Assembly (NCBI GenBank): GCA_938029215.1
Contig: CALHFG010000022.1
Span: 1 to 64,000 of the forward strand
Direction of reading: 5' to 3'
Length of the DNA: 64,000 bases
Origin: an uncultured Acidimicrobiales bacterium
GTDB taxonomy: Bacteria > Actinomycetota > Acidimicrobiia > Acidimicrobiales > SZUA-35
The notes under the pieces: model-generated
Told to the model about the DNA's origin: nothing
Databases searched by the model: none
The model's input: only the letters and a program-made list of their open reading frames with translations
Made by a program: the position numbers and the translations under genes
Shown: positions 1-64,000 of the stretch, one piece after another
How the letters are laid out: the number at the start of each line of letters is the position of its first letter
Numbering within the stretch: position 1 is the stretch's first letter

Positions 1-1
1 G

Positions 2-3000
2 GTGAGTCTGACTGTTGCTAGTGCTGGTGATGGGTCGGTGTTGTTTGACAATTTGATTAGTGGCACGTATTCGATTTCTGAGTCGCAGCCGGTGGCGTTT
101 ATTGATGGTTTGGATGCTGCTCCGGTGGGTACTGGTGTTGCTGGTAATGATGTGATTTCGGGTGTGGTGGTTGGTGGTGGTGAGGATGTTGCTACTGCGA
201 CGTTTGGTGAGATTGAAGCTGCAAGCATCACCGGCACGGTGCTCGTCGATGACGGTTCGCCGCTTTCCGGTGTCACCATCACGTTGTCGGGCACCGACGA
301 CCTCGGCAACCCGGTGAACCTCACAACGACGACGGCCCCGGACGGTTCCTACACGTTCTCCGCTTTGCGCCCCGGCAGCTATTTGGTCACCGAAACTCAA
401 CCCACTGGATACGGCACTGTCGACACCAATTCGCGGTCAGTCCTCCTGGGGAGCGGTGACGCGGTCACCGGTATCGACTTCACCGAGAGCCTCGGCTCGC
501 TCGGGGGCTCGGTCTATGAAGACCTGAATGCGAACGGTGTTCGAGATAGCGGTGAGCCCGGGATCGCTGGGATCGCCATCACGGTGTCGGGAACCGACGC
601 CACGGGCGCATCGGTGTCGCTTTCCGCCTCTACCTCCGCTAGCGGTGCCTACATATTCGATGACCTGCTAGCCGGAACATATACATTGTCCGCGGCTCAG
701 TCTCCGTTCCACCTTGACGGCCAAGAGTCGTCGCCCGCTGGCTCCATCGGCAACGACACTGTCACGGGAATCGCATTGGCCGGCGGCGTCGATCTCAGCC
801 CGGTGAACTTCGGTGAGGTCCAGGCGGCTCAGCTCCAGGGCACGGTCGTACGTGACACGAACAACGATGGTGTAGCAAATGCAGCCGAGACTGGAATCGC
901 TGGCGTCACCCTCACCCTGACCGGCACCGATGATCTGGGCGGAAGTGTCTCGGTGTCGGAAATCACCAACGGTTCTGGAGACTATCTGTTTGCGGGACTC
1001 CGTCCTGGCACCTACACCGTGACCGAGGCCCAGCCTGCCGGCGTTCTTGACGGATCGGAAACAGCGGGTTCTGCCGGCGGAACCGTCAGCGCCAACGACG
1101 AGATCAGCGGCATAGTGCTCGGGTCCGGAACGATCGCCCAGGACTACGATTTTGGTGAACTTCCCGGGGCCTCGATTAGCGGAAGTGTCCTTGACGAACT
1201 CGGCAATCCGATTCCGAATACCACACTCACCTTGACCGGCACCGATGACTTGGGCAACCCGGTGTCGAGCACCGTGACGACCGATGCGGCCGGAAACTAC
1301 GACTTCCCGACCCTCCGCCCGGGAACATACGACGTCACCGAAACCCAACCGCTCGGATACGGCGACGGGGGGAACAACGTCCTGGGATCGATCGTGGTTG
1401 GACCCGGCGACTCCGACACCGGCAATGACTTCGTTGAAACGCTCGGCTCGGTTCGGGCCGTCGTCTTTGAGGACATCAACAACGATGGGGTCCAGGATCC
1501 GGGAGACAGCGGCATCGAGTCGGTCGAGGTCAACCTCATCGGCACCGATGACCTCGGCAATCCCGTCAACCTGGTGGCCTTCACCGATGCGTCCGGTGTG
1601 GTGGTATTCGACGGTCTGATCAGTGGTACTTACACCGTCGTGGAGCAGCAGCCTTCGAGCTTCGTCGACGGCGAGGATGCGGCTCCAGCGGGTCCCAACG
1701 GCACAGTGGGCAACGACGAGATAATCGACATCGTGGTCGCTGGTGGCGAAGATGTCGCGTCCGCCACGTTCGGAGAATTCCGGACCGCCGTCATTGACGG
1801 GACCGTTCGGGACACCGCAAACCGCCCAATCGAGGGTGTGCTGCTGACCTTGACCGGTACCGACGATCTCGGTAATCCGGTCACCCGTACCGCGACGACA
1901 ACAGCCGCTGGTTTCTATCAGTTTGGCGGAGACCTCCGCCCGGGTACGTACACCGTGACCGAGACCCAGCCGGCCGGCTATGGCGATGCCGACGGAAACG
2001 TTCGGACACCGCTTGTAGTCGGACCGAACGGTGTGATCAACAATGTCGATTTCCTCGAGACGCTGGGATCGCTGTCCGGGTTCGTGTACGACGATCTCAA
2101 CGCAAACGGCGTACGAGATCTGGGCGAGCCCGGTATTCCAGGTGTCGCCGTTGAGCTTGGCGGCGGCGCTCCGGCAGGTTTCACAGTCAGCCTGACGACG
2201 ACCACCGATGGCACCGGCGCCTACGTGTTTGACGACTTGGTTGGGGCCACGGCCTATGAGGTATCCGAAACCCAGCCAGCTGGATTTGCCGACGGTCAAG
2301 AAGACGCCAACGGCAACGGAACGGTCTCTGACGACCTGATCACCTTGATCACTGTGCCCGACGGTGGGGCAGCCACCGACTTGAACTTTGGCGAGGTACG
2401 AGAAGCCTCGATTTCCGGCACCGTTGTCACCGATCTCGACAATGATGGAGTTGCCGATCCTGCCGAAACCGGTATCGGCGGCGTATCGATCACCCTCACC
2501 GGAACTGACGACCTCGGGGCAGCGGTCACGCTGAACGCAAGCACCGGCGGAGACGGAAGCTTCCAATTCAGCGGACTGCGACCTGGGACCTACACCATCA
2601 CCGAGACCCAGCCAGCCGGGGGATTCGACGGCAACGAGACCGCGGGCTCTGCGGGTGGAACCGTCAGCGCCAACGACACGATTAGCGGAATCGTGCTTGG
2701 GTCTGGCGATGTTGCAACCGACTACGACTTTGGTGAGCTACCAGCGGCCACAATCGCAGGCGAAGTTGCGGATGAGATTGGTAACCCCATTGCCAACGTC
2801 ACGCTGACACTCACCGGCATAGACGATCTCGGAAACCCGGTCAGCGTTTCCGTCACGACCGCGCCCGATGGGAGCTACCTCTTTGGCCCGCTACGCCCGG
2901 GTGACTACACCGTTACCGAGAGCCAGCCCGTTGGGTACGGCGACGGTGGTAACAACACGGCCAACATCACACTCACGCCGGGTGAAGCGAGCACGGGGAA

Positions 3001-6000
3001 CGACTTCGTCGAGACGCTTGGCTCGCTCGCTGGTGCCGTGTTTGAGGATCTCAACGTCGACGGCGTCGAAAACGCAGCCGAGCCCGGAATCCCCGGCGTC
3101 ACGATCACGCTCAGCGGTACCGACGTGTTCGGCAACCCGGTTGCGGCATCGGTAACCACGGGTCCAAACGGTGAATACACATTCGACAATCTGATTGGTG
3201 GCACCTATGACGTTGCGGCGAGCCAGGATGTTGCCTATCTCGATGGCGATGACTCTTCACCTGCAGGAACCGTGGGGAACGACCTCGTCTCGTCAATACC
3301 GCTCGCAGGTGGGGCAGATCTCGAGAACATCGACTTCGGTGAAGTTCGCGCCGGCCAAATTCGCGGTTCGGTAGTCGTTGATGTCAACAACAACGGCGTC
3401 GCCGACGGTGGCGAGATCGGTATCACATCCGTTGATCTGACACTGACGGGAACCGACGATCGTGGCGCTTCGGTGTCCACGACGGTTTCGACCGATGCGA
3501 CCGGAAACTATCTCTTTGCGGGCCTTAGACCAGGTGTCTACACGGTCACCGAAAGCCAACCAGCTGCATACTTAGATGGCTCGGAGACTCCAGGTTCAGC
3601 TGGTGGCGTGGTGAGCGCCAATGACACGATCAGCAACATCACCTTGTTGTCCGGAACGATTTCGACCGACAACGACTTTGGGGAACTTCCGTTGGCCTCC
3701 ATCGGTGGCACGGTCGAAGACGAAGCCGGGAACCCCATCGTTGGGGTCACCCTGACCCTTGCCGGTACCGACGACCAGGGCGGCACGATCTCCCTGACGG
3801 CGACGACCGATGCGTCGGGCAGCTACAGCTTCGATGGATTGCGGCCCGGTTCCTACACCGTGACCGAGAGTCAGCCCAACGGCTATGGCGACGGAGGAAC
3901 CAACACCCTTGCCGTCACGCTGGCGCCGGGCCAGGCGAGCCTTGGGAACGACTTCCTCGAGACCCTCGGCTCGATTTCGGCACTCGTGTACGAAGACCTC
4001 GACGCCGACGGAACCCTTGATCCGTCCGAGCCACCAATCGCGGGAGTAGACATCTCGCTCTCGGGTACCGATGTCTTGGGTAATGCCATCACCCTAACTG
4101 CGACCACCGCGGCGGACGGACGGGTGGTGTTCGACGATCTGATCGGTGGCACCTACACACTTACCGAGACCCAGCCGACCGCCTACATCGACGGAATTGA
4201 CGCTGCACCTGGAGCGCCCGCAGCGCCGAACGGCACCGCGGGTAACGACGTGGTGAGCGGAATCGTCCTGGCCGGCGGTCAAGACCTCGCAGAAGCCACG
4301 TTTGGAGAGGTGCTGGGGGCCCGGGTTGCGGGCACCGTCTTCGTCGATGCGAACAACGATGGCGCACTCCAGGGAGGCGAAGCCCCGATCGGTGGTGTTT
4401 CGCTCGAGCTCTCGGGAACTGATGACTTGGGGAACACCGTTGTCCTGACCACGGTGAGCGGACCCGACGGCTCCTATAGCTTCGACGGGCTCCGCCCGGG
4501 AACGTACACCGTCACCGAGACTCAGCCGGCCGGCTACCTCGACGGCACCGGCGATGTACTAAGCGCTATCACCGTTGGCTCCGGCGGTGACTCCGCAGAC
4601 AACGACTTTGGCGAACTAGAACCAAGCTCGATCAGTGGCACCGTCATCGATACCGCCAACAACCCGATCGCCGGTGTCACCATCACGCTCACCGGTACCG
4701 ACGATCAAGGCAATCCGGTGAGCATCACCACCACGACTGCCCCCGACGGTAGTTATGCCTTCCCGAACCTGCGTCCCGGTGATTACTCCGTGGTCGAGGA
4801 CCAGCCCGCCGGTTACGGCGACGGTGGCTCCAACGTTCTTGCCATCACGCTCGTTCCCGGCCAGATCAGTACCGGAAACGATTTTGTGGAAACACTCGGC
4901 TCGCTCGCTGGTGTCGTCTTCGTCGATAGCGACGGCGACGGTGTTCAAGGCGTCGGCGAGTCGGGAGCAGCCGGAGTGCAGGTTGTGCTCACCGACTCAG
5001 GCGGTGCAACTATCTCGGTGACCACCGGTGCAGACGGAAGCTACATCTTCGAAGACCTGCTAGGCGGCTCCTACACCGTCAGCGAAGTGCAACCGGCAAC
5101 ACTTCTCGACGGCGCCGACACCGTTGGTACCGGCGGAGGAACGATCACCGCAAACGACACGATCTCGGGAGCGGTCGTCCCCGACGGTGGCGATATCACC
5201 GGCTATGACTTTGCCGAACTCCCCGCGTCAAGCATCGCCGGAACCGTCACCGACGAGCTCGGCAATCCAATCGGCGCAGTCACGCTGACCCTCACCGGCA
5301 CCAACGACCTAGGTGACCCTGTCACCCTGACCACGACAACACTCGCCGACGGCACCTACGTCTTTGGTCCATTACGCCCGGGTAGCTACACCGTTAGCGA
5401 AAGCCAGCCAGCCGGGTACGGCGACGGTGGCAACAACGTGATCGCCAATATCGCGGTGGCGCCTGATCAAGCGGTCACCGGAGTCGACTTCGTAGAGACA
5501 CTTGGGTCCGTGAGCGGCACCGTCTTCGAGGACCTCGATGCTGACGGCGCCCTTGATGCCGGCGAGCCGGGAATCGACGCGGTGACCCTCACCCTGAGCG
5601 GTACCGATGCCAATGGTGACCCGGTGACAGAGACGACGACCAGCGGTTCCGATGGAACGTTCACCTTCGACCACCTGGTAGGCGGCAGCTACAGCATCGT
5701 CGAGTCGCAGCCCTTCGGCTTCGTCGACGGTGTGGACACTCCTGGCAGCAGCGGTGGAACCGTGTCCGGCTCCGACGAGATCGCGGGCATTGCCCTGTCC
5801 GGCGGGGTGGATGCCACCGGCTATTTGTTCGGTGAAGTTCAGACCGGCTCGCTCAGCGGCTCGGTTGTCGTCGATCTCAACAACGATGGCCAGGCGGACC
5901 CGGCCGAGGCCGGGATCGAGTCGATCACCGTCACTCTCAGCGGCACCGACGATCTCGGTGCGCCCGTCTCTGCCGTCACCACCACCTCTGCCGATGGGTC

Positions 6001-9000
6001 ATACGTATTCCCCAACCTTCGACCCGGCACGTACAGCATCAGCGCTGCTCAGTCGCCCGCCTACTTCGATGGCGCTGAGACCGCCGGAACCGCAGGCGGC
6101 GTCGTGAGCGCCAACGACGTGATCAGCGGAATCACCCTGGGATCAGGACAGAGCGCGGGAGAATACGATTTCGGTGAGCTGCCGGCTGCTGCGATCAATG
6201 GAACCGTCCTGGATGAAGCCGGGTCTGCGATTCCAAACGTCACGATCACCCTCACGGGAACCGACGACCAGGGCAATCCGGTCTCGGCCACGGTGACGAC
6301 GGCGTTGGACGGCTCGTATTCGTTCCCCGGTCTCCGTCCCGGAAGCTACACCGTCACCGAAACCCAGCCAGCGGGTTATGGCGACGGACCTCCGAACAGC
6401 TTCGGTGTTGTGTTGGCTGCAGGTGTGACCGAGACGGTCGACTTTGTCGACAACCTTGCATCGATCAGCGGCTCAGTTGTCGAAGACATCAATAACAACG
6501 GCACGCGTGAGCCTGCCGATATCGGCCAGGACGGCGTCGTAGTGCAGCTGACCGGCACCGATGCTCTAGGAAATTTGGTCACCCTCTCGACTACGACGGC
6601 TGCGGATGGCACCTACTCCTTCGACGACTTGGTCGGTGGTACGTACACCTTGACAGAGCTGACCGAGCCGGCCGGACTGCTGGATGGCGCTGACAGTGGC
6701 CCATCCGGCACGCCGGGAACCAATGTCAACGGTCGTGACGAAATCGCTGCGATCGCACTGGCTGCCGGGGATGACGCCGCAGACTTCGTATTTGGCGAGG
6801 TACGCCCCGCGACGATCTCGGCAACCGTCTTCGAGGACTCCAACAACGACGGAACCGTTGGGCCGAGTGAGGTTGGAATAGGAGCGGTCACGGTAGAGCT
6901 CTCAGGGACTGATGACCGCGGCAACTCGGTCTCGATCACGACTGCGACAAACGGCGCCGGCGAAGCCAGCTTCACCGGGCTGCGGCCGGGTACCTATGTG
7001 TTGACCGAAACACAGCCAGCCAGCTTCGGTGATGGAATCGACTCTTCGGGCACCCCGTCCGTCGATGCCACCGTTAACGACGTCCTGAGCAACATCGTGG
7101 TGGGAAGCGGTGGATCGAGCACGGACAATACCTTCGCCGAGATCCCGCTCGCCTCGATCTCGGGAGCTGTGACCGACACCGCGGGGCGTCCAATCGTCGG
7201 AGTGACCGTGACCGTGACCGGCACGGACGACCTCGGGAATCCGGTCAACATAGCGGTTACGACCCTTGCCGATGGCAGCTACACCGTGCCGAACTTGCGC
7301 CCGGGTAGCTACGACGTAACCGAGAGCCAGCCTGCGGGCTATGGCGATGGCGGAAGCAACGTCCTCGCTGTCACGTTGACGCCGGGTGAAGCAAGCATCG
7401 GCAACGACTATGTGGAGACGCTCGGCTCGATCGCGGGACTCGTCTTCGAAGACACAAACAACGACGGAGTGAAGCAGGGGAGCGAGGCGGCAATCGGAGG
7501 CGCTTCGATCTTCCTCACCGGAACCGACGCCAATGGCAACGCGGTGTCAACGTCGGCAACCACCGATGGCGCTGGCATGTGGCTTATCGACGACCTCGTC
7601 GGCGGCGTCTACACCATCACCGAAGCTCAGCCTGCGGGCTACATCGACGGCATCGATACGGTCGGTTCCGCTGGAGGCACGCTGGGCAACGACGTGATTA
7701 GCGGCATCTCACTCGGCGCCGCAGAAAACGCAACCGGATACAACTTCGGAGAGATCGACGTCGCAAGCATCAGCGGCGCCGTGCTCGATGACTTGGGACG
7801 GCCGATCGATGGCGTGGCGATGACGCTCACCGGAACCGATGACACCGGAGCCTCGGTCTCGCTCAACGTTCTCACCGGCCTTGACGGCGTGTACAGCTTT
7901 AACGGTCTTCGCCCCGGCACCTACACGGTTTCGGAGGCTCAGCCCAACGGATTCGGCGACGGACCGGAGTCGGTAGGCGATGCCGGTGGATCCAATAGCT
8001 CCAACGATGTGATCAGTGGCATCGTTCTCGCCCCGAACGAAGACGCAGCTGGCTACGACTTCGCCGAGACGACGAGTTCTTTGGCTGCCACCGTGTTCGT
8101 CGACACGAACAACGATGGAATCTCCGACCCCGTCGAAGCCGGAATCGCTGGAATCGACGTCACGATCGCCGGTACCGATGATCGCGGCAATCCCGTGAGC
8201 ACTACCATCGCCTCGGGAATCGACGGCACGGTCACGTTCCTTGGCCTCGTCAGCGGAACCTACACCGTGACGGCCGCCCAGAGCCCGTCGCACCTGGACG
8301 GCATCGACACCGCCGGCTCGGTCGGGGGCGTCGCCGGAAATGACGTGATTTCTTCCATCGTGGTTGGAACCGATACGGACGCAACCGACTACGACTTCGG
8401 TGAACTTCCGGCTGGATCGATCTGCGGTGTCGTTCGCGACGAAAACGGCGTTGCCCTTTTCGGCATCACGATCACTCTCACTGGTACCGACGATCTTGGT
8501 AACCCGGTCTCGGCCACCATCGACACCGCAGCGGACGGTGCCTACTGCTTCACCACGCTCCGTCCTGGCAGCTACACGGTCACCCAGACCCAGCCCGCGG
8601 AATACGGCAACGGTACTCCGAACAGCGTTCCGGTTGCTCTTGACCCCGGTGCCGACGAGATCGTCGACTTCACCGAGACACTCGGCTCGATCTCGGGCGC
8701 CGTCTATGAAGACCTTGACGGCGACGGAATTCAGGACGCTGGCGAACCGGGCATTCCCGCCGCTTCCATAGCGCTGGTTGGGGCCGATGCCAATGGCAAC
8801 CCGGTCAGTGCGTCGGCAGTTACCGCACCGGACGGAACGTTCGTGTTCGACGATCTGATCGGTGGAACCTACAGCCTGGTCGAAACCCAACCAGCTGGCT
8901 TTGTTGACGGCACCGACACTCCCGGGTCCGACGGCGGAACCGCAGTGAACCCTGGAGATCTGATCAACGGGATCGTTCTGGCTGGCGGAAGCGATGCGAC

Positions 9001-10960
9001 GGACTACCTCTTCGGAGAAGTGCAGCTCGGAACGATCGGTGGCTCGGTCATCGTTGATCTCGATAATGACGGTGAAGCGGACGCGGGTGAAGCGGGCATC
9101 GAGAACATCTCGGTCACGCTCACCGGAACCGATGATCTCGGAAATGCGGTACTGGTCACGACCACAACTGCAGCCGACGGCAGCTACAGCTTTATCGGGC
9201 TTCGCCCTGGCACCTACGAAGTGGTTGCCGCACAAGACCCTCTCTACCTCGATGGGACCGAGACAGCCGGCACCGCGGGGGGAGAGACCTCCGCCACCGA
9301 TCCGCTGGTAGCGAACGACACGATCGCTGCGATCGCGCTGATGTCGGGTGACGATGCGGCGGGTTATGACTTCGGCGAATTGGTAGGAGCCGCGATCAAC
9401 GGAACGGTCGTCGACGAGGCGGGCAATCCGATCGCGGGCGTGACGATAAACATCTCCGGAACCGACGATCTCGGTAACCCGGTAACCCTCACGCTCACCA
9501 CCGGCCCCGCCGGAACATACAACGCTCCAGGTTTGCGCCCGGGCAGCTACGACATCACCCAGACCCAGCCCGCTGGCTACGGCAATGGCAGCCCCAACTT
9601 TGTTGCAGTAACACTCGATCCGGGTGAGGTCGAGGTAGTGGACTTCTCCGAAACGCTCGGGTCGCTCTCGGGCATGGTGTTCAACGACCTCAATGGCGAC
9701 GGGATCCGAGATCTGGGCGAGCCTGGAATCGAGTCGGCGTCGATCGTCCTGGTCGGAACCGATGCCAACGGCAACGCTGTCAACCAGATGGTCACCAGTG
9801 CAGCCGACGGCACCTATACCTTCTCCGACCTCGTGGGCGGCACATACAACGTCACCGAGACCCAGCCGGCGGGATTCCTCGACGGAGACGACACGGTTGG
9901 ATCGGTCGGAGGTGACGGTTCTGCGAACGATTCGTTTGCGAACATCGTTCTGCCCGCCGCGATCGACGCCACCGGCTATGACTTTGCCGAGCTTGAGCCG
10001 TCATCACTTGTAGGAACGGTGCGCGACGGAGACGGCGCTCCGATCGAGGGCGTCATCGTCACCCTCACCGGCATCGACGACCGCGGCAACCCCGTCAGCA
10101 CCACGTTCACGACCGGCCCCGACGGAACCTTCAGCTTCAGCGACCTTCGTCCGGGCGACTACACGATTACCGAAGCCACCCCGGCGGGGTACGGCGAGGG
10201 TGTCGATAGTGCCGGCAGCCTTGGCGGCACCGTAGGTGGTAGCGCGATTGGGTCCATTACCGTCACGCCCGGCGATATCGGCACCGACTACGACTTCGTA
10301 GATACGCTTGGCAGCATCTCGGGAATCGTGTTCCACGACGTTGACGAGAACGATGTCTTCGACGGCACCGATGCCGGCATCGTGGGTGTCACTATCACAC
10401 TCTCGGGAACCGATATCAACGGGTCTCCGGTAAGTGAGGTAGCAACGACCGTCGGCGACGGAACATTCCTCTTCACCCAGCTCTTGGAGGGAACCTACAC
10501 CATCGCAGAGACGCAGCCGTTTGGGTTCACCGATGGCGCCGACTCCGCGGGGAGCGCGGGAGGCGACATATCTGTGAACGACACGATCTCAGGCATCGCA
10601 CTAAGCCCGGGGACGGCGGCATCCGACTACACGTTCGCCGAAGTCGGCAACGTGATCAGCGGCCAGGTGTTCCTAGACAACAATGGCAACGGCATCCGAG
10701 ATGCCGACGACACCCAGTTCCTCAGCGGTGTGATTATTGAGCTCCTGGCAGCCAACGGCAGCGTGATTCGAACCACCAGCACAGATTCGAGCGGTGGATA
10801 CCGGTTCGATGGGATTGCCGCAGGGGATTACACGGTCCGGCAAACCCAGCCACCCGAATGGGGCTCGAGTAGCCCGAACGAGATCACGGTCTCGGTAACC
10901 GGCGGAGGCCAGAGCGGGCTCGACTTTGCGGAGAAGCCCGCATCGATCAGCGGCGTGCTA
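2..10960 (+). repeat. Tandem coding repeat array: three alternating SdrD B-like module types (A/B/C)
   Basis: Module starts recur as C 'GSLxGxVFEDLNxDGVxDxGEPGI', A 'xxIxGxVVxDxNNDGxADxxEAGI' and B 'ASISGTVxDEAGNPI', mostly in the order C-A-B or C-B. Confidence 0.85.
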
Positions 10961-11851
10961 TTCAATGACATCGGATACGACGGAACGAGCAACGGAGACC
11001 TCGCAGTCTCCGGGGTCGAAGTGAACCTGCTCGACGCGGCCGGGACTGTAATTGAATCGGCTCTCTCCGGTACAGACGGAAGCTACCGCTTCACCGGTCT
11101 CGAAGCCGGTACCTACTCGGTGCAGATCGTGCCGCCACCCGGCCAGACCTTCAGTCCCGTGAATGCCGGAACCGACGACCTTGTCGACAGCGACATCGAT
11201 CCTGCGACCGGGGCTACCACGACACAATTGACGCCGGGCCAGGATCTGGTGCGACTCGACGCGGGCATAACGCCTGTCTTCTACGACCTCTCGATCGATG
11301 TGTCCGTGCCACAAGCCGAGTATCGAATCAACGAGAACGTGCCGTTCTCGGTCATTGTGACCAACCAATCCAACGTGGCGACCCCCGATGCACTTTCGGT
11401 GACCATTCCACTGCCGGCCGGTTCGGTGCTTGACTCTGCCACCGGCGACGGCTGGACGATCACCCGCAACGGTTCGGTCCTGTCCGCGGTCTACTCCGGA
11501 ACGCTGGAGTCGGGCGAGTCCGCAACTCCGATCGTCGTCGTGGTCAGCCGAGGGACCGTTGGACCTCTACGGCTGCCCGCCGATGTCCGCTTCGTCGGCT
11601 CCCTAACCGAAACTGATGTCGCCAACAACGCTGGTGTCGGAATCGTTGAGATCACGTCGAGAAATCTGCCCGTTCCCGTTCCCACGCTGCCCGTCACTGG
11701 CGTAACTTCGGCGCTGCTGCTCGTCGTTGGCGGCTTCATGCTGATCTCTGGTCGCGGCCTTCTCTTCTTTGCAGGGAAGAAGCGTGACGACGAAGACGAC
11801 GAGGAAGAAGAACTGGACGACCAAGAGGATTCTGAGAATTCGGGTAGCTGA
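2..11851 (+). CDS. Giant SdrD B-like / Cna-B repeat surface protein, LPXTG-anchored (5'-truncated by window edge)
   Basis: Single open frame of 3949 aa from the window edge. About 35 modules of ~100-120 aa with motifs such as 'SISGTVxDELGNPIxGVTLTLTGTDDLGNPVSxTTTTAxDGSYxFxxLRPGxYTVTETQPAGYGDG' and 'VFEDLNxDGVxDxGEPGI'. C-terminus has LPVTG + hydrophobic segment + KKR + acidic tail. Confidence 0.93.
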   Translation: MSLTVASAGDGSVLFDNLISGTYSISESQPVAFIDGLDAAPVGTGVAGNDVISGVVVGGGEDVATATFGEIEAASITGTVLVDDGSPLSGVTITLSGTDDLGNPVNLTTTTAPDGSYTFSALRPGSYLVTETQPTGYGTVDTNSRSVLLGSGDAVTGIDFTESLGSLGGSVYEDLNANGVRDSGEPGIAGIAITVSGTDATGASVSLSASTSASGAYIFDDLLAGTYTLSAAQSPFHLDGQESSPAGSIGNDTVTGIALAGGVDLSPVNFGEVQAAQLQGTVVRDTNNDGVANAAETGIAGVTLTLTGTDDLGGSVSVSEITNGSGDYLFAGLRPGTYTVTEAQPAGVLDGSETAGSAGGTVSANDEISGIVLGSGTIAQDYDFGELPGASISGSVLDELGNPIPNTTLTLTGTDDLGNPVSSTVTTDAAGNYDFPTLRPGTYDVTETQPLGYGDGGNNVLGSIVVGPGDSDTGNDFVETLGSVRAVVFEDINNDGVQDPGDSGIESVEVNLIGTDDLGNPVNLVAFTDASGVVVFDGLISGTYTVVEQQPSSFVDGEDAAPAGPNGTVGNDEIIDIVVAGGEDVASATFGEFRTAVIDGTVRDTANRPIEGVLLTLTGTDDLGNPVTRTATTTAAGFYQFGGDLRPGTYTVTETQPAGYGDADGNVRTPLVVGPNGVINNVDFLETLGSLSGFVYDDLNANGVRDLGEPGIPGVAVELGGGAPAGFTVSLTTTTDGTGAYVFDDLVGATAYEVSETQPAGFADGQEDANGNGTVSDDLITLITVPDGGAATDLNFGEVREASISGTVVTDLDNDGVADPAETGIGGVSITLTGTDDLGAAVTLNASTGGDGSFQFSGLRPGTYTITETQPAGGFDGNETAGSAGGTVSANDTISGIVLGSGDVATDYDFGELPAATIAGEVADEIGNPIANVTLTLTGIDDLGNPVSVSVTTAPDGSYLFGPLRPGDYTVTESQPVGYGDGGNNTANITLTPGEASTGNDFVETLGSLAGAVFEDLNVDGVENAAEPGIPGVTITLSGTDVFGNPVAASVTTGPNGEYTFDNLIGGTYDVAASQDVAYLDGDDSSPAGTVGNDLVSSIPLAGGADLENIDFGEVRAGQIRGSVVVDVNNNGVADGGEIGITSVDLTLTGTDDRGASVSTTVSTDATGNYLFAGLRPGVYTVTESQPAAYLDGSETPGSAGGVVSANDTISNITLLSGTISTDNDFGELPLASIGGTVEDEAGNPIVGVTLTLAGTDDQGGTISLTATTDASGSYSFDGLRPGSYTVTESQPNGYGDGGTNTLAVTLAPGQASLGNDFLETLGSISALVYEDLDADGTLDPSEPPIAGVDISLSGTDVLGNAITLTATTAADGRVVFDDLIGGTYTLTETQPTAYIDGIDAAPGAPAAPNGTAGNDVVSGIVLAGGQDLAEATFGEVLGARVAGTVFVDANNDGALQGGEAPIGGVSLELSGTDDLGNTVVLTTVSGPDGSYSFDGLRPGTYTVTETQPAGYLDGTGDVLSAITVGSGGDSADNDFGELEPSSISGTVIDTANNPIAGVTITLTGTDDQGNPVSITTTTAPDGSYAFPNLRPGDYSVVEDQPAGYGDGGSNVLAITLVPGQISTGNDFVETLGSLAGVVFVDSDGDGVQGVGESGAAGVQVVLTDSGGATISVTTGADGSYIFEDLLGGSYTVSEVQPATLLDGADTVGTGGGTITANDTISGAVVPDGGDITGYDFAELPASSIAGTVTDELGNPIGAVTLTLTGTNDLGDPVTLTTTTLADGTYVFGPLRPGSYTVSESQPAGYGDGGNNVIANIAVAPDQAVTGVDFVETLGSVSGTVFEDLDADGALDAGEPGIDAVTLTLSGTDANGDPVTETTTSGSDGTFTFDHLVGGSYSIVESQPFGFVDGVDTPGSSGGTVSGSDEIAGIALSGGVDATGYLFGEVQTGSLSGSVVVDLNNDGQADPAEAGIESITVTLSGTDDLGAPVSAVTTTSADGSYVFPNLRPGTYSISAAQSPAYFDGAETAGTAGGVVSANDVISGITLGSGQSAGEYDFGELPAAAINGTVLDEAGSAIPNVTITLTGTDDQGNPVSATVTTALDGSYSFPGLRPGSYTVTETQPAGYGDGPPNSFGVVLAAGVTETVDFVDNLASISGSVVEDINNNGTREPADIGQDGVVVQLTGTDALGNLVTLSTTTAADGTYSFDDLVGGTYTLTELTEPAGLLDGADSGPSGTPGTNVNGRDEIAAIALAAGDDAADFVFGEVRPATISATVFEDSNNDGTVGPSEVGIGAVTVELSGTDDRGNSVSITTATNGAGEASFTGLRPGTYVLTETQPASFGDGIDSSGTPSVDATVNDVLSNIVVGSGGSSTDNTFAEIPLASISGAVTDTAGRPIVGVTVTVTGTDDLGNPVNIAVTTLADGSYTVPNLRPGSYDVTESQPAGYGDGGSNVLAVTLTPGEASIGNDYVETLGSIAGLVFEDTNNDGVKQGSEAAIGGASIFLTGTDANGNAVSTSATTDGAGMWLIDDLVGGVYTITEAQPAGYIDGIDTVGSAGGTLGNDVISGISLGAAENATGYNFGEIDVASISGAVLDDLGRPIDGVAMTLTGTDDTGASVSLNVLTGLDGVYSFNGLRPGTYTVSEAQPNGFGDGPESVGDAGGSNSSNDVISGIVLAPNEDAAGYDFAETTSSLAATVFVDTNNDGISDPVEAGIAGIDVTIAGTDDRGNPVSTTIASGIDGTVTFLGLVSGTYTVTAAQSPSHLDGIDTAGSVGGVAGNDVISSIVVGTDTDATDYDFGELPAGSICGVVRDENGVALFGITITLTGTDDLGNPVSATIDTAADGAYCFTTLRPGSYTVTQTQPAEYGNGTPNSVPVALDPGADEIVDFTETLGSISGAVYEDLDGDGIQDAGEPGIPAASIALVGADANGNPVSASAVTAPDGTFVFDDLIGGTYSLVETQPAGFVDGTDTPGSDGGTAVNPGDLINGIVLAGGSDATDYLFGEVQLGTIGGSVIVDLDNDGEADAGEAGIENISVTLTGTDDLGNAVLVTTTTAADGSYSFIGLRPGTYEVVAAQDPLYLDGTETAGTAGGETSATDPLVANDTIAAIALMSGDDAAGYDFGELVGAAINGTVVDEAGNPIAGVTINISGTDDLGNPVTLTLTTGPAGTYNAPGLRPGSYDITQTQPAGYGNGSPNFVAVTLDPGEVEVVDFSETLGSLSGMVFNDLNGDGIRDLGEPGIESASIVLVGTDANGNAVNQMVTSAADGTYTFSDLVGGTYNVTETQPAGFLDGDDTVGSVGGDGSANDSFANIVLPAAIDATGYDFAELEPSSLVGTVRDGDGAPIEGVIVTLTGIDDRGNPVSTTFTTGPDGTFSFSDLRPGDYTITEATPAGYGEGVDSAGSLGGTVGGSAIGSITVTPGDIGTDYDFVDTLGSISGIVFHDVDENDVFDGTDAGIVGVTITLSGTDINGSPVSEVATTVGDGTFLFTQLLEGTYTIAETQPFGFTDGADSAGSAGGDISVNDTISGIALSPGTAASDYTFAEVGNVISGQVFLDNNGNGIRDADDTQFLSGVIIELLAANGSVIRTTSTDSSGGYRFDGIAAGDYTVRQTQPPEWGSSSPNEITVSVTGGGQSGLDFAEKPASISGVLFNDIGYDGTSNGDLAVSGVEVNLLDAAGTVIESALSGTDGSYRFTGLEAGTYSVQIVPPPGQTFSPVNAGTDDLVDSDIDPATGATTTQLTPGQDLVRLDAGITPVFYDLSIDVSVPQAEYRINENVPFSVIVTNQSNVATPDALSVTIPLPAGSVLDSATGDGWTITRNGSVLSAVYSGTLESGESATPIVVVVSRGTVGPLRLPADVRFVGSLTETDVANNAGVGIVEITSRNLPVPVPTLPVTGVTSALLLVVGGFMLISGRGLLFFAGKKRDDEDDEEEELDDQEDSENSGS

Positions 11852-11986
11852 AAGGCGAGTGGTTCCTCACACCCGGGCAGGGACCTCCGATAGGAACGTA
11901 CGCCAATGCGCCCTTGAGGCAAATGGGCGGAGTGCATAAGCGAACAAGAATCGGATTTTCTCTCCCCTTGCCGATGATTGTTCACA

Positions 11987-12020
11987 CCGGCTGGGCTTCG
12001 GCCCAGCCGGTTCCAATTTT
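11987..12020 (+). terminator. Rho-independent terminator after the giant surface-protein gene
   Basis: Perfect 10-bp stem CCGGCTGGGC-TTCG-GCCCAGCCGG with UUCG-type loop, followed by TTCCAATTTT. Confidence 0.75.
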
Positions 12021-12159
12021 GGGGCACTAGGCAAAAATCATGACGATTCTTGCGGTCTCTCCCCATTGAGCGGGTAAGCGATCTATGATCGGGGCGTTCG
12101 GTTCGGCAGAGCTGGGCAGGTCGCTGTCCAAAGTGGACTGCGAAAGGGAGAGGAATTCC

Positions 12160-13407
12160 ATGAACAAAACTTCTAAGAAACTGTTAGCCGCAGGTCTTGG
12201 ACTCTCGATGATCGCCGCCGCATGTGGTGGCGACAGCGTCGCGGGCTCAGGAGACGGCGAACTTAAGTTCGGCGGCATCCTGCCGGAGACCGGCAACCTT
12301 GCCTTCCTCGGCCCGCCCGAGTTCGCAGGTGCTGAGCTCGCAGTTCAGGACATCAACGCCGCTGGCGGTGTTCTCGGTAAGGACGTCGTTTGGCTGCCGG
12401 GTGACTCTGGCGACAACGGCGACGTTGCAAACCAGACCGTTGACCGTCTTCTTGGCGAAGACGTCGACGCCTTCATTGGCGCCGCCTCGTCTGGTGTTTC
12501 GTTGACCGTGATCGACAAGATCACTCAGGCTGGCGTGATTCACTTCTCACCGGCGAACACCTCACCGGCGTTCACCACCTATGACGACAACGGCCTCTAC
12601 TTCCGTACCGCTCCTTCAGACGTTGTGCAGGGCGCCGCCCTGGCCGACCTCATTCTGCAGGACGGCAACGAAACCGTCGCCTTCCTCGTTCTGAACGACT
12701 CTTACGGCACCGGTCTGCTCGAAGCAGCCAAGGGCCCGTACGAAGCCGCTGGTGGCACCGTCACCTACGAGGTTGTCTATGACCCCAAGGCCGAGAACTT
12801 CGACGCCGAAATCGGCGAGGTCGTTGCCGCTGATCCCGACGCAATCGTCGTGATCGGTTTCGACGAGACCTCCAAGATCCTCACCGGCATGATCGAAGCA
12901 GGCGTTGGCCCAGCTGACAAGGCTGTGTACGGCACCGACGGCAACATGGGTAACGCCCTGGCCAGCAGCTTCGACGATCCATCGGTCGTCGCCGGCATGC
13001 GTGGCACCTTGCCTGGTGTCGACGTGGCTGGAACCTTGGCTGACTTCAAGGCCAAGCTCGACGCAGTCGACCCGGCCCTCGAGGACTACAGCTACTCGGC
13101 TGAAACCTACGATGCCATGGTGCTCGTTGCTCTCGGCGCAATTGCCGCAAACAGCGACGATGCCACGCTCATCGCTCCGAAGCTGAATGACCTCACCAAG
13201 GGTGGCGAGAAGTGCACCACCTTCGCCGCTTGTAAGGACCTCCTCGAGGCCGACAACGACGCCGACATCGACTACGACGGTGTGTCCGGTCCGCTCGAGT
13301 TCGGTCCCGCAGGTGAGCCCACCCAGGCTTCCATCCTCATCCTTGAGTTTGACGGCTCCGGCTCGCTCAAGGTTGTTGATTCCATCCAGGGTCAGATCGA
13401 CAGCTAA
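12160..13407 (+). CDS. Branched-chain amino acid-type ABC transporter substrate-binding lipoprotein
   Basis: ATG at 12160 preceded by AAGGGAGAGG; lipobox-like 'MIAAACGGDS'; periplasmic-binding (LivJ-like) sequence 'GGILPETGNLAFLGPPEFAGAELAVQDINAAGGVLGKDV'; followed by liv permease and ATPase genes. Confidence 0.92.
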   Translation: MNKTSKKLLAAGLGLSMIAAACGGDSVAGSGDGELKFGGILPETGNLAFLGPPEFAGAELAVQDINAAGGVLGKDVVWLPGDSGDNGDVANQTVDRLLGEDVDAFIGAASSGVSLTVIDKITQAGVIHFSPANTSPAFTTYDDNGLYFRTAPSDVVQGAALADLILQDGNETVAFLVLNDSYGTGLLEAAKGPYEAAGGTVTYEVVYDPKAENFDAEIGEVVAADPDAIVVIGFDETSKILTGMIEAGVGPADKAVYGTDGNMGNALASSFDDPSVVAGMRGTLPGVDVAGTLADFKAKLDAVDPALEDYSYSAETYDAMVLVALGAIAANSDDATLIAPKLNDLTKGGEKCTTFAACKDLLEADNDADIDYDGVSGPLEFGPAGEPTQASILILEFDGSGSLKVVDSIQGQIDS

Positions 13408-13426
13408 GTCATCATCCTGAACGCTC

Positions 13427-13462
13427 AGAGCCCCGGCTGAAGCCGGGGCTCTTTGCGTTTTC
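13427..13462 (+). terminator. Terminator/attenuator between the binding-protein gene and the permease operon
   Basis: Perfect 11-bp stem AGAGCCCCGGC-TGAA-GCCGGGGCTCT followed by TTGCGTTTT. Confidence 0.75.
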
Positions 13463-13574
13463 GGCATCGAAGTCTGATTACAAACACGTGAATTAGACGC
13501 TGGCTCAGCAAATGGAACCACCAGTTTGGCAGTGGCGAAGTTATGACAACCGTTACACTTCCTGCGGTCGTTCA

Positions 13575-14969
13575 ATGGGGAGAGATCACGTTGGTAAGAA
13601 CTACGAACAAGCGCCGGAGACTGTCGTGAGTCGGGCGGTGCGCATCGCACTTGCTCTGCTCGTCGCCGTTTTTGGAGGCCTGGCCGTTGCCGCTCCGGCG
13701 GTAAGTGCCCAGTCCGAAACCACGGCGGGCGGCACCATGCGTGACCGCTCCGGTGCAGAAGACGAGCCGCTCGAAGGGGTGAAGATCACGGTCGAGTCTG
13801 CCGACGGCACGTTCAGCGAAACAGCGGTGACCGGCGCCGACGGAAGTTGGCAGATCGTGTTGCCGGGTGGCGGCGACTACGTGGGCACCATCGATCCCAG
13901 CACACTGCCAGCGGGGAAGACGCTGCGAAACCCAGACAACGCCAGCCTGTCGTTCCGATTGAACGAGGGCCGGAACCGAAATCTGTTGTTTCCGATCGGT
14001 GACCCCGTCGACGCACCGGCAGCCGGGGACGACGGCGGAACCGACGACGGTGGCGACGCTCTCGCCGTAGACGTCGCCCCCGGTGACAACAAATTCATCC
14101 AGCTTCTCGTCGACGGTCTCAAGTTGGGTCTGATCATCGGCATGTGTGCGATCGGCTTGTCGCTGGTGTTTGGCACAACCGGGTTGGTCAACTTCGCTCA
14201 CGGTGAGATGGTGACCATCGGCGCCGTTACGGCGTATCTGTTCAACGGTTGGCTCGACTGGCGAATCAGCCTGTTTCTCGCCGGTGCGATCGCCATGGTA
14301 TTTACCGGGTTCCTAGGCGGAGTGTTTGACAAACTGGTCTGGGCCCGCCTTCGGAAGAAGGGTGCCAGCCTCATCTCGATGCTGGTGGTATCGATCGGGT
14401 TCTCGATCTTCTTGCGATATGTGGTGCTCTACCGGCTGGGTGGTCGGGCCAACTTCTATTCCGACTATCGCATCCAACGTCGGATCGACTTCGGGCCGTT
14501 CTCGTTGCCACCTAAAGACATCTTCATCATGGGTTTCAGCCTGTTCGTGCTGGTGATGGTCGGTGTGCTCCTCCAACGCACTCGCATTGGTAAGGCGATG
14601 CGGGCCGTCGCCGATAACCGTGACCTTGCCGAATCCTCTGGTATTGACGTGCAAAAAGTCATTCGAATCGTTTGGGTCGCCGGAAGTGGCCTGGCAGGGC
14701 TTGGCGGGGTCTTGTTCGGCCTCACCGAATCCATCGGCTGGGAAATGGGCTTCCGTCTCCTGCTCCTGATGTTCGCCGGCACAACCCTCGGTGGCTTGGG
14801 AACGGCGTACGGCGCACTACTCGGCTGCCTCGTGGTGGGTGTGTTCATCCAGCTCTCGACGCTTATCATTCCGCCCGACACCAAGAACATTGGTGCGCTG
14901 CTCACGCTCGCCGTGATCCTTCTTGTGAGACCTCAAGGCCTTCTGGGTAAGAAAGAGAGGATCGGCTGA
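13575..14969 (+). CDS. livH: Branched-chain amino acid ABC permease (LivH family) with N-terminal secreted-type beta domain
   Basis: N-terminus 'RIALALLVAVFGGLAVAAPAVSAQ' (signal peptide-like), then 'EPLEGVKITVESADGTFSETAVTGADGSWQIVLPGGGDYVGTID' (carboxypeptidase-regulatory-like), then LivH core 'GLIIGMCAIGLSLVFGTTGLVNFAHGEMVTIGA'. Alternative GTG start at 13626. Confidence 0.85.
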   Translation: MGRDHVGKNYEQAPETVVSRAVRIALALLVAVFGGLAVAAPAVSAQSETTAGGTMRDRSGAEDEPLEGVKITVESADGTFSETAVTGADGSWQIVLPGGGDYVGTIDPSTLPAGKTLRNPDNASLSFRLNEGRNRNLLFPIGDPVDAPAAGDDGGTDDGGDALAVDVAPGDNKFIQLLVDGLKLGLIIGMCAIGLSLVFGTTGLVNFAHGEMVTIGAVTAYLFNGWLDWRISLFLAGAIAMVFTGFLGGVFDKLVWARLRKKGASLISMLVVSIGFSIFLRYVVLYRLGGRANFYSDYRIQRRIDFGPFSLPPKDIFIMGFSLFVLVMVGVLLQRTRIGKAMRAVADNRDLAESSGIDVQKVIRIVWVAGSGLAGLGGVLFGLTESIGWEMGFRLLLLMFAGTTLGGLGTAYGALLGCLVVGVFIQLSTLIIPPDTKNIGALLTLAVILLVRPQGLLGKKERIG

Positions 14970-15958
14970 TGCTTGCTGGAATTCTCACCGACACCATTCG
15001 CGGCCTCATTGGCGATCAGGCGATCTACTTCGCACTGGCCGCCATTGGCCTCAACATTCACTTTGGCTACACCGGCCTCTTGAACTTCGGTCAGGCGGTC
15101 TTCATGGCCGCTGGCGCCTACGGGCTCTCGATGACCGTCGTTACGTTCGGAGGCTCATTCTGGGTCGGGCTTTTTGTCGGAGCGTTCGTCTTTCCCGTCA
15201 TCCTCGCACTCGTCCTCGGCATACCCACCCTGCGATTGCGGGCGGACTATCTGGCGATGGTCACAATTGCGACCGCGGAGATTTTCCGGCTCATCGCTCG
15301 TACGCCAGGCCTGGATAAATGGACCGGTTCCTCCGACGGACTTTCCGGCTTTGCTCGTGACTTCTACGACCTCAGCCCGTTCGAACCCCGGCAGCGCTAC
15401 CTGTTCAACCTGTTCCAGGGAAACCAGATGTGGGTGTTCGTGGTCGGATGGATCACCGTCGGCTTGATGCTGTTGCTTACCTATTTGCTGATCAACAGTC
15501 CGTGGGGTCGTGTCCTCAAGGCGATTCGCGAAGACGAAGACGCGGCTCGCAGCCTGGGTAAGAACGCGTTCACGTACAAAATGCAGGCGCTGATCTTGGG
15601 TGGTGTCATCGGAGCAATCGGCGGCATGATTCGAGCGATTGGCACCCAAAGTGCGCAGCCAGACAACTTCATCACCGACGTCACCTTCTTCGCCTGGGTC
15701 GCAGTGATCCTCGGAGGTGCCGGAACGATCTTCGGCCCGGTAATTGGCTCGATGATGCTCTGGTGTGTGCTTGCCTTCGCCGACACGGCGATGCGTCAGG
15801 GAGTGTCCAGCGGGGCTTTGCCCGACTGGCTCCTCACCGGAACCCAGGTTGGCCAGGTTCGCTTCATGCTCGTAGGAAGCCTTCTGATCTTCCTGGCCTG
15901 GCGCAGACCGCAAGGCATATTCGGCAACAAGGAAGAGATGGCCCTCGATGACCGCTGA
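14969..15958 (+). CDS. livM: Branched-chain amino acid ABC permease (LivM family)
   Basis: 'YFALAAIGLNIHFGYTGLLNFGQAVFMAAGAYG...LRLRADYLAMVTIATAEIFR'; start overlaps the LivH stop. Confidence 0.92.
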   Translation: MLAGILTDTIRGLIGDQAIYFALAAIGLNIHFGYTGLLNFGQAVFMAAGAYGLSMTVVTFGGSFWVGLFVGAFVFPVILALVLGIPTLRLRADYLAMVTIATAEIFRLIARTPGLDKWTGSSDGLSGFARDFYDLSPFEPRQRYLFNLFQGNQMWVFVVGWITVGLMLLLTYLLINSPWGRVLKAIREDEDAARSLGKNAFTYKMQALILGGVIGAIGGMIRAIGTQSAQPDNFITDVTFFAWVAVILGGAGTIFGPVIGSMMLWCVLAFADTAMRQGVSSGALPDWLLTGTQVGQVRFMLVGSLLIFLAWRRPQGIFGNKEEMALDDR

Positions 15959-16796
15959 TACCGATGTACTCGCCGGCGTCAGTCCCACGCCAGGCTCAAA
16001 GAAACCCGATCCCATTTTGATCGCCACTGGCGTGTCCCGGAGCTTTGGTGGTCTCAAAGCGGTCGACGTAGAACATGTGGAGATCCAACGCGGCCTGATC
16101 ACCGCGTTGATCGGCCCGAACGGTGCCGGAAAGACGACGTTCTTCAATCTCCTTACCAACTTCGACGAACCTGACTCCGGCGATCGAACGTTCGAAGGCA
16201 AGAGCCTGAACGGTGTTGCCGCCTACAAGGTGGCCAACCTTGGCATGGTTCGCACCTTCCAGCTCACCAAGGCGCTGTCAAAGATGACGGTGCTGGAAAA
16301 CATGAAGCTCGGCGCTACCGGTCAAAAGGGCGAGTCCATGTTCCGGGCGATCTTTCCGTTCCTTTGGCGCGACCAGGACAATGAGATCGAATCTGCCGCT
16401 GACTCACTTCTTGCTCGTTTCAAGATGGACCACATGCGTGAGGAGTTCGCAGGGACACTGTCGGGGGGTCAACGAAAGCTGCTCGAGATGGCTCGTGCCC
16501 TCATGGTCAAGCCCAAAATGGTGATGCTCGACGAGCCGATGGCTGGCGTGAATCCCGCCCTCAAGCAATCGCTTCTCGATCACATCAAAGGCTTGAAGGC
16601 TGACGGTATGACCGTCCTCTTCGTCGAGCACGACATGGATATGGTCCAGGAGATCAGCGACTGGGTCATCGTCATGGCCGAGGGTCGCATTATTGCCGAG
16701 GGACCGCCTAAGTCGATCTCGGAAAACGAAGCGGTCGTGAGTGCGTATCTTGGATCGCACCATGACGCCCCACTGGATTTCGGAGACGACGAATGA
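15948..16796 (+). CDS. livG: Branched-chain amino acid ABC ATPase (LivG family)
   Basis: Walker A 'GPNGAGKTT', signature 'LSGGQRKLLEMARAL', Walker B 'MVMLDEPMAGVNP'. Confidence 0.92.
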   Translation: MTADTDVLAGVSPTPGSKKPDPILIATGVSRSFGGLKAVDVEHVEIQRGLITALIGPNGAGKTTFFNLLTNFDEPDSGDRTFEGKSLNGVAAYKVANLGMVRTFQLTKALSKMTVLENMKLGATGQKGESMFRAIFPFLWRDQDNEIESAADSLLARFKMDHMREEFAGTLSGGQRKLLEMARALMVKPKMVMLDEPMAGVNPALKQSLLDHIKGLKADGMTVLFVEHDMDMVQEISDWVIVMAEGRIIAEGPPKSISENEAVVSAYLGSHHDAPLDFGDDE

Positions 16797-17545
16797 GCGA
16801 CAGCACTGCAACCCCAGAACCACTGCTTATCGCTGACAACGTCACCGGCGGCTACACCCCCGGTGTCGACATTCTCAACGGATGCACGCTGACCCTCGCC
16901 GAAGGCGAACTGGTGGGAATCATCGGCCCCAATGGTGCGGGAAAGTCCACGCTCTTGAAGAGCCTGTTCGGCCTCCTTCAAATACACACCGGGTCCATTC
17001 GCCTGCGAGGTGAGGACATCACCGGCCTGAAGGCGCACAGCCTGGTGGAAAAGGGCATTGGCTATGTTCCTCAGAACGACAATGTCTTCCCGTCGCTCAC
17101 GATCCAGGAGAATCTGGAGATGGGTATGTTCTTGGACCCCGGCCGGTTCGACGAGCGCTTTGAGGTCGTCGGTGAAATGTTCCCACGGCTTGTGGAACGC
17201 AAAGGTCAGCGGGCTGGCTCACTGTCTGGCGGCGAGCGCCAGATGCTGGCGATGGGACGAGCCCTCATGATGAACCCGTCTGTGCTCCTTCTCGATGAAC
17301 CCTCAGCCGGTCTTTCTCCGCTCCTGCAGGATGAGGTCTTCGTCAGAACCAAGAAGATCAATCAAGCGGGCGTGTCGATCGTAATGGTCGAGCAGAATGC
17401 CAGCCGCTGTCTCCAGATCTGTGATCGCGGGTATGTGCTCGATCAAGGTTCCAACGCCTATACCGGGAGCGGAAACGACTTGCTTACCGATCCCAAGGTC
17501 ATCGAGCTCTACCTCGGCACCCTGGTCAAGACCCACGCCGACTGA
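16793..17545 (+). CDS. livF: Branched-chain amino acid ABC ATPase (LivF family)
   Basis: Walker A 'GPNGAGKSTLLKSLFGL', 'LSGGERQMLAMGRALMMNPSVLLLDEPSAGLSP'; 4-nt overlap with livG. Confidence 0.92.
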   Translation: MSDSTATPEPLLIADNVTGGYTPGVDILNGCTLTLAEGELVGIIGPNGAGKSTLLKSLFGLLQIHTGSIRLRGEDITGLKAHSLVEKGIGYVPQNDNVFPSLTIQENLEMGMFLDPGRFDERFEVVGEMFPRLVERKGQRAGSLSGGERQMLAMGRALMMNPSVLLLDEPSAGLSPLLQDEVFVRTKKINQAGVSIVMVEQNASRCLQICDRGYVLDQGSNAYTGSGNDLLTDPKVIELYLGTLVKTHAD

Positions 17546-17552
17546 TCTCGGC

Positions 17553-19814
17553 CTAGGGCTGTTCGGCGGCTGTCTGAATGGCGGTCCATACCCGGTGCGG
17601 CGTGCACGGGAGATCCAGATGGCTTACCCCGTGCGGGGTGAGAGCGTCGAGAACTGCGTTATGGACGGCTGGAACTGCCCCGACGATGCCTGACTCTCCT
17701 ACGCCCTTGAAGCCCAGTGCATTCATACTGGTAGCGGTCTCGGCACTCACGAGTTCGAAGAGAGGGAGCTGATCGATTGTGCCAATTGCGTAGTCGGCGA
17801 AGTTTGCGGTAACCGGGTTGCCATCGGGGTCATACATCATCTGCTCCCCGAGTACTTGAGCGATCCCGTTGGCGATGCCGCCGTGGATCTGTCCCTCCAC
17901 AATCATGGGGTTCACTCGGACGCCAGCATCATCGACGGCAATCAGGCGTCGCACCACGACCATGCCGGTCTCGGTGTCGAGCTCGACTACTGCGACGTGG
18001 CAGCCTGATGGGAACGTGTTCCGGCCGAGTGTGTCGTAGAACTCGCCGCAGCTCAGCTCTCGAGCGGTGTCGCGGACTCCAAGCTGAGCCAGGTGAGCCC
18101 AGGACACCGACCGGGCGGGAGTGCCTATGACCATGAGTCCCGATCCATCAGGACTGGTAACGATGTCGGCCTCAGACGCTTCAAAGTGATCTGCGGCCAA
18201 CGCCTTTGCCCGGTCGAGGACCATCTGAGATGAGTTGTGCACGGCAAGCCCCGCAGTCTGGAGCGAACGTGAGCCCACGGCGCCGACTCCAGTGGGAATT
18301 TGATCGGTGTCGCCCTCGACTACTCGAATCGACTCGACGGGCATGCCGAGGACGTCGGAGGTGATCTGGGCCCAGGTGGTTGCATGGCCATGCCCCTGCG
18401 AGGTCGTCCCCGTGACAACGGTTGCCGTGCCGTCCGATTCGATGCGGACCGCGGCCTCTTCACCGCCACCGCCAACGGTCATCTGGTTGTACGAAGCAAT
18501 GCCGATCCCGAGCTCGATGGTGTCGCCCGCGGCGCGACGGGCTCGTTGTTCGGCCCGCAGTTCTTGATAACGCGCTTGTTCGAGACCTGCTGCGAGGTCG
18601 GCCGGGTAGTCGGCCTCGTCATAGGTGGCCCCCGATGCGGTGATGTACGGCATCTGGTCTGGTCGAATCAGGTTTCGAGCCCGAAGCTCGGCCGGGTCCA
18701 TCGAGATCTCCGCAGCAAACATGTCGATGGCGCGCTCGAGCGCAGCGATGATGCCCGCTCGTCCCGCACCCCGAAACGCGGAGGTCCCAGGGGTATTGGT
18801 GAGCGCGGCAACTGCGGCGAACTCTACATGGGGGATGTCGTAGCAGCCGGATGCGTGATGGATGCCGTAGCCTTCGCCGAGCATCACGCCGACCAGGGGA
18901 TATGCGCCACCGTCCTTGGCAAGCTCGACCCGGATTGCGCCCAAGGTGCCATCGCGAGCTCCGGCCAGTGTGATAGCGACCCGCTCGCCCCGACCTTGGG
19001 TGGCGGCCAGAAAATACTCGGAACGAGTGCCGTTCCAACGAACCGGGTGACCGGTCAGTTTGGCTGCGATCGGGACCACGTACTCTTCGGCGGTGCGGCT
19101 TACCTTGCCTCCAAACCCGCCGCCGACCTCTGGGGCGACCACATGGATTGCACCTGCCTCCATCGACAGCATTTGGGCCAAGGTGTCGCGAAACCCGTGC
19201 GGCCGTTGTGTTGCAGCCCACACATACAGCTCGTCGTCCTGCCAGGAGGCGGCGACCGAAAGCGCCTCGATCGGTGCCGGTGACTGTCGAGGATTCCACG
19301 ATCGCAGGGTGATGGTGACTTCTTGACGATCGAACGCAGCCGAATCGTGATGGGACCCCACGCTGACCTGATCGAGGGGCGACGCGGCAAGGGCTTCCTC
19401 GATGTCTATCACCGGCTCGAGTGGCTCGTATTCGACTGTGACCCGTTCGGCCGCATCCGCGGCTAGTGCAGCCGTTTCCGCCAAGACCGCAGCGACCGCC
19501 TGACCTGCAAACCGGACGGTGGAAGTGGCCAGCAGCGGGGGAGCGAACGAGTCGGGGAGTGACGATGCCAGATGGAGAGGTTCGACATGTACAAGGTCGT
19601 GACCGGTGAGAACTGAATGAACGCCTTCGGCCGTTTCGGCGTCTTCGGTGTCTATCGAGATGATTTCCGCATGGGCAAAAGGAGAGCGGACAAAGTGGAC
19701 CGAGAGTGCGCCACGCAGCCTGGTGTCCTGAACATCGGCCGTGTAGCGAGCCGAGCCGGTGAGAAACGCCACGTCTTCGCCGCGTAGTATCGGCTGGCCT
19801 GTTCGCTGGCTCAC
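17553..19814 (-). CDS. Xanthine dehydrogenase / CO dehydrogenase large-subunit-like molybdopterin protein
   Basis: 'GRGEDVAFLTGSARYTADV', 'EVGGGFGGK', 'AFRGAGRAGIIAALERAIDMFA', 'HGHATTWAQITSDVLGMP', 'GVGESGIVGAVPAVHNAVLDAL' (CoxL/XdhA family signatures). Confidence 0.9.
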   Translation of the reverse strand: MSQRTGQPILRGEDVAFLTGSARYTADVQDTRLRGALSVHFVRSPFAHAEIISIDTEDAETAEGVHSVLTGHDLVHVEPLHLASSLPDSFAPPLLATSTVRFAGQAVAAVLAETAALAADAAERVTVEYEPLEPVIDIEEALAASPLDQVSVGSHHDSAAFDRQEVTITLRSWNPRQSPAPIEALSVAASWQDDELYVWAATQRPHGFRDTLAQMLSMEAGAIHVVAPEVGGGFGGKVSRTAEEYVVPIAAKLTGHPVRWNGTRSEYFLAATQGRGERVAITLAGARDGTLGAIRVELAKDGGAYPLVGVMLGEGYGIHHASGCYDIPHVEFAAVAALTNTPGTSAFRGAGRAGIIAALERAIDMFAAEISMDPAELRARNLIRPDQMPYITASGATYDEADYPADLAAGLEQARYQELRAEQRARRAAGDTIELGIGIASYNQMTVGGGGEEAAVRIESDGTATVVTGTTSQGHGHATTWAQITSDVLGMPVESIRVVEGDTDQIPTGVGAVGSRSLQTAGLAVHNSSQMVLDRAKALAADHFEASEADIVTSPDGSGLMVIGTPARSVSWAHLAQLGVRDTARELSCGEFYDTLGRNTFPSGCHVAVVELDTETGMVVVRRLIAVDDAGVRVNPMIVEGQIHGGIANGIAQVLGEQMMYDPDGNPVTANFADYAIGTIDQLPLFELVSAETATSMNALGFKGVGESGIVGAVPAVHNAVLDALTPHGVSHLDLPCTPHRVWTAIQTAAEQP

Positions 19815-20821
19815 CGGGGTGTGGCAACGACGTCGGAGTAGTGGCGGGCGGCCACGTCTGGATGCGACCGCAGTCGGACCTTGAGGTTGTTCTCGCCGAA
19901 GACGGTATGGATAGTTTCGCCTTTCAGATCGACGAGGTCGGGAGAGGCCAAGGTCGCGAGGTGAGGTGGGAGTTCGATCGGCTCGAACACCGATTCAAAG
20001 GCGGGGTTGAAGAAGAACGCCATCGATAGTCGATCGCGGTCTCCGGATGGGGCGACCACACGGTGCGGCGTTGCTTTCAAGTAGCCATTGGTGGCGGCCT
20101 GCATCATTGCTCCCAAGTTCATAACGTACGCTCCCTCCAAGGGTTCGACCATGACCATCTTGGAACCGAGCTCTACCTGAAGACCCGGCTCACCTTGCTG
20201 CAAAATGAACGTGAGGAGGCCACTGTCGTGGTGCCGGCCGACGCCCTGGTCGGTCGGGCGGTCACCGGCCGGGTATCGAATGATCTTGGCGTGCAGGTCT
20301 GCGGGGTCAAAGAACCGATCGAACACGTCGATCGGTTGCCCCAGACCGACACCGAGCGCCCGAACGCACTGCAACCCAAGCACGTTCATGTGGTCCATCC
20401 ATAGCAGGGCAGTCGGTGCCATATGGGGAAGCTCGATGGGCCATTGGTTGGGCCCACGAAGCCGAAGGTATGCCGGCCCCTGATAGCCCGGCTCGGGAGC
20501 TTGTTGCTCGGGGCCGAGGTCAAGCTGGTCCCGCCAGTCCTGGCCCCCGGCGGTGTTTTCGTCACCGAGGAGCGTGTAACCACGGAACGCAGCGGAGTTC
20601 GCGATCGCCAGCCGCGTCCGAGCTGACTGGGGAAGGGCGAAGAATTCGCGAGCCACCTCGAAAAGGCTGTGTTCGAGGTTGGGGTCTATCCCATGCCCGA
20701 CGATGTGAGCGAACCCAACATCGTGGCACACCTGGGTGAGTTCGTGAGAGAAGTCCTGGCCACCGTCGGAGGTTGGATCGTCGATAAAGGGGGCGATGTC
20801 GAGCACGGGCAGCGAGGACAT
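19811..20821 (-). CDS. 2-oxoglutarate/Fe(II) oxygenase, isopenicillin N synthase family
   Basis: 'LPVLDIAPFIDD', 'GFAHIVGHGID', 'GVGRHHDSGLLTFILQQ', 'TPHRVVAPSGDRDRLSMAFFFNP' (HxD...H...RxS). Confidence 0.88.
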   Translation of the reverse strand: MSSLPVLDIAPFIDDPTSDGGQDFSHELTQVCHDVGFAHIVGHGIDPNLEHSLFEVAREFFALPQSARTRLAIANSAAFRGYTLLGDENTAGGQDWRDQLDLGPEQQAPEPGYQGPAYLRLRGPNQWPIELPHMAPTALLWMDHMNVLGLQCVRALGVGLGQPIDVFDRFFDPADLHAKIIRYPAGDRPTDQGVGRHHDSGLLTFILQQGEPGLQVELGSKMVMVEPLEGAYVMNLGAMMQAATNGYLKATPHRVVAPSGDRDRLSMAFFFNPAFESVFEPIELPPHLATLASPDLVDLKGETIHTVFGENNLKVRLRSHPDVAARHYSDVVATPR

Positions 20822-20858
20822 GCTGCCAGCCTATTGGGATGAGCGTAGGCTGATCCCC

Positions 20859-22430
20859 ATGACCGACCTGGCCCTCCCATGGGACAACACGTTCACCGCG
20901 GAACTTCCCGCCGACCCGATCGAGGGCCCATCGCTACGGCAGGTGACTGCCGCGGCGTTCAGCCGGGTGGCCCCAACCGGAGTCGCGGCGCCAGAAATGA
21001 TCGCGTGGGCGCCGGAAGTGGCGAAGCTACTCGGCATCTCGACCCAACAGATGGAAACACCCGAGATGTTGGAGGCGCTTGCGGGCAATCGAGAACTTCC
21101 GGGGATGGAAACTTTTGCCATGAACTACGGCGGTCATCAGTTCGGAAACTGGGCTGGGCAACTTGGCGACGGTCGTGCGATCGCCCTGGGCGAGCTCCTA
21201 ACCCCAGACGGATCGCATCAAATGCTGCAACTCAAAGGCGCGGGTCCGACACCGTACAGTCGCCGAGCAGACGGTCGTGCTGTACTTCGGTCGAGCGTCC
21301 GCGAATACCTTTGTAGTGAGGCGATGCATTTCCTTGGTGTGGCAACCACCCGAGCCCTCAGTCTTGTCCGGACCGGTGATGACGTTGTGCGAGACATGTT
21401 TTACGACGGCAATTCTGCACCTGAGCCGGGTGCAATTGTGTGTCGAGTAGCGCCCTCGTTCATTCGATTTGGAACCTTTGAGCTACCGGCCTCCCGCGGC
21501 GATCACGACACGTTGAGGGCTTTGGCCGATTACACGATTCGCCATCACTTCGCCGATCTTCCCGACGCTTCCGCACCGACGGTCGAGACCTACCTGGCCT
21601 GGTTCGACCGAATCTGCCAGACGACCGCCCAGCTGATGATCGATTGGATGCGAGTTGGCTTTGTGCATGGCGTGATGAACACCGACAACCTTTCGGTCCA
21701 CGGAGTGACGATCGACTACGGGCCCTACGGATGGCTTGAGGACTTCGATCCCGGTTGGACCCCCAACACGACCGACGCCCACATGAAGCGTTATCAGTAC
21801 GGCAATCAGCCCGGCATCGCGCAGTGGAATCTGGTTCGGCTGGCCAACGCCATCTACCCGCTGATCGAAGACGTCGCCCCATTGCAAGCCACATTGGATC
21901 GCTTCGCCGACGCGTTCACCGACGGCAACCGACAGGCATGGGGCCAGAAACTCGGATTCTCCGACGCATCGACAGACGACGACGAGCTGTTCGAGTCGCT
22001 CGGTCAGCTCCTCATGGCGGCCGAGACTGACATGCCGATCTTCTACCGTCGGCTCAGCCAAGTTGACCTAGGCTCCCTGGGCGAGACGATCCCGGCACCA
22101 CTGCTCGATGCCTATTACCAGCCCGACCAGGTCACTCCAGATCTTGCGGGAAAGGTGCTTGGGTGGCTTCGCCAGTGGGCCCAACGCGTCGATGGTTCTC
22201 CCGACGTAGAGCTCATGGACTCAGTGAATCCGAAGTATGTGTTACGTAACTACATCGCCCAGATCGTGATTGACGCAGCTACCGAGGGGGACTACTCGGT
22301 CCTGGCTGAGGTTCACAATGTGCTGCGCGACCCCTACGGCGAGCAGCCGGGAAACGAGCGGTGGGCCGAGAGACGTCCCGAATGGGCGAGAAGTCGACCC
22401 GGCTGCTCGATGCTGAGTTGTAGCAGTTAG
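20859..22430 (+). CDS. selO: SelO/YdiU family pseudokinase (protein adenylyltransferase)
   Basis: 'MNYGGHQFGNWAGQLGDGRAIALGE', 'QLKGAGPTPYSRRADGRAVLRSSVREYLCSEAMHFLGVATTRALS', 'FVHGVMNTDNLSVHGVTIDYGPYGWLEDFDPGWTPNTTD', C-terminal 'LSCSS'. Confidence 0.92.
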   Translation: MTDLALPWDNTFTAELPADPIEGPSLRQVTAAAFSRVAPTGVAAPEMIAWAPEVAKLLGISTQQMETPEMLEALAGNRELPGMETFAMNYGGHQFGNWAGQLGDGRAIALGELLTPDGSHQMLQLKGAGPTPYSRRADGRAVLRSSVREYLCSEAMHFLGVATTRALSLVRTGDDVVRDMFYDGNSAPEPGAIVCRVAPSFIRFGTFELPASRGDHDTLRALADYTIRHHFADLPDASAPTVETYLAWFDRICQTTAQLMIDWMRVGFVHGVMNTDNLSVHGVTIDYGPYGWLEDFDPGWTPNTTDAHMKRYQYGNQPGIAQWNLVRLANAIYPLIEDVAPLQATLDRFADAFTDGNRQAWGQKLGFSDASTDDDELFESLGQLLMAAETDMPIFYRRLSQVDLGSLGETIPAPLLDAYYQPDQVTPDLAGKVLGWLRQWAQRVDGSPDVELMDSVNPKYVLRNYIAQIVIDAATEGDYSVLAEVHNVLRDPYGEQPGNERWAERRPEWARSRPGCSMLSCSS

Positions 22431-22456
22431 CACCGCTCTGCTACATCGTCTCAACG

Positions 22457-22492
22457 GGGTCAGACCCCTTCCGACCCGAAGGGGTCTGTCCC
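22457..22492. repeat. REP-like inverted repeat / possible bidirectional terminator between convergent genes
   Basis: GGGTCAGACCCCTTC-CGACCC-GAAGGGGTCTGTCCC, 14/15 complementary arms, between the stops of selO and the SEC-C gene. Confidence 0.6.
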
Positions 22493-22518
22493 ATTCATTG
22501 ACATCGCGGGTCAACGTT

Positions 22519-23049
22519 TCAGCCGTGACAGGTCTTGTATTTCTTTCCGGACCCGCAGTGGCAGGGATCGTTACGACCCGGTGTGTCTGGAACGCCTGCG
22601 TTCTCGGCGATTGCTGTGCGCACCGACGCAGCTCGAATGGGATCTCGGTGGCCGGTGAGAGCGGCTTCTACCCACTCGGGTGAGCCCGGTTCAGCACCGT
22701 TCATCTTCTCCGCCACCGTGGGTGCTGGAACGAGAAACACCGCCGCGCTCGAGGTCGAGCGAACCTGGTGTTTCCATGCGTCACTGAGTTCGGGCAAATC
22801 GGCTTTGAGAACGCCCTCGCCCAAAGGGTCGAGCAACACAACATCGTTCTTTCGGACCTCGCAGACCCAGCCGAGGGCGTGGCCAAGCTGACTATCGGCC
22901 ATTCGGTGAGCCGAGCTGGTTGGCCAATCGCCGGGATGCACACCGTCGTCGGCGATGAATACCAACGCGGCGTACGGGCTGACCATTTCGCGGACGAAGG
23001 CTCCGCACGTGGCTGTCTTTCCGCTGCCGGCGGGTCGGATGTTCTGCAT
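22519..23049 (-). CDS. SEC-C motif (zinc-binding) domain protein
   Basis: C-terminal 'GRNDPCHCGSGKKYKTCHG' is the SEC-C/SecA-tail motif. Confidence 0.8.
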   Translation of the reverse strand: MQNIRPAGSGKTATCGAFVREMVSPYAALVFIADDGVHPGDWPTSSAHRMADSQLGHALGWVCEVRKNDVVLLDPLGEGVLKADLPELSDAWKHQVRSTSSAAVFLVPAPTVAEKMNGAEPGSPEWVEAALTGHRDPIRAASVRTAIAENAGVPDTPGRNDPCHCGSGKKYKTCHG

Positions 23050-23096
23050 GCCGTTTAGTCTATGCGGCTGCCGCGTTTGGTCGAGGGAGGAACCCG

Positions 23097-25472
23097 CTAG
23101 ACAGGAAACGACTGCGGTGTGCTCTCTGTGACTTCGCGAGTGTCGTCATCGATAACGACCGTCACGGGGTCACCCTCGACCGAAATCGTGGTCTCCTGGT
23201 GGGTCATCGCTACCTGGATCCGTGTGCCGTTCCGGAAGAGAAGGAACGTGAGCCCCGTCCAGGCAGTCGGCAGCCGCGGAGCGAACCGAATGGGGGAGTC
23301 TCCGTTGTCCGCGCCCGAATCATAGAAGCCACCAAATCCATAGACCGCCCCAGCCCAAGCTCCGCCGGCGTTGGCGATGTGAACGCCATCGGATGCGTTT
23401 CGGTGGGTGTCGGCGAGATCGACGAACAGCGACTCTCGGTAATAGTTGAGCGCCAGGTCGAGGTGGCCGACTTCGGCCGCCATGATCGACTGCACGCAGG
23501 CAGATAATGAACTGTCGCCGGTTGTGATCGGATCGTAGTAGTCGAAATTGCGACGCTTCTGTTCGAGCGTGAATTGACTGCCTCGAAGGAAGTTGGCCAA
23601 CACAACATCGGCCTGCTTGAGCACCTGGTATCGATAGATCACCAGTGGATGGAAGTTGAGAAGCAGCGGATACTTGTCGTCGGGAACGCCCTCGAAGTCC
23701 CAGGGTTCAAGCGAAAGGAAGGCGTCATCCTGAGGGTTGATACCCAGCTCTTCGTCATAGAGCACGAACATCGCGTCGGCTGCTCGCTCGAACTCGTCGA
23801 GTTCGTGTTCTTCGAGACCAATTTTCCTGGCGAGCGATTCGTATGCCTCGGGCATGCGCGTCATAAGCTCTCGGCACACGCCCGCAGCGAATCGAAGGTT
23901 GAAGCGCGCCATGACGTTGGTGTAGGTGTTGTCGTTCTTAACGGCGGTGTATTCGTCGGGACCCGTGACACCGTGGATATGGAACAGACCATCGCTGCCG
24001 TAGAAGCCAAGGTCGGCCCACAGCCGGGCGGTCTCGGCCAGTATCTCGGCCCCCTCGTCGCCCAAGAAGTCCCAGTCGCCCGTCGCATCGACATAGCGTT
24101 TAATCGCAAACGCAACGGCAGAGTTGATGTGATACTGAGCGGTGCCAGCCGCATAGTAGGCCGAGGCTTCTTCGCCGTTGATGGTTCGCCACGGGTACAA
24201 CGCTCCCTGCTGGCTCAGCATTACAGCGCGGCGCCGAGCGGCGTCGAGCATCTGCCAGCGAAATCGAAGCAACTTCCGAGCGGTTTCCGGCTGGGTATAG
24301 GCGAGGAACGGGATGACGTATACCTCGGTGTCCCAGAAGTAGTGGCCCTCGTACCCGTCGGCAGTCACGCCTTTTGCAGCTATGCCCTGCTCCTGGGTGC
24401 GGGCTGACGCCTGTGCCAATTGGAACAGATTCCAACGAATCGCTTGTTGTGCCGCTGCGTCGCCATCGATTTGAACATCACTGAAGCGCCAGAACTCGGT
24501 GAGCCATTGCTCTTGTTCTGTTTCCAGCGCCGCGGTGCCGTTCATAGCGGCTCGTTGCAGCGTTCGTTGGCAACGATCGGCGAGTTCGGTCGCGGGCACA
24601 CCCGTGGAACTGTGGTAACTCACAAACTTTTCAATGCGAATCGTTTTCCCGACCTCGCCTTCGATGGTGAAAACGGTTTTGGCCTGTTGTTCCTCCACCA
24701 CGGTGTCGACGTATCGATCGCAATCGGTGTCGAGAATGTGTCGATAGCCCGCAGCGACGGTCATCCGACTGTTGGTACAGCGGTAGCCGAGAACGACGTC
24801 GTCGGCATCACGCCGTTGGACCCGGGGCTGCAGCACCTGGTGATCGAACTTGCGAGCTTTGCGAGGATCCTGTCCTTCGCCCAGCGCCGCAGCTTCCACC
24901 TGATACTCGTCTTGCCCATCCTGCCGGTTCATCAACTGGCTGGAGATGACCACCGGAGCCGAGTCATCTAGAAGGGTCACCTCGAAGGTAAGGACAGCGA
25001 GGTGGCGATGTTCAAAGCTCACCATTCGCTCGCTCTTCACATGAACACGCTTGCCAGCAGGGGTGCGCCAGATCAGATCGCGAGTCAGCTTTCCGGTGCG
25101 AAAGTCCACGGTGCGTTCATAGGTTTGTAAATCGGCGTTCGAGAGCAGCAAGGGCTCATCGTCGACGTACAACTTGATCAGCTTGGCGTCCGGCACGTTC
25201 ACGATGGTCTGGCCGACCTCGGCGAAACCGTAGGCGGATTCGGCATGGGAGATTGGCCACGTCTCGTGGAACCCGTTGAGAACGGTGGCGTGACTATGGG
25301 CCTGCCGACCTTCTTCGGGGTTGGCTCGCATTCCTATGAATCCGTTGCCGAGGGCAAAAAGGGTCTCGGTCAGTCCGAGGTCTTTGGTGCTGTACTCGCG
25401 TTCCACTAGCTTCCATGGATCTACGGGAAACCGGTGTTGGGGCAGTTCCTGAGGTGCTTGTTCAGCCTTCAT
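23097..25472 (-). CDS. Glycoside hydrolase family 65 (disaccharide phosphorylase; trehalose/maltose/kojibiose type)
   Basis: 'FALGNGFIGMRANPEEG', 'YWDTEVYVIPFLAYTQPETARKLLRFR', 'HGVTGPDEYTAVKNDNTYTN', 'HIANAGGAW'. Directly followed by a beta-PGM gene. Confidence 0.9.
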   Translation of the reverse strand: MKAEQAPQELPQHRFPVDPWKLVEREYSTKDLGLTETLFALGNGFIGMRANPEEGRQAHSHATVLNGFHETWPISHAESAYGFAEVGQTIVNVPDAKLIKLYVDDEPLLLSNADLQTYERTVDFRTGKLTRDLIWRTPAGKRVHVKSERMVSFEHRHLAVLTFEVTLLDDSAPVVISSQLMNRQDGQDEYQVEAAALGEGQDPRKARKFDHQVLQPRVQRRDADDVVLGYRCTNSRMTVAAGYRHILDTDCDRYVDTVVEEQQAKTVFTIEGEVGKTIRIEKFVSYHSSTGVPATELADRCQRTLQRAAMNGTAALETEQEQWLTEFWRFSDVQIDGDAAAQQAIRWNLFQLAQASARTQEQGIAAKGVTADGYEGHYFWDTEVYVIPFLAYTQPETARKLLRFRWQMLDAARRRAVMLSQQGALYPWRTINGEEASAYYAAGTAQYHINSAVAFAIKRYVDATGDWDFLGDEGAEILAETARLWADLGFYGSDGLFHIHGVTGPDEYTAVKNDNTYTNVMARFNLRFAAGVCRELMTRMPEAYESLARKIGLEEHELDEFERAADAMFVLYDEELGINPQDDAFLSLEPWDFEGVPDDKYPLLLNFHPLVIYRYQVLKQADVVLANFLRGSQFTLEQKRRNFDYYDPITTGDSSLSACVQSIMAAEVGHLDLALNYYRESLFVDLADTHRNASDGVHIANAGGAWAGAVYGFGGFYDSGADNGDSPIRFAPRLPTAWTGLTFLLFRNGTRIQVAMTHQETTISVEGDPVTVVIDDDTREVTESTPQSFPV

Positions 25473-26248
25473 GAATCTCTATCGGCAGCTTGGGTCACGA
25501 CGTTCACAAGTTCGCCCAGATCGTCGACGACAACGTGTGCGCCGTGGTCGATCAGCGATTGAGCTCCGGTGCCACGGTTGACCCCGATGACCAGCCCAAA
25601 GTTGCCAGCTCGGCCGGCGGCGACGCCCGACACGGCATCTTCAAAAACAACGGTCCGGGCAGGGTCGACGCCCAGTTGGCTGGCGCCCAGCAGAAACGCA
25701 TCTGGAGCGGGCTTTCCGGGCAGGCCCCGTTCAGCGGAGACCACGCCATCAACGATCACCTGGAAGCGCCCGCCGTACCCGGCGCCGGCTAGTACGGGTA
25801 CCGCATTCTTGGAGGAAGAGACGATGCCCTGCGCGACCTCAAGGGAATCAAGGGCATTGAGGAGTTGATCCGAACCGGGGTACGGCTCGATTCCGTCCCG
25901 TTCGATGATCTTGTTGAACTCGCTGTTCTTTCGATTTCCAAGAGCGCAGACGGTGGACGGGCCCGGTTCGTCGCTGGGGTCTCCATCGGGAAGCGTTATG
26001 CCTCGGCTACTGAGGAAGGATCGCACGCCGTCGTAGCGAGGTTTTCCATCGACATATTCGTGGTAGTGCGCAACGGTGAAGTCGCTTCGGTCCTCAACAC
26101 CGTTGCCATGCTCGGTGAGGTACCAGTTGAACAGTGAAGCCCATGCCTGTTCGTGCACGATGGCGGTTGGGGTGACTACGCCGTCGAGGTCAAAAAGCAC
26201 GCCGTCGATTGAGGTCCAGAAGTGCGCGTCGAACGGGTTGCCAAGCAT
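25469..26248 (-). CDS. pgmB: Beta-phosphoglucomutase-like HAD hydrolase
   Basis: 'GVLFDLDGVVTPTA', 'GIVSSSKNAVPVL', 'GKPAPDAFLLGASQLGVDPARTVVFEDAVSGVAAGRAGNFGLVIGVNR'. Confidence 0.88.
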   Translation of the reverse strand: MLGNPFDAHFWTSIDGVLFDLDGVVTPTAIVHEQAWASLFNWYLTEHGNGVEDRSDFTVAHYHEYVDGKPRYDGVRSFLSSRGITLPDGDPSDEPGPSTVCALGNRKNSEFNKIIERDGIEPYPGSDQLLNALDSLEVAQGIVSSSKNAVPVLAGAGYGGRFQVIVDGVVSAERGLPGKPAPDAFLLGASQLGVDPARTVVFEDAVSGVAAGRAGNFGLVIGVNRGTGAQSLIDHGAHVVVDDLGELVNVVTQAADRDS

Positions 26249-26328
26249 GTGGAGAGGGTAATCCTAAACGGCGATGCTCCTGCTCAATTGGTGGTGGGCC
26301 AGCTGAGGATCCGGGTTTGAGGAAACTG

Positions 26329-27663
26329 CTAGCTGGCGTTGAAGTCGACGATCGCATTGCCGAACGGGTCGTTGTCGCCATTCATGGCCTTGGTCCACGC
26401 TCGGGCGACATAGTTGCCTGCCGGAAGGGCTCGTCCGCCGTTGCGGTAGTTCCAAACCGTTACTTGGTCGCCTCGATCCTTCACTTCCACACGGTTCAGG
26501 AAGAACTTGCTTTGCAACGCCCGGGTGGTCTCGTTCCAATAGCGATTGGTGTCGGCGTTTCGGATCACGAGATTGACGTGGCTCACGCCCTTGCCGGCGG
26601 TTGCCCAGCCCTCGATGAGGGGCGTCTTGCCCGTTCGTTGACCTGGCGTCGGTGAGGTGATGATGGTCGTGGGGCCAGCCTTGTTGACCGACGGTATGCC
26701 GCCGGCGGGAGGATTGGCGGGCGGCACGGGAGCGGGTGGAGGATTTCCGCCATCTTTGACGATGTCGACGCGATCCAGGATTACTCCATCGGCATCGATC
26801 ATTTCGATTGTCATCGCGGTGGGCGTGGCCTTACCGCGCAGCGCTCCATAGCGCAGCAGATGCAATGACTTGCGGTCCGGGTGGGTCCAAGGAGCGCCTC
26901 TATTGAGCCCCGCACCGCCAGTGCCGGTGATGATGTACGGGATGTTGCCGATCTTTAGGCGCTCATAGACGTGGTGGTGGCCCGAGAAGACTGCGTCGAT
27001 TCCCCACTGCTCGAAGGGCCAGCGGAACGCGTTGAACTGGCCGAAGCTTCCGTAACCGCCAAAGTGGTGAGTCACGATCTTCCACGGGGCATCCGAGGCT
27101 GCTGCTGCGGTTCGCAGCCATTGGGCCTGCTTAGAGTCAACCTTGTTACCGTCAGGCTCAAGGTAGTAATCGTCCAGAACGAACAGGTGAACGTTTCCTT
27201 TGCGGACGTCGTAGTACCGACCATTCCCGGGCAGTTTGAAATAGTCATTCCACGCCCCGAAGCAGCCGTTGATGTCGCATGCGAGCATCGGCGTGCCCGG
27301 GTGGCCCCAGTCGTGGTTGCCGAGCGCGGGAAAGAAGGTGCGATTGTCGATGAACTGCCCGTAGAAATTGCCGACCTTGGCCTGCAGGACCTCGGTGGTC
27401 TGTGCGTTGACACCCGTGTACACGTTGTCTCCGGTGGTGGCGACAAAATCAGGGTTCCAGCTGCGGATCAGATTGGCCACCCGACCCTCGGGTCCATTGT
27501 TCTTTCCGTAGTCACCCACGACACCGAAAACGGTCTGGGACTGTGCTCCCACCAGCTGGGGAGCTTGAGTGAGGAGCGTTGCGCCAGCAGCAAGGCCAGC
27601 AGCCCGCTGAAGGAAGACGCGCCGTGTGGAGCGTTCGGACGTGGTTGTGCTTGTTTGCTTCAT
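26329..27663 (-). CDS. Tat-exported metallophosphoesterase with C-terminal beta domain
   Basis: Tat-like N-terminus 'STRRVFLQRAAGLAAG'; metal motifs 'GDYGKN', 'TGDNVY', 'LGNHDWGH', 'VTHHFGGYG', 'SGHHHVYE'. Confidence 0.9.
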   Translation of the reverse strand: MKQTSTTTSERSTRRVFLQRAAGLAAGATLLTQAPQLVGAQSQTVFGVVGDYGKNNGPEGRVANLIRSWNPDFVATTGDNVYTGVNAQTTEVLQAKVGNFYGQFIDNRTFFPALGNHDWGHPGTPMLACDINGCFGAWNDYFKLPGNGRYYDVRKGNVHLFVLDDYYLEPDGNKVDSKQAQWLRTAAAASDAPWKIVTHHFGGYGSFGQFNAFRWPFEQWGIDAVFSGHHHVYERLKIGNIPYIITGTGGAGLNRGAPWTHPDRKSLHLLRYGALRGKATPTAMTIEMIDADGVILDRVDIVKDGGNPPPAPVPPANPPAGGIPSVNKAGPTTIITSPTPGQRTGKTPLIEGWATAGKGVSHVNLVIRNADTNRYWNETTRALQSKFFLNRVEVKDRGDQVTVWNYRNGGRALPAGNYVARAWTKAMNGDNDPFGNAIVDFNAS

Positions 27664-27834
27664 GTTCCCACCGTTTGGTATGCATCGCCCGAAGGCACCG
27701 CACAGGGTAATCAAAGAATACGTTCAGTGACACTCTAAGGTTGGGGTTTGTTTGTGCGGCTACTTGCACGGGCGAGTCGTGTGGTTGTTGCCTTCTCGCC
27801 TACTGCTATCGATACAGCGGCCGATAGTGCAATC

Positions 27835-29565
27835 ATGGTGCGCGTGCGTCGGATGGTTCGAAGAAGCCTGATCATTGCTGTTCTCAGCATGTTGTTTGCG
27901 ACCGCTCTGGCAGCTCCTGATGCGCTGGCTGAACCCGACCCACCGGCAACGTTCCAGGCCGAGACCGATCAGCCGGTAGATCACCGCACCCGCGGCATGA
28001 GCGCATCGGCCCGCCTGTTCGGTGCCGACAGCGAAGAGCTTTTGGTCGGTCACGCCGATGTGCTTCGTTTGTATTGGGCGTTCTTTAACCGCGACCCCGA
28101 TAGCGATGGTGCCAACTATTGGATCGCTCAGTTCGACGAGGGAGCCACCCTCGACGACATCGCGTTCTCGTTCGCGGGCTCCGAGGAGTTCACCAACACC
28201 TACGGCGACACGGTCGATCGGCAGTTCGTCAAGATTGTCTACCGCAACGTCCTCGGGCGCTCTCCCGACACCGAGGGATTCAACTACTGGGTGGGTCTCC
28301 TGGCCGAGCCAGCGGTTTCACGGGTGGACGTTGTTCGATGGATTTCCGCTAGCTCAGAGTTCATCGGTGCACATCCCTATCGTCGGCCGTCGGTGGCGGA
28401 GGCCCTCGTCGGCTCCCCGGAAATGGCTGTCGCTGTCGACGTTCTGGAGTCCCTTGCCGCTCAGCGTCCAACCGCCGGCCTGCCCGCTGACCGCTCGGCC
28501 GAGTTGATGGCCGCCGTTGATCGGGTGCAAAAACGGTTCGGGCGGTTTAGCTCGGTGACTCCGCTGGAGGACTGTGAACGTTCCGATCGGACGGCCACGT
28601 GTGCGGTTGCGATGACAGAGGTCGACCTTGGTCAAGATCTCCTGGTTTCGGTTGTCGGGGGTCAAGTTGTGGCAATCGACGAAGCTCAAGACCGCCGTAT
28701 GTGGGCCGACGACGCGGTCCGGACCGCTGTCACCGGACGCAGCGTATTTGGGTCGCGAACATTGCCCAGTGCTGACCGCCAGTGGATCGAGGCCGGGACT
28801 CGCAGAATTTCGTCAGCTATCGGCACCGTGGGGCGGGTTCGTGTGAGCGCAGGTGAGTGCAACCTCAGCTCAATTCCGGGCAAGACCCCAGATGCGGAGG
28901 CCATCGACCGGGTTGGTTGTGCCTATCTGGCATCGGGCCCCACCTACCAGGTGGAGCTCGAAGCGGTTTCACACGATGGAGTATTCGCCGGGCTTCATGT
29001 GGTTGTGCCTCGTCGGTACACCGAAACGGGCTTTGGCCCGTATGCCACCGTCGGCTCGGGATCGAGCCAAGTGACCCTTCATCACCCGGCCAACCGGGTG
29101 GAACGGATCGGATTTCACGAGTCGGGCCACGACGGCTCCCAGCAACAGAACGCGCTGCCCACCGATGCGGTCGTGATGACGATGGAGACCCGCAACCGAG
29201 GAAACCAATCTCGCTCTGCGGCCGATATCGCCGTCCACCCGACAGACATCATTCGGGCACCGGTAACCGGAACGGTGTTGCGGGCCGGCACCTACACGCT
29301 GTACTGCCGTCATACGGACCACTTTCTGGTGATCGAGCCTGACAGTCGGCCTGGATATCAGGTGAAGGTGCTGCACTTCGAAGGTCTGTCGGTGGCCAAG
29401 GGCGACCGGGTGGTAGCGGGCAAGACCCAGGTGGGGACACACGTGCGCAAGCTGCCCTTCGAATCGCAGATCGACAAGTCCACCGCAGACCCCTCAAACG
29501 GACACATTCACATCGAGGTCGTTGACCCGAGCATTCCGGACCGTCCCTCCGGTGGCGGATGCTAG
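27835..29565 (+). CDS. Secreted DUF4214 protein with C-terminal LytM/M23-like domain
   Basis: Signal peptide; 'LYWAFFNRDPDSDGANYWIAQFDEGATLDDIAFSFAGSEEF' and 'VYRNVLGRSPDTEGFNYWVGLL' (DUF4214); C-term 'DIIRAPVTGTVLRAG...VLHFEGLSVAKGDRVVAGKTQVGT...GHIHIEVVD' (M23-like). Confidence 0.75.
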   Translation: MVRVRRMVRRSLIIAVLSMLFATALAAPDALAEPDPPATFQAETDQPVDHRTRGMSASARLFGADSEELLVGHADVLRLYWAFFNRDPDSDGANYWIAQFDEGATLDDIAFSFAGSEEFTNTYGDTVDRQFVKIVYRNVLGRSPDTEGFNYWVGLLAEPAVSRVDVVRWISASSEFIGAHPYRRPSVAEALVGSPEMAVAVDVLESLAAQRPTAGLPADRSAELMAAVDRVQKRFGRFSSVTPLEDCERSDRTATCAVAMTEVDLGQDLLVSVVGGQVVAIDEAQDRRMWADDAVRTAVTGRSVFGSRTLPSADRQWIEAGTRRISSAIGTVGRVRVSAGECNLSSIPGKTPDAEAIDRVGCAYLASGPTYQVELEAVSHDGVFAGLHVVVPRRYTETGFGPYATVGSGSSQVTLHHPANRVERIGFHESGHDGSQQQNALPTDAVVMTMETRNRGNQSRSAADIAVHPTDIIRAPVTGTVLRAGTYTLYCRHTDHFLVIEPDSRPGYQVKVLHFEGLSVAKGDRVVAGKTQVGTHVRKLPFESQIDKSTADPSNGHIHIEVVDPSIPDRPSGGGC

Positions 29566-29590
29566 GACGCGGAATCGGCCGAAGGGGTCG

Positions 29591-31411
29591 ATGTCGCCGC
29601 TATCATGGTCGATTCTCGTGAACCCTCTCGATTCAGCTTCGTATCCATCAGAGCAGTCCTCGGCGGACAAAATAACAGTGGCAGAGACCCTCGAAGGGCC
29701 CTTTCTCTACCGGTGGCAGGTCGACGCGCTCTCTAGCTGGCTGCGTTGCGGACGCCAAGGAGTCATCGAAGCCGTTACCGGATCGGGCAAAACCAATGTC
29801 GCGATCGCAGCGGCCGAGGATGCCATCCGGCGGGGCCTGTTCGTCCTTGTGGTCGTGCCCAGCCGGGTACTCATGGAGCAATGGAGCGAGCGCCTCGGTG
29901 CGGCGATGCCCGAGCTCACCATCGGACGGCTTGGTGACAGTGGTACCGACCGACCGCCCGACTGTGACATCTTGGTCACCACTCGGCACAGCGGGGCGAG
30001 CCGTCGGCCGGTGCCGCCCGATGGGAAACAGGGTCTGCTGATCGCAGACGAGTGTCACGGTTTCGGTGGCAAGGTACTCCGCAAGAGCCTGATGAAGGAA
30101 TACACCGAGCGCCTCGGGCTTACGGCCACGCTGCAGCGGTCAGACGACGCCGTCGACACGCTTCTTCTTCCCTACTTCGGCGGTATCTGCTACCGCTACG
30201 GATTTGGTGAAGCTATCGCTGACGGCGTGTGTGCCCAGCCCCGGGTGGCATTTGTTGCCGTGCCCCTCACCGACTCTGAGCGAGCCGACTACATCGCCAC
30301 CGAACAGACCCTGGTCGACTCGCGCCGAGTCCTGCGGGGTATCAAGGACATGCCGCAACAGCCCTTCGGTGCGTTCCTCGCTGCCGTTCAGTACCTGGCG
30401 GCGAACGACGGTGGCCCGCATGGAAAGGCTGCACACGATTACCTCGACGCGTTCGGCAACCGGCGCGAGATCGTGGCCAATAGCCAAGCCAAGTACGAAG
30501 CACTCGGGATCTTCGCAGATCCCATCAACGACAGCGATGGCTCGCTGCTGTTCACCGAGACGGTTCGAGCCGCTAACCATGCGATCAATCGGCTCGATCC
30601 CCACACAACGATTGAAATCATCACGGGCGAGACGCCCCGTCGTGAACGAGAGCAAATCCTCAGCGACTTCCGTGAGCAACGGCTTCGAGCCGTAGCGGCG
30701 CCCAAGGTGCTCGACGAAGGTGTTGATGTTCCCGACGCAAACCTTGGCATTGTGGTGAGCGCAAGTCGCACTCGCCGTCAGATGATCCAGCGAATGGGTC
30801 GAATCCTCCGCCGCAAGAAGGAGGGGTCCGGCGCTCGCTTCGTGATCATCTTTGCCAGCGACACCATGGAAGATCCGACCGCGGGCGCAGATGCCGACGG
30901 CTTCGTGGGTGAGATTCAGGAAATCGCCGAAGACGCTCGGGTGTTCTCTCCCGATACCTATCCCGACATCGCTCCGTTCCTCGACTTCTCTGGGCCCGAG
31001 AAGGTCAATGAGCCAAACCGAATCGGACCGCTGTCACCAACGCAGGACCTTCTCGAGGCGTTTCAGTTGGCGGACCCGGGCGAGCGGTACGCACTGGCAC
31101 ACTTCGTGCCGTGGAACGAGGACTACACCGAGAGCTTCGCCGAGCTTATTCCTGCCGACGAGACCTTCGCCGCCCTTCCCGAGGAGCGCCGTCCGTATCG
31201 TGAACTCGATCTCACGAACCTGCCTGAGGTTCTCCAGCCCAAGAAACGCAAAAAGGAAAAGAAGCTCTCCACTGGCGAAGCACCACTTCGAATGGTGCAG
31301 ACTTCGGACGGATTTGCCTTGCAGTGCCTTGGTTGCGGAACGCTCTCAGAGAGCACCCCGTTCAAATTCAAGGTGATGGAGCAGACCGTGCAGTGTGATT
31401 GCCAGGGTTGA
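29591..31411 (+). CDS. SF2 DEAD/DEAH (XPB/Rad25-like) helicase with C-terminal Cys cluster
   Basis: 'GSGKTNVAIAAAEDAI', 'LLIADECHGFGG', 'LGLTATLQRSDD', 'VDVPDANLGIVVSASRTRRQMIQRMGRILRRK'; C-term 'LQCLGCG...VQCDCQG'. Confidence 0.88.
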   Translation: MSPLSWSILVNPLDSASYPSEQSSADKITVAETLEGPFLYRWQVDALSSWLRCGRQGVIEAVTGSGKTNVAIAAAEDAIRRGLFVLVVVPSRVLMEQWSERLGAAMPELTIGRLGDSGTDRPPDCDILVTTRHSGASRRPVPPDGKQGLLIADECHGFGGKVLRKSLMKEYTERLGLTATLQRSDDAVDTLLLPYFGGICYRYGFGEAIADGVCAQPRVAFVAVPLTDSERADYIATEQTLVDSRRVLRGIKDMPQQPFGAFLAAVQYLAANDGGPHGKAAHDYLDAFGNRREIVANSQAKYEALGIFADPINDSDGSLLFTETVRAANHAINRLDPHTTIEIITGETPRREREQILSDFREQRLRAVAAPKVLDEGVDVPDANLGIVVSASRTRRQMIQRMGRILRRKKEGSGARFVIIFASDTMEDPTAGADADGFVGEIQEIAEDARVFSPDTYPDIAPFLDFSGPEKVNEPNRIGPLSPTQDLLEAFQLADPGERYALAHFVPWNEDYTESFAELIPADETFAALPEERRPYRELDLTNLPEVLQPKKRKKEKKLSTGEAPLRMVQTSDGFALQCLGCGTLSESTPFKFKVMEQTVQCDCQG

Positions 31412-31430
31412 CGGACCTGTCTGGGGCGTG

Positions 31431-31886
31431 TCAGATGAGGCTGAGCGAGTAGGTCACGTTGGCGATCGCCTCTGGCCTCGTCATGTTCGGCTCAGTTCCC
31501 GCTTCGGCGCTCGCCATGGTCACCCGGCACACTGCGAGTGACCGACCCAGTTTCACCAGATCACAGTCAACTACCACGGTCGGACCGACGGGACGTCGCA
31601 GAAACTCGATCGAAAGGCTGGTGGTGACGGCCAACGCCGCATCGCCAAGATGAGCCAGAATGATCGAGTAGGAAGCTGTGTCTGCGAGATGCATGAGCGT
31701 CGGGCCGCTCACCGTTCCGCCCGGGCGTAGGTCCTCCTCTTTCACCGGGTGTCGGAGCCGGCAGAACGACGGCTCTAACCGCTCGAGGCGTTCGGGGGAG
31801 AATCGGTCGGCCGCATCGGGCCAAACCGAGAGCATGAACGCGTGAAGGTCGCGAGCGTTGAACACCAGTTCATCAGGTCCAGCCAT
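31431..31886 (-). CDS. PaaI-family (hotdog) thioesterase
   Basis: 'EEDLRPGGTVSGPTLMHLADTASYSIILAHLGDAALAVTTSLSIEFLRRP'. Confidence 0.8.
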   Translation of the reverse strand: MAGPDELVFNARDLHAFMLSVWPDAADRFSPERLERLEPSFCRLRHPVKEEDLRPGGTVSGPTLMHLADTASYSIILAHLGDAALAVTTSLSIEFLRRPVGPTVVVDCDLVKLGRSLAVCRVTMASAEAGTEPNMTRPEAIANVTYSLSLI

Positions 31887-31941
31887 CGACGCACACTAGT
31901 CCGATGCTCTGCCTGGGCGGAAAGAGCGTTATGACAGCCTT

Positions 31942-31961
31942 GTTACCTACCCGAAGGTAAC
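31942..31961. promoter_or_regulatory. Perfect 7-bp inverted repeat in divergent promoter region (candidate operator)
   Basis: GTTACCT-ACCCGA-AGGTAAC between the thioesterase (-) start and the pyruvate kinase (+) start. Confidence 0.35.
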
Positions 31962-32009
31962 CAACGCGAATGTCGCGTGTTCGACTGGATCCCGCCTAGC
32001 GTTTCTTGC

Positions 32010-33437
32010 ATGAATCGCCGAACAAAGATCATTGCGTCCATCGGACCTGCCTCCGACGACGAGGCAACGCTGAAGGACATGATTGAGGCGGGCATGGACG
32101 TTGCCCGAATCAACCTCTCGCACGGCACGCTCGAAGACGGCCTTGAGCGGTACCGCCGTATTCGCACCGTGGCCGAGACCAGCGGCAAGAACGTTGCGAT
32201 CATGGCCGACCTGCCCGGCCCCAAGGTTCGGCTCGGACTCTTTGAAGAGAAGCGGCATTTGGGCACCGGCGAGGAGGTGTACCTCACCCCTGGCACGGGT
32301 CCGTCGGTGAAGGACACCCTGACCGTCGACTACCCATCGTTGCTGCAAGACATCCATCTGGGCGACAAGCTCATCGTCGGTGACGGATCGGTCATTTTCC
32401 GGATCACCGGATCCAAAGGCGACCGTCTCGTTGCGAATGTGGAATACGGCGGCAGTGTCATGGGGAAGCCCGGCCTGCATATTCCGTCGGAACGGCTGAA
32501 GATCGCCACCCCAACAAACGAAGATCTTCGCCTTCTCGACGCGTTCGTTACCGCCGGCATCGACATGGTCGCACTCAGTTTTGTGCGCTCGGCTCACGAT
32601 GTTCGCCGAGTTGGCACCGAACCAGCACCCCGGGGACCGTTGATCGTGGCAAAGATCGAAACCAAGGCCGCAGTCGAGAACCTTGACGGGATCATCCTGG
32701 CCTCCGGAGCTGTCATGGTGGCCCGAGGCGACCTCGGGGCAGAGTGTTCGCTGCACGAACTGCCGCATCTTCAGAAAGACATTATCGCCCGATGCATTGC
32801 GCTGGGCCGCCCCGCAATCACTGCTACCCAGATGCTTGAATCGATGATCTCGGCTCCGGCACCCACCAGGGCCGAAGCATCCGATGTTGCCAATGCAGTC
32901 TTTGACGGAACTTCTGCGGTGATGCTGTCGGCGGAGACCGCCGTCGGTCAAGACCCCGCGAACGTCATTGCCACCATGGCCCAGATCGCCCAGCGGGCAG
33001 ACGAGGAGTTCGACTACGAAGGTTGGGCTCACCAGATCAAACGCGACCGCCTGATCGAGCCGCAGTCGGTCGACTCCGCAGTCACCGATGTGATGACGAT
33101 GGCCACCTGGCGCGCCGCCATGGAGATGGGGGTCAAGACAATCATCTGCATCTCCCGCAGCGGGTTTACCGTCCGCGCCATCGCTCGGTTCCGCCCCAAG
33201 GCCCAGATCCTCGGTTTCAGTCCGGAGGAGCGCACCGTAAAGCAACTGGCGATGAGCTGGGGGGCAACCCCCATCAAGATCGACCGGATCGAGAGCAACG
33301 ACGAGTCCGTTGCCAACGTGCTGGCCATCGCAAAGGACCAGGGACACGTTCGATCCGGTGACGTCGTCGCAGTCTTGGGCGGGTCCAGCGCCACGATTGG
33401 CGCAACAGACACACTCCGTATGGTGCGCTGTCCATAA
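32010..33437 (+). CDS. pyk: Pyruvate kinase
   Basis: 'RRTKIIASIGPASDDEATLKDMIEAGMDVARINLSHG', 'MVARGDLGAECSLHELPHLQKDIIARC', 'PAITATQMLESMI'. Confidence 0.96.
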   Translation: MNRRTKIIASIGPASDDEATLKDMIEAGMDVARINLSHGTLEDGLERYRRIRTVAETSGKNVAIMADLPGPKVRLGLFEEKRHLGTGEEVYLTPGTGPSVKDTLTVDYPSLLQDIHLGDKLIVGDGSVIFRITGSKGDRLVANVEYGGSVMGKPGLHIPSERLKIATPTNEDLRLLDAFVTAGIDMVALSFVRSAHDVRRVGTEPAPRGPLIVAKIETKAAVENLDGIILASGAVMVARGDLGAECSLHELPHLQKDIIARCIALGRPAITATQMLESMISAPAPTRAEASDVANAVFDGTSAVMLSAETAVGQDPANVIATMAQIAQRADEEFDYEGWAHQIKRDRLIEPQSVDSAVTDVMTMATWRAAMEMGVKTIICISRSGFTVRAIARFRPKAQILGFSPEERTVKQLAMSWGATPIKIDRIESNDESVANVLAIAKDQGHVRSGDVVAVLGGSSATIGATDTLRMVRCP

Positions 33438-33500
33438 GTCACCATTTGCGGTGTGCCGCCCGACCCGTAACCATCGGGTCGAGAAGTAAGATCGTGGGTG

Positions 33501-34445
33501 ATGGCACCCATATCGAAGCGGTTCAGTTCTGGGTTCGGTCGTCGCGGGCTTTTGCGAGATCGTCTTGCTGAGGCGCGTAGCCGCTACAAGGGCGACGACG
33601 ACAAGGTTGCCTGGATTCTGAGTGGAGGTGGGGTTCTCGGTTCGGTTCAGGTGGGAATGATTCGGGCGCTCCACGAGGCCGATATTCGGCCCGACATCAT
33701 TACCGGCTGTTCGGTCGGCGGGATCAATGGAGCTGCGTACGCCGCCGACCCAACATCGGCCGGAGTCGATCGTCTGGTTCGGCTTTGGAGCAACCTGGCC
33801 GACGGAAACCCCGAGCTGATGCCGAAGAGTTTGCTGCCACTCATGGCCCAGATGGCGATGAAGAAGGAGAGCATTCACGACCCGCAACTGCTCGAAGACC
33901 TGTTGCGTGAAGAGCTCCCGGCCCGCACGTTCTCTGAACTGTTGGTGCCGTTCGCCTGTGTGGCCACCGATGCTCATCAGGCCTCGGCGCACTGGTTCGA
34001 GACCGGTCCGCTCATCCCGGCACTGATGGCATCAGCAGCCTTGCCAGCGGTCTACCCACCGGTGGCCGTAGATGGCAAACTGCTGTACGACGGCGGCGTC
34101 GTGAACGAGCTTCCGCTGGATTGGGCGGTGGCTAACGGAGCACGGACCCTCTACATTCTGCAGGTTGGCCATCTCGACCCTCGGCCGCTGCAGCCGGAAA
34201 AGCCCTTTGACTCGTTGATGCATGCGTACTGGACCGCTCGGGTGCAACGGGTCGAGGAAGATCTCGCGGAGATATCCGATGGATGCGAGATCATCCGTTT
34301 GCCGGCAGGCGGCTCGCCTCGTGTTCGGTTTGACGACTACAGCCAGGGTCGAGAGCTGATGAGCGCTGCGTATGAAGCGACCCGAACCTTCCTGCAGACC
34401 GGGCAGGCCGAGGACCCCTCGGTCGGACCTACGTCGAGCTTCTAG
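33501..34445 (+). CDS. Patatin-like phospholipase
   Basis: 'LSGGGVLGSVQVGMIRALHEADIRPDIITGCSVGGINGAAYA' (GxSxG) and 'DGGVVNELPLDWA' (DGG). Confidence 0.9.
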   Translation: MAPISKRFSSGFGRRGLLRDRLAEARSRYKGDDDKVAWILSGGGVLGSVQVGMIRALHEADIRPDIITGCSVGGINGAAYAADPTSAGVDRLVRLWSNLADGNPELMPKSLLPLMAQMAMKKESIHDPQLLEDLLREELPARTFSELLVPFACVATDAHQASAHWFETGPLIPALMASAALPAVYPPVAVDGKLLYDGGVVNELPLDWAVANGARTLYILQVGHLDPRPLQPEKPFDSLMHAYWTARVQRVEEDLAEISDGCEIIRLPAGGSPRVRFDDYSQGRELMSAAYEATRTFLQTGQAEDPSVGPTSSF

Positions 34446-34482
34446 GGAACGCCACGTCCGGTCCGCCGGTACGATCGGCCCT

Positions 34483-34923
34483 GTGACAAATCTCAACTTG
34501 GGGACCAGCGGTCCACCCGAAACTGTTCTGCCTCAGGTGATCGTCGAGATCACCTCGCGGCTCGATGAGGCACTCGCTCTCGCCGACGTCGACGAGCGGC
34601 GAGAAGCGATTTCTTCCATCGTGGCCGATCATCCCCGTTACCTCGATGGATGGGCTCGTCTCGGAGAGCTGGGTCGACACCCCATTGAGCGATACGCAGC
34701 GTTCCGGGTCGGCTATCACCGCGGTCTCGACACCCTACGCCAGAACGGATGGCGCGGTTCCGGCTATGTGCGCTGGGAACATCGGACCAACCAAGGATTC
34801 CTCCGGGCTCTCCACGGGTTGCACACCGCGGCGATCGAAATCGGTGAGGCCGACGAGGCGGAACGCACCGCGGTGTTCTTACGCCAACTGGATCCGGCAT
34901 GGCCCCCGTCCGAGCTGGGCTGA
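34483..34923 (+). CDS. DUF3151-like actinobacterial protein
   Basis: GTG start; 'YAAFRVGYHRGLDTLRQNGWRGSGYVRWEHRTNQGFLRALHGLHTAAIEIGE' resembles DUF3151. Confidence 0.7.
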   Translation: MTNLNLGTSGPPETVLPQVIVEITSRLDEALALADVDERREAISSIVADHPRYLDGWARLGELGRHPIERYAAFRVGYHRGLDTLRQNGWRGSGYVRWEHRTNQGFLRALHGLHTAAIEIGEADEAERTAVFLRQLDPAWPPSELG

Positions 34924-35504
34924 GCCGTCGACCACCGGTAGCCGGGGCGGTCCTCGCTGGGGGAGCGTCGCGCCGTTTTGGCAGCGATAAGGCACGTGCA
35001 GAAACCCCGTGGGGACCGTTGGCTGGGGTAGCGATCGCCGCCCTTCGTGAAGCTGGCCTGGACCCGGTGGTGCTGTTGGGTGGGTCGGGGGAGCTCTCGG
35101 CTCAGCTTGCTGTTCCTGTGGTTCCTGACCGTCTGCCGGGAGAGGGGCCCCTGGCGGCACTTAGTACCGCTCTGTCGTGGGCATCCGGGGTCAGCCGAGT
35201 CCTGGTGATTCCGTGTGACATGCCTGGGATCACCGCTGGAGTCCTTCGCTCCCTACTCGTTGCAGGAGATAACGCCACCGCGTCGGTCGCCTCGTTGGAT
35301 GGCCAACCGCATCCGATCATCGGCTGTTGGCCAACATCACGCGCCGGTGCCGTTCTGGCGCTCGTGCGGTCGGGTGAACGGCGAATGAATGCGGCGCTAG
35401 AGACCGGCCCGTTTGTCCTTGTCGACGTGCCATCGAAGCTCGTGGCCGATGCCGATGACCCCGCGGAACTGGAACGTCTGCTCAATCCGGACGGTCCGGC
35501 CTAG
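34899..35504 (+). CDS. mobA: Molybdenum cofactor guanylyltransferase (MobA-like)
   Basis: 'VAGAVLAGGASRRFGSDKA', 'VVPDRLPGEGPLAALSTAL', 'VLVIPCDMPGI'. Confidence 0.85.
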   Translation: MAPVRAGLSRRPPVAGAVLAGGASRRFGSDKARAETPWGPLAGVAIAALREAGLDPVVLLGGSGELSAQLAVPVVPDRLPGEGPLAALSTALSWASGVSRVLVIPCDMPGITAGVLRSLLVAGDNATASVASLDGQPHPIIGCWPTSRAGAVLALVRSGERRMNAALETGPFVLVDVPSKLVADADDPAELERLLNPDGPA

Positions 35505-35514
35505 AATAGGGATC

Positions 35515-36669
35515 TTGCATCAGCCGATAACAACTGCCGCTGACCTTGATGCCTTCCTCGAACGGGCGCTCAAGGGCGATCGCTACGCCATCGATACCGA
35601 GTTCCATCGGGAGAAGACGTTCTTCCCCAAGGTGGCGTTGGTCCAGATGGCAACCGAGGATGAGTTGGTGCTTATCGATCCGCTTGAGGTCGACCTTGCA
35701 CCGCTCGCCAGTCTGCTCGACTCAGACCGTCAGTGCATTATGCACGCCGCATCTCAAGATCTGGAGGTCATGCTCCGTTCGTGCGGTGTTTTGCCACGCC
35801 GACTGTTCGATACGCAGATCGCAGCAGGATTCCTGGGGTTGGCGTCGGCGTCGTTGGCCACGTTGCTTAGTCGCTATCAGGGGGTCCAACTGGCGAAGGC
35901 CGACCGCCTGACCGACTGGTTGCGGCGCCCTCTCACCGAGGATCAGTTGAACTACGCGGCGAGCGATGTGGAGTTCCTGCTCTCGACCGCAGACAAACTT
36001 CTGGCCGAGCTCTCCGAACGCGGTCGAATCGAGTGGGTCGAGGCCGAGTGCCGAAACATGCTGAGCACTGCGACCTATAAGCGAACGCCGGCGGAATCGC
36101 TTCGTCGGATCAAGGAGGCCCGATCGCTCAAGGGTCGTGCGTTGGCAATCGCGCTCCAGTTGGTGGCGTGGCGCGACGAACGAGCAGCCACGATCGATTC
36201 TCCCGTCCGTTCGGTACTCAGCGACATCGCCTTGGTCGGAATCGCTCAGCGGGCACCAAAGACGCACGAAGAACTCAAAGCCATCCGCGGCGTTGACGGT
36301 CGCCACACCGGCGGATCGGTCGGACCGGCAATTCTCGAAGTCGTGAAGGCCAGCCGCAACCTTGAACCACCAGCGCCGTTGAAGACTCGGGGGAGCGAAT
36401 TAGACAAGTCGCTGCGACCTGTTGTCTCCCTCGTGACCTCCTGGGTTTCCCAGGTTGCCAGAGACGCAGATCTCGATCCTGCCGCGCTGGCAACCCGCGG
36501 CGATGTCGAGAGCTTCTTGACCGAGGGCAGTGGCAGCCGTCTCGATGAAGGTTGGCGCAATGAGCTGATCGGGGGGCCAATTCAGATGCTGGTTCGCGGC
36601 GAGGCCGCCATCGCTTTCGATGGTTCGGGTGGACTCGTTCTGGAACAGCGAAGCAACCAGGCCCTGTAA
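35515..36669 (+). CDS. rnd: Ribonuclease D (DEDD exonuclease + HRDC)
   Basis: 'YAIDTEFHREKTFFPKVALVQMA', 'HAASQDLEVMLR', 'FDTQIAAGFLGLASASLATLL', 'YAASDVEFLL'. TTG start inferred. Confidence 0.88.
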   Translation: MHQPITTAADLDAFLERALKGDRYAIDTEFHREKTFFPKVALVQMATEDELVLIDPLEVDLAPLASLLDSDRQCIMHAASQDLEVMLRSCGVLPRRLFDTQIAAGFLGLASASLATLLSRYQGVQLAKADRLTDWLRRPLTEDQLNYAASDVEFLLSTADKLLAELSERGRIEWVEAECRNMLSTATYKRTPAESLRRIKEARSLKGRALAIALQLVAWRDERAATIDSPVRSVLSDIALVGIAQRAPKTHEELKAIRGVDGRHTGGSVGPAILEVVKASRNLEPPAPLKTRGSELDKSLRPVVSLVTSWVSQVARDADLDPAALATRGDVESFLTEGSGSRLDEGWRNELIGGPIQMLVRGEAAIAFDGSGGLVLEQRSNQAL

Positions 36670-36745
36670 CGCGACAACCAGGGGCTCTTGAGTATCAGGT
36701 TGTTGGCTGCCAAACGGCTGCCATGAGGTACGGCGAGCGCGAAGG

Positions 36746-36904
36746 CTAGTCGTCGTCGTCACCGACGAGGGCAGCCTCGTCAGTCACGGGAAGATCGAAT
36801 GGATCGTCATCGAGGCGGTCAAAGAGAGACTCGATGTTGTCGTTGTGAACTGTCTGCTTGAGGGCACGAGCTTCCTCGTACCTGCGGTGGCGCCCTTTTT
36901 TCAC
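36746..36904 (-). CDS. Small 52-aa charged protein (not in the supplied ORF track)
   Basis: My reading of the reverse strand: VKKGRHRRYEEARALKQTVHNDNIESLFDRLDDDPFDLPVTDEAALVGDDDD*, GTG start with GGAGTGA upstream. Confidence 0.55.
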   Translation of the reverse strand: MKKGRHRRYEEARALKQTVHNDNIESLFDRLDDDPFDLPVTDEAALVGDDDD

Positions 36905-37211
36905 GCGTCACTCCTTACAACTCTTGATGCACGGTGCAAATTCATCGCACTGGGTCCTCCATTGTAGGCCATAGGAGTGCCTGTAACGAACCAGGGCCCG
37001 AGCAAATCCCGCCGGTGAGAGAGCGAAATGGGTGATTCGGCCTAGTGCAGCGAACCGAATGCCGAAAAAGTGGTGAATTGCTACAAAGAGTGGTCGTCGG
37101 GTCGACCAATGCCACGACCGTGATGGCCCGGGGCCCTCATTCTCGTCAAATTCAGTGATTTGTGGCGACGAGCCGCAGAATGCTGGCGAGTCGGCGGCAG
37201 TATGGAATGCT

Positions 37212-38897
37212 GTGTCGCGAGTCCTCACCTTCCTACGCTCGCTAGCGCCAGAACAGAACCTGAGTCGACTTCTCGTGGCCTCGGTTGCGTTGGGATTGCT
37301 CGTTGGCGTGTTCGTCTCGGTGCTCGAGTGGTTCACGCTGCAGTTGCTCCTGGGTACGGTCACAGAACTGCCGCTTTGGGCGGCCGCGTTTGCTCCGTTG
37401 GTGGGCCTGGGGATTGCGACGCTGACCTTGCGAACCATTGGCGGAGGCATAACGCCGTCGACCTCCGATGAGTACATCCGGGCCTACCATCAACAAGCTC
37501 CCTATCTGCGTGGACGGGATCTGATGCCCCGCCTGATTTCGGGTATGGCAACGATTGGTCTGGGTGGTGCGGTTGGCCTTGAGGGACCCGCCATCTACTC
37601 GGGCTCGATGGGCGGTCTGCGCATCGCCCGCGGCTTTCGAAACTGGCTGGGAGCCGACAACGCCCGTGTTCTCCTGACCGCCGGTGCTGCGGCGGGCGTG
37701 GCCAGTCTGTTTCAGGCACCCGCCACCGGTGTCGTGTTCGCCCTCGAGGCGCCCTACCGAGATGACCTCGCACACCGAGCCCTCCTGCCGTCACTTCTGG
37801 CCTCGGCTGCGGGCTACCTCTCGTTCGTCTCGATCCCGTTGGTCGAGGCACGCTCGGTACTCCCGTTTGCGTTTGACTCAGGGATTGGCAGCGCGCAACT
37901 TGTCGGTGCCGTTTTGCTCGGCCTAGGCGCCGGCTTCGGTGGTCGGGCCTACTCCTGGTGTGTGCGAAAGGCCAAGGCGCTGGCAGCTGACTACTCGGCC
38001 GTCAACGCGGTGATCGCCGGTGGCGTCATCCTGGCGGGCCTTGCCGTGTTAAGCGACCAGGCGTTTGGCTCGCCATTGACGCTCGGCCCCGGACTCAATG
38101 TCGTCGAGTGGTTGCTCGAAGAAGACCACGCGGTATCGGCTGTAATCTTTGTCTTCATCATTCGGGCGGTCTCTACGTTTGTCACCGTTGGTGCTGGCGG
38201 CACGGGCGGTTTCTTTATTCCGTTGGCAATTCAGGGCGTGCTTTTCGGGTCGGTCGTTGGCACTGGTCTGGAGTGGGTCGGGATCGGGTCTGCCAACCAG
38301 AGCCTGTGGCCCGTGCTTGGGCTGGCGGCGTTCTTGGGTGCTGGGTACCGGACGCCGTTAGCTGCCGTCGTGTTCGTGGCCGAGTCGACCGGGGGCGGTG
38401 CCGTGGTGCCAGCCCTCGTCGCTGCTGCAGTTTCTCAGGTTGTGGCCGGGCCGTCGTCGGTGAGTACCGGACAGTTGATCGAACGAACCGGTCTTGTCGA
38501 AGGCAAGGCCAATAGCCCGGTCGCCAATGTCTTGAAGCCGATTCCTTTAAGCGTGCCCCCGGACACCACCGTCTATGAGTTCATCCACAACCTGGCGATC
38601 GGGCAGCAGGTGAAAACTGCACCCGTGCTGGACGGCAACACCTACCTCGGCCTCTGCACCGTGTCAGCTTGCTCGGGAATCGATAGAGATCTGTGGGGTG
38701 AAACCTTGGTTACCGATGTGATGGACGCTGACGCTCCCGTAGGATCCCCTACTTGGTACGTGCGTGACGCCATGGTTGCAATGCAGTCGGGAAACTACGA
38801 CATGCTGGCGATCATCGCCGACGACGAAGTCTTTCTCGGTGTCGTCAGTGCGGAGGACATCGTCCGGCTCGAAGAAATTATCGAAGTTACTCGTTAG
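37212..38897 (+). CDS. ClC-family chloride channel/transporter with C-terminal CBS domains
   Basis: 'GLGGAVGLEGPAIYSGSMGG' (GxEGP), 'GAGGTGGFFIPLAIQGVLFG' (GxFxP), 'LAAFLGAGYRTPLAAVVFVAESTGG'; two CBS-like segments at the C-terminus. Exact start uncertain. Confidence 0.9.
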   Translation: MSRVLTFLRSLAPEQNLSRLLVASVALGLLVGVFVSVLEWFTLQLLLGTVTELPLWAAAFAPLVGLGIATLTLRTIGGGITPSTSDEYIRAYHQQAPYLRGRDLMPRLISGMATIGLGGAVGLEGPAIYSGSMGGLRIARGFRNWLGADNARVLLTAGAAAGVASLFQAPATGVVFALEAPYRDDLAHRALLPSLLASAAGYLSFVSIPLVEARSVLPFAFDSGIGSAQLVGAVLLGLGAGFGGRAYSWCVRKAKALAADYSAVNAVIAGGVILAGLAVLSDQAFGSPLTLGPGLNVVEWLLEEDHAVSAVIFVFIIRAVSTFVTVGAGGTGGFFIPLAIQGVLFGSVVGTGLEWVGIGSANQSLWPVLGLAAFLGAGYRTPLAAVVFVAESTGGGAVVPALVAAAVSQVVAGPSSVSTGQLIERTGLVEGKANSPVANVLKPIPLSVPPDTTVYEFIHNLAIGQQVKTAPVLDGNTYLGLCTVSACSGIDRDLWGETLVTDVMDADAPVGSPTWYVRDAMVAMQSGNYDMLAIIADDEVFLGVVSAEDIVRLEEIIEVTR

Positions 38898-39927
38898 CGG
38901 CGCCGGAGATTCGCTGTTGGGCAGCGAGCACAAGTTTCTCTCGTAGGGCGGACACATCGGCGACGGACTCGACAATGTGGGGAGTCAACATGCCGCTTCG
39001 TTGGCCGAGCCGGCGGTTGGCACCTTCGCGGTCGCCGGCAATGTCGGGGACATCGATGAGGAGGTGCCCCACGCGGATGCCGTGGGCTCCGGCGCCACCT
39101 CGGGCGCCTGGATGTCGGAATTCGACCGGTCCAGCGGTGAGAACGCCTTCTCGGGGCCGTACCGGGAGCACATCGATGCCTTCGCTCCGGAGCGTCGCGA
39201 GAACGGCGAGAAAGATCTTGTGTTGCAACGAGGTGCGTCGATCGCTGAGATGAGTAAGTGCGAATTGGCTCAGTGGCCGGTTGCTTCGCGGAAGGAAATC
39301 CAAGAGCGGCTCATAGATCGCGCGGTCCTTGCTTCTCTTTGTTCGACGGATCGTTTGCGGGTCGCTCTTCCCTTTGATCGAACTGAGCGAGCGGATGTCG
39401 AGGTATCGGGCTGCGACTCTCGCTCGGTCGCGCGCCAGCATGGTTCTCTCGTCATCGAAGGAATCCCGCGTAAACGCCTTCACGTAGCTTCCCGACCGGA
39501 CCAACTGGCTGAGCGTGTGGACGAGCAGCTGGTTCTCGGGCAGATTGAAGTCTCGATAGGGCGCTGCACACACGAACAGGTCGTCGGCGTTGCCAGCGGA
39601 GGCACGTGCGGTGATGGTGGAGTGCCATTGGATGGGCCCGATGACACTGCCAACGGTCCGCACTTCGGTGAAGTTCAGTCGGTTCTTCATGTATCGAATG
39701 ATCTCGGGCATGCTCTCGAGGAGATGTCCGGCTTCGTCGCTGGTCAACATTTCGCGACCGACGAGATAACGGGCCGACGCGGGTGAGAGACCGAAGAGGG
39801 ATCGGGTGGCCTCGACCGGGTGGAACGGTGCGCTCAGAAGTCTCCAGATCGCTTCGCTGGAAGACACTGCATCGGACTGGGGTGCAGCTGCCGTCGTCGT
39901 GTCGCCAGCGGCGACGGAGAGGCTCAT
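38887..39927 (-). CDS. Uncharacterised McrC/DUF2357-like partner protein
   Basis: 'NFTEVRTVGSVIGPIQWHSTITARAS', 'YRDFNLPENQLLVHTLSQLV', 'PLSQFALTHLSDRRTSLQHKIFLAVLATLRSEGI'. Start overlaps the AAA+ gene stop by 4 nt. Confidence 0.55.
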   Translation of the reverse strand: MSLSVAAGDTTTAAAPQSDAVSSSEAIWRLLSAPFHPVEATRSLFGLSPASARYLVGREMLTSDEAGHLLESMPEIIRYMKNRLNFTEVRTVGSVIGPIQWHSTITARASAGNADDLFVCAAPYRDFNLPENQLLVHTLSQLVRSGSYVKAFTRDSFDDERTMLARDRARVAARYLDIRSLSSIKGKSDPQTIRRTKRSKDRAIYEPLLDFLPRSNRPLSQFALTHLSDRRTSLQHKIFLAVLATLRSEGIDVLPVRPREGVLTAGPVEFRHPGARGGAGAHGIRVGHLLIDVPDIAGDREGANRRLGQRSGMLTPHIVESVADVSALREKLVLAAQQRISGAANE

Positions 39928-40856
39928 ACCACCAGTTCGACGCCGAGTACCTCAGAGATCGAACGTCGAGCCTCGCTCAGCTCGGGTGGATCGAACAGCG
40001 GCTCAATAATCTGATAGACCGCAGCGGCCTCTTCGTCCGACATTCCTTCGAATTGGGGAAGGAAGTATGCGTACAGAACCTCATACAGGGCTCGGCTCTT
40101 CGTGATTCCATCCTTGGCTCGACGCGTGATGTACTTGCCGGCGTCGATGTAGATAGCTGGCCCGAGGTCTTTGATGTCACGAAACTCCAACAGTGACGTC
40201 ACGATCTTCGCCGGTCCGCTCAACAGTTGCTCATAGACCTCGGTGGGAGGGCACCCCACTTCAATGAAGGTGAAGCGACGCATCAACGCATACGACATGT
40301 CGAACAGTAGGTTCTTGTCGAGCATGTTCATAGTGGCGATGATCCGCCATGAGGCTGGAACCCGGAGGGGATCGGTATCGACCGGGGTTTCGCTGCCCTG
40401 GGGCACGATCGATAATGCCTTGCTCTGCCCGGCCCGCTTATAGGGAAGCACGACCGGAGAGCCGGAGAGAACGGTGAAGAAAGGACCGAAGGCTCGATCA
40501 AAGTTCGCCCGGTTCAGCTCGTCGATGATGAGCCAGGCTCCGCTCGAAATCGCTTCAACGAACAGTCCGGGCTTGAAGATAAGACCTTCGGCTGTTGGTT
40601 GGAATCCACCCACGGTCTCATAGGTCGTCCACTCCGACGATGCGGTGGTCGGCAGGTAGCCAGTTCCCATCATCGCTTTCTGAGCGATCTCGGCTGTTAT
40701 GTAGGCGAGCGTTGTCTTGCCGGTTCCGGGAGGACCGGTAAGGATTACGTGCTTCTCCGCATCGAGTGCAGAAACAAGCTGTTCCACGACGTGCTCAGGC
40801 GGAATCAGGCCCTTATCGGCACAGGCGGCCTTGATGTTTGCGGCGGAGAAATCCAT
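39924..40856 (-). CDS. McrB-like AAA+ ATPase
   Basis: Walker A 'LTGPPGTGKTTLAY', Walker B/McrB-type 'WLIIDELNRANFDRAFGPFFTVLSG', sensor 'IIATMNMLDKNLLFDMSYALMRRFTFIEV'. Confidence 0.88.
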   Translation of the reverse strand: MDFSAANIKAACADKGLIPPEHVVEQLVSALDAEKHVILTGPPGTGKTTLAYITAEIAQKAMMGTGYLPTTASSEWTTYETVGGFQPTAEGLIFKPGLFVEAISSGAWLIIDELNRANFDRAFGPFFTVLSGSPVVLPYKRAGQSKALSIVPQGSETPVDTDPLRVPASWRIIATMNMLDKNLLFDMSYALMRRFTFIEVGCPPTEVYEQLLSGPAKIVTSLLEFRDIKDLGPAIYIDAGKYITRRAKDGITKSRALYEVLYAYFLPQFEGMSDEEAAAVYQIIEPLFDPPELSEARRSISEVLGVELVV

Positions 40857-40896
40857 AGGTGTAATGAACTTCGGCCCAAATCCGGCACCGGTTTAG

Positions 40897-42612
40897 CTAT
40901 TGGTAGGTCACGATATACGGCAGTGGTTCGACCGCATTGACCTGTCGAGGCGTTGCGGTGGGGAAGTCCTCATCGATGAAGTTCTTCCAGGCCCACCAAA
41001 GCTCCTGATCAGGTCCCGTGGGCGCCTCGAGCATGGCGTTCCACGTGCCGTACTTGGACCCCAGCGAGCCCTGTCCGTCAACGTGGATCACAACCGCGAT
41101 CTCGGGCGGCGTCTTGACCAGCTCACGCTCGGGCAACATCCGAGTGTTGAACTGATGCAGAATGAGCACTTTCTGGGGCAGGTTTTCTTCGTGCACCAAG
41201 CCGGTGAGGTAGTCGATCACTGCGTTGATCTCGTCGGCTCCCACCGACCCGATCTGACGGAGGTGGCGCTGATCGGGTTTGAGTCGCCACTCCGGGTCCA
41301 GTGCCAGCCCTACGTTGGGGAGGCGCAGAAACTCTTCGTAGAGCTTGGCCTGGGTGACGAAGTCGGTCCGGCCCGGTTGGAGATCGAGAATGACCGAAAC
41401 ATCGTTGGCCATGGCGGCATCGATCCAGGGTCGAACGACTTCGATGTCCATCTCGTTGCTGTAGTCACCATCGTCGCCCGCTTGCGTGGCGGCCACCGTA
41501 ACGATGATTTCGAACCCGGGGAGCGCCGGCGGCAGGCCTTCGGCGTTGTAGAGCTCGGCCCGCTCGCTCACCCGTTCTACGGCCCGTTCGGGGTCGGTTT
41601 CTCCAAGAATGCCCAGCCGGAAGGTGAGCGGGTTTCCGTAATAGGCGATAATTCGTCGATCGGGGAACACCTGGGTTCCGCCTCCGAACAGCTCGTTGTC
41701 CGACGCTGCCAAGTCGATCTGCCACTGCTCGGTAGGGGTGGGGTCTCCAGACAAGAAGACGTTGGTCCGACCGGCCAGCACGGCTCGGAGCTCGTCGACG
41801 TTCGCCGGGTTCGTCACAATGACCTCGCCGCCCCCGAGGACTACTGCTGGAAGGGAGCGATACGCGTCGGCTTCAGCGCCAGGGAGAAAGACGACGACCG
41901 GTCCGTCCTCGGTCGGGGCAACGCCCGAGGTCACGGGCTCAAAGGCGGGAACGGTGGGAGGGGGCAGTGTTGTGCTGGTTGTGGAGGTGGGTTCAGTGTC
42001 ACCCGAATCATTGCTCGTCGTGCTCGTGGTGGACGGTTCGGCGGTTGTTGACGGTTCGGCCTCATCGGTCGAAGCGTCGGTTGTCGAGACTGCCGTCGTC
42101 GTTGTGGGCGATGTGGTGGTCGGCGCGACGGTTGTTGTTGGAATGGTAAGCGATTCGACGGCAAGGGATGCGAGGTCGGCCTCGGCTTCGGGGGACAGTC
42201 CGATCGTCTTCACCTCGGTGACTCCGAGCCGGGTCAGTTCCGTGCGTACTGCGGCGATATCGGTTGGGCTATCGATCGTCAAGAGTGGCGAGCCGAGAGA
42301 CACTGCGGTCTCGGCCGCGAATCGGACGGCCGAGAGGTCATCGGCACCGAGTACCACCGCCACTGGCTGACAATCGAAAACGCGTTGGGACAGTTCGATC
42401 AAATCGGCGCTTGTGCCCTTCGGTGGCTCTCGGAGTTCGAGGGAGCGAACCTCGGGCGAGCAAGCCTCGGTGGTCGTGGTGGTTTCGGCCGCCACCACAT
42501 CGTCTCCGTCACCGTCGGACGTCGATGGGTTGGCCGATTCGTTGTTGGCCAGGGTGCACGCCGACATGACGAGCAGTAGGGCTGCGGTGGCCATTGGACC
42601 GGCACGTCTCAT
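40897..42612 (-). CDS. Secreted lipoprotein, Thr/Ser-rich linker, cell-wall-binding-repeat-2-like actinobacterial protein
   Basis: 'MATAALLLVMSACTLANNES' lipobox; 'TTTVAPTTTSPTTTTAVSTT...TSTTSTTLPPP' linker; C-term TIM-barrel-like 'VSVILDLQPGRTDFVTQAKLYEEFLRLPNVGLALDPEW'. Confidence 0.7.
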   Translation of the reverse strand: MRRAGPMATAALLLVMSACTLANNESANPSTSDGDGDDVVAAETTTTTEACSPEVRSLELREPPKGTSADLIELSQRVFDCQPVAVVLGADDLSAVRFAAETAVSLGSPLLTIDSPTDIAAVRTELTRLGVTEVKTIGLSPEAEADLASLAVESLTIPTTTVAPTTTSPTTTTAVSTTDASTDEAEPSTTAEPSTTSTTSNDSGDTEPTSTTSTTLPPPTVPAFEPVTSGVAPTEDGPVVVFLPGAEADAYRSLPAVVLGGGEVIVTNPANVDELRAVLAGRTNVFLSGDPTPTEQWQIDLAASDNELFGGGTQVFPDRRIIAYYGNPLTFRLGILGETDPERAVERVSERAELYNAEGLPPALPGFEIIVTVAATQAGDDGDYSNEMDIEVVRPWIDAAMANDVSVILDLQPGRTDFVTQAKLYEEFLRLPNVGLALDPEWRLKPDQRHLRQIGSVGADEINAVIDYLTGLVHEENLPQKVLILHQFNTRMLPERELVKTPPEIAVVIHVDGQGSLGSKYGTWNAMLEAPTGPDQELWWAWKNFIDEDFPTATPRQVNAVEPLPYIVTYQ

Positions 42613-42659
42613 CCCATCAGTTTCCTACAGCGAGTGGCTGGCGAGGGTGATGGCAGGGC

Positions 42660-42866
42660 TCAATCGGCGAGAAGTCGCGCCGCTTTCTCGACCGCTCGCC
42701 GTGCCGCCTGGATCGACTTGTCGAGCTGTGGTCGCCCCTGGTATCCCTGCTCACTCGCCTCTCGAAGATGGTCTACGACCAGCTCGTTCATGACGTCGAC
42801 AATACCGAAAAGTTCCTCGGAGAGCTCGGCTGCTCGATCGACATAGGGTTGTTGCCACTCGTTCAT
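42660..42866 (-). CDS. Small hypothetical helical protein (68 aa)
   Basis: ORF 'MNEWQQPYVDRAAELSEELFGIVDVMNELVVDHLREASEQGYQGRPQLDKSIQAARRAVEKAARLLAD' in an intergenic slot, same strand as its neighbours. Confidence 0.55.
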   Translation of the reverse strand: MNEWQQPYVDRAAELSEELFGIVDVMNELVVDHLREASEQGYQGRPQLDKSIQAARRAVEKAARLLAD

Positions 42867-42876
42867 CGGCAGCGTT

Positions 42877-43701
42877 CTATCGGTTGGAGGGGCTGAGGGA
42901 GACAGGTGTCACAGTCTGCTTTCGGATGGTGTCCAACTGCCCGGCAAGCGCCGCGTAGATGTCCTCACCTACAAAGCCGATCAATTCATCCTTCGAGGTG
43001 ATGTATACCGGATCATCGGCGGTGTAGGCCTCTGGCTCTTCGTTGCACCACCAGTGGAATTCTTTTCCACCCTCGCCCCAATCGTGTCGCTCCCACGCCC
43101 GAATAAACACCGTGTCGCGCTCGTTGTCATCGGTGTGCACATCCATCCGGATTGGCACCTGCCAGCAAACATCGGGTTTCCAGTCCATTGGTCGCTCGCC
43201 GGCGTTCATCGCCGCTGAATGTAACGCACAACCGGCACCGCTCGGATGGTCCGCACGATTGAGGAAAATGCAGGCGTTTTTGTGAACTCGGGTAGTCCAT
43301 TCGCCGGTGTCGAGTTTGGCGAATGCTCCGTGGTGGGCCGGCTTGCGCGGCTCGCCACCTTTGGTCTTGCGGTGCATGGCCTCGGCAACCGACTTGAATT
43401 GCCACTCCTCATCGGTGAGTCGTTGCACAAATCGAAAGGTTTCGGTCATGTCGTCGTCGTCAACAAAGTGAGCACCGTGCACACAGCAGCCAACGGTTTC
43501 GGAATGGTCGGGTTCGGTATCGATTCCCGGGCATCCCTTCCCGTAAATGCAGTGGTAGCTGCTGAGCAGGTAGGTCACATCGAACATCCAGATGTCACCG
43601 TCATCGTCGTTGATGGCGATCCAGCGATGGTTGTCCTCGTCGGGCACCTGACCGTGCGGGGTGATGTCGGGATGTTGAACAGCGTCCTGTAGCGAAGGCA
43701 C
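42877..43701 (-). CDS. Cys-rich conserved hypothetical protein (YkgJ/DUF3109-like metal-binding pattern)
   Basis: Cys pattern 'CIYGKGC...VGCCVHGAHF...NACIFLNRADHPSGAGCALH...PDVCWQVP'. Confidence 0.55.
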   Translation of the reverse strand: MPSLQDAVQHPDITPHGQVPDEDNHRWIAINDDDGDIWMFDVTYLLSSYHCIYGKGCPGIDTEPDHSETVGCCVHGAHFVDDDDMTETFRFVQRLTDEEWQFKSVAEAMHRKTKGGEPRKPAHHGAFAKLDTGEWTTRVHKNACIFLNRADHPSGAGCALHSAAMNAGERPMDWKPDVCWQVPIRMDVHTDDNERDTVFIRAWERHDWGEGGKEFHWWCNEEPEAYTADDPVYITSKDELIGFVGEDIYAALAGQLDTIRKQTVTPVSLSPSNR

Positions 43702-43748
43702 CGAGGCAGAGTACTGCCTATCGCGGCCAGGTAAGTGGCCTGATGGTG

Positions 43749-44867
43749 TCAGTTTTCCTCGGTGAGGTCGTCGGGGTCGGGTCCCATGTCGTGAATCAGA
43801 CCGCGGCGGGCTGGTGCATCCTCGGTCGAGGCAAGGTCGTTGATGCGGCGGATCATCTCGTGCAGTCTGGCAAAGCTCCGGTTGTTGAACCGTACGGTGA
43901 GCCGGGGTAGGTCGATGTGATCGCCGTCCCGGACCTCGGCGGTGGTCGGCTCGCCTCGGCGCAGGCTGTCATCAACGAAGATGTCGTGAAACTCGTCGTT
44001 GAGGATGGCGATGGACTCGTCGCTGATAGGGCCATTGAGTCTGATCACCAACAGTTTGCCGACATAGCGGATCGAGTGGTAGGTGCTGTAAAAGTGGCAC
44101 ACGTAGTGAGCGGCCTCTTCGGCGTCGTGGGTGTGGAAGTAGAGACCGGTGTCGGCTGGACTGATGTTCCCTCCACCGCCTAACTCGTTGTTCACGAACG
44201 TCTGCCAACCATCCCAGTAGGTGGACTCGGGGGCATCGAGCAGAACGATGGGCGCGGGGTATGACTTGCCCGTCTGGATGAGGGTGAGGAGTTCAAAGCC
44301 TTCGTCGAGGGTGCCAAAACCACCGGGCATAAGAACAAAAGCATCACTTTCCTTCATGAAGTACAACTTCCGCGTAAAGAAGTACTTGAAGGTCGCAAGC
44401 TTTGGGTCGTCGACGATGATGTCGGCAGCTTTGGCCTCGAACGGAAGAACGATGTTGACCCCGTAACTGTTCTCGATTCCTGCACCCTCGATGGCAGCGG
44501 TCATCACGCCTGGTCCGGCGCCCGAGATGATCATCCAGTCTCGCTCGGCGATGAGCCGGCAAAACTCGGCCGTCAGTTTGTAGTCCGGGGCGTCGGGATC
44601 GGTGCGGGCTGAGCCAAAGACCGTGCACTTGGCTCGGTCGGGATCTTGGCCAAACACCTTCGAACCGTTGAGCATTTCAGCGAGCGCTTGGGATGCGATC
44701 TTGAGCTCAAGTCTTGAAAGCCTCGCTGCGTCCATGTCGAGCGAGGTAGTAATCAAGCGACGGATGATGTCGTCGTTCTGGTCTTCACCGATTTCGGAGA
44801 TCAACTGAGTAACCAGTTGGTCCACCGCCGCCTCGCCGTACAGATTTCTAGGTCTCGGAGCGCTCAC
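43749..44867 (-). CDS. LOG-family Rossmann-fold protein (TIGR00730-like)
   Basis: 'TVFGSARTDPD', 'MIISGAGPGVMTAAIEGAG', 'FVLMPGGFGTLDEGFELLTLIQTGK'. Confidence 0.85.
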   Translation of the reverse strand: MSAPRPRNLYGEAAVDQLVTQLISEIGEDQNDDIIRRLITTSLDMDAARLSRLELKIASQALAEMLNGSKVFGQDPDRAKCTVFGSARTDPDAPDYKLTAEFCRLIAERDWMIISGAGPGVMTAAIEGAGIENSYGVNIVLPFEAKAADIIVDDPKLATFKYFFTRKLYFMKESDAFVLMPGGFGTLDEGFELLTLIQTGKSYPAPIVLLDAPESTYWDGWQTFVNNELGGGGNISPADTGLYFHTHDAEEAAHYVCHFYSTYHSIRYVGKLLVIRLNGPISDESIAILNDEFHDIFVDDSLRRGEPTTAEVRDGDHIDLPRLTVRFNNRSFARLHEMIRRINDLASTEDAPARRGLIHDMGPDPDDLTEEN

Positions 44868-44881
44868 GTCTGAAACGGTAC

Positions 44882-47251
44882 CTAGGAAACGGCAAGCTTG
44901 TAGCCTGTTGTGCGCTGAACCAGTGTGCGGCCAAGGGGAGCGATAATGTCTTCGAAGTCTTCGACGGTCAGACCCTGCCCGTGGGTCGCGCCTGCGGCCC
45001 GGCTGATGTTCTCACTCATGAGCGTTCCGCCCAGATCGTTGCATCCGGCCTGAAGCATTTGGCGAGCACCTTCGACTCCGATCTTGACCCAGCTTGCCTG
45101 AACGTTTGGGATCAACGCCCCGTAGGCCAAACGAGCGACGGCATGCACCAGCAAGGTCTCACGGAAGGTTGGTCCGCGGCGGGCCATTTTCCGTAGATAG
45201 ATGGGTGCGGCCATATGGATAAAGGGCAAACCGACAAACTCGGTGAATCCGCCCGTCTCCTCCTGAAGATCACGCGTGATGAGGAGATGTTTGACCCAGC
45301 TCTGTGGGGTCTCAACCGCCCCGAACATCATCGTGACGTTGCTGTGGAGTCCGACCTTATGCGCGACTCGATGCGCCTCGAGCCACTCTTCGGTGTTGAT
45401 CTTGTCAGGGCACAGAATCTCTCGAACCTCGTCGTCAAGAATTTCGGCTGCGGTTCCGGGCAGGGACTTCTGGCCTGCCTCCATAAGGCGAGTGAGGTAG
45501 CTCTCGAGCGACTCGTTCAGGCGCTTGGCGCCCTCGGTGACCTCGAGTGCGGTGAAGCCATGGATGTGGATATCCGGTGCTACCGCGCGCACCGCCTTGG
45601 TGACATCGATGTAGTACTCGCCATCGAAGTCCGGGTGAATGCCGCCTTGTAGACAGACCTCGGTGGCGCCGGCCTCCACGGCCTCGACGACACGCTCCTG
45701 CATCTGCTCCAGGGTGAGGAGATACGGGGCGCCGCGAAGGTTTAGGCTGAGTGGTCCTTTGGAGAACCCACAGAACCGACACTTGAACGTGCAGACATTC
45801 GTGTAGTTGATATTTCGGTTCTTGACGAAGGTAACCGCGTCGCCCACGAGCCGCCGGCGTAGGTCGTCGGCGGCTTTGGCGATATGGCCAACGTCTGAGC
45901 CGCGTGCGGTGATGAGAGTGAGTAATTCGTCGAAGCCGGGCTGTTCTCCGGCTCCGATGCCACTGAGCACCTCGCTCACCGGACGGGTCGCCGTGGCGGT
46001 CGGCTCAATGATGTGAGGCGGGATGGCTGGCGAGCCGCTGTACCACTGGGTGGACCGCTCGCCGGTGAGAATTACCTCGGCACCGTCTGTTCCGGTGTCG
46101 GCCGCGATGAATTCGGCTTTCTCAGGGAACACAGAGCCGGGGTCGTCCCGGGCGAGGCTCTCGCTGTCGGATCGGTCCATGACCGCAAACCGGAGGTCTT
46201 CGTGGATCCAACGGTCGGGATCTTGCGCGAATTCGGGGTAGATCGTGAGGCGCGGTGCCAGAACGTGTCCGTGAGCCTCGGTGGTCGAGCGAATCCGTTC
46301 GAGTTCGGGCCAGGGGCGTTCGGGGTTCACGTGATCGGCGGTCACTGGCGACACTCCGCCCCAGTCGTCGATGCCCGCACTGAGAAGTTGGCCAAAGTCA
46401 TCGCTCAGATTCGGTGGTGCTTGCAAATGGACCTCGGGAGGAAGAATGATTCGAGCCAGCGCAATCGCTCGTAGGTAGTCCTCGCTCGGACACGCATCGT
46501 GTTTCCACATGCTCGTGCCCTCCTTTGGAAGGAAGTTTTGAACGATGACTTCCTGCACATGACCGAACCTGCGGTGGGAGACAGCGATTGCTTCGAGAGC
46601 GGTGATCCGGTCGGCCTCGGTCTCTCCGATCCCAACGAGGATGCCGGTGGTGAACGGGATGGCGAGCTCGCCCGCAGCATCCAAGGTGGCGAGCCTTCGT
46701 GCTGGCACCTTGTCGGGCGCGTTGCGGTGAGCATCAAGATCGTCTCGCAACGACTCGATCATCATGCCTTGGCTGGGCGAGACCGATCGCAGTTTGTCGA
46801 GCTCGTCGGAGTAGAGCGCACCGGCATTTGCGTGGGGGAGCAAGCCGGTTTCTTCATACACCTGCTTGGCCATCGCGTGGAGGTAGTCAATCGTTGATTC
46901 ATAACCGTGATCGGCGAGCCAATCACGAGCGGCTGGGTATCGCAGTTCTGGACGTTCCCCTAACGTGAACAGGGCTTCATGGCAGCCAGCCCGCGCACCC
47001 CGTTTTGCGATCTTCAGAACCTCGGCCGGTGCGAGGTACGGGTGATCGAGGCGGGCCGGGGGTTGAGCGAAGGTGCAATATCCACATTGATCACGACACA
47101 GCATGGTGAGCGGAATGAACACCTTGGGCGAAAACGTTATTCGCGATCCAAACTGCCGATCGCGAATGGCGGTGGCTGCGCTCAGGAGCTCGTCGGTGCT
47201 CTTGCGGGACAATGACTGGTTGTTCGTTACGAGTTCGGTGAGTCGGGGCAT
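44882..47251 (-). CDS. fbiC: 7,8-didemethyl-8-hydroxy-5-deazariboflavin synthase, fused FbiC (coenzyme F420 biosynthesis)
   Basis: Two radical SAM halves: 'CRDQCGYCTF' and 'NVCTFKCRFCGFSKG'; 'QGGIHPDFDGEYYIDVTKAVRA'. Confidence 0.95.
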   Translation of the reverse strand: MPRLTELVTNNQSLSRKSTDELLSAATAIRDRQFGSRITFSPKVFIPLTMLCRDQCGYCTFAQPPARLDHPYLAPAEVLKIAKRGARAGCHEALFTLGERPELRYPAARDWLADHGYESTIDYLHAMAKQVYEETGLLPHANAGALYSDELDKLRSVSPSQGMMIESLRDDLDAHRNAPDKVPARRLATLDAAGELAIPFTTGILVGIGETEADRITALEAIAVSHRRFGHVQEVIVQNFLPKEGTSMWKHDACPSEDYLRAIALARIILPPEVHLQAPPNLSDDFGQLLSAGIDDWGGVSPVTADHVNPERPWPELERIRSTTEAHGHVLAPRLTIYPEFAQDPDRWIHEDLRFAVMDRSDSESLARDDPGSVFPEKAEFIAADTGTDGAEVILTGERSTQWYSGSPAIPPHIIEPTATATRPVSEVLSGIGAGEQPGFDELLTLITARGSDVGHIAKAADDLRRRLVGDAVTFVKNRNINYTNVCTFKCRFCGFSKGPLSLNLRGAPYLLTLEQMQERVVEAVEAGATEVCLQGGIHPDFDGEYYIDVTKAVRAVAPDIHIHGFTALEVTEGAKRLNESLESYLTRLMEAGQKSLPGTAAEILDDEVREILCPDKINTEEWLEAHRVAHKVGLHSNVTMMFGAVETPQSWVKHLLITRDLQEETGGFTEFVGLPFIHMAAPIYLRKMARRGPTFRETLLVHAVARLAYGALIPNVQASWVKIGVEGARQMLQAGCNDLGGTLMSENISRAAGATHGQGLTVEDFEDIIAPLGRTLVQRTTGYKLAVS

Positions 47252-47259
47252 TTCGGGCC

Positions 47260-47706
47260 TCAGGTGCTTTCGAGGGAACGGGAATTGGAGCTTCGTACTT
47301 GGCCCGGCGGGACCGAAACATCACAGGCGGGACAGTGCACGCCGAGATCGAGCGGCGTGTCGCAGCGACTGTGTTTCAGGATCGTCGGCGGTGTGCCGCT
47401 GGCGTACCAGCGGTCGCCCCACATCATGAGGGCGATGAGCGACGCGGAAAGATCGGCGCCCTTAGGGGTCAGGCGGTACTCATGGCGCAGGGGCCGATCC
47501 TGGTATGGGACTTTGTCGAGCACGCCGTCTGAAACCAGTTGCTGGAGTCGGTCCGAAAGCAGGTTTTTCGCTACCCCAAGCTCGGCTTGAATTTCGCTAA
47601 AGCGATGGTGTCCTCGAAAGACATCGCGCAGAATGAGCAACGTCCAGCGATCACCGATCACACCGAGGGTTGCCTCGATTGAGCAGAGTGAAGTCTCAGA
47701 ACCCAT
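47260..47706 (-). CDS. HxlR-family transcriptional regulator
   Basis: 'CSIEATLGVIGDRWTLLILRDVFRGHHRFSEIQAELGVAKNLLSDRLQQLVSDGVL'. Confidence 0.92.
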   Translation of the reverse strand: MGSETSLCSIEATLGVIGDRWTLLILRDVFRGHHRFSEIQAELGVAKNLLSDRLQQLVSDGVLDKVPYQDRPLRHEYRLTPKGADLSASLIALMMWGDRWYASGTPPTILKHSRCDTPLDLGVHCPACDVSVPPGQVRSSNSRSLEST

Positions 47707-47721
47707 TCTCCAAGACTAGTA

Positions 47722-47738
47722 GGTTGCAAAGTTAAACC
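47722..47738. promoter_or_regulatory. Imperfect palindrome just upstream of hxlR-type gene (candidate autoregulatory site)
   Basis: GGTTGCAAAGTTAAACC, arms GGTTnnA/TnnAACC, 16 bp from the start codon. Confidence 0.35.
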
Positions 47739-47757
47739 GACAATTTCAGAGCAATAC

Positions 47758-48375
47758 TCAGCGCCGACGGGAATTGGTCGTCCAGTGCGTTGGCCATTGG
47801 TCCTGCTTCGCAATCGGTACTCGCCACTGGGATGATGGGCCAGACATCGAACTGTGATGAGTGTTGAGGGCACTCTGCAAGGCCGCCGGGTCGAGTCGAT
47901 GGTCGTCAGCAGCCCATCGGGTAACGCCGCCACTCTCGAGGGTGTCGGCGAGAATCTCGAGCACGCCCGACACTCCGATCGACCACAGTTGGAGATCAGG
48001 ATCCGCGTAACTTCCGAAATAGGCGCGTGAACCCGGGTGTTGCTCGGTCTGCAGCTCCATCCAGATCATTCCCTTGCCGTACTTCGCGATCGGCACGAGG
48101 AGTTCTGGAAACCCCAGGCCGATCATTCCGTCTCGGCACGCCAGTGCTTCGGTTGGAGTCAAGAACCCGTCGTAGGCGGGTCGGCTGAACTGCTCTGGCG
48201 ACCACCAGGTCCAGAAGTCTCGGAGTTCGGTGGGGAGCGAGAGCGGGTCAAGGCTTGCGGTGATCAGCTTGATCTGCTGCGCGCTTTCCCGAAGTGACCG
48301 GTCCGGGCTGCAATAGATCCCGTATTCGGCGACCGCGGTTGCCACGCGCGAGGTTGCGGCCTCCAAGAGGATCAT
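47758..48375 (-). CDS. SMI1/KNR4 (SUKH)-like protein
   Basis: 'DPLSLPTELRDFWTWWSPEQFSRPAYDGFLTPTEALACRDGM'; general SUKH-like pattern, weak. Confidence 0.4.
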   Translation of the reverse strand: MILLEAATSRVATAVAEYGIYCSPDRSLRESAQQIKLITASLDPLSLPTELRDFWTWWSPEQFSRPAYDGFLTPTEALACRDGMIGLGFPELLVPIAKYGKGMIWMELQTEQHPGSRAYFGSYADPDLQLWSIGVSGVLEILADTLESGGVTRWAADDHRLDPAALQSALNTHHSSMSGPSSQWRVPIAKQDQWPTHWTTNSRRR

Positions 48376-48481
48376 TCCTTCATCTCCACAGGTCAGAAGG
48401 TAAAGCAGCCGGGCCCTTGGCTACATGGGTAGAACCACTGTTGGTGGTGCCGCGGGCGATCGCTAGTTCATGGAAGGTTTG

Positions 48482-48763
48482 TCAGTCGACCCGAACCCGC
48501 AGTGAGCGTCTGGTCACTGCGCAGCCGCTCATCCACAGCGCCAAGGCTAATGCAAGGACAGCCCCGCTGGCCGAATCGTTGGCGTCGGAGAACGCTAAAA
48601 CCCCCGACTCTGCCGACGGAGACTTGCTGGTAAGAATGAGCATCATGACCGACATCATCATGATTGCGGCCAGGATCACTCGGTAGTCGACCGAGGAAGC
48701 AATTGCGCGACCGCGTGAGTGAGGTGGGTACGTCGACTCGCCGGTCGAAAAGGTTGGCGGCAT
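48482..48763 (-). CDS. Small putative two-TM membrane protein
   Basis: 'VILAAIMMMSVMMLILTS' and 'SGAVLALALALWMSGCAV' hydrophobic segments; a competing overlapping frame exists. Confidence 0.35.
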   Translation of the reverse strand: MPPTFSTGESTYPPHSRGRAIASSVDYRVILAAIMMMSVMMLILTSKSPSAESGVLAFSDANDSASGAVLALALALWMSGCAVTRRSLRVRVD

Positions 48764-48870
48764 CCATGCATCTTTGCCGCTCGGGACACCTCGTGTCCAC
48801 GTTTCGAACCGGAAATTAACTCGCTCGTACTCCTACATTTGGCACCTGGATGCCACGGCAGGGGTGGACT

Positions 48871-49647
48871 CTAGGCTGCCGGCAGTATGAGCCCGGTCTT
48901 CCAGATTGCTCGGTCGCCGGTATGTACGGCATCGAAAGAGTTTCGACCATGGAGGACGAGGTCGTCACGCCAGGTAACACCTTCACCCCGATTCAGGCCA
49001 ACTGGCAAGATCAGTTCGCTGGGTAGACGGGTCTCGAGGAATTCATGGAAGTCTCGATTGAGCTTTTCGGCCTCGGGCGCTGGGTCGGCGCCGAGGCAAT
49101 AGAAGTTGAAGTTGAGGTCTACGGTGCCGTCGTCAGCGATCTTGACGATGGGACGGTCTTTGAAGTCGGCTGCCTTCTGATAGCGAACGTTGACCGTTTG
49201 AAGACGTTCGAGCAGTTCGGCTTCTTCGGCGGCCATGAAGTCGACAAGCGATCGCCCGGAGATGAACGTGGTCTCTCCTCCACGAGGCGCTGCAGCCTCG
49301 CAATAGAACAACATGACCCCAGCCGCCGAACTGACATAGGACTCGTCGGTGTGAAGCGGCTGTGCGTTCTTGCTATGGCGAAACGCGTCCATGTCTGGCA
49401 CATCGGACCGATAGCGGATCTCGCTCCACCTCTCGCCGGTCGGTGCCCCGCCCATCGTAAAGTCCTCGGCGATGTTTACCGGCGTGCCAATGGCCTCCAC
49501 GAGACTGTCGTAGTAGTTGCGCAAGTCCTCAGGCGTCCGAGCCGGTGAAAGCCGAACAACCTCGTGGTCTCGGATCGCTTGTCGAGCCACGATGGCATCG
49601 CTAGAGATATCACTGCCGGATAGTTCGACCGTCGTCGAGAATTTCAT
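48871..49647 (-). CDS. TauD/TfdA-family Fe(II)/2-oxoglutarate oxygenase
   Basis: 'AQPLHTDESYVSSAAGVMLFYCEAAAPRGGETTF' (HxD) and 'LVLHGRNSFDAVHTGDRAIWKTGL' (distal H and R). Confidence 0.85.
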   Translation of the reverse strand: MKFSTTVELSGSDISSDAIVARQAIRDHEVVRLSPARTPEDLRNYYDSLVEAIGTPVNIAEDFTMGGAPTGERWSEIRYRSDVPDMDAFRHSKNAQPLHTDESYVSSAAGVMLFYCEAAAPRGGETTFISGRSLVDFMAAEEAELLERLQTVNVRYQKAADFKDRPIVKIADDGTVDLNFNFYCLGADPAPEAEKLNRDFHEFLETRLPSELILPVGLNRGEGVTWRDDLVLHGRNSFDAVHTGDRAIWKTGLILPAA

Positions 49648-49750
49648 AGCCCCTCCGCATGGGTGTTTCGCCGCTCGTCTACCAATGAGGGTACCTGTTG
49701 GTGTCTTGCCGGTCGAAGGAAGAAATGCCCGGCTTACTAGGCTGTCCGGC

Positions 49751-50968
49751 TCAAGATCGTGGAACATCCTTCCACGGGATGTTCTTGTCCATACGCGGTT
49801 CACCCGGCAGACCGAGAAGTTGCTCGCCCAGAATGTTTTTCATGATCTCGGTCGTGCCACCTTCGATGCTGTTGGCCCGCACCCGAAGGAAGGCGTGGTG
49901 GATTCCTTCGCTGACACCACTGACGCTTAGGTTCTCGGGCCGTCGGAACGTGTAGTCGTAGCCGACCATGCCTGCCGCGCCCTCGAGTGACACCGCTGTG
50001 CTGAGGATTTCCTGGTTGAGCAGGGCCGACGCGAGCTTGGCGACGGACCCCTCGGGTCCGGGGTTGCCGGCTCGGCGGTTCTGCGACGCCCGCAGGTTGG
50101 TGAGACGCAGAACTTCCGAGCGGATCCACAGATCCGACACGGCGTCGCGCGCAACAGCCGTCTGTTCTTCGGTGGCAAGCGATTGCCACGCCTCCACCAG
50201 AGATGCAATGGTGCCCGACCCGCGCTTGGGAGCTCCGCCGGAACCGATTGCGGTTCGTTCGTTCATGAGCGTGGTGAGCGACGCCCGCCAGCCCTCACCG
50301 ACGTCTCCGATTCGGTGGGCATCGGGGACCCGAACGTCGGTCATATAGACCTCGTTGAATTCGGCTTCCCCGGTTATCTGGCGAAGCGGACGCACTTCTA
50401 CTCCCGGGGCTTTCATATCGAGCGCAAAGTAGGTCATTCCCTTGTGCTTTGGGGCATCGATATCGGAGCGCGTGACGAGCATTCCGAAGTCGGCAAGGTG
50501 GGCCAAGGTGTTCCACACCTTCTGGCCGTTGACGATCCACTCCTCACCGTCACGCACTGCTCTTGTTCCAAGGCCCGCGAAGTCACTTCCCGCCCCTGGC
50601 TCGCTAAAGAGCTGACACCAGCGCTCTGCGCCGGTGAACATTGGACGCAAGAATCGATCCTTTACCTCGTCTGAGCCGTGGGTGACGATGGTGGGGCCCG
50701 CGAGGTACATGAAGAACTGTGACGGCTCGGTCGCCGGTGCTCCGGCGTCGCGCACTGCCTGTTCGACCACACGTTGAAGTTGGGGGCGGACACCGAGCCC
50801 GCCGCGGCCTTCGGGAAAGTGCACCCACGCAACGCCGTAGTCGTACTGAAATCCGCGGAATTCCTCGTAGGAAAGAGAACTCGGATCGTGGTCGCGGAGA
50901 AGGTCGGCGACGGCGTCGGTTACCTTCTTCTGTTCGGCTTCAGGCGAGATCAGATCGGCGTTGGTCAC
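49751..50968 (-). CDS. Acyl-CoA dehydrogenase
   Basis: 'WCQLFSEPGAGSDFAGLGTRAVRDGEEWIVNGQKVWNTLAHLADFGMLVTR'; C-term 'EGGTTEIMKNILGEQLLGLP'. Confidence 0.93.
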   Translation of the reverse strand: MTNADLISPEAEQKKVTDAVADLLRDHDPSSLSYEEFRGFQYDYGVAWVHFPEGRGGLGVRPQLQRVVEQAVRDAGAPATEPSQFFMYLAGPTIVTHGSDEVKDRFLRPMFTGAERWCQLFSEPGAGSDFAGLGTRAVRDGEEWIVNGQKVWNTLAHLADFGMLVTRSDIDAPKHKGMTYFALDMKAPGVEVRPLRQITGEAEFNEVYMTDVRVPDAHRIGDVGEGWRASLTTLMNERTAIGSGGAPKRGSGTIASLVEAWQSLATEEQTAVARDAVSDLWIRSEVLRLTNLRASQNRRAGNPGPEGSVAKLASALLNQEILSTAVSLEGAAGMVGYDYTFRRPENLSVSGVSEGIHHAFLRVRANSIEGGTTEIMKNILGEQLLGLPGEPRMDKNIPWKDVPRS

Positions 50969-51023
50969 AAATCAATTGTTACCGCTGGCTGCGCCAGACC
51001 CAAACTGCGTCGGACCCGGGACT

Positions 51024-54000
51024 CTAGGTGCGAACCCGAGTGCCGACCAGGGCGGCTTGAACCTGTCCGGCCAATGCGGCAATCTCGTCTTCTGATTGCA
51101 GCTTGGTGCTGTAGACGAAACGAAGTTCCAGTTGATCATTGGTGATCTCGGCGATGACCGACAGCGGATGGGCTCGGATGCCATCGAGACTCACGGTTCG
51201 TCCGGATTCTTCCGGCGCCACCATGATCGTTGCGTCCGTCTCGGCGGTGATGGTTCGTCCGACATAGTTGAACAACACGTCGGCCTGGGGAAGGTCGTTC
51301 ATTGCAGACCGGACGTCCGGCTCACCATAGAACCGCAAGGCATCGAACGATGCGGCAAACTCGGACCATTCCTTTGCATCGGTGAGTTGTTCGTCGGCGG
51401 TCTTCTGAGCGAAGACGACAAAGGGTTCGTATTGCAGAAAGAACCCAACCGTCTGAGACACATCCACGCCGGCGGAATCCCGTCCGTGGCTCAACCGTTC
51501 CACAACTGCGGCTGCGGTTCCGTTTTGGTTCGCTACTGCGGTTCCAAGAGCGTTGATAATCCGCAGGTCCGGGGTGTCGGCCAGAACCTCTGCGGTTTGG
51601 GCTGTGTCCAACTGGATGCTGTAGTGGGTGGCCGCGCTATTTGCCATGGACTCACGGTCGGTGGTTCCGGGAACTGCAGGACGAACGTCCTCCCACGGAA
51701 GAGCGGTCCAACGCTCGAGCAAGGCCGCACCCGATGTTCCTGTGGCCAGGTCGGTGAGGCCGTCGATCCATGTTGGGTAGTGCTCGGTTGCGATGAGCTC
51801 CTCGGGTGATCCACCACTGAGCAGTGCGTCCAGATCGTTCATGACCGTGAAGAGCGACATCCGATCGCTCACCATGTGATGCATCAGGAAGAGCAGCCTG
51901 GTTCGACCATCGGCGATAGTGAATCGGGCCACTTTACAGGTCGGTCCGTCGAAGAGGTTGAGCGAGCGCTGGAGGTCCTCACAGGTCGACAACAGCTCAC
52001 CGTCAGCCGCCGCTCCCACCGCATCGATTGCGAACTCTTCGAGCGGAATCGAGTTGCTCGGAATGATGTTCTGGATATCGGCATCGACCACGATTAGGTT
52101 GCTACGGAGCATCGGGTGTCGCTCGCCGAGCAGTTCGAGCGTTGAACGCAGCGTTTCGTTACTCCCAAACCCGTCTTCGCGTTCCAGCAGAACCGAAATA
52201 TTGAAATGGTTCGAGTCCGCCCACCGTCGGTCGAGGAACCGGTATTGGGCCGGACCGAGGGGGAATGAGTCGTCGGGGAGTCTTGTGATGGCGGTCGCCG
52301 AATCGTTCGAGACCAATGCGCTGACCGCCGCAACCATGGCGCCGAATTCCTGGTTCGCCGTGAGGGCGTTCAGTGGGATGGAGATTCCGAATTGGGTGCT
52401 GAGCCGGGTGGCAACTCGGGCCAGTTGAAGGGAGTCGCCACCGAGAGCGCTGAAGTCATCGGTGTCGGAACACTCGATGATTCCGATCTTGTCGGTCCAC
52501 TGTTCGAGAACGGCCTGGCGCACATCGGTAGGACGGTCCTCAGATCCACTCCGATCGGCCTCAGCCTCGAGTCGTGCCTGAGCGAGGAATGGAGACTCGG
52601 CGTGGACGTCGTCGATAATTCGTTTCTGCAGGTTGGTAGGTGAGACGTGCAGGACCGGTTCGTCCGACCTAAGTGCTTGTTCGAAGACTGCGACTCCTTC
52701 CGCCGGAGTGAAGCTATTGAGCTGGTCGACAAGATCGACGTCGGTCTTATAGGTCTCACGGAAGCTGGCGGCTGCACGGACACTCATGCCCATGTCTTTC
52801 CAGTCGTCCCATGCAACGGTGATCGCCGGGACGCCATCGGCTCTCGCAGCGGCGGCGGATGCTTGTGCGTAGGTGTTGCCTGTGACGTAGCTGATCTGAC
52901 CGAATCGGTTGTGGAACAACGTGCTGGCGATCGAGCTGGAGAGCAACACAAAGTCGAGCTCGCGGGACCGAGCCAAATCGAGAACGATGGCCGAGCCGAA
53001 CGACTTGGCCGCCATCATGTCGATGCTGTCCTGACGGGTTCTGGTTGCGAGGCTTCCCCGTTGATCGGCGAGGCCAGCAACCACGATGATGCCATCCAGG
53101 TGGCCATGCACGGCTTCTGCTCGCTCAAAGGCGGAACGCATGGCGGTGTGGTCCGAGGCATTGGCCGACACGATCTCTACCGCTGCCGCCGCGGCTTCGA
53201 TTTCGGCCAGGACGTGTAGGCGGTGCGTTAGCTCGGGATTGTCGGGATCTGGCGTTGGCCGGCCCGAACGCGATGTGAGCGTGAGCTTTGCGTTGTATGC
53301 GTGTGCAAGGTGCTCAGCGATACTGAGTCCGACGCCACCGAGGCCACCGACGATGAGGTACGAGCCTCCGGGGCGGAGCTTCGATTCGGAGGCATTTGGC
53401 GTCTCTTCGATCGAAACCCAGGGTGACCACACCCGACCACCACGAAGCCCCATCACTGCTGGTTCGACCATGGTGCGACCATCGATCGAGCTGAGCGAGC
53501 TGAGCTCGGCCACGAGACCGTCGATGTCGACCGAGGAGCTTGCCACGTCGAGGAGCCGGGTAGCGATCGAGGTGAATTCGATAGGAATTACCTTCGCCGA
53601 TCCGACCAAAGCAGCAGCACCGGGTCGAACCTTCGGTGTCGGTTCAAGGTCGAATCCATCGGCGGTCAGTAGATCAAGTTGTACCGGTTCTGATCCCATG
53701 ATCGAGCCGGTGAGTCGTGCTAGTAGTTCGGCACACAGGACACCGCGAGCGAGTTCGAATTCGACGGTCGCTGAAACGGTGGCTTGGGATGTCTCTTGGT
53801 TCAACATCCAGCCGTGCACGATCTGGCGGGGCCGAATTCGACCGATGAGATCGGCCAACCCGGACTCAATTGCCTGGGCATCGAGTGGATCGGTTGAGAA
53901 ATGGCCAGCCGATACTTCCGAAAAGCCCTCACCATCGGGAGTCACGATCGTGACCGGACCGAGCTTGCTCAGTTTCTGGCTCAGTTCGGATCCGATATCA

Positions 54001-56867
54001 CCTGCTGGCGACAGGAAAAGGATGGTTCGATCGGTGTCGGTATCGAGGTTGCGCACTCGGCGGCCGCGAGTAAAGGTGTCGGCATAGAGCCACTGATCCA
54101 GGTCGTTGCGATGTTCCGGTGGCGCAGCTTGAACGGCGTCGGGCCGGGGCATCCCCAGGATGTGGCGGTAGTCGGGCGCCCACACGTCGTTCCGTTCGAA
54201 CGGGTAGGACGGCAGCGTCACCATGGTGCCGCGGCCGTGGGATCCTGAGTTGGTTGCGGCGACGAAAGTCTCCCAGTCGATCGTGGTGCCCGCAGCCCAC
54301 AAGGCACCAACCGCAGTCAGTGCGAAGTCCCAATCGTTCGCCTCCTGTCGAGCGCCGCGGAAAAGCTGGATAGTCGCAGTCTTTGCGGGATCGATGGCGT
54401 TGTTCTGTTGCGTGAGGGCAACGAGCGGGCGGCCTGGGCCCACCTCGACGAACGCTCCGCTGTTCGTCGTCTCTGCGACGGTCGCGATGCAAGCTCGGAA
54501 GAGAACTGGCCGCCGAATCTGGGATGCCCAGAACGCGGGATCGACCGCCTCGTCGGGGGTGAGCCACGTGCCGGTGACGTTGCTGACCATTGGCAGCGAA
54601 GGTTCGTTCAGGGCAACGGTTCGGACGACGCTCTCAAACTCGGTGGCCGCCGCATCCATCATTGCCGAGTGGAATGCGTGACTGGTGCGCAGTATCGAAC
54701 AGCGGATGTCTCGCTGGTCCAGCTGTGCTTTGAACGCTTCGATAGACGGGGTCGGTCCAGAGAACGCAATGATGTCTTTGGCGTTGTCGGCGGCGAGCTC
54801 AACGTCTGCGGGGGGAGTCGGGAGCTGGGTGAGGTTAGCGGACACGCTCAACATCGAGCCCGGTTCCATACTCTGCATGAGCTGACCACGACGGGCGACC
54901 AACAATGCAGCATCCTCGACACTCATCACGCCAGCATGAACGGCTGCGGCGTACTCGCCGATGCTGTGGCCGATAACGACATCGGCTTGCACACCCAGTG
55001 CCGCGAGCATCCGCGTGGCGGCATATTCGGTGGCAAACAGCGCAGGCTGGGTGAAGGCGGTCTGACGCAGGGTGTGCGTCGCCTCCTCGGCATCGTCGGC
55101 GTGAGCGAACACCAGAGTTCGCAGATCGCGCCCGATCAGAGGTTCAAAAAGTTCGGCGCAGTAGTCGAAGGCCCGTGCGTAGTCCGCGGAGGACTCATAC
55201 AGGTCCTTGCCCATCTGCACGTACTGAGCTCCCTGGCCCGAGAACAGGAACGTTGTCAGCGGTGCATCGGCACCTGCTTGACGAACGATCGGTGTTGCAG
55301 AGCGCAAGGCGTCGGCTGGAGCGCGGTCGGACGTGACGGCGATCGCAGTGCGGTAGGGGAGCGCGGCGCGGCGGTCGCGGAGTGTGTAGGCCACGTTGCC
55401 GAGATCCAGCATGGGGTTAGCCTCGAAGGCCTCGGCCAGTTGCGTGACTCGGCGGACCGCGGCGTCGGCGGTTCGGGCCGAGACGACCAGCAGCTCGGTC
55501 GATCGCCCGGTTGGGGGCTCGGCCGGTAGAGGAGGTGCTTGCTCCAGCACGACGTGGGCATTGGTGCCACCGATGCCAAAAGCGGAAACGCCAGCCCGGC
55601 GAGGAACGCCAGGGTCGGTGGTCCAGGCAGTGGTGGAATCGTTGACGAAGAAGGGCGTCTTCTCTATCTCGATCTCGGGATTCGGCTCGTTGTAGTGAAT
55701 GCTGGCCGGGATCACGCCGTTCTTGAGCGCGAGGACCGTTTTGATGAACCCGGTAATGCCAGCGGCGGCGTCGAGGTGTCCCAGGTTGGACTTCACCGAC
55801 CCGATCGCGCAGAACTGTTTGCGGTCGGTTGCGATCTCGAATGCTTTGGTGAGCCCAGCGATCTCAATTGGGTCACCCACCTTGGTGCCGGTGCCGTGGG
55901 CCTCGATGTAGCTGATTGTGTCGGCCGAAACATCGCCGATCTCCTGAGCGATCTCGATGGCTTCTGACTGGCCGTTGATCGAGGGGGCCGTATAGCCAGC
56001 TTTGTCGCTGCCGTCGTTGTTTATCGACGACCCGCGAACAACGGCAAGGATGTTGTCGCCCTCTGCGATGGCGTCGGGTAGACGTTTGAGCACGACGACA
56101 CCACAGCCCTGGCCCAGGGTGGTTCCGCCGGCCTCGGAATCGAAGGCGCGGCACTCGCCGGTCGGCGAAAGAATCATGCCGTCTTGATAGAAGTAGCCAA
56201 CTCCCTGGCGGAAGTTCACTGTGACGCCGCCTGCCAACGCCATCGTGCATTCTCGGTTTAACAGGCTCTGCGCGGCCATGTGTACCGCGACCAGCGATGT
56301 GGAACACGCGGTCTGGAGCGTGAGGGCGGGACCGGTGAGGTTGAGTCGGTGTGAGAGCCGGGTGGCGAGAAAGTCTTTGTCCGAGCCGATGAGGCGGTCG
56401 AACGCGCTCAACGGGTCGGTTTGGTCCACTGATCCCTGCAACACCGAGTAGTCGTTCGGGTTAGATCCCGCAAACACACCGATGGGACGGTTCTCGGTGA
56501 ATGGATCGACCCCGGCGTTCTCCAACGCCGAGTACGCCTCTTCGAGAAAAATGCGACTCTGAGGGTCCATAACTTCAGCCTCTTTGGGCGTAAACCCAAA
56601 GAACCGGTAGTCAAAGGATGACTGGAATGGCAGGCGGGTACCTCGCCGAATGAAGTTCGGTGCGGAATAGGCCTCGCGTGGGATGCCCAGCTCATCTAGC
56701 TCGTCGTCGGTAAAGGAGTGTAGGCAATCTCGTTCATCCACGAGGTTCTGCCAGAGATCGTCGACAGTGGCGGCCTCGGGGAAGCGGCCGGCAACGCCAA
56801 TGACGGCAACGTAGTCGTTGTCCTCGAGGTCATAGTCTGGTGCCCAGTTGTTAGGGGACGGGTTCAT
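51024..56867 (-). CDS. Type I PKS module KS-AT-KR-ACP with terminal condensation/epimerization-like domain
   Basis: KS 'TACSTSLVAVH' and 'EAHGTGTKVGDP'; AT 'GHSIGEYAAA' with 'HAFH'; KR 'GGLGGVGLSIAEHLA', 'LLSSSIAS...GQISYVTGNTYAQA'; ACP 'ALGGDSLQLARVA'; terminal 'LMHHMVSDRMSL', 'DVSQTVGFFLQ', 'DVLFNYVGRT'. ATG 56867 chosen over the upstream ORF start. Confidence 0.93.
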   Translation of the reverse strand: MNPSPNNWAPDYDLEDNDYVAVIGVAGRFPEAATVDDLWQNLVDERDCLHSFTDDELDELGIPREAYSAPNFIRRGTRLPFQSSFDYRFFGFTPKEAEVMDPQSRIFLEEAYSALENAGVDPFTENRPIGVFAGSNPNDYSVLQGSVDQTDPLSAFDRLIGSDKDFLATRLSHRLNLTGPALTLQTACSTSLVAVHMAAQSLLNRECTMALAGGVTVNFRQGVGYFYQDGMILSPTGECRAFDSEAGGTTLGQGCGVVVLKRLPDAIAEGDNILAVVRGSSINNDGSDKAGYTAPSINGQSEAIEIAQEIGDVSADTISYIEAHGTGTKVGDPIEIAGLTKAFEIATDRKQFCAIGSVKSNLGHLDAAAGITGFIKTVLALKNGVIPASIHYNEPNPEIEIEKTPFFVNDSTTAWTTDPGVPRRAGVSAFGIGGTNAHVVLEQAPPLPAEPPTGRSTELLVVSARTADAAVRRVTQLAEAFEANPMLDLGNVAYTLRDRRAALPYRTAIAVTSDRAPADALRSATPIVRQAGADAPLTTFLFSGQGAQYVQMGKDLYESSADYARAFDYCAELFEPLIGRDLRTLVFAHADDAEEATHTLRQTAFTQPALFATEYAATRMLAALGVQADVVIGHSIGEYAAAVHAGVMSVEDAALLVARRGQLMQSMEPGSMLSVSANLTQLPTPPADVELAADNAKDIIAFSGPTPSIEAFKAQLDQRDIRCSILRTSHAFHSAMMDAAATEFESVVRTVALNEPSLPMVSNVTGTWLTPDEAVDPAFWASQIRRPVLFRACIATVAETTNSGAFVEVGPGRPLVALTQQNNAIDPAKTATIQLFRGARQEANDWDFALTAVGALWAAGTTIDWETFVAATNSGSHGRGTMVTLPSYPFERNDVWAPDYRHILGMPRPDAVQAAPPEHRNDLDQWLYADTFTRGRRVRNLDTDTDRTILFLSPAGDIGSELSQKLSKLGPVTIVTPDGEGFSEVSAGHFSTDPLDAQAIESGLADLIGRIRPRQIVHGWMLNQETSQATVSATVEFELARGVLCAELLARLTGSIMGSEPVQLDLLTADGFDLEPTPKVRPGAAALVGSAKVIPIEFTSIATRLLDVASSSVDIDGLVAELSSLSSIDGRTMVEPAVMGLRGGRVWSPWVSIEETPNASESKLRPGGSYLIVGGLGGVGLSIAEHLAHAYNAKLTLTSRSGRPTPDPDNPELTHRLHVLAEIEAAAAAVEIVSANASDHTAMRSAFERAEAVHGHLDGIIVVAGLADQRGSLATRTRQDSIDMMAAKSFGSAIVLDLARSRELDFVLLSSSIASTLFHNRFGQISYVTGNTYAQASAAAARADGVPAITVAWDDWKDMGMSVRAAASFRETYKTDVDLVDQLNSFTPAEGVAVFEQALRSDEPVLHVSPTNLQKRIIDDVHAESPFLAQARLEAEADRSGSEDRPTDVRQAVLEQWTDKIGIIECSDTDDFSALGGDSLQLARVATRLSTQFGISIPLNALTANQEFGAMVAAVSALVSNDSATAITRLPDDSFPLGPAQYRFLDRRWADSNHFNISVLLEREDGFGSNETLRSTLELLGERHPMLRSNLIVVDADIQNIIPSNSIPLEEFAIDAVGAAADGELLSTCEDLQRSLNLFDGPTCKVARFTIADGRTRLLFLMHHMVSDRMSLFTVMNDLDALLSGGSPEELIATEHYPTWIDGLTDLATGTSGAALLERWTALPWEDVRPAVPGTTDRESMANSAATHYSIQLDTAQTAEVLADTPDLRIINALGTAVANQNGTAAAVVERLSHGRDSAGVDVSQTVGFFLQYEPFVVFAQKTADEQLTDAKEWSEFAASFDALRFYGEPDVRSAMNDLPQADVLFNYVGRTITAETDATIMVAPEESGRTVSLDGIRAHPLSVIAEITNDQLELRFVYSTKLQSEDEIAALAGQVQAALVGTRVRT

Positions 56868-56877
56868 TCTGTTTCCT

Positions 56878-59800
56878 CTACCCGCGACCACGACGTCGAC
56901 GTGATTGCTTTGCCGCCTTTTGGGCTTCGATCGTTTCCGCAGTACTCGACCGGCGCCTGGTGCCCGTGCCCGAAAGTAGTTCATCCTGAGCAGCGATTGT
57001 TGGATTGCCGAGCAAGATCGAGAGCTTCAGTGTGGTTCCGAACTCCTCGTTGATCAGCGCGAGTAGTCGGACGGCAAGGATGCTGTCACCGCCGACGTCG
57101 AAGAATGCGTCGTCGATCGAGATCTCGTCGTGCTGAACGATTCCGGCCCAGAGTTCCAGCAGGCGTTTTTGCGTTTGGTTCGTAGCTGGCACGAGAGCCG
57201 AGCGCGAGCGACGGGCTTCTGGCTTTGGAAGTCGCTTGCGGTCTACCTTCCCGCTGGTGTTGAGGGGAAACTCTGGCAGCACGACCCAATCAGCCGGGAC
57301 CATGTACGCCGTCAGCCGCTCACCGCTTACCTCGGTCAGATACTCCGTGTCGAGTGGGGTGTCGGGATTCGCGGGCGTCACGTACGCCACGATGCGGGCG
57401 TCGCCCGCCTTGCTCGCCTCGGTGGTGACGACACACTGACCCACCTCGGCAATGTCGCTGATTACCGATTCGATCTCGCCGAGTTCGATTCGGAGGCCGC
57501 GGATTTTGACCTGGTGATCGAGTCGCCCGAGGTACTCAACGTTGCCGTCGGGCATGAAACGAGCGAGGTCGCCGGTCTTGTAGAGGCGCCCAGCGCTGTA
57601 GGGGTCCGGCACAAACTGGCGTTCTGTAAGTTCTGCGTTGTTTCGGTACCCACGGGCGACCTGAACGCCGCCAATGTGCAGCTCGCCCGGCACGCCGATG
57701 GGCAGTGGGTTCAGCTGTCGATCGAGGATGTGGATCTGGGTGTTGGCAATCGTCTTGCCGATGGGAACGGTCTGCAGCTGTGACTCAGGATCACACTGCC
57801 ACCATGTGACATCGATCGCCGCTTCGGTAGGCCCGTACAGATTGTGCAGTTCGCATTCAGGAAGGGTGGCGAAGAACCGATCTTGAAGGTCTCGAGTCAG
57901 TGCCTCACCCGAACAGATAACTCGCTTCAGCGTTGTGCAGGACGAAGCCTTTGGGTCGGAGAGGAAGATTTGAAGCATCGACGGAACGAAGTGAATCGTT
58001 GTGACGCCTGCGTCGTTGATGGCCGGAATGAGTTCGCCGGGGTCCATATGGGCCCCGGGAGCGGCGATCACTGTGTGAGCGCCTACGAGGGTCGGCCAGA
58101 ACAGCTCCCAAACCGAGACGTCGAAGCTGAAAGGGGTCTTCTGAAGCACGACATCGTCCGGTCCAATTTGGAACGCGTCTTGCATCCAGAGGAGCCGGTT
58201 GACGATTCCGGCGTGCTCGTTCATGGCGCCCTTCGGGCGGCCGGTCGAACCTGAGGTGTACAGCGTGTAGGCCAGATCGGTGGGACCGGCGTGTCGATTG
58301 GGAGCCGTGGTCGATTCAGAACTCCAAATAGGGTTTTGGCTGTCGAGCACGATCGTGGTGTTCGGGGCGAAGCGTTTCGAGAGATGCTCTTGGCAGAGAA
58401 CGATCGATGCTTCGGAGTTATCGACCATGTAGTCGAGGCGATCGGATGGATGATCTGGATCGAGCGGTACGTAGGCGCCACCGGCCTTGTGGATGGCGTG
58501 AATTGCCATCAACATTTCTAGGGACCGTTCCATACAGACGCCGACGACCTGATCTGGCTTGACGCCCCGTCGTTGCAGCAGATGCCCCAGTTGATTGGTG
58601 GCTGCGTCGAATTCTGCGTACGTCATCGTTGACGAGCCGAAGGAGAACGCGGGCAGTTGGGGTGTCTCGGCAGCTTGGGCTTCAAAGAGGTCGGGCAGTG
58701 TGACCGACAGGTCATAGCCAACCGCCGAGTCATTCCACTGCCGGAGTTGCTGTTGTTCCGAAGCGGTGAGATAGCCGAGTTCGACAGCAAGAATTGGGGA
58801 ATCGGCGTCGTGGTCAAGCGCGTCGGCAAAGCCTGCCAGGATGGCCTGATATTCGTCTAGCAGCTTGCCTGCTTGTTCTACCGAGGCCCGAGCCGTTGAG
58901 TACTCAAGCCGCAAAACAAACTCGGGCTCGTTGTAGGCCAACACGGTGAAATCGAAGTTGGTTTGACCGGTGTAGCTGAACGTGCGTCCGGTCGCTCGTG
59001 TGCCGAGGCGCTTGGCCATCCTGGTGTTGAGGGTTGCTTCGTCGAACATGACGATGCTGTCGAACAGCGGCGTCCGCCCGAGGGGGCTCACCTGGTTTAT
59101 CTGCGGAAGCGGCGTCGTCTCGACGTCACGCAACCGGAGCTGTTCGGTCTTGACAGTTTTCAATAGGTCGCCGACCGACATCGCGGAAGTGATATCGACT
59201 CGGAAGGGAATGGTGTTGATCAGGAGACCGATCATCTCGGCGCTGTCGCTGACCGCGTGTCGGCAAGCCCTGGTCGTTCCGGTGACGATGCTCGAACTCT
59301 GGCTGTAGTGGTGCAGGAGGAGCATCCACGCGGCCTGCACGACGTTGTTCACGCTGACATCAAAGTGTTCAGCGGTTCTACGGATTCGGTCGGATGGTCC
59401 ACGATCGAGAATTCGTTCGAGGTGGGCGACGGGTCGTTCGTCGGCGTCGGGAGTTCTGGCGGGAGTCGTGATTGACGTGGGGTTCTCTAAGCCGCTCAGG
59501 TACTTGCGCCAAAAGGCGGTTCGATATGACGCTGTTTCCGCGTCGGTGGCCGTCACGTGGTCGACGTAGCGCTGGAATGGTGTTCCGATTTCCTGCGCTT
59601 GGGAAATGCCATCAAACTGGTCGAACACCGCATCTAGCACCAGCGGGAATGACCGGCCGTCGAGCAGCGAATGGTGGAACGACCACAAAATCCAGGTGTC
59701 TGGACCGTCGGTGGCGATCGTGAGCCGTTGCAGCGGTGCTTCGGTGAGATCGAAGTCTGTGTATCGATCGGTTTCGGCAATGCGCCGTCGCATTTGGTCG

Positions 59801-60081
59801 GTCGGCGCTGAGACCATTGAAGGGACGATGGGGGCGTCAGCCGAGACGGCTTGCATCGTTGATCCATCGGGACCGGCTACCAGAGCCGTACGCAGGATGT
59901 CGTTGTGTGCAGTTACCGCGTTGAATGCTTCTACGAGTCGAGCGTGATCGGCGCCCGCTTCGAGCGTGATCTCGATCTGCTCGACGTCGACGCCGGTGCC
60001 GGGGTGCGCGTTGGCATGAAAAGCCATGCCGGCTTGCAGTGCTGTTCCGTTACGCAACTCTGGTGAGAGTTGTACCGCCAT
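56878..60081 (-). CDS. NRPS module C-A-PCP, A domain predicted Ser-specific
   Basis: C 'WSFHHSLLDGRSF'; A 'YTLYTSGSTGRPKGAMNEH', 'FDVSVWELFWP', 'NLYGPTEAAIDVTWWQC', 'NTSGKVDRKRLP'; PCP 'FFDVGGDSILAVRL'. Confidence 0.95.
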   Translation of the reverse strand: MAVQLSPELRNGTALQAGMAFHANAHPGTGVDVEQIEITLEAGADHARLVEAFNAVTAHNDILRTALVAGPDGSTMQAVSADAPIVPSMVSAPTDQMRRRIAETDRYTDFDLTEAPLQRLTIATDGPDTWILWSFHHSLLDGRSFPLVLDAVFDQFDGISQAQEIGTPFQRYVDHVTATDAETASYRTAFWRKYLSGLENPTSITTPARTPDADERPVAHLERILDRGPSDRIRRTAEHFDVSVNNVVQAAWMLLLHHYSQSSSIVTGTTRACRHAVSDSAEMIGLLINTIPFRVDITSAMSVGDLLKTVKTEQLRLRDVETTPLPQINQVSPLGRTPLFDSIVMFDEATLNTRMAKRLGTRATGRTFSYTGQTNFDFTVLAYNEPEFVLRLEYSTARASVEQAGKLLDEYQAILAGFADALDHDADSPILAVELGYLTASEQQQLRQWNDSAVGYDLSVTLPDLFEAQAAETPQLPAFSFGSSTMTYAEFDAATNQLGHLLQRRGVKPDQVVGVCMERSLEMLMAIHAIHKAGGAYVPLDPDHPSDRLDYMVDNSEASIVLCQEHLSKRFAPNTTIVLDSQNPIWSSESTTAPNRHAGPTDLAYTLYTSGSTGRPKGAMNEHAGIVNRLLWMQDAFQIGPDDVVLQKTPFSFDVSVWELFWPTLVGAHTVIAAPGAHMDPGELIPAINDAGVTTIHFVPSMLQIFLSDPKASSCTTLKRVICSGEALTRDLQDRFFATLPECELHNLYGPTEAAIDVTWWQCDPESQLQTVPIGKTIANTQIHILDRQLNPLPIGVPGELHIGGVQVARGYRNNAELTERQFVPDPYSAGRLYKTGDLARFMPDGNVEYLGRLDHQVKIRGLRIELGEIESVISDIAEVGQCVVTTEASKAGDARIVAYVTPANPDTPLDTEYLTEVSGERLTAYMVPADWVVLPEFPLNTSGKVDRKRLPKPEARRSRSALVPATNQTQKRLLELWAGIVQHDEISIDDAFFDVGGDSILAVRLLALINEEFGTTLKLSILLGNPTIAAQDELLSGTGTRRRSSTAETIEAQKAAKQSRRRRGRG

Positions 60082-60101
60082 TGAAGTTCCGCCTTCGTTG
60101 A

Positions 60102-60133
60102 CCAGTTAGTGAGTGAAGTCTTACAGTAACTGG
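60102..60133. promoter_or_regulatory. Inverted repeat in NRPS 5' leader
   Basis: CCAGTTAGTG-AGTGAAGTCTTA-CAGTAACTGG, 9/10 pairing, about 20 nt upstream of the NRPS start on the minus strand. Confidence 0.4.
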
Positions 60134-60167
60134 CTGGCACTTTTGGTGGCAGTGTAGATCGCCTTAA

Positions 60168-61154
60168 CTAGTAGGTCCATCGGCCCATCTGGGTCCAACC
60201 TGTTGCCGTTTTGCGGTCTCGCACGAAGTTTCCCGACCAGCTCCAGGCCTCTCCACGGCGACGCAGCTTCCGGATGATCCAGCCCGCCAGGTTCACCGGC
60301 CGGCGGAGGGACGGGCGCCAGTTTTGTGCGACGTTGGATAGCTCGGCAGCAAAACCGGGGCTGTCGGCATCGTTCGAGGGGCGTAGGGACCACTGGCCGG
60401 AGGTCGCAACGCCGAGGGGCATCTCGATAGCAAAGGCCCCAGATCCGGACATCGGCCCGAACTCTGGGCCACCGGTAACTTCGAACCAGCCGTGACGGTT
60501 CTCGACCATCGGCGAACCGACCGGAGCTCCTGCACAGTTGATGGCCGCCAGGGTGAGACCCGTACAGACCCGAGTGCTGGAGAACTTCTTGAGATCTATC
60601 GGCACGCCTGGTAGTCGGAGAAGTGCCGGTGTCAGAGCGGTGTTGTCGATGGTGACCGAGATATCGGTTGAGGCTGGCAGAAACCGGAACCCTGTCATGT
60701 AGAGCAGGCGAAGGTTAACCGGCGCCACCCCAGGAGGGGTCGGGGTGAACATCCCCGCGGCGGGCTTTTCACCCTCGGACCGAACCGAGGCTTCAATCCT
60801 GCGACCTTTCAGGTCGTGAAATGCTGCTGCCAGTTGTACCGAGGTGTCGGTTACTTCGTAGGTGATGAATTCAAACGTCGTGGGCACGAGCTCGGCCAAC
60901 TCGGCCAGGGAGTACGCCGGGTCTGTCGCAAACCATTGCGCGGTGATCGGAAGATGCGGCTCGTAGTACAGCCAGACTCGTTTCGACCAATCTTGAACCT
61001 TGGCCGTGTATCCCGTAAGTGGTCCGTCGGCGGTGGTGAATTCGAGAAGCTGAAACTCGATTGCAAAGAGTTCAGAGCCCGACACGAACGGGATCTCGAT
61101 GAAACTTTGCAGCTCGCCAATGGTGAGTGAAATCGGTACCGCAGTGTCGGCCAT
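60168..61154 (-). CDS. Unknown protein (328 aa) within NRPS-PKS operon
   Basis: Intact ORF between sugar transferase and NRPS genes; no family recognised by eye. Confidence 0.7.
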   Translation of the reverse strand: MADTAVPISLTIGELQSFIEIPFVSGSELFAIEFQLLEFTTADGPLTGYTAKVQDWSKRVWLYYEPHLPITAQWFATDPAYSLAELAELVPTTFEFITYEVTDTSVQLAAAFHDLKGRRIEASVRSEGEKPAAGMFTPTPPGVAPVNLRLLYMTGFRFLPASTDISVTIDNTALTPALLRLPGVPIDLKKFSSTRVCTGLTLAAINCAGAPVGSPMVENRHGWFEVTGGPEFGPMSGSGAFAIEMPLGVATSGQWSLRPSNDADSPGFAAELSNVAQNWRPSLRRPVNLAGWIIRKLRRRGEAWSWSGNFVRDRKTATGWTQMGRWTY

Positions 61155-61157
61155 GTC

Positions 61158-61838
61158 CTACTCTTGCGCCTCGGTCTGTGTGCCGTCTTTACCTGCGTAC
61201 ACCGTGGTCAGCTTGGCGCCGTCGGCTCCTCGACCGCCAAACACAGCACCGACGGTGTCCCAGAGAATCTTCAGATCTAGCAGGAGAGACCGGCGGCGGA
61301 TGTACTCGAGGTCGAGCTCAAACTTTTCGTCCCAGGAAAGCGAATTTCGGCCCTGGGTTTGGCAAAGGCCGGTGATGCCCGGAACGACCTGGTGGCGCTG
61401 TGCGTGCTCGGGTGTATAGCGGTCGAGGTAGATGGCGTAGAACGGCCGCGGACCAACCAAGCTCATCTCACCGCGCAGAACGTTGACCAGTCCCGGTAGC
61501 TCGTCGATGCTGAACCGTCGCATCGTGTCGCCCCACCAATGGGTGCGATCGGCGTCCGGGAGCAGAGTGCCGTTGGAGTCACGCTCGTTCGTCATGGTCC
61601 GAAATTTGATGATCTCGAAGGTCTCTCCACCATGAGCGCCGCGCTTCTGGGTGAAGAAGATGCCGGGTCCCATTGTCAGTCGGGTGAGAACGGCCGCGAC
61701 AGCGAAGACCGGGGAGAACACGATGAGGGCGCCTGCTGCCCCGACGAGATCCATTATCCGTTTCCACGCCGGTGTCGGAAGCTTTGGGACTACAACGTTG
61801 CCCTGTCCGTCACGGTGGACCTTTGGCTCGGTTCCCAT
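61158..61838 (-). CDS. Bacterial sugar transferase (polyprenyl-phosphate sugar-1-phosphate transferase)
   Basis: 'KRIMDLVGAAGALIVFSPVFAVAAVLTRL', 'IFFTQKRGAHGGETFEIIKFRTM', 'RFSIDELPGLVNVLRGEMSLVGPRPF', 'PGITGLCQTQGRNSLSWDEKFELDLEYI'. Confidence 0.93.
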   Translation of the reverse strand: MGTEPKVHRDGQGNVVVPKLPTPAWKRIMDLVGAAGALIVFSPVFAVAAVLTRLTMGPGIFFTQKRGAHGGETFEIIKFRTMTNERDSNGTLLPDADRTHWWGDTMRRFSIDELPGLVNVLRGEMSLVGPRPFYAIYLDRYTPEHAQRHQVVPGITGLCQTQGRNSLSWDEKFELDLEYIRRRSLLLDLKILWDTVGAVFGGRGADGAKLTTVYAGKDGTQTEAQE

Positions 61839-62680
61839 CAGCTCAGTTCCTCTTGGTTCGTGGACCGGGCATGTTCGAACTCGGTCCAGAATCGTTGTAC
61901 GTCGGGTTGGGTACGTCCCGCAGCATCTACTGCGCTTTGCACATGCTCAATACTATTCGCGCTCAAAACGATGGTCTTCACTGTGGGGTGAAGTAGCGGC
62001 CATTCGAGTGCCCGAGCGACTTCGTCGGCGGAGGTTGTCATGGCGCCGGCCCCAAGCGGTCGAATCGCATAGAACGAAACGACGTCATCGAGAAACTGGG
62101 CGTTGTCGGTTTCGGCAAGATTCAGATAGTCGCACAGCGACGTTGTTGGCAGGGCCTCAAGAGCAGGCCGAGCGAAGGACGGGTGATAGGTGAACACCGA
62201 AACGTCGGCGATATCCCCACGTTTGATGAGCTCGGAGAAACACGCGTCGATAACCTCGGCTTGGTCTGCGAGCAACTCGAGCCGTCGATCGACATTCTGC
62301 GCGTCAGGGGTTCTGAACAGCCACTGAACCGACGCCAGGCGATCGGTTCCCAGTGTTTGCAGTTCTTCGTGAACCAGCTGGTTGATAGCGGCGGGGTCGA
62401 ACTGTTCGCCGTCGAACGACGGCGAACTGAGCTTGACGATGTGTTCGAACGTTGCGGACCGTTCGCAGCGCTTCAACGCTTGGAGGTAGAGCTCGTGGGC
62501 GTCGTACTCCCGTGATGAATGGTGCGTGGTAATACCTCGATCGTGCAATTCGTTGAGGTGAGCTGCCGCCTCACCCACCGTTCCCCGAAGCCGCATCGTG
62601 CCAAACGCGATCTGGCTAACGTCGGCATCGCTGTCGGGACGAATCCGACGGCGAGCTACCGGTGTGCTGAGGAGTTGCAT
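61838..62680 (-). CDS. Aldo/keto reductase-like protein (degenerate tetrad)
   Basis: AKR-like fold pattern 'IAFGTMRLRGTVGEAAAHLNELHDRGITTHHSSREYDAHE', 'VKLSSP', 'YAIRPLGAGAMT'; ATGA overlap with the sugar transferase start. Confidence 0.75.
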   Translation of the reverse strand: MQLLSTPVARRRIRPDSDADVSQIAFGTMRLRGTVGEAAAHLNELHDRGITTHHSSREYDAHELYLQALKRCERSATFEHIVKLSSPSFDGEQFDPAAINQLVHEELQTLGTDRLASVQWLFRTPDAQNVDRRLELLADQAEVIDACFSELIKRGDIADVSVFTYHPSFARPALEALPTTSLCDYLNLAETDNAQFLDDVVSFYAIRPLGAGAMTTSADEVARALEWPLLHPTVKTIVLSANSIEHVQSAVDAAGRTQPDVQRFWTEFEHARSTNQEELS

Positions 62681-62766
62681 GATTCCCCGAGCTTAGGATT
62701 CATCCGACGCCACCGGAACAGGAGAATCGCCTGCTCGCGGTGGGTCCAACGTCACGTTCTTCGGTC

Positions 62767-63873
62767 TTACTTGACCTCTTCGGCCCGTGTCCCAAGCGTT
62801 TCGAGAACTTCGTCGAACGCCTTGGCGAAGCTGCCAACTCCCTCGTCCTCAAGCTGGAGCGCTACCTGTTCGAGGTCGATACCAAGAGCCGCCAGCTTCT
62901 CCACGACATCGTGGGCTTGTCCCATGTTGGCGTCGATGGTTCGGGCCACAGTGCCGTGATCGTCGAACGCGTTGAGGGTCTTGTCGGGCAGGGTATTGAC
63001 CGTGTTAGGTCCAATCAGCTCATCGACATACAGCGTGTCCGGATACGTGGGGTTCTTGGTCGACGTGCTCGCCCACAGTGGCCGCTGTACTCGCGCCCCG
63101 CGGTCGGCCAATGCATCCCAACGTGGGCCGCTGAACGTGCGCTCGAACATCTGGTAGGCGAGTTTGGCGTTGGCGATGGCTGCCTTACCCATCAGGCTCG
63201 ATGCCTCATCGGTGCCGATTTCGTCGAGCTTGCGATCCACATTGACGTCGACACGAGAGATAAAGAACGAGGCAACCGAGGAGATCGAACCAAGGCTGGC
63301 CTCCGGGTTGGCCGCGGCGTAGGTCTCGAGGCCGGCGATATAGGCCTCCATGACCGCGGCGTATCGTTCGAGCCCGAAGATGAGGGTGACGTTTACACTG
63401 GTGCCCTCGCTGATCAGGGTTTGAATGGCGGGGATGCCTTCAAGCGTGGCCGGTACCTTGATGTAGAGGTTGGGCGAGGCGAGACGCTGGTCCAGCTCAC
63501 GGGCGGCCTCGATGGTCTGAGTGGTGTCGTTGGCGAGGGCCGGTGACACTTCGACAGAGACATAGCCGTCTTCGCCACCGGAGGACTCGAACACCGGCAT
63601 GAGGAGTTGGGTGGCGGCGTTGATGTCGTCGACAACGAGATCCCAGTACGCATCGGTGACGCTCTTGCCCTCTCCGACGAGGCGGCGAAGGTCGGTGTCG
63701 TACTCGTCGGTGTCGGTCATGGCCTTGGCGAAGATTGACGGGTTGCTGGTTAGACCGCGTACACCGCGATCGATCCAGGCCTGCATCTCACCGCCATGGA
63801 GCCAGCCCCGGCGAAGGTTGTCGAGCCACGGGCTCTGGCCCTGCTCAGCGTGTACGTCGTGAATGCGTCCCAT
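62767..63873 (-). CDS. tal: Transaldolase
   Basis: 'GVRGLTSNPSIFAKAM', 'VSVEVSPALANDTTQTIEAARELDQRLASPNLYIKVPATLEGIPAIQTLISEGTSVNVTLIF'. Confidence 0.95.
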   Translation of the reverse strand: MGRIHDVHAEQGQSPWLDNLRRGWLHGGEMQAWIDRGVRGLTSNPSIFAKAMTDTDEYDTDLRRLVGEGKSVTDAYWDLVVDDINAATQLLMPVFESSGGEDGYVSVEVSPALANDTTQTIEAARELDQRLASPNLYIKVPATLEGIPAIQTLISEGTSVNVTLIFGLERYAAVMEAYIAGLETYAAANPEASLGSISSVASFFISRVDVNVDRKLDEIGTDEASSLMGKAAIANAKLAYQMFERTFSGPRWDALADRGARVQRPLWASTSTKNPTYPDTLYVDELIGPNTVNTLPDKTLNAFDDHGTVARTIDANMGQAHDVVEKLAALGIDLEQVALQLEDEGVGSFAKAFDEVLETLGTRAEEVK

Positions 63874-63928
63874 AGTGGAAGTTTAACCCCACGTCGAGTC
63901 GGTCGATTCCCACAGGGCTCAGGCCCTG

Positions 63929-64000
63929 CTAGGACAGCAGGGAGGTGACCTTGGCTGCGACCGCATCGGCAGTGATGCCGAGCTCTTTCATCACGGTTGA
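63929..64000 (-). CDS. tkt: Transketolase C-terminal end (truncated by window edge)
   Basis: Reverse-strand reading '...STVMKELGITADAVAAKVTSLLS*' matches the typical transketolase C-terminus and the tkt-tal gene order. Confidence 0.65.
   Translation of the reverse strand, partial: STVMKELGITADAVAAKVTSLLS

Follow-up and report, generated by a model that had tools for sequence, protein, structure and literature searches.

The DNA analyzed here, a stretch of 64,000 nucleotides from an uncultured actinobacterium that we refer to as the window, encodes on its minus strand a hybrid NRPS-PKS assembly line next to a polyprenyl-phosphate phosphoglycosyl transferase (PGT), an enzyme of the type that initiates lipid-linked glycans, and an unnamed protein of 328 residues, U328. 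Because relatives of this gene set sit in sugar-polymer clusters of other bacteria, including another phylum, the product of the assembly line is probably an unusual chemical group attached to a sugar polymer of the cell surface. For a more specific reading of the sequences, in which the locus is a glycan-decoration pathway and the terminal domain of the PKS would put a serine-derived β-hydroxy acyl group on an amino sugar, we judge the chances to be about even.

All seven open reading frames of the minus-strand block described in an earlier note are present, coding in order for an AKR-like protein, the PGT, U328, the NRPS, the PKS, an acyl-CoA dehydrogenase (ACAD), and a TauD-type dioxygenase. 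Six of the seven assignments are backed by Pfam, U328 being the one without a match. The reported gaps of 3, 86, 10, 55, and about 103 nucleotides are correct, but the supposed ATGA overlap between the AKR-like and PGT genes is actually a 1-nucleotide TGATG overlap. The likely start positions are 56867 for the PKS and 49647 for the TauD gene. Promoter and terminator scans returned signals no better than shuffles. Another genome of the same genus carries the entire block, with protein identities of 58-85%. The ACAD (49751..50968, minus strand), recognized by its Pfam acyl-CoA dehydrogenase match, had been counted as part of the cluster but lies outside the system: a same-genus genome without the cluster (G002) keeps the gene order tal-ACAD-SUKH-HxlR-fbiC, marking ACAD as an older resident of the site and ruling it out as a pathway enzyme. 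ACAD is also found near fbiC in G004, and TauD is missing from the cluster-free sites.

The NRPS (56878..60081, minus strand) and PKS (51024..56867, minus strand) genes lie back to back, with the serine module before the malonyl-type/ketoreductase module. Assigned from Pfam, motifs, and homologues 43-73% identical to it, the NRPS is a C-A-PCP protein with the serine-type code DVWHISLIDK and a basic C-terminal tail. The PKS gives the Pfam order KS-AT-KR-ACP-Condensation, its terminal domain (51024-52274) being derived from epimerization (E) domains. Both modules retain their active-site motifs (HHSLLDG, the serine code, GGDS, TACSTSL, EAHGTGT, GHSIG, HAFH, GGLGGVG, and LGGDSL), as expected of a hybrid assembly line, and the HAFH motif of the AT is of the malonyl type. 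The serine code is found in all five complete NRPS-PKS pairs. Of the acyl-seryl product proposed earlier, the seryl part agrees with the A domain, which reads as serine, while the acyl part was not supported. Neither the NRPS-PKS pair nor the other scanned window proteins include a recognized release domain (TE or R), as had been noted, and the E-derived domain stands at the end instead. The reported lack of a PPTase likewise held among the scanned window proteins, and a PPTase-family gene (PF01648) is encoded elsewhere in the same genome (G000 C87). The window was also said to have no transporter, but a branched-chain amino-acid-type ABC transporter is encoded at 12085-17545; it lies more than 30 kb from the cluster and is unrelated to it.

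The terminal domain of the PKS is, by its sequence, a descendant of epimerization domains. It is homologous to those of NRPSs (PvdL, 104 bits; TycA, 92 bits) and shares the HHxxxD of the HHxxxDG motif with PvdL, TycA, and GrsA. Unlike those domains, it is placed after a PKS ACP, the DG of the motif is DR in all six copies (G to R), and the catalytic Glu of EGHGR is Leu or Ile, again in six of six, whereas Janthinobacterium E domains in the same alignment retain the Glu. The six copies form their own clade inside the E domains (support 100/99). The loss of the Glu from every copy led us to reject a normal, working epimerase.

We found this type of NRPS-PKS in six genomes, mostly metagenome assemblies. 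U328 is encoded in the locus or assembly of all six, and a homologous PGT shares a contig with the NRPS or U328 in each. Had NRPS-PKS relatives routinely lacked the PGT and the unnamed gene, the grouping proposed in the earlier note would have failed; the opposite was seen, whether in one locus or across a fragmented assembly. The pairing of PGT and NRPS-PKS is real and has been conserved; the sugar transferase is no incidental neighbor. Outside the genus, the NRPS-PKS pair is 39-46% identical over its full length and occurs, together with U328, within loci for polysaccharides in Actinomycetota and in the gammaproteobacterium Granulosicoccus. Polysaccharide genes surround or adjoin the pair in four of the six genomes (G013, G021, where they are in fragments, G419, and Granulosicoccus), with Wzy, Wzz, or Wzx-type genes accompanying it in G013, Granulosicoccus, and G419.

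The PGT (61158..61838, minus strand; 226 aa) is a monotopic, PglC-like enzyme that matches PF02397 at 185 bits, with the Asp-Glu dyad (D112/E113) and the re-entrant-helix proline (P43) invariant. Its nearest solved structure is PglC (8e37, 163.6 bits), the Campylobacter di-N-acetylbacillosamine-1-phosphate transferase, with which it shares the catalytic dyad. PglC works in protein N-glycosylation and is not known to be linked to an NRPS-PKS. As any polysaccharide locus should hold a PGT, this gene carries less weight than U328 and the genomic context. U328 (60168..61154, minus strand) belongs to a mostly β family that serves as a marker of the system; the window protein has no match in Pfam even at E=5, and none in NCBIfam. 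Its AlphaFold2 model (pLDDT 73) found no confident match among PDB structures or viral folds, and a hint of likeness to lipocalin/Diels-Alderase-like proteins (CghA, PloI4) was not significant and was dropped. Homologues are encoded in G001, G013, G021, G419, and Granulosicoccus. A single-sequence scan of genome contigs gave no U328 match, and neither did one of plasmids; within the stretches examined, no NRPS-PKS adjoins the more distant matches in G335 and G758.

The remaining two proteins are candidate tailoring enzymes. The AKR-like protein (61838..62680, minus strand; 280 aa) scores just below the cut-off for PF00248 (23.4 bits), but its AlphaFold2 model (pLDDT 85) has the AKR fold, with AKR11C1 (1ynp) as the best Foldseek match (E=2e-12). 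Its catalytic residues look atypical: compared by eye with the family motif Asp-Tyr-Lys-His, Y59 and K83 are kept, His takes the place of Asp, and another residue takes that of the motif's own His. The TauD-type Fe/2-oxoglutarate dioxygenase (48871..49647, minus strand; PF02668) has intact metal ligands, H101-x-D103 and H235, invariant across four sequences. Four of the six genomes yielded both proteins, and neither was found in the retrieved parts of G013 and G419. The corresponding loci of G001, G021, and Granulosicoccus each hold an AKR-like homologue. The TauD homologue is next to the PGT in G021 and between the AKR and PGT in Granulosicoccus, where the trio lies within the polysaccharide locus.

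It is unlikely that the pair instead makes an ordinary small molecule, such as a lipopeptide or a tetramate-like compound, with the PGT and polysaccharide genes as chance neighbors in gene-rich variable loci. NRPS-type genes are common in the host's family, and the cluster flanks in the window and in G001 are housekeeping rather than polysaccharide genes, both of which fit such a product. However, in two phyla, and at about 40% identity, the pair keeps U328, the PGT, and polysaccharide surroundings, and AKR, TauD, and PGT recur as a group. A further point in favor of a small molecule is a Nostoc PKS with a full-length identity of 35%, which sits in an apparently ordinary multi-NRPS stretch, but it retains the E-domain Glu and falls outside the clade of E-like copies.

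The same flanks bear on the fate of the acylated sugar. No Wzx, Wzy, or glycosyltransferase gene adjoins the cluster in the window or in G001, though Wzy-family genes are encoded elsewhere in the genome carrying the window cluster. With no adjoining polymerase and no TE, the acyl chain could be built on, or moved to, a membrane-bound sugar, undecaprenyl-linked or other, and stay a glycolipid instead of becoming part of a polymer. In mycobacterial PKS/PapA glycolipid systems, a condensation-superfamily acyltransferase moves a PKS chain onto a sugar, much as we propose here, and the end domain belongs to the same superfamily as the PapA acyltransferases. PapA differs in being a separate protein with a trehalose-type acceptor, and its systems have no serine module or undecaprenyl PGT. 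Given the Wzy, Wzz, or Wzx-type genes that lie near the pair in three relatives (G013, Granulosicoccus, and G419), we regard a glycolipid end product as rather improbable.

In the glycan-decoration pathway we favor, the NRPS would load serine, which its C domain may N-acylate, and the PKS would extend it by one malonyl unit and reduce it, leaving a thioester of the 4-amino-3,5-dihydroxypentanoyl type. Release would then fall to the terminal domain, which would hand the chain to a nucleotide sugar at an amino or a hydroxyl group; the likeliest acceptor would be a bacillosamine-like 4-amino sugar. Next, the PglC-like PGT would move the decorated sugar-1-phosphate to undecaprenyl phosphate, with TauD and the AKR-like protein tailoring the acyl group or the sugar and U328 acting as a putative accessory factor. 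Wzx/Wzy machinery, whose genes adjoin the pair in relatives and lie at other sites of the present genome, may extend, flip, and polymerize the lipid-linked unit.

Acyl-aminoacyl glycan substituents are known, such as 3-hydroxybutyryl-alanyl on Qui4N (PMC10609480). In the O-antigen locus of Flavobacterium psychrophilum, which holds the R-group genes wfpC-G, the predicted task of ACP, KAS, and KR enzymes, together with a PglD-type acyltransferase, is to decorate UDP-bacillosamine with 3,5-dihydroxyhexanoyl at its 4-amine (PMC6519341). The pathway proposed here resembles that one in its predicted carrier-bound β-hydroxy acyl group, bacillosamine-type 4-amine, and Wzx/Wzy, but replaces discrete FAS-like enzymes, ACP, and PglD-type acyltransferase with a modular NRPS-PKS using serine and an E-derived end domain; no PglD-type acyltransferase is encoded among the cluster genes. 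The window pathway is best read as a modular counterpart of that proposed FAS-like pathway. A product with an amine, hydroxyls, and a carboxyl could also bridge residues as a non-sugar backbone link or sugar-like residue of the polymer, like the hydroxyglutaric acid linkage reported in a Flexibacter O-antigen (PMC3210612). We consider this very unlikely, as no gene was recognized for activating the far end of such a residue and N-acyl side groups are common in described glycans (PMC10609480).

Odd N-acyl groups are frequent on surface glycans, with discrete FAS-like enzymes in the one proposed pathway examined. Somewhat short of an even chance, we suggest that the NRPS-PKS is integral to glycan biosynthesis, that its E-derived domain represents a new class of release enzyme acylating nucleotide- or lipid-linked amino sugars, and that NRPS-PKS-made side groups occur in at least two phyla. 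If so, a conserved modular NRPS-PKS coupled to the enzyme that initiates sugar chains would bridge two areas of biosynthesis usually annotated separately, account for one class of NRPS-PKS clusters that are now orphans, and provide a release domain able to attach assembly-line products to sugars. The literature searched held nothing relevant on NRPS or PKS genes inside polysaccharide loci and no similar system, which is weak evidence of novelty since most subscription journals lay outside its scope.

U328 together with a PKS ending in HHxxSDR...(L/I)xHGR provides a search rule for the system. Among 397 genomes sampled from the order, the E-like domain scored 577-597 bits in only three, the same three with a strong U328, and the next-best score was 185 bits, a gap that arises partly by construction as both profiles were built from members they retrieve. 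The next E-like scores belong to NRPS genes (G012 C25 and G089 C78) without adjoining U328 or polysaccharide genes, and an Acidimicrobiaceae PKS match (L040) lacks the E-like end and sits in an ordinary-looking NRPS cluster. A polysaccharide locus on the Deinococcus actinosclerus plasmid CP029777, in which U328 was not found, differs in its extra DH, a luciferase-type insert in the A domain, and an end domain of about 26% identity. Its PKS nonetheless has an ACP and a C/E-like end domain, with Met in place of the Glu, and adjoins an NRPS-like gene, glycosyltransferases, and two sugar transferases.

All seven minus-strand ORFs described in the earlier note are present, in the order claimed and with nearly the spacing claimed. 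Pfam named the sugar-phosphate transferase (PGT; PF02397, 185 bits), the NRPS (C-A-PCP), the PKS (KS-AT-KR-ACP-Condensation), the acyl-CoA dehydrogenase (ACAD) and the TauD protein, with the AKR-like protein slightly below the cut-off. The 328-aa protein (U328) had no match in Pfam or NCBIfam. The window is a portion of a 130-kb contig in a 3.94 Mb draft genome. A 3949-aa ORF at its edge (2-11851), with dozens of SdrD_B/CarboxypepD_reg/SpaA-type repeats, probably encodes a giant surface protein.

The end of the PKS, with U328 left out of the query, was searched against genomes of Bacteria and Archaea, about 85,000 in all. Six loci matched, one of which (L040) was ordinary. The remaining five belong to one genome each: G001, of the same genus as the window genome; G013; G021; G419, a MAG of the Actinomycetes; and G418, an uncultured Granulosicoccus of the Gammaproteobacteria. 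The carriers, including the window, thus number six genomes, mostly metagenome-assembled. In the readable pairs the NRPS is 43-73% and the PKS 39-71% identical to the window's. The suggested co-occurrence of U328 with the NRPS-PKS pair held in all five genomes, where U328 is 25-59% identical to that of the window. It lies within the same locus as the pair except in G021, a locus read from small contigs of one assembly, where it is on another small contig.

Several of these loci carry genes of polysaccharide assembly. G013 encodes consecutively NRPS, PKS, GT4, PGT, DUF218, U328, Wzx-like, Wzy_C and Wzz/kinase proteins. The G419 locus has a Polysacc_synt_2/DegT ORF, NRPS, PKS, GT4, epimerase, U328 and flippase, with a PGT (55% identical) directly upstream. 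In Granulosicoccus, U328, NRPS and PKS are found with DUF218, porin, Poly_export, Wzc-type kinase, GT, epimerase and Wzy_C genes; roughly 25 kb away from U328, that contig also carries an aminotransferase-AKR-TauD-PGT-hexapeptide transferase-Gfo/Idh-PseB-like dehydratase group. In one genus, both genomes have a long DUF218 protein next to U328 (659 aa, L028:10645-12624; 628 aa, L029:864-2750), with no Pfam match over some 400 C-terminal residues.

Within the genus, G001 has the same genes inside the same flanks as the window (FbiC 83%, transaldolase 88% and cluster proteins 58-85% identical). An opposite-strand antiporter-like ORF lies there between ACAD and TauD (L026:4728-6005); the window has no such ORF. 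U328 was not found in three further genomes of the genus, all showing a cluster-free site: uninterrupted tkt-tal-ACAD-SUKH-HxlR-fbiC in G002, tal-SUKH-fbiC in G003, and ACAD then fbiC in G004, whose contig also has tal upstream. ACAD (window 49751-50968), previously placed in the cluster, has to be removed from it and is an old resident of the site, because the cluster-free G002 (between tal and fbiC) and G004 (near fbiC) keep it at about 79% identity. In the window AKR-PGT-U328-NRPS-PKS lies in the gap from tal to ACAD, and TauD in the next one, from ACAD to the SUKH-like gene. By association TauD still counts as a member: its homologue adjoins the PGT gene in G021 (L029), and in Granulosicoccus (L073) it is flanked by AKR and PGT. 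The SUKH-like protein (47758-48375, 205 aa, judged by eye, no Pfam match) is kept next to fbiC in the window genome, G001, G002 and G003, two of these four being cluster-free.

U328 was detected in four of 397 genomes in the order sample, one match being weak. The E-like terminal domain of the PKS scored 577-597 bits in exactly the three strong-U328 genomes and at most 185 bits elsewhere; as the profiles were built from members, own-member scores are inflated, the agreement in presence and absence depending less on this. Among 369 genomes of the Granulosicoccus class, 95 relatives of G418 and 99 relatives of G419, strong U328 matches were confined to known carriers. The predicted structure of U328 (pLDDT 73, modest confidence) is mostly beta with a C-terminal helix, and a search of solved structures gave no confident match. 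Two distant relatives are free-standing, with no NRPS-PKS next to them in the stretches read (L034:1024-2133, 369 aa; L078:18019-19164, 381 aa); the family therefore extends beyond this system.

The end domain is closest to the epimerization domains of PvdL and TycA. In the tree it groups with E domains (support 100/100), the six copies forming their own clade (100/99). The catalytic Glu of EGHGR is replaced with Leu or Ile and HHxxxDG is changed to HHxxSDR, both in 6/6 copies; Janthinobacterium E domains in the same alignment retain both. We therefore do not class the domain as an epimerase and infer a transferase role. All five pairs carry a serine-type A-domain code, DVWHISLIDK or DVWHISLVDK, and the AT has HAFH, a malonyl-type motif. 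In the pairs the PKS start either overlaps the NRPS stop or is no more than 10-20 nt from it, and the basic NRPS C-terminal tails (net +2 to +7) fit an NRPS-to-PKS hand-over. The sole PF01648 phosphopantetheinyl transferase found in the window genome (C87:14066-14299, L122) shares its contig with a large NRPS.

The PGT retains the Asp-Glu dyad; among solved structures it comes closest to PglC, the di-N-acetylbacillosamine-phosphate transferase. The AKR-like protein has an AKR fold by predicted structure and fold search, although two members of the usual catalytic tetrad, Asp and His, are seemingly missing. What the sequences show for the system is gene association, domain content and active-site state. 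Its route probably runs from a Ser-malonyl chain through the end domain to a nucleotide sugar and, by the PGT, to undecaprenyl phosphate. The NRPS would load Ser, perhaps N-acylated; one malonyl-CoA extension and β-keto reduction would follow. The end domain would pass the chain to the amine (or hydroxyl) of the nucleotide sugar, and the PglC-like PGT would then move the acylated sugar onto undecaprenyl phosphate. Product, acceptor, tailoring order and the role of U328 are what we infer here. The closest documented logic is the Flavobacterium psychrophilum O-antigen, where a 3,5-dihydroxyhexanoyl group is predicted to be added to the 4-amine of UDP-bacillosamine by an ACP, two ketoacyl synthases, a reductase and a PglD-type acyltransferase (PMC6519341). 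Amino sugars with acyl-aminoacyl groups are known, e.g. N-(3-hydroxybutyryl)-alanyl (PMC10609480; PMC3210612).

NRPS-type enzymes may be more frequent in glycan loci than so far noticed. A more distant NRPS-like/PKS pair, its PKS a remote relative of the window's, lies on a Deinococcus actinosclerus plasmid (CP029777, L106:7967-30507), within a polysaccharide locus that also has GTs and two sugar transferases. It comprises an A-PCP protein with a luciferase-like insert and a KS-AT-KR-DH-ACP-C/E-like PKS whose end-domain Glu is Met; a FemAB-type GNAT and a formyltransferase are also encoded. The window genome has a second NRPS locus, unrelated to the cluster (C24, L099:4500-19683), coding for an NRPS (1303 aa), an acyl-CoA dehydrogenase-like protein, an AMP-ligase (537 aa), SDR, Wzx-like, GT2 and Wzy_C. 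In G001 (C29, L102) AMP-ligase, SDR, GT2 and Wzy_C are similarly arranged.
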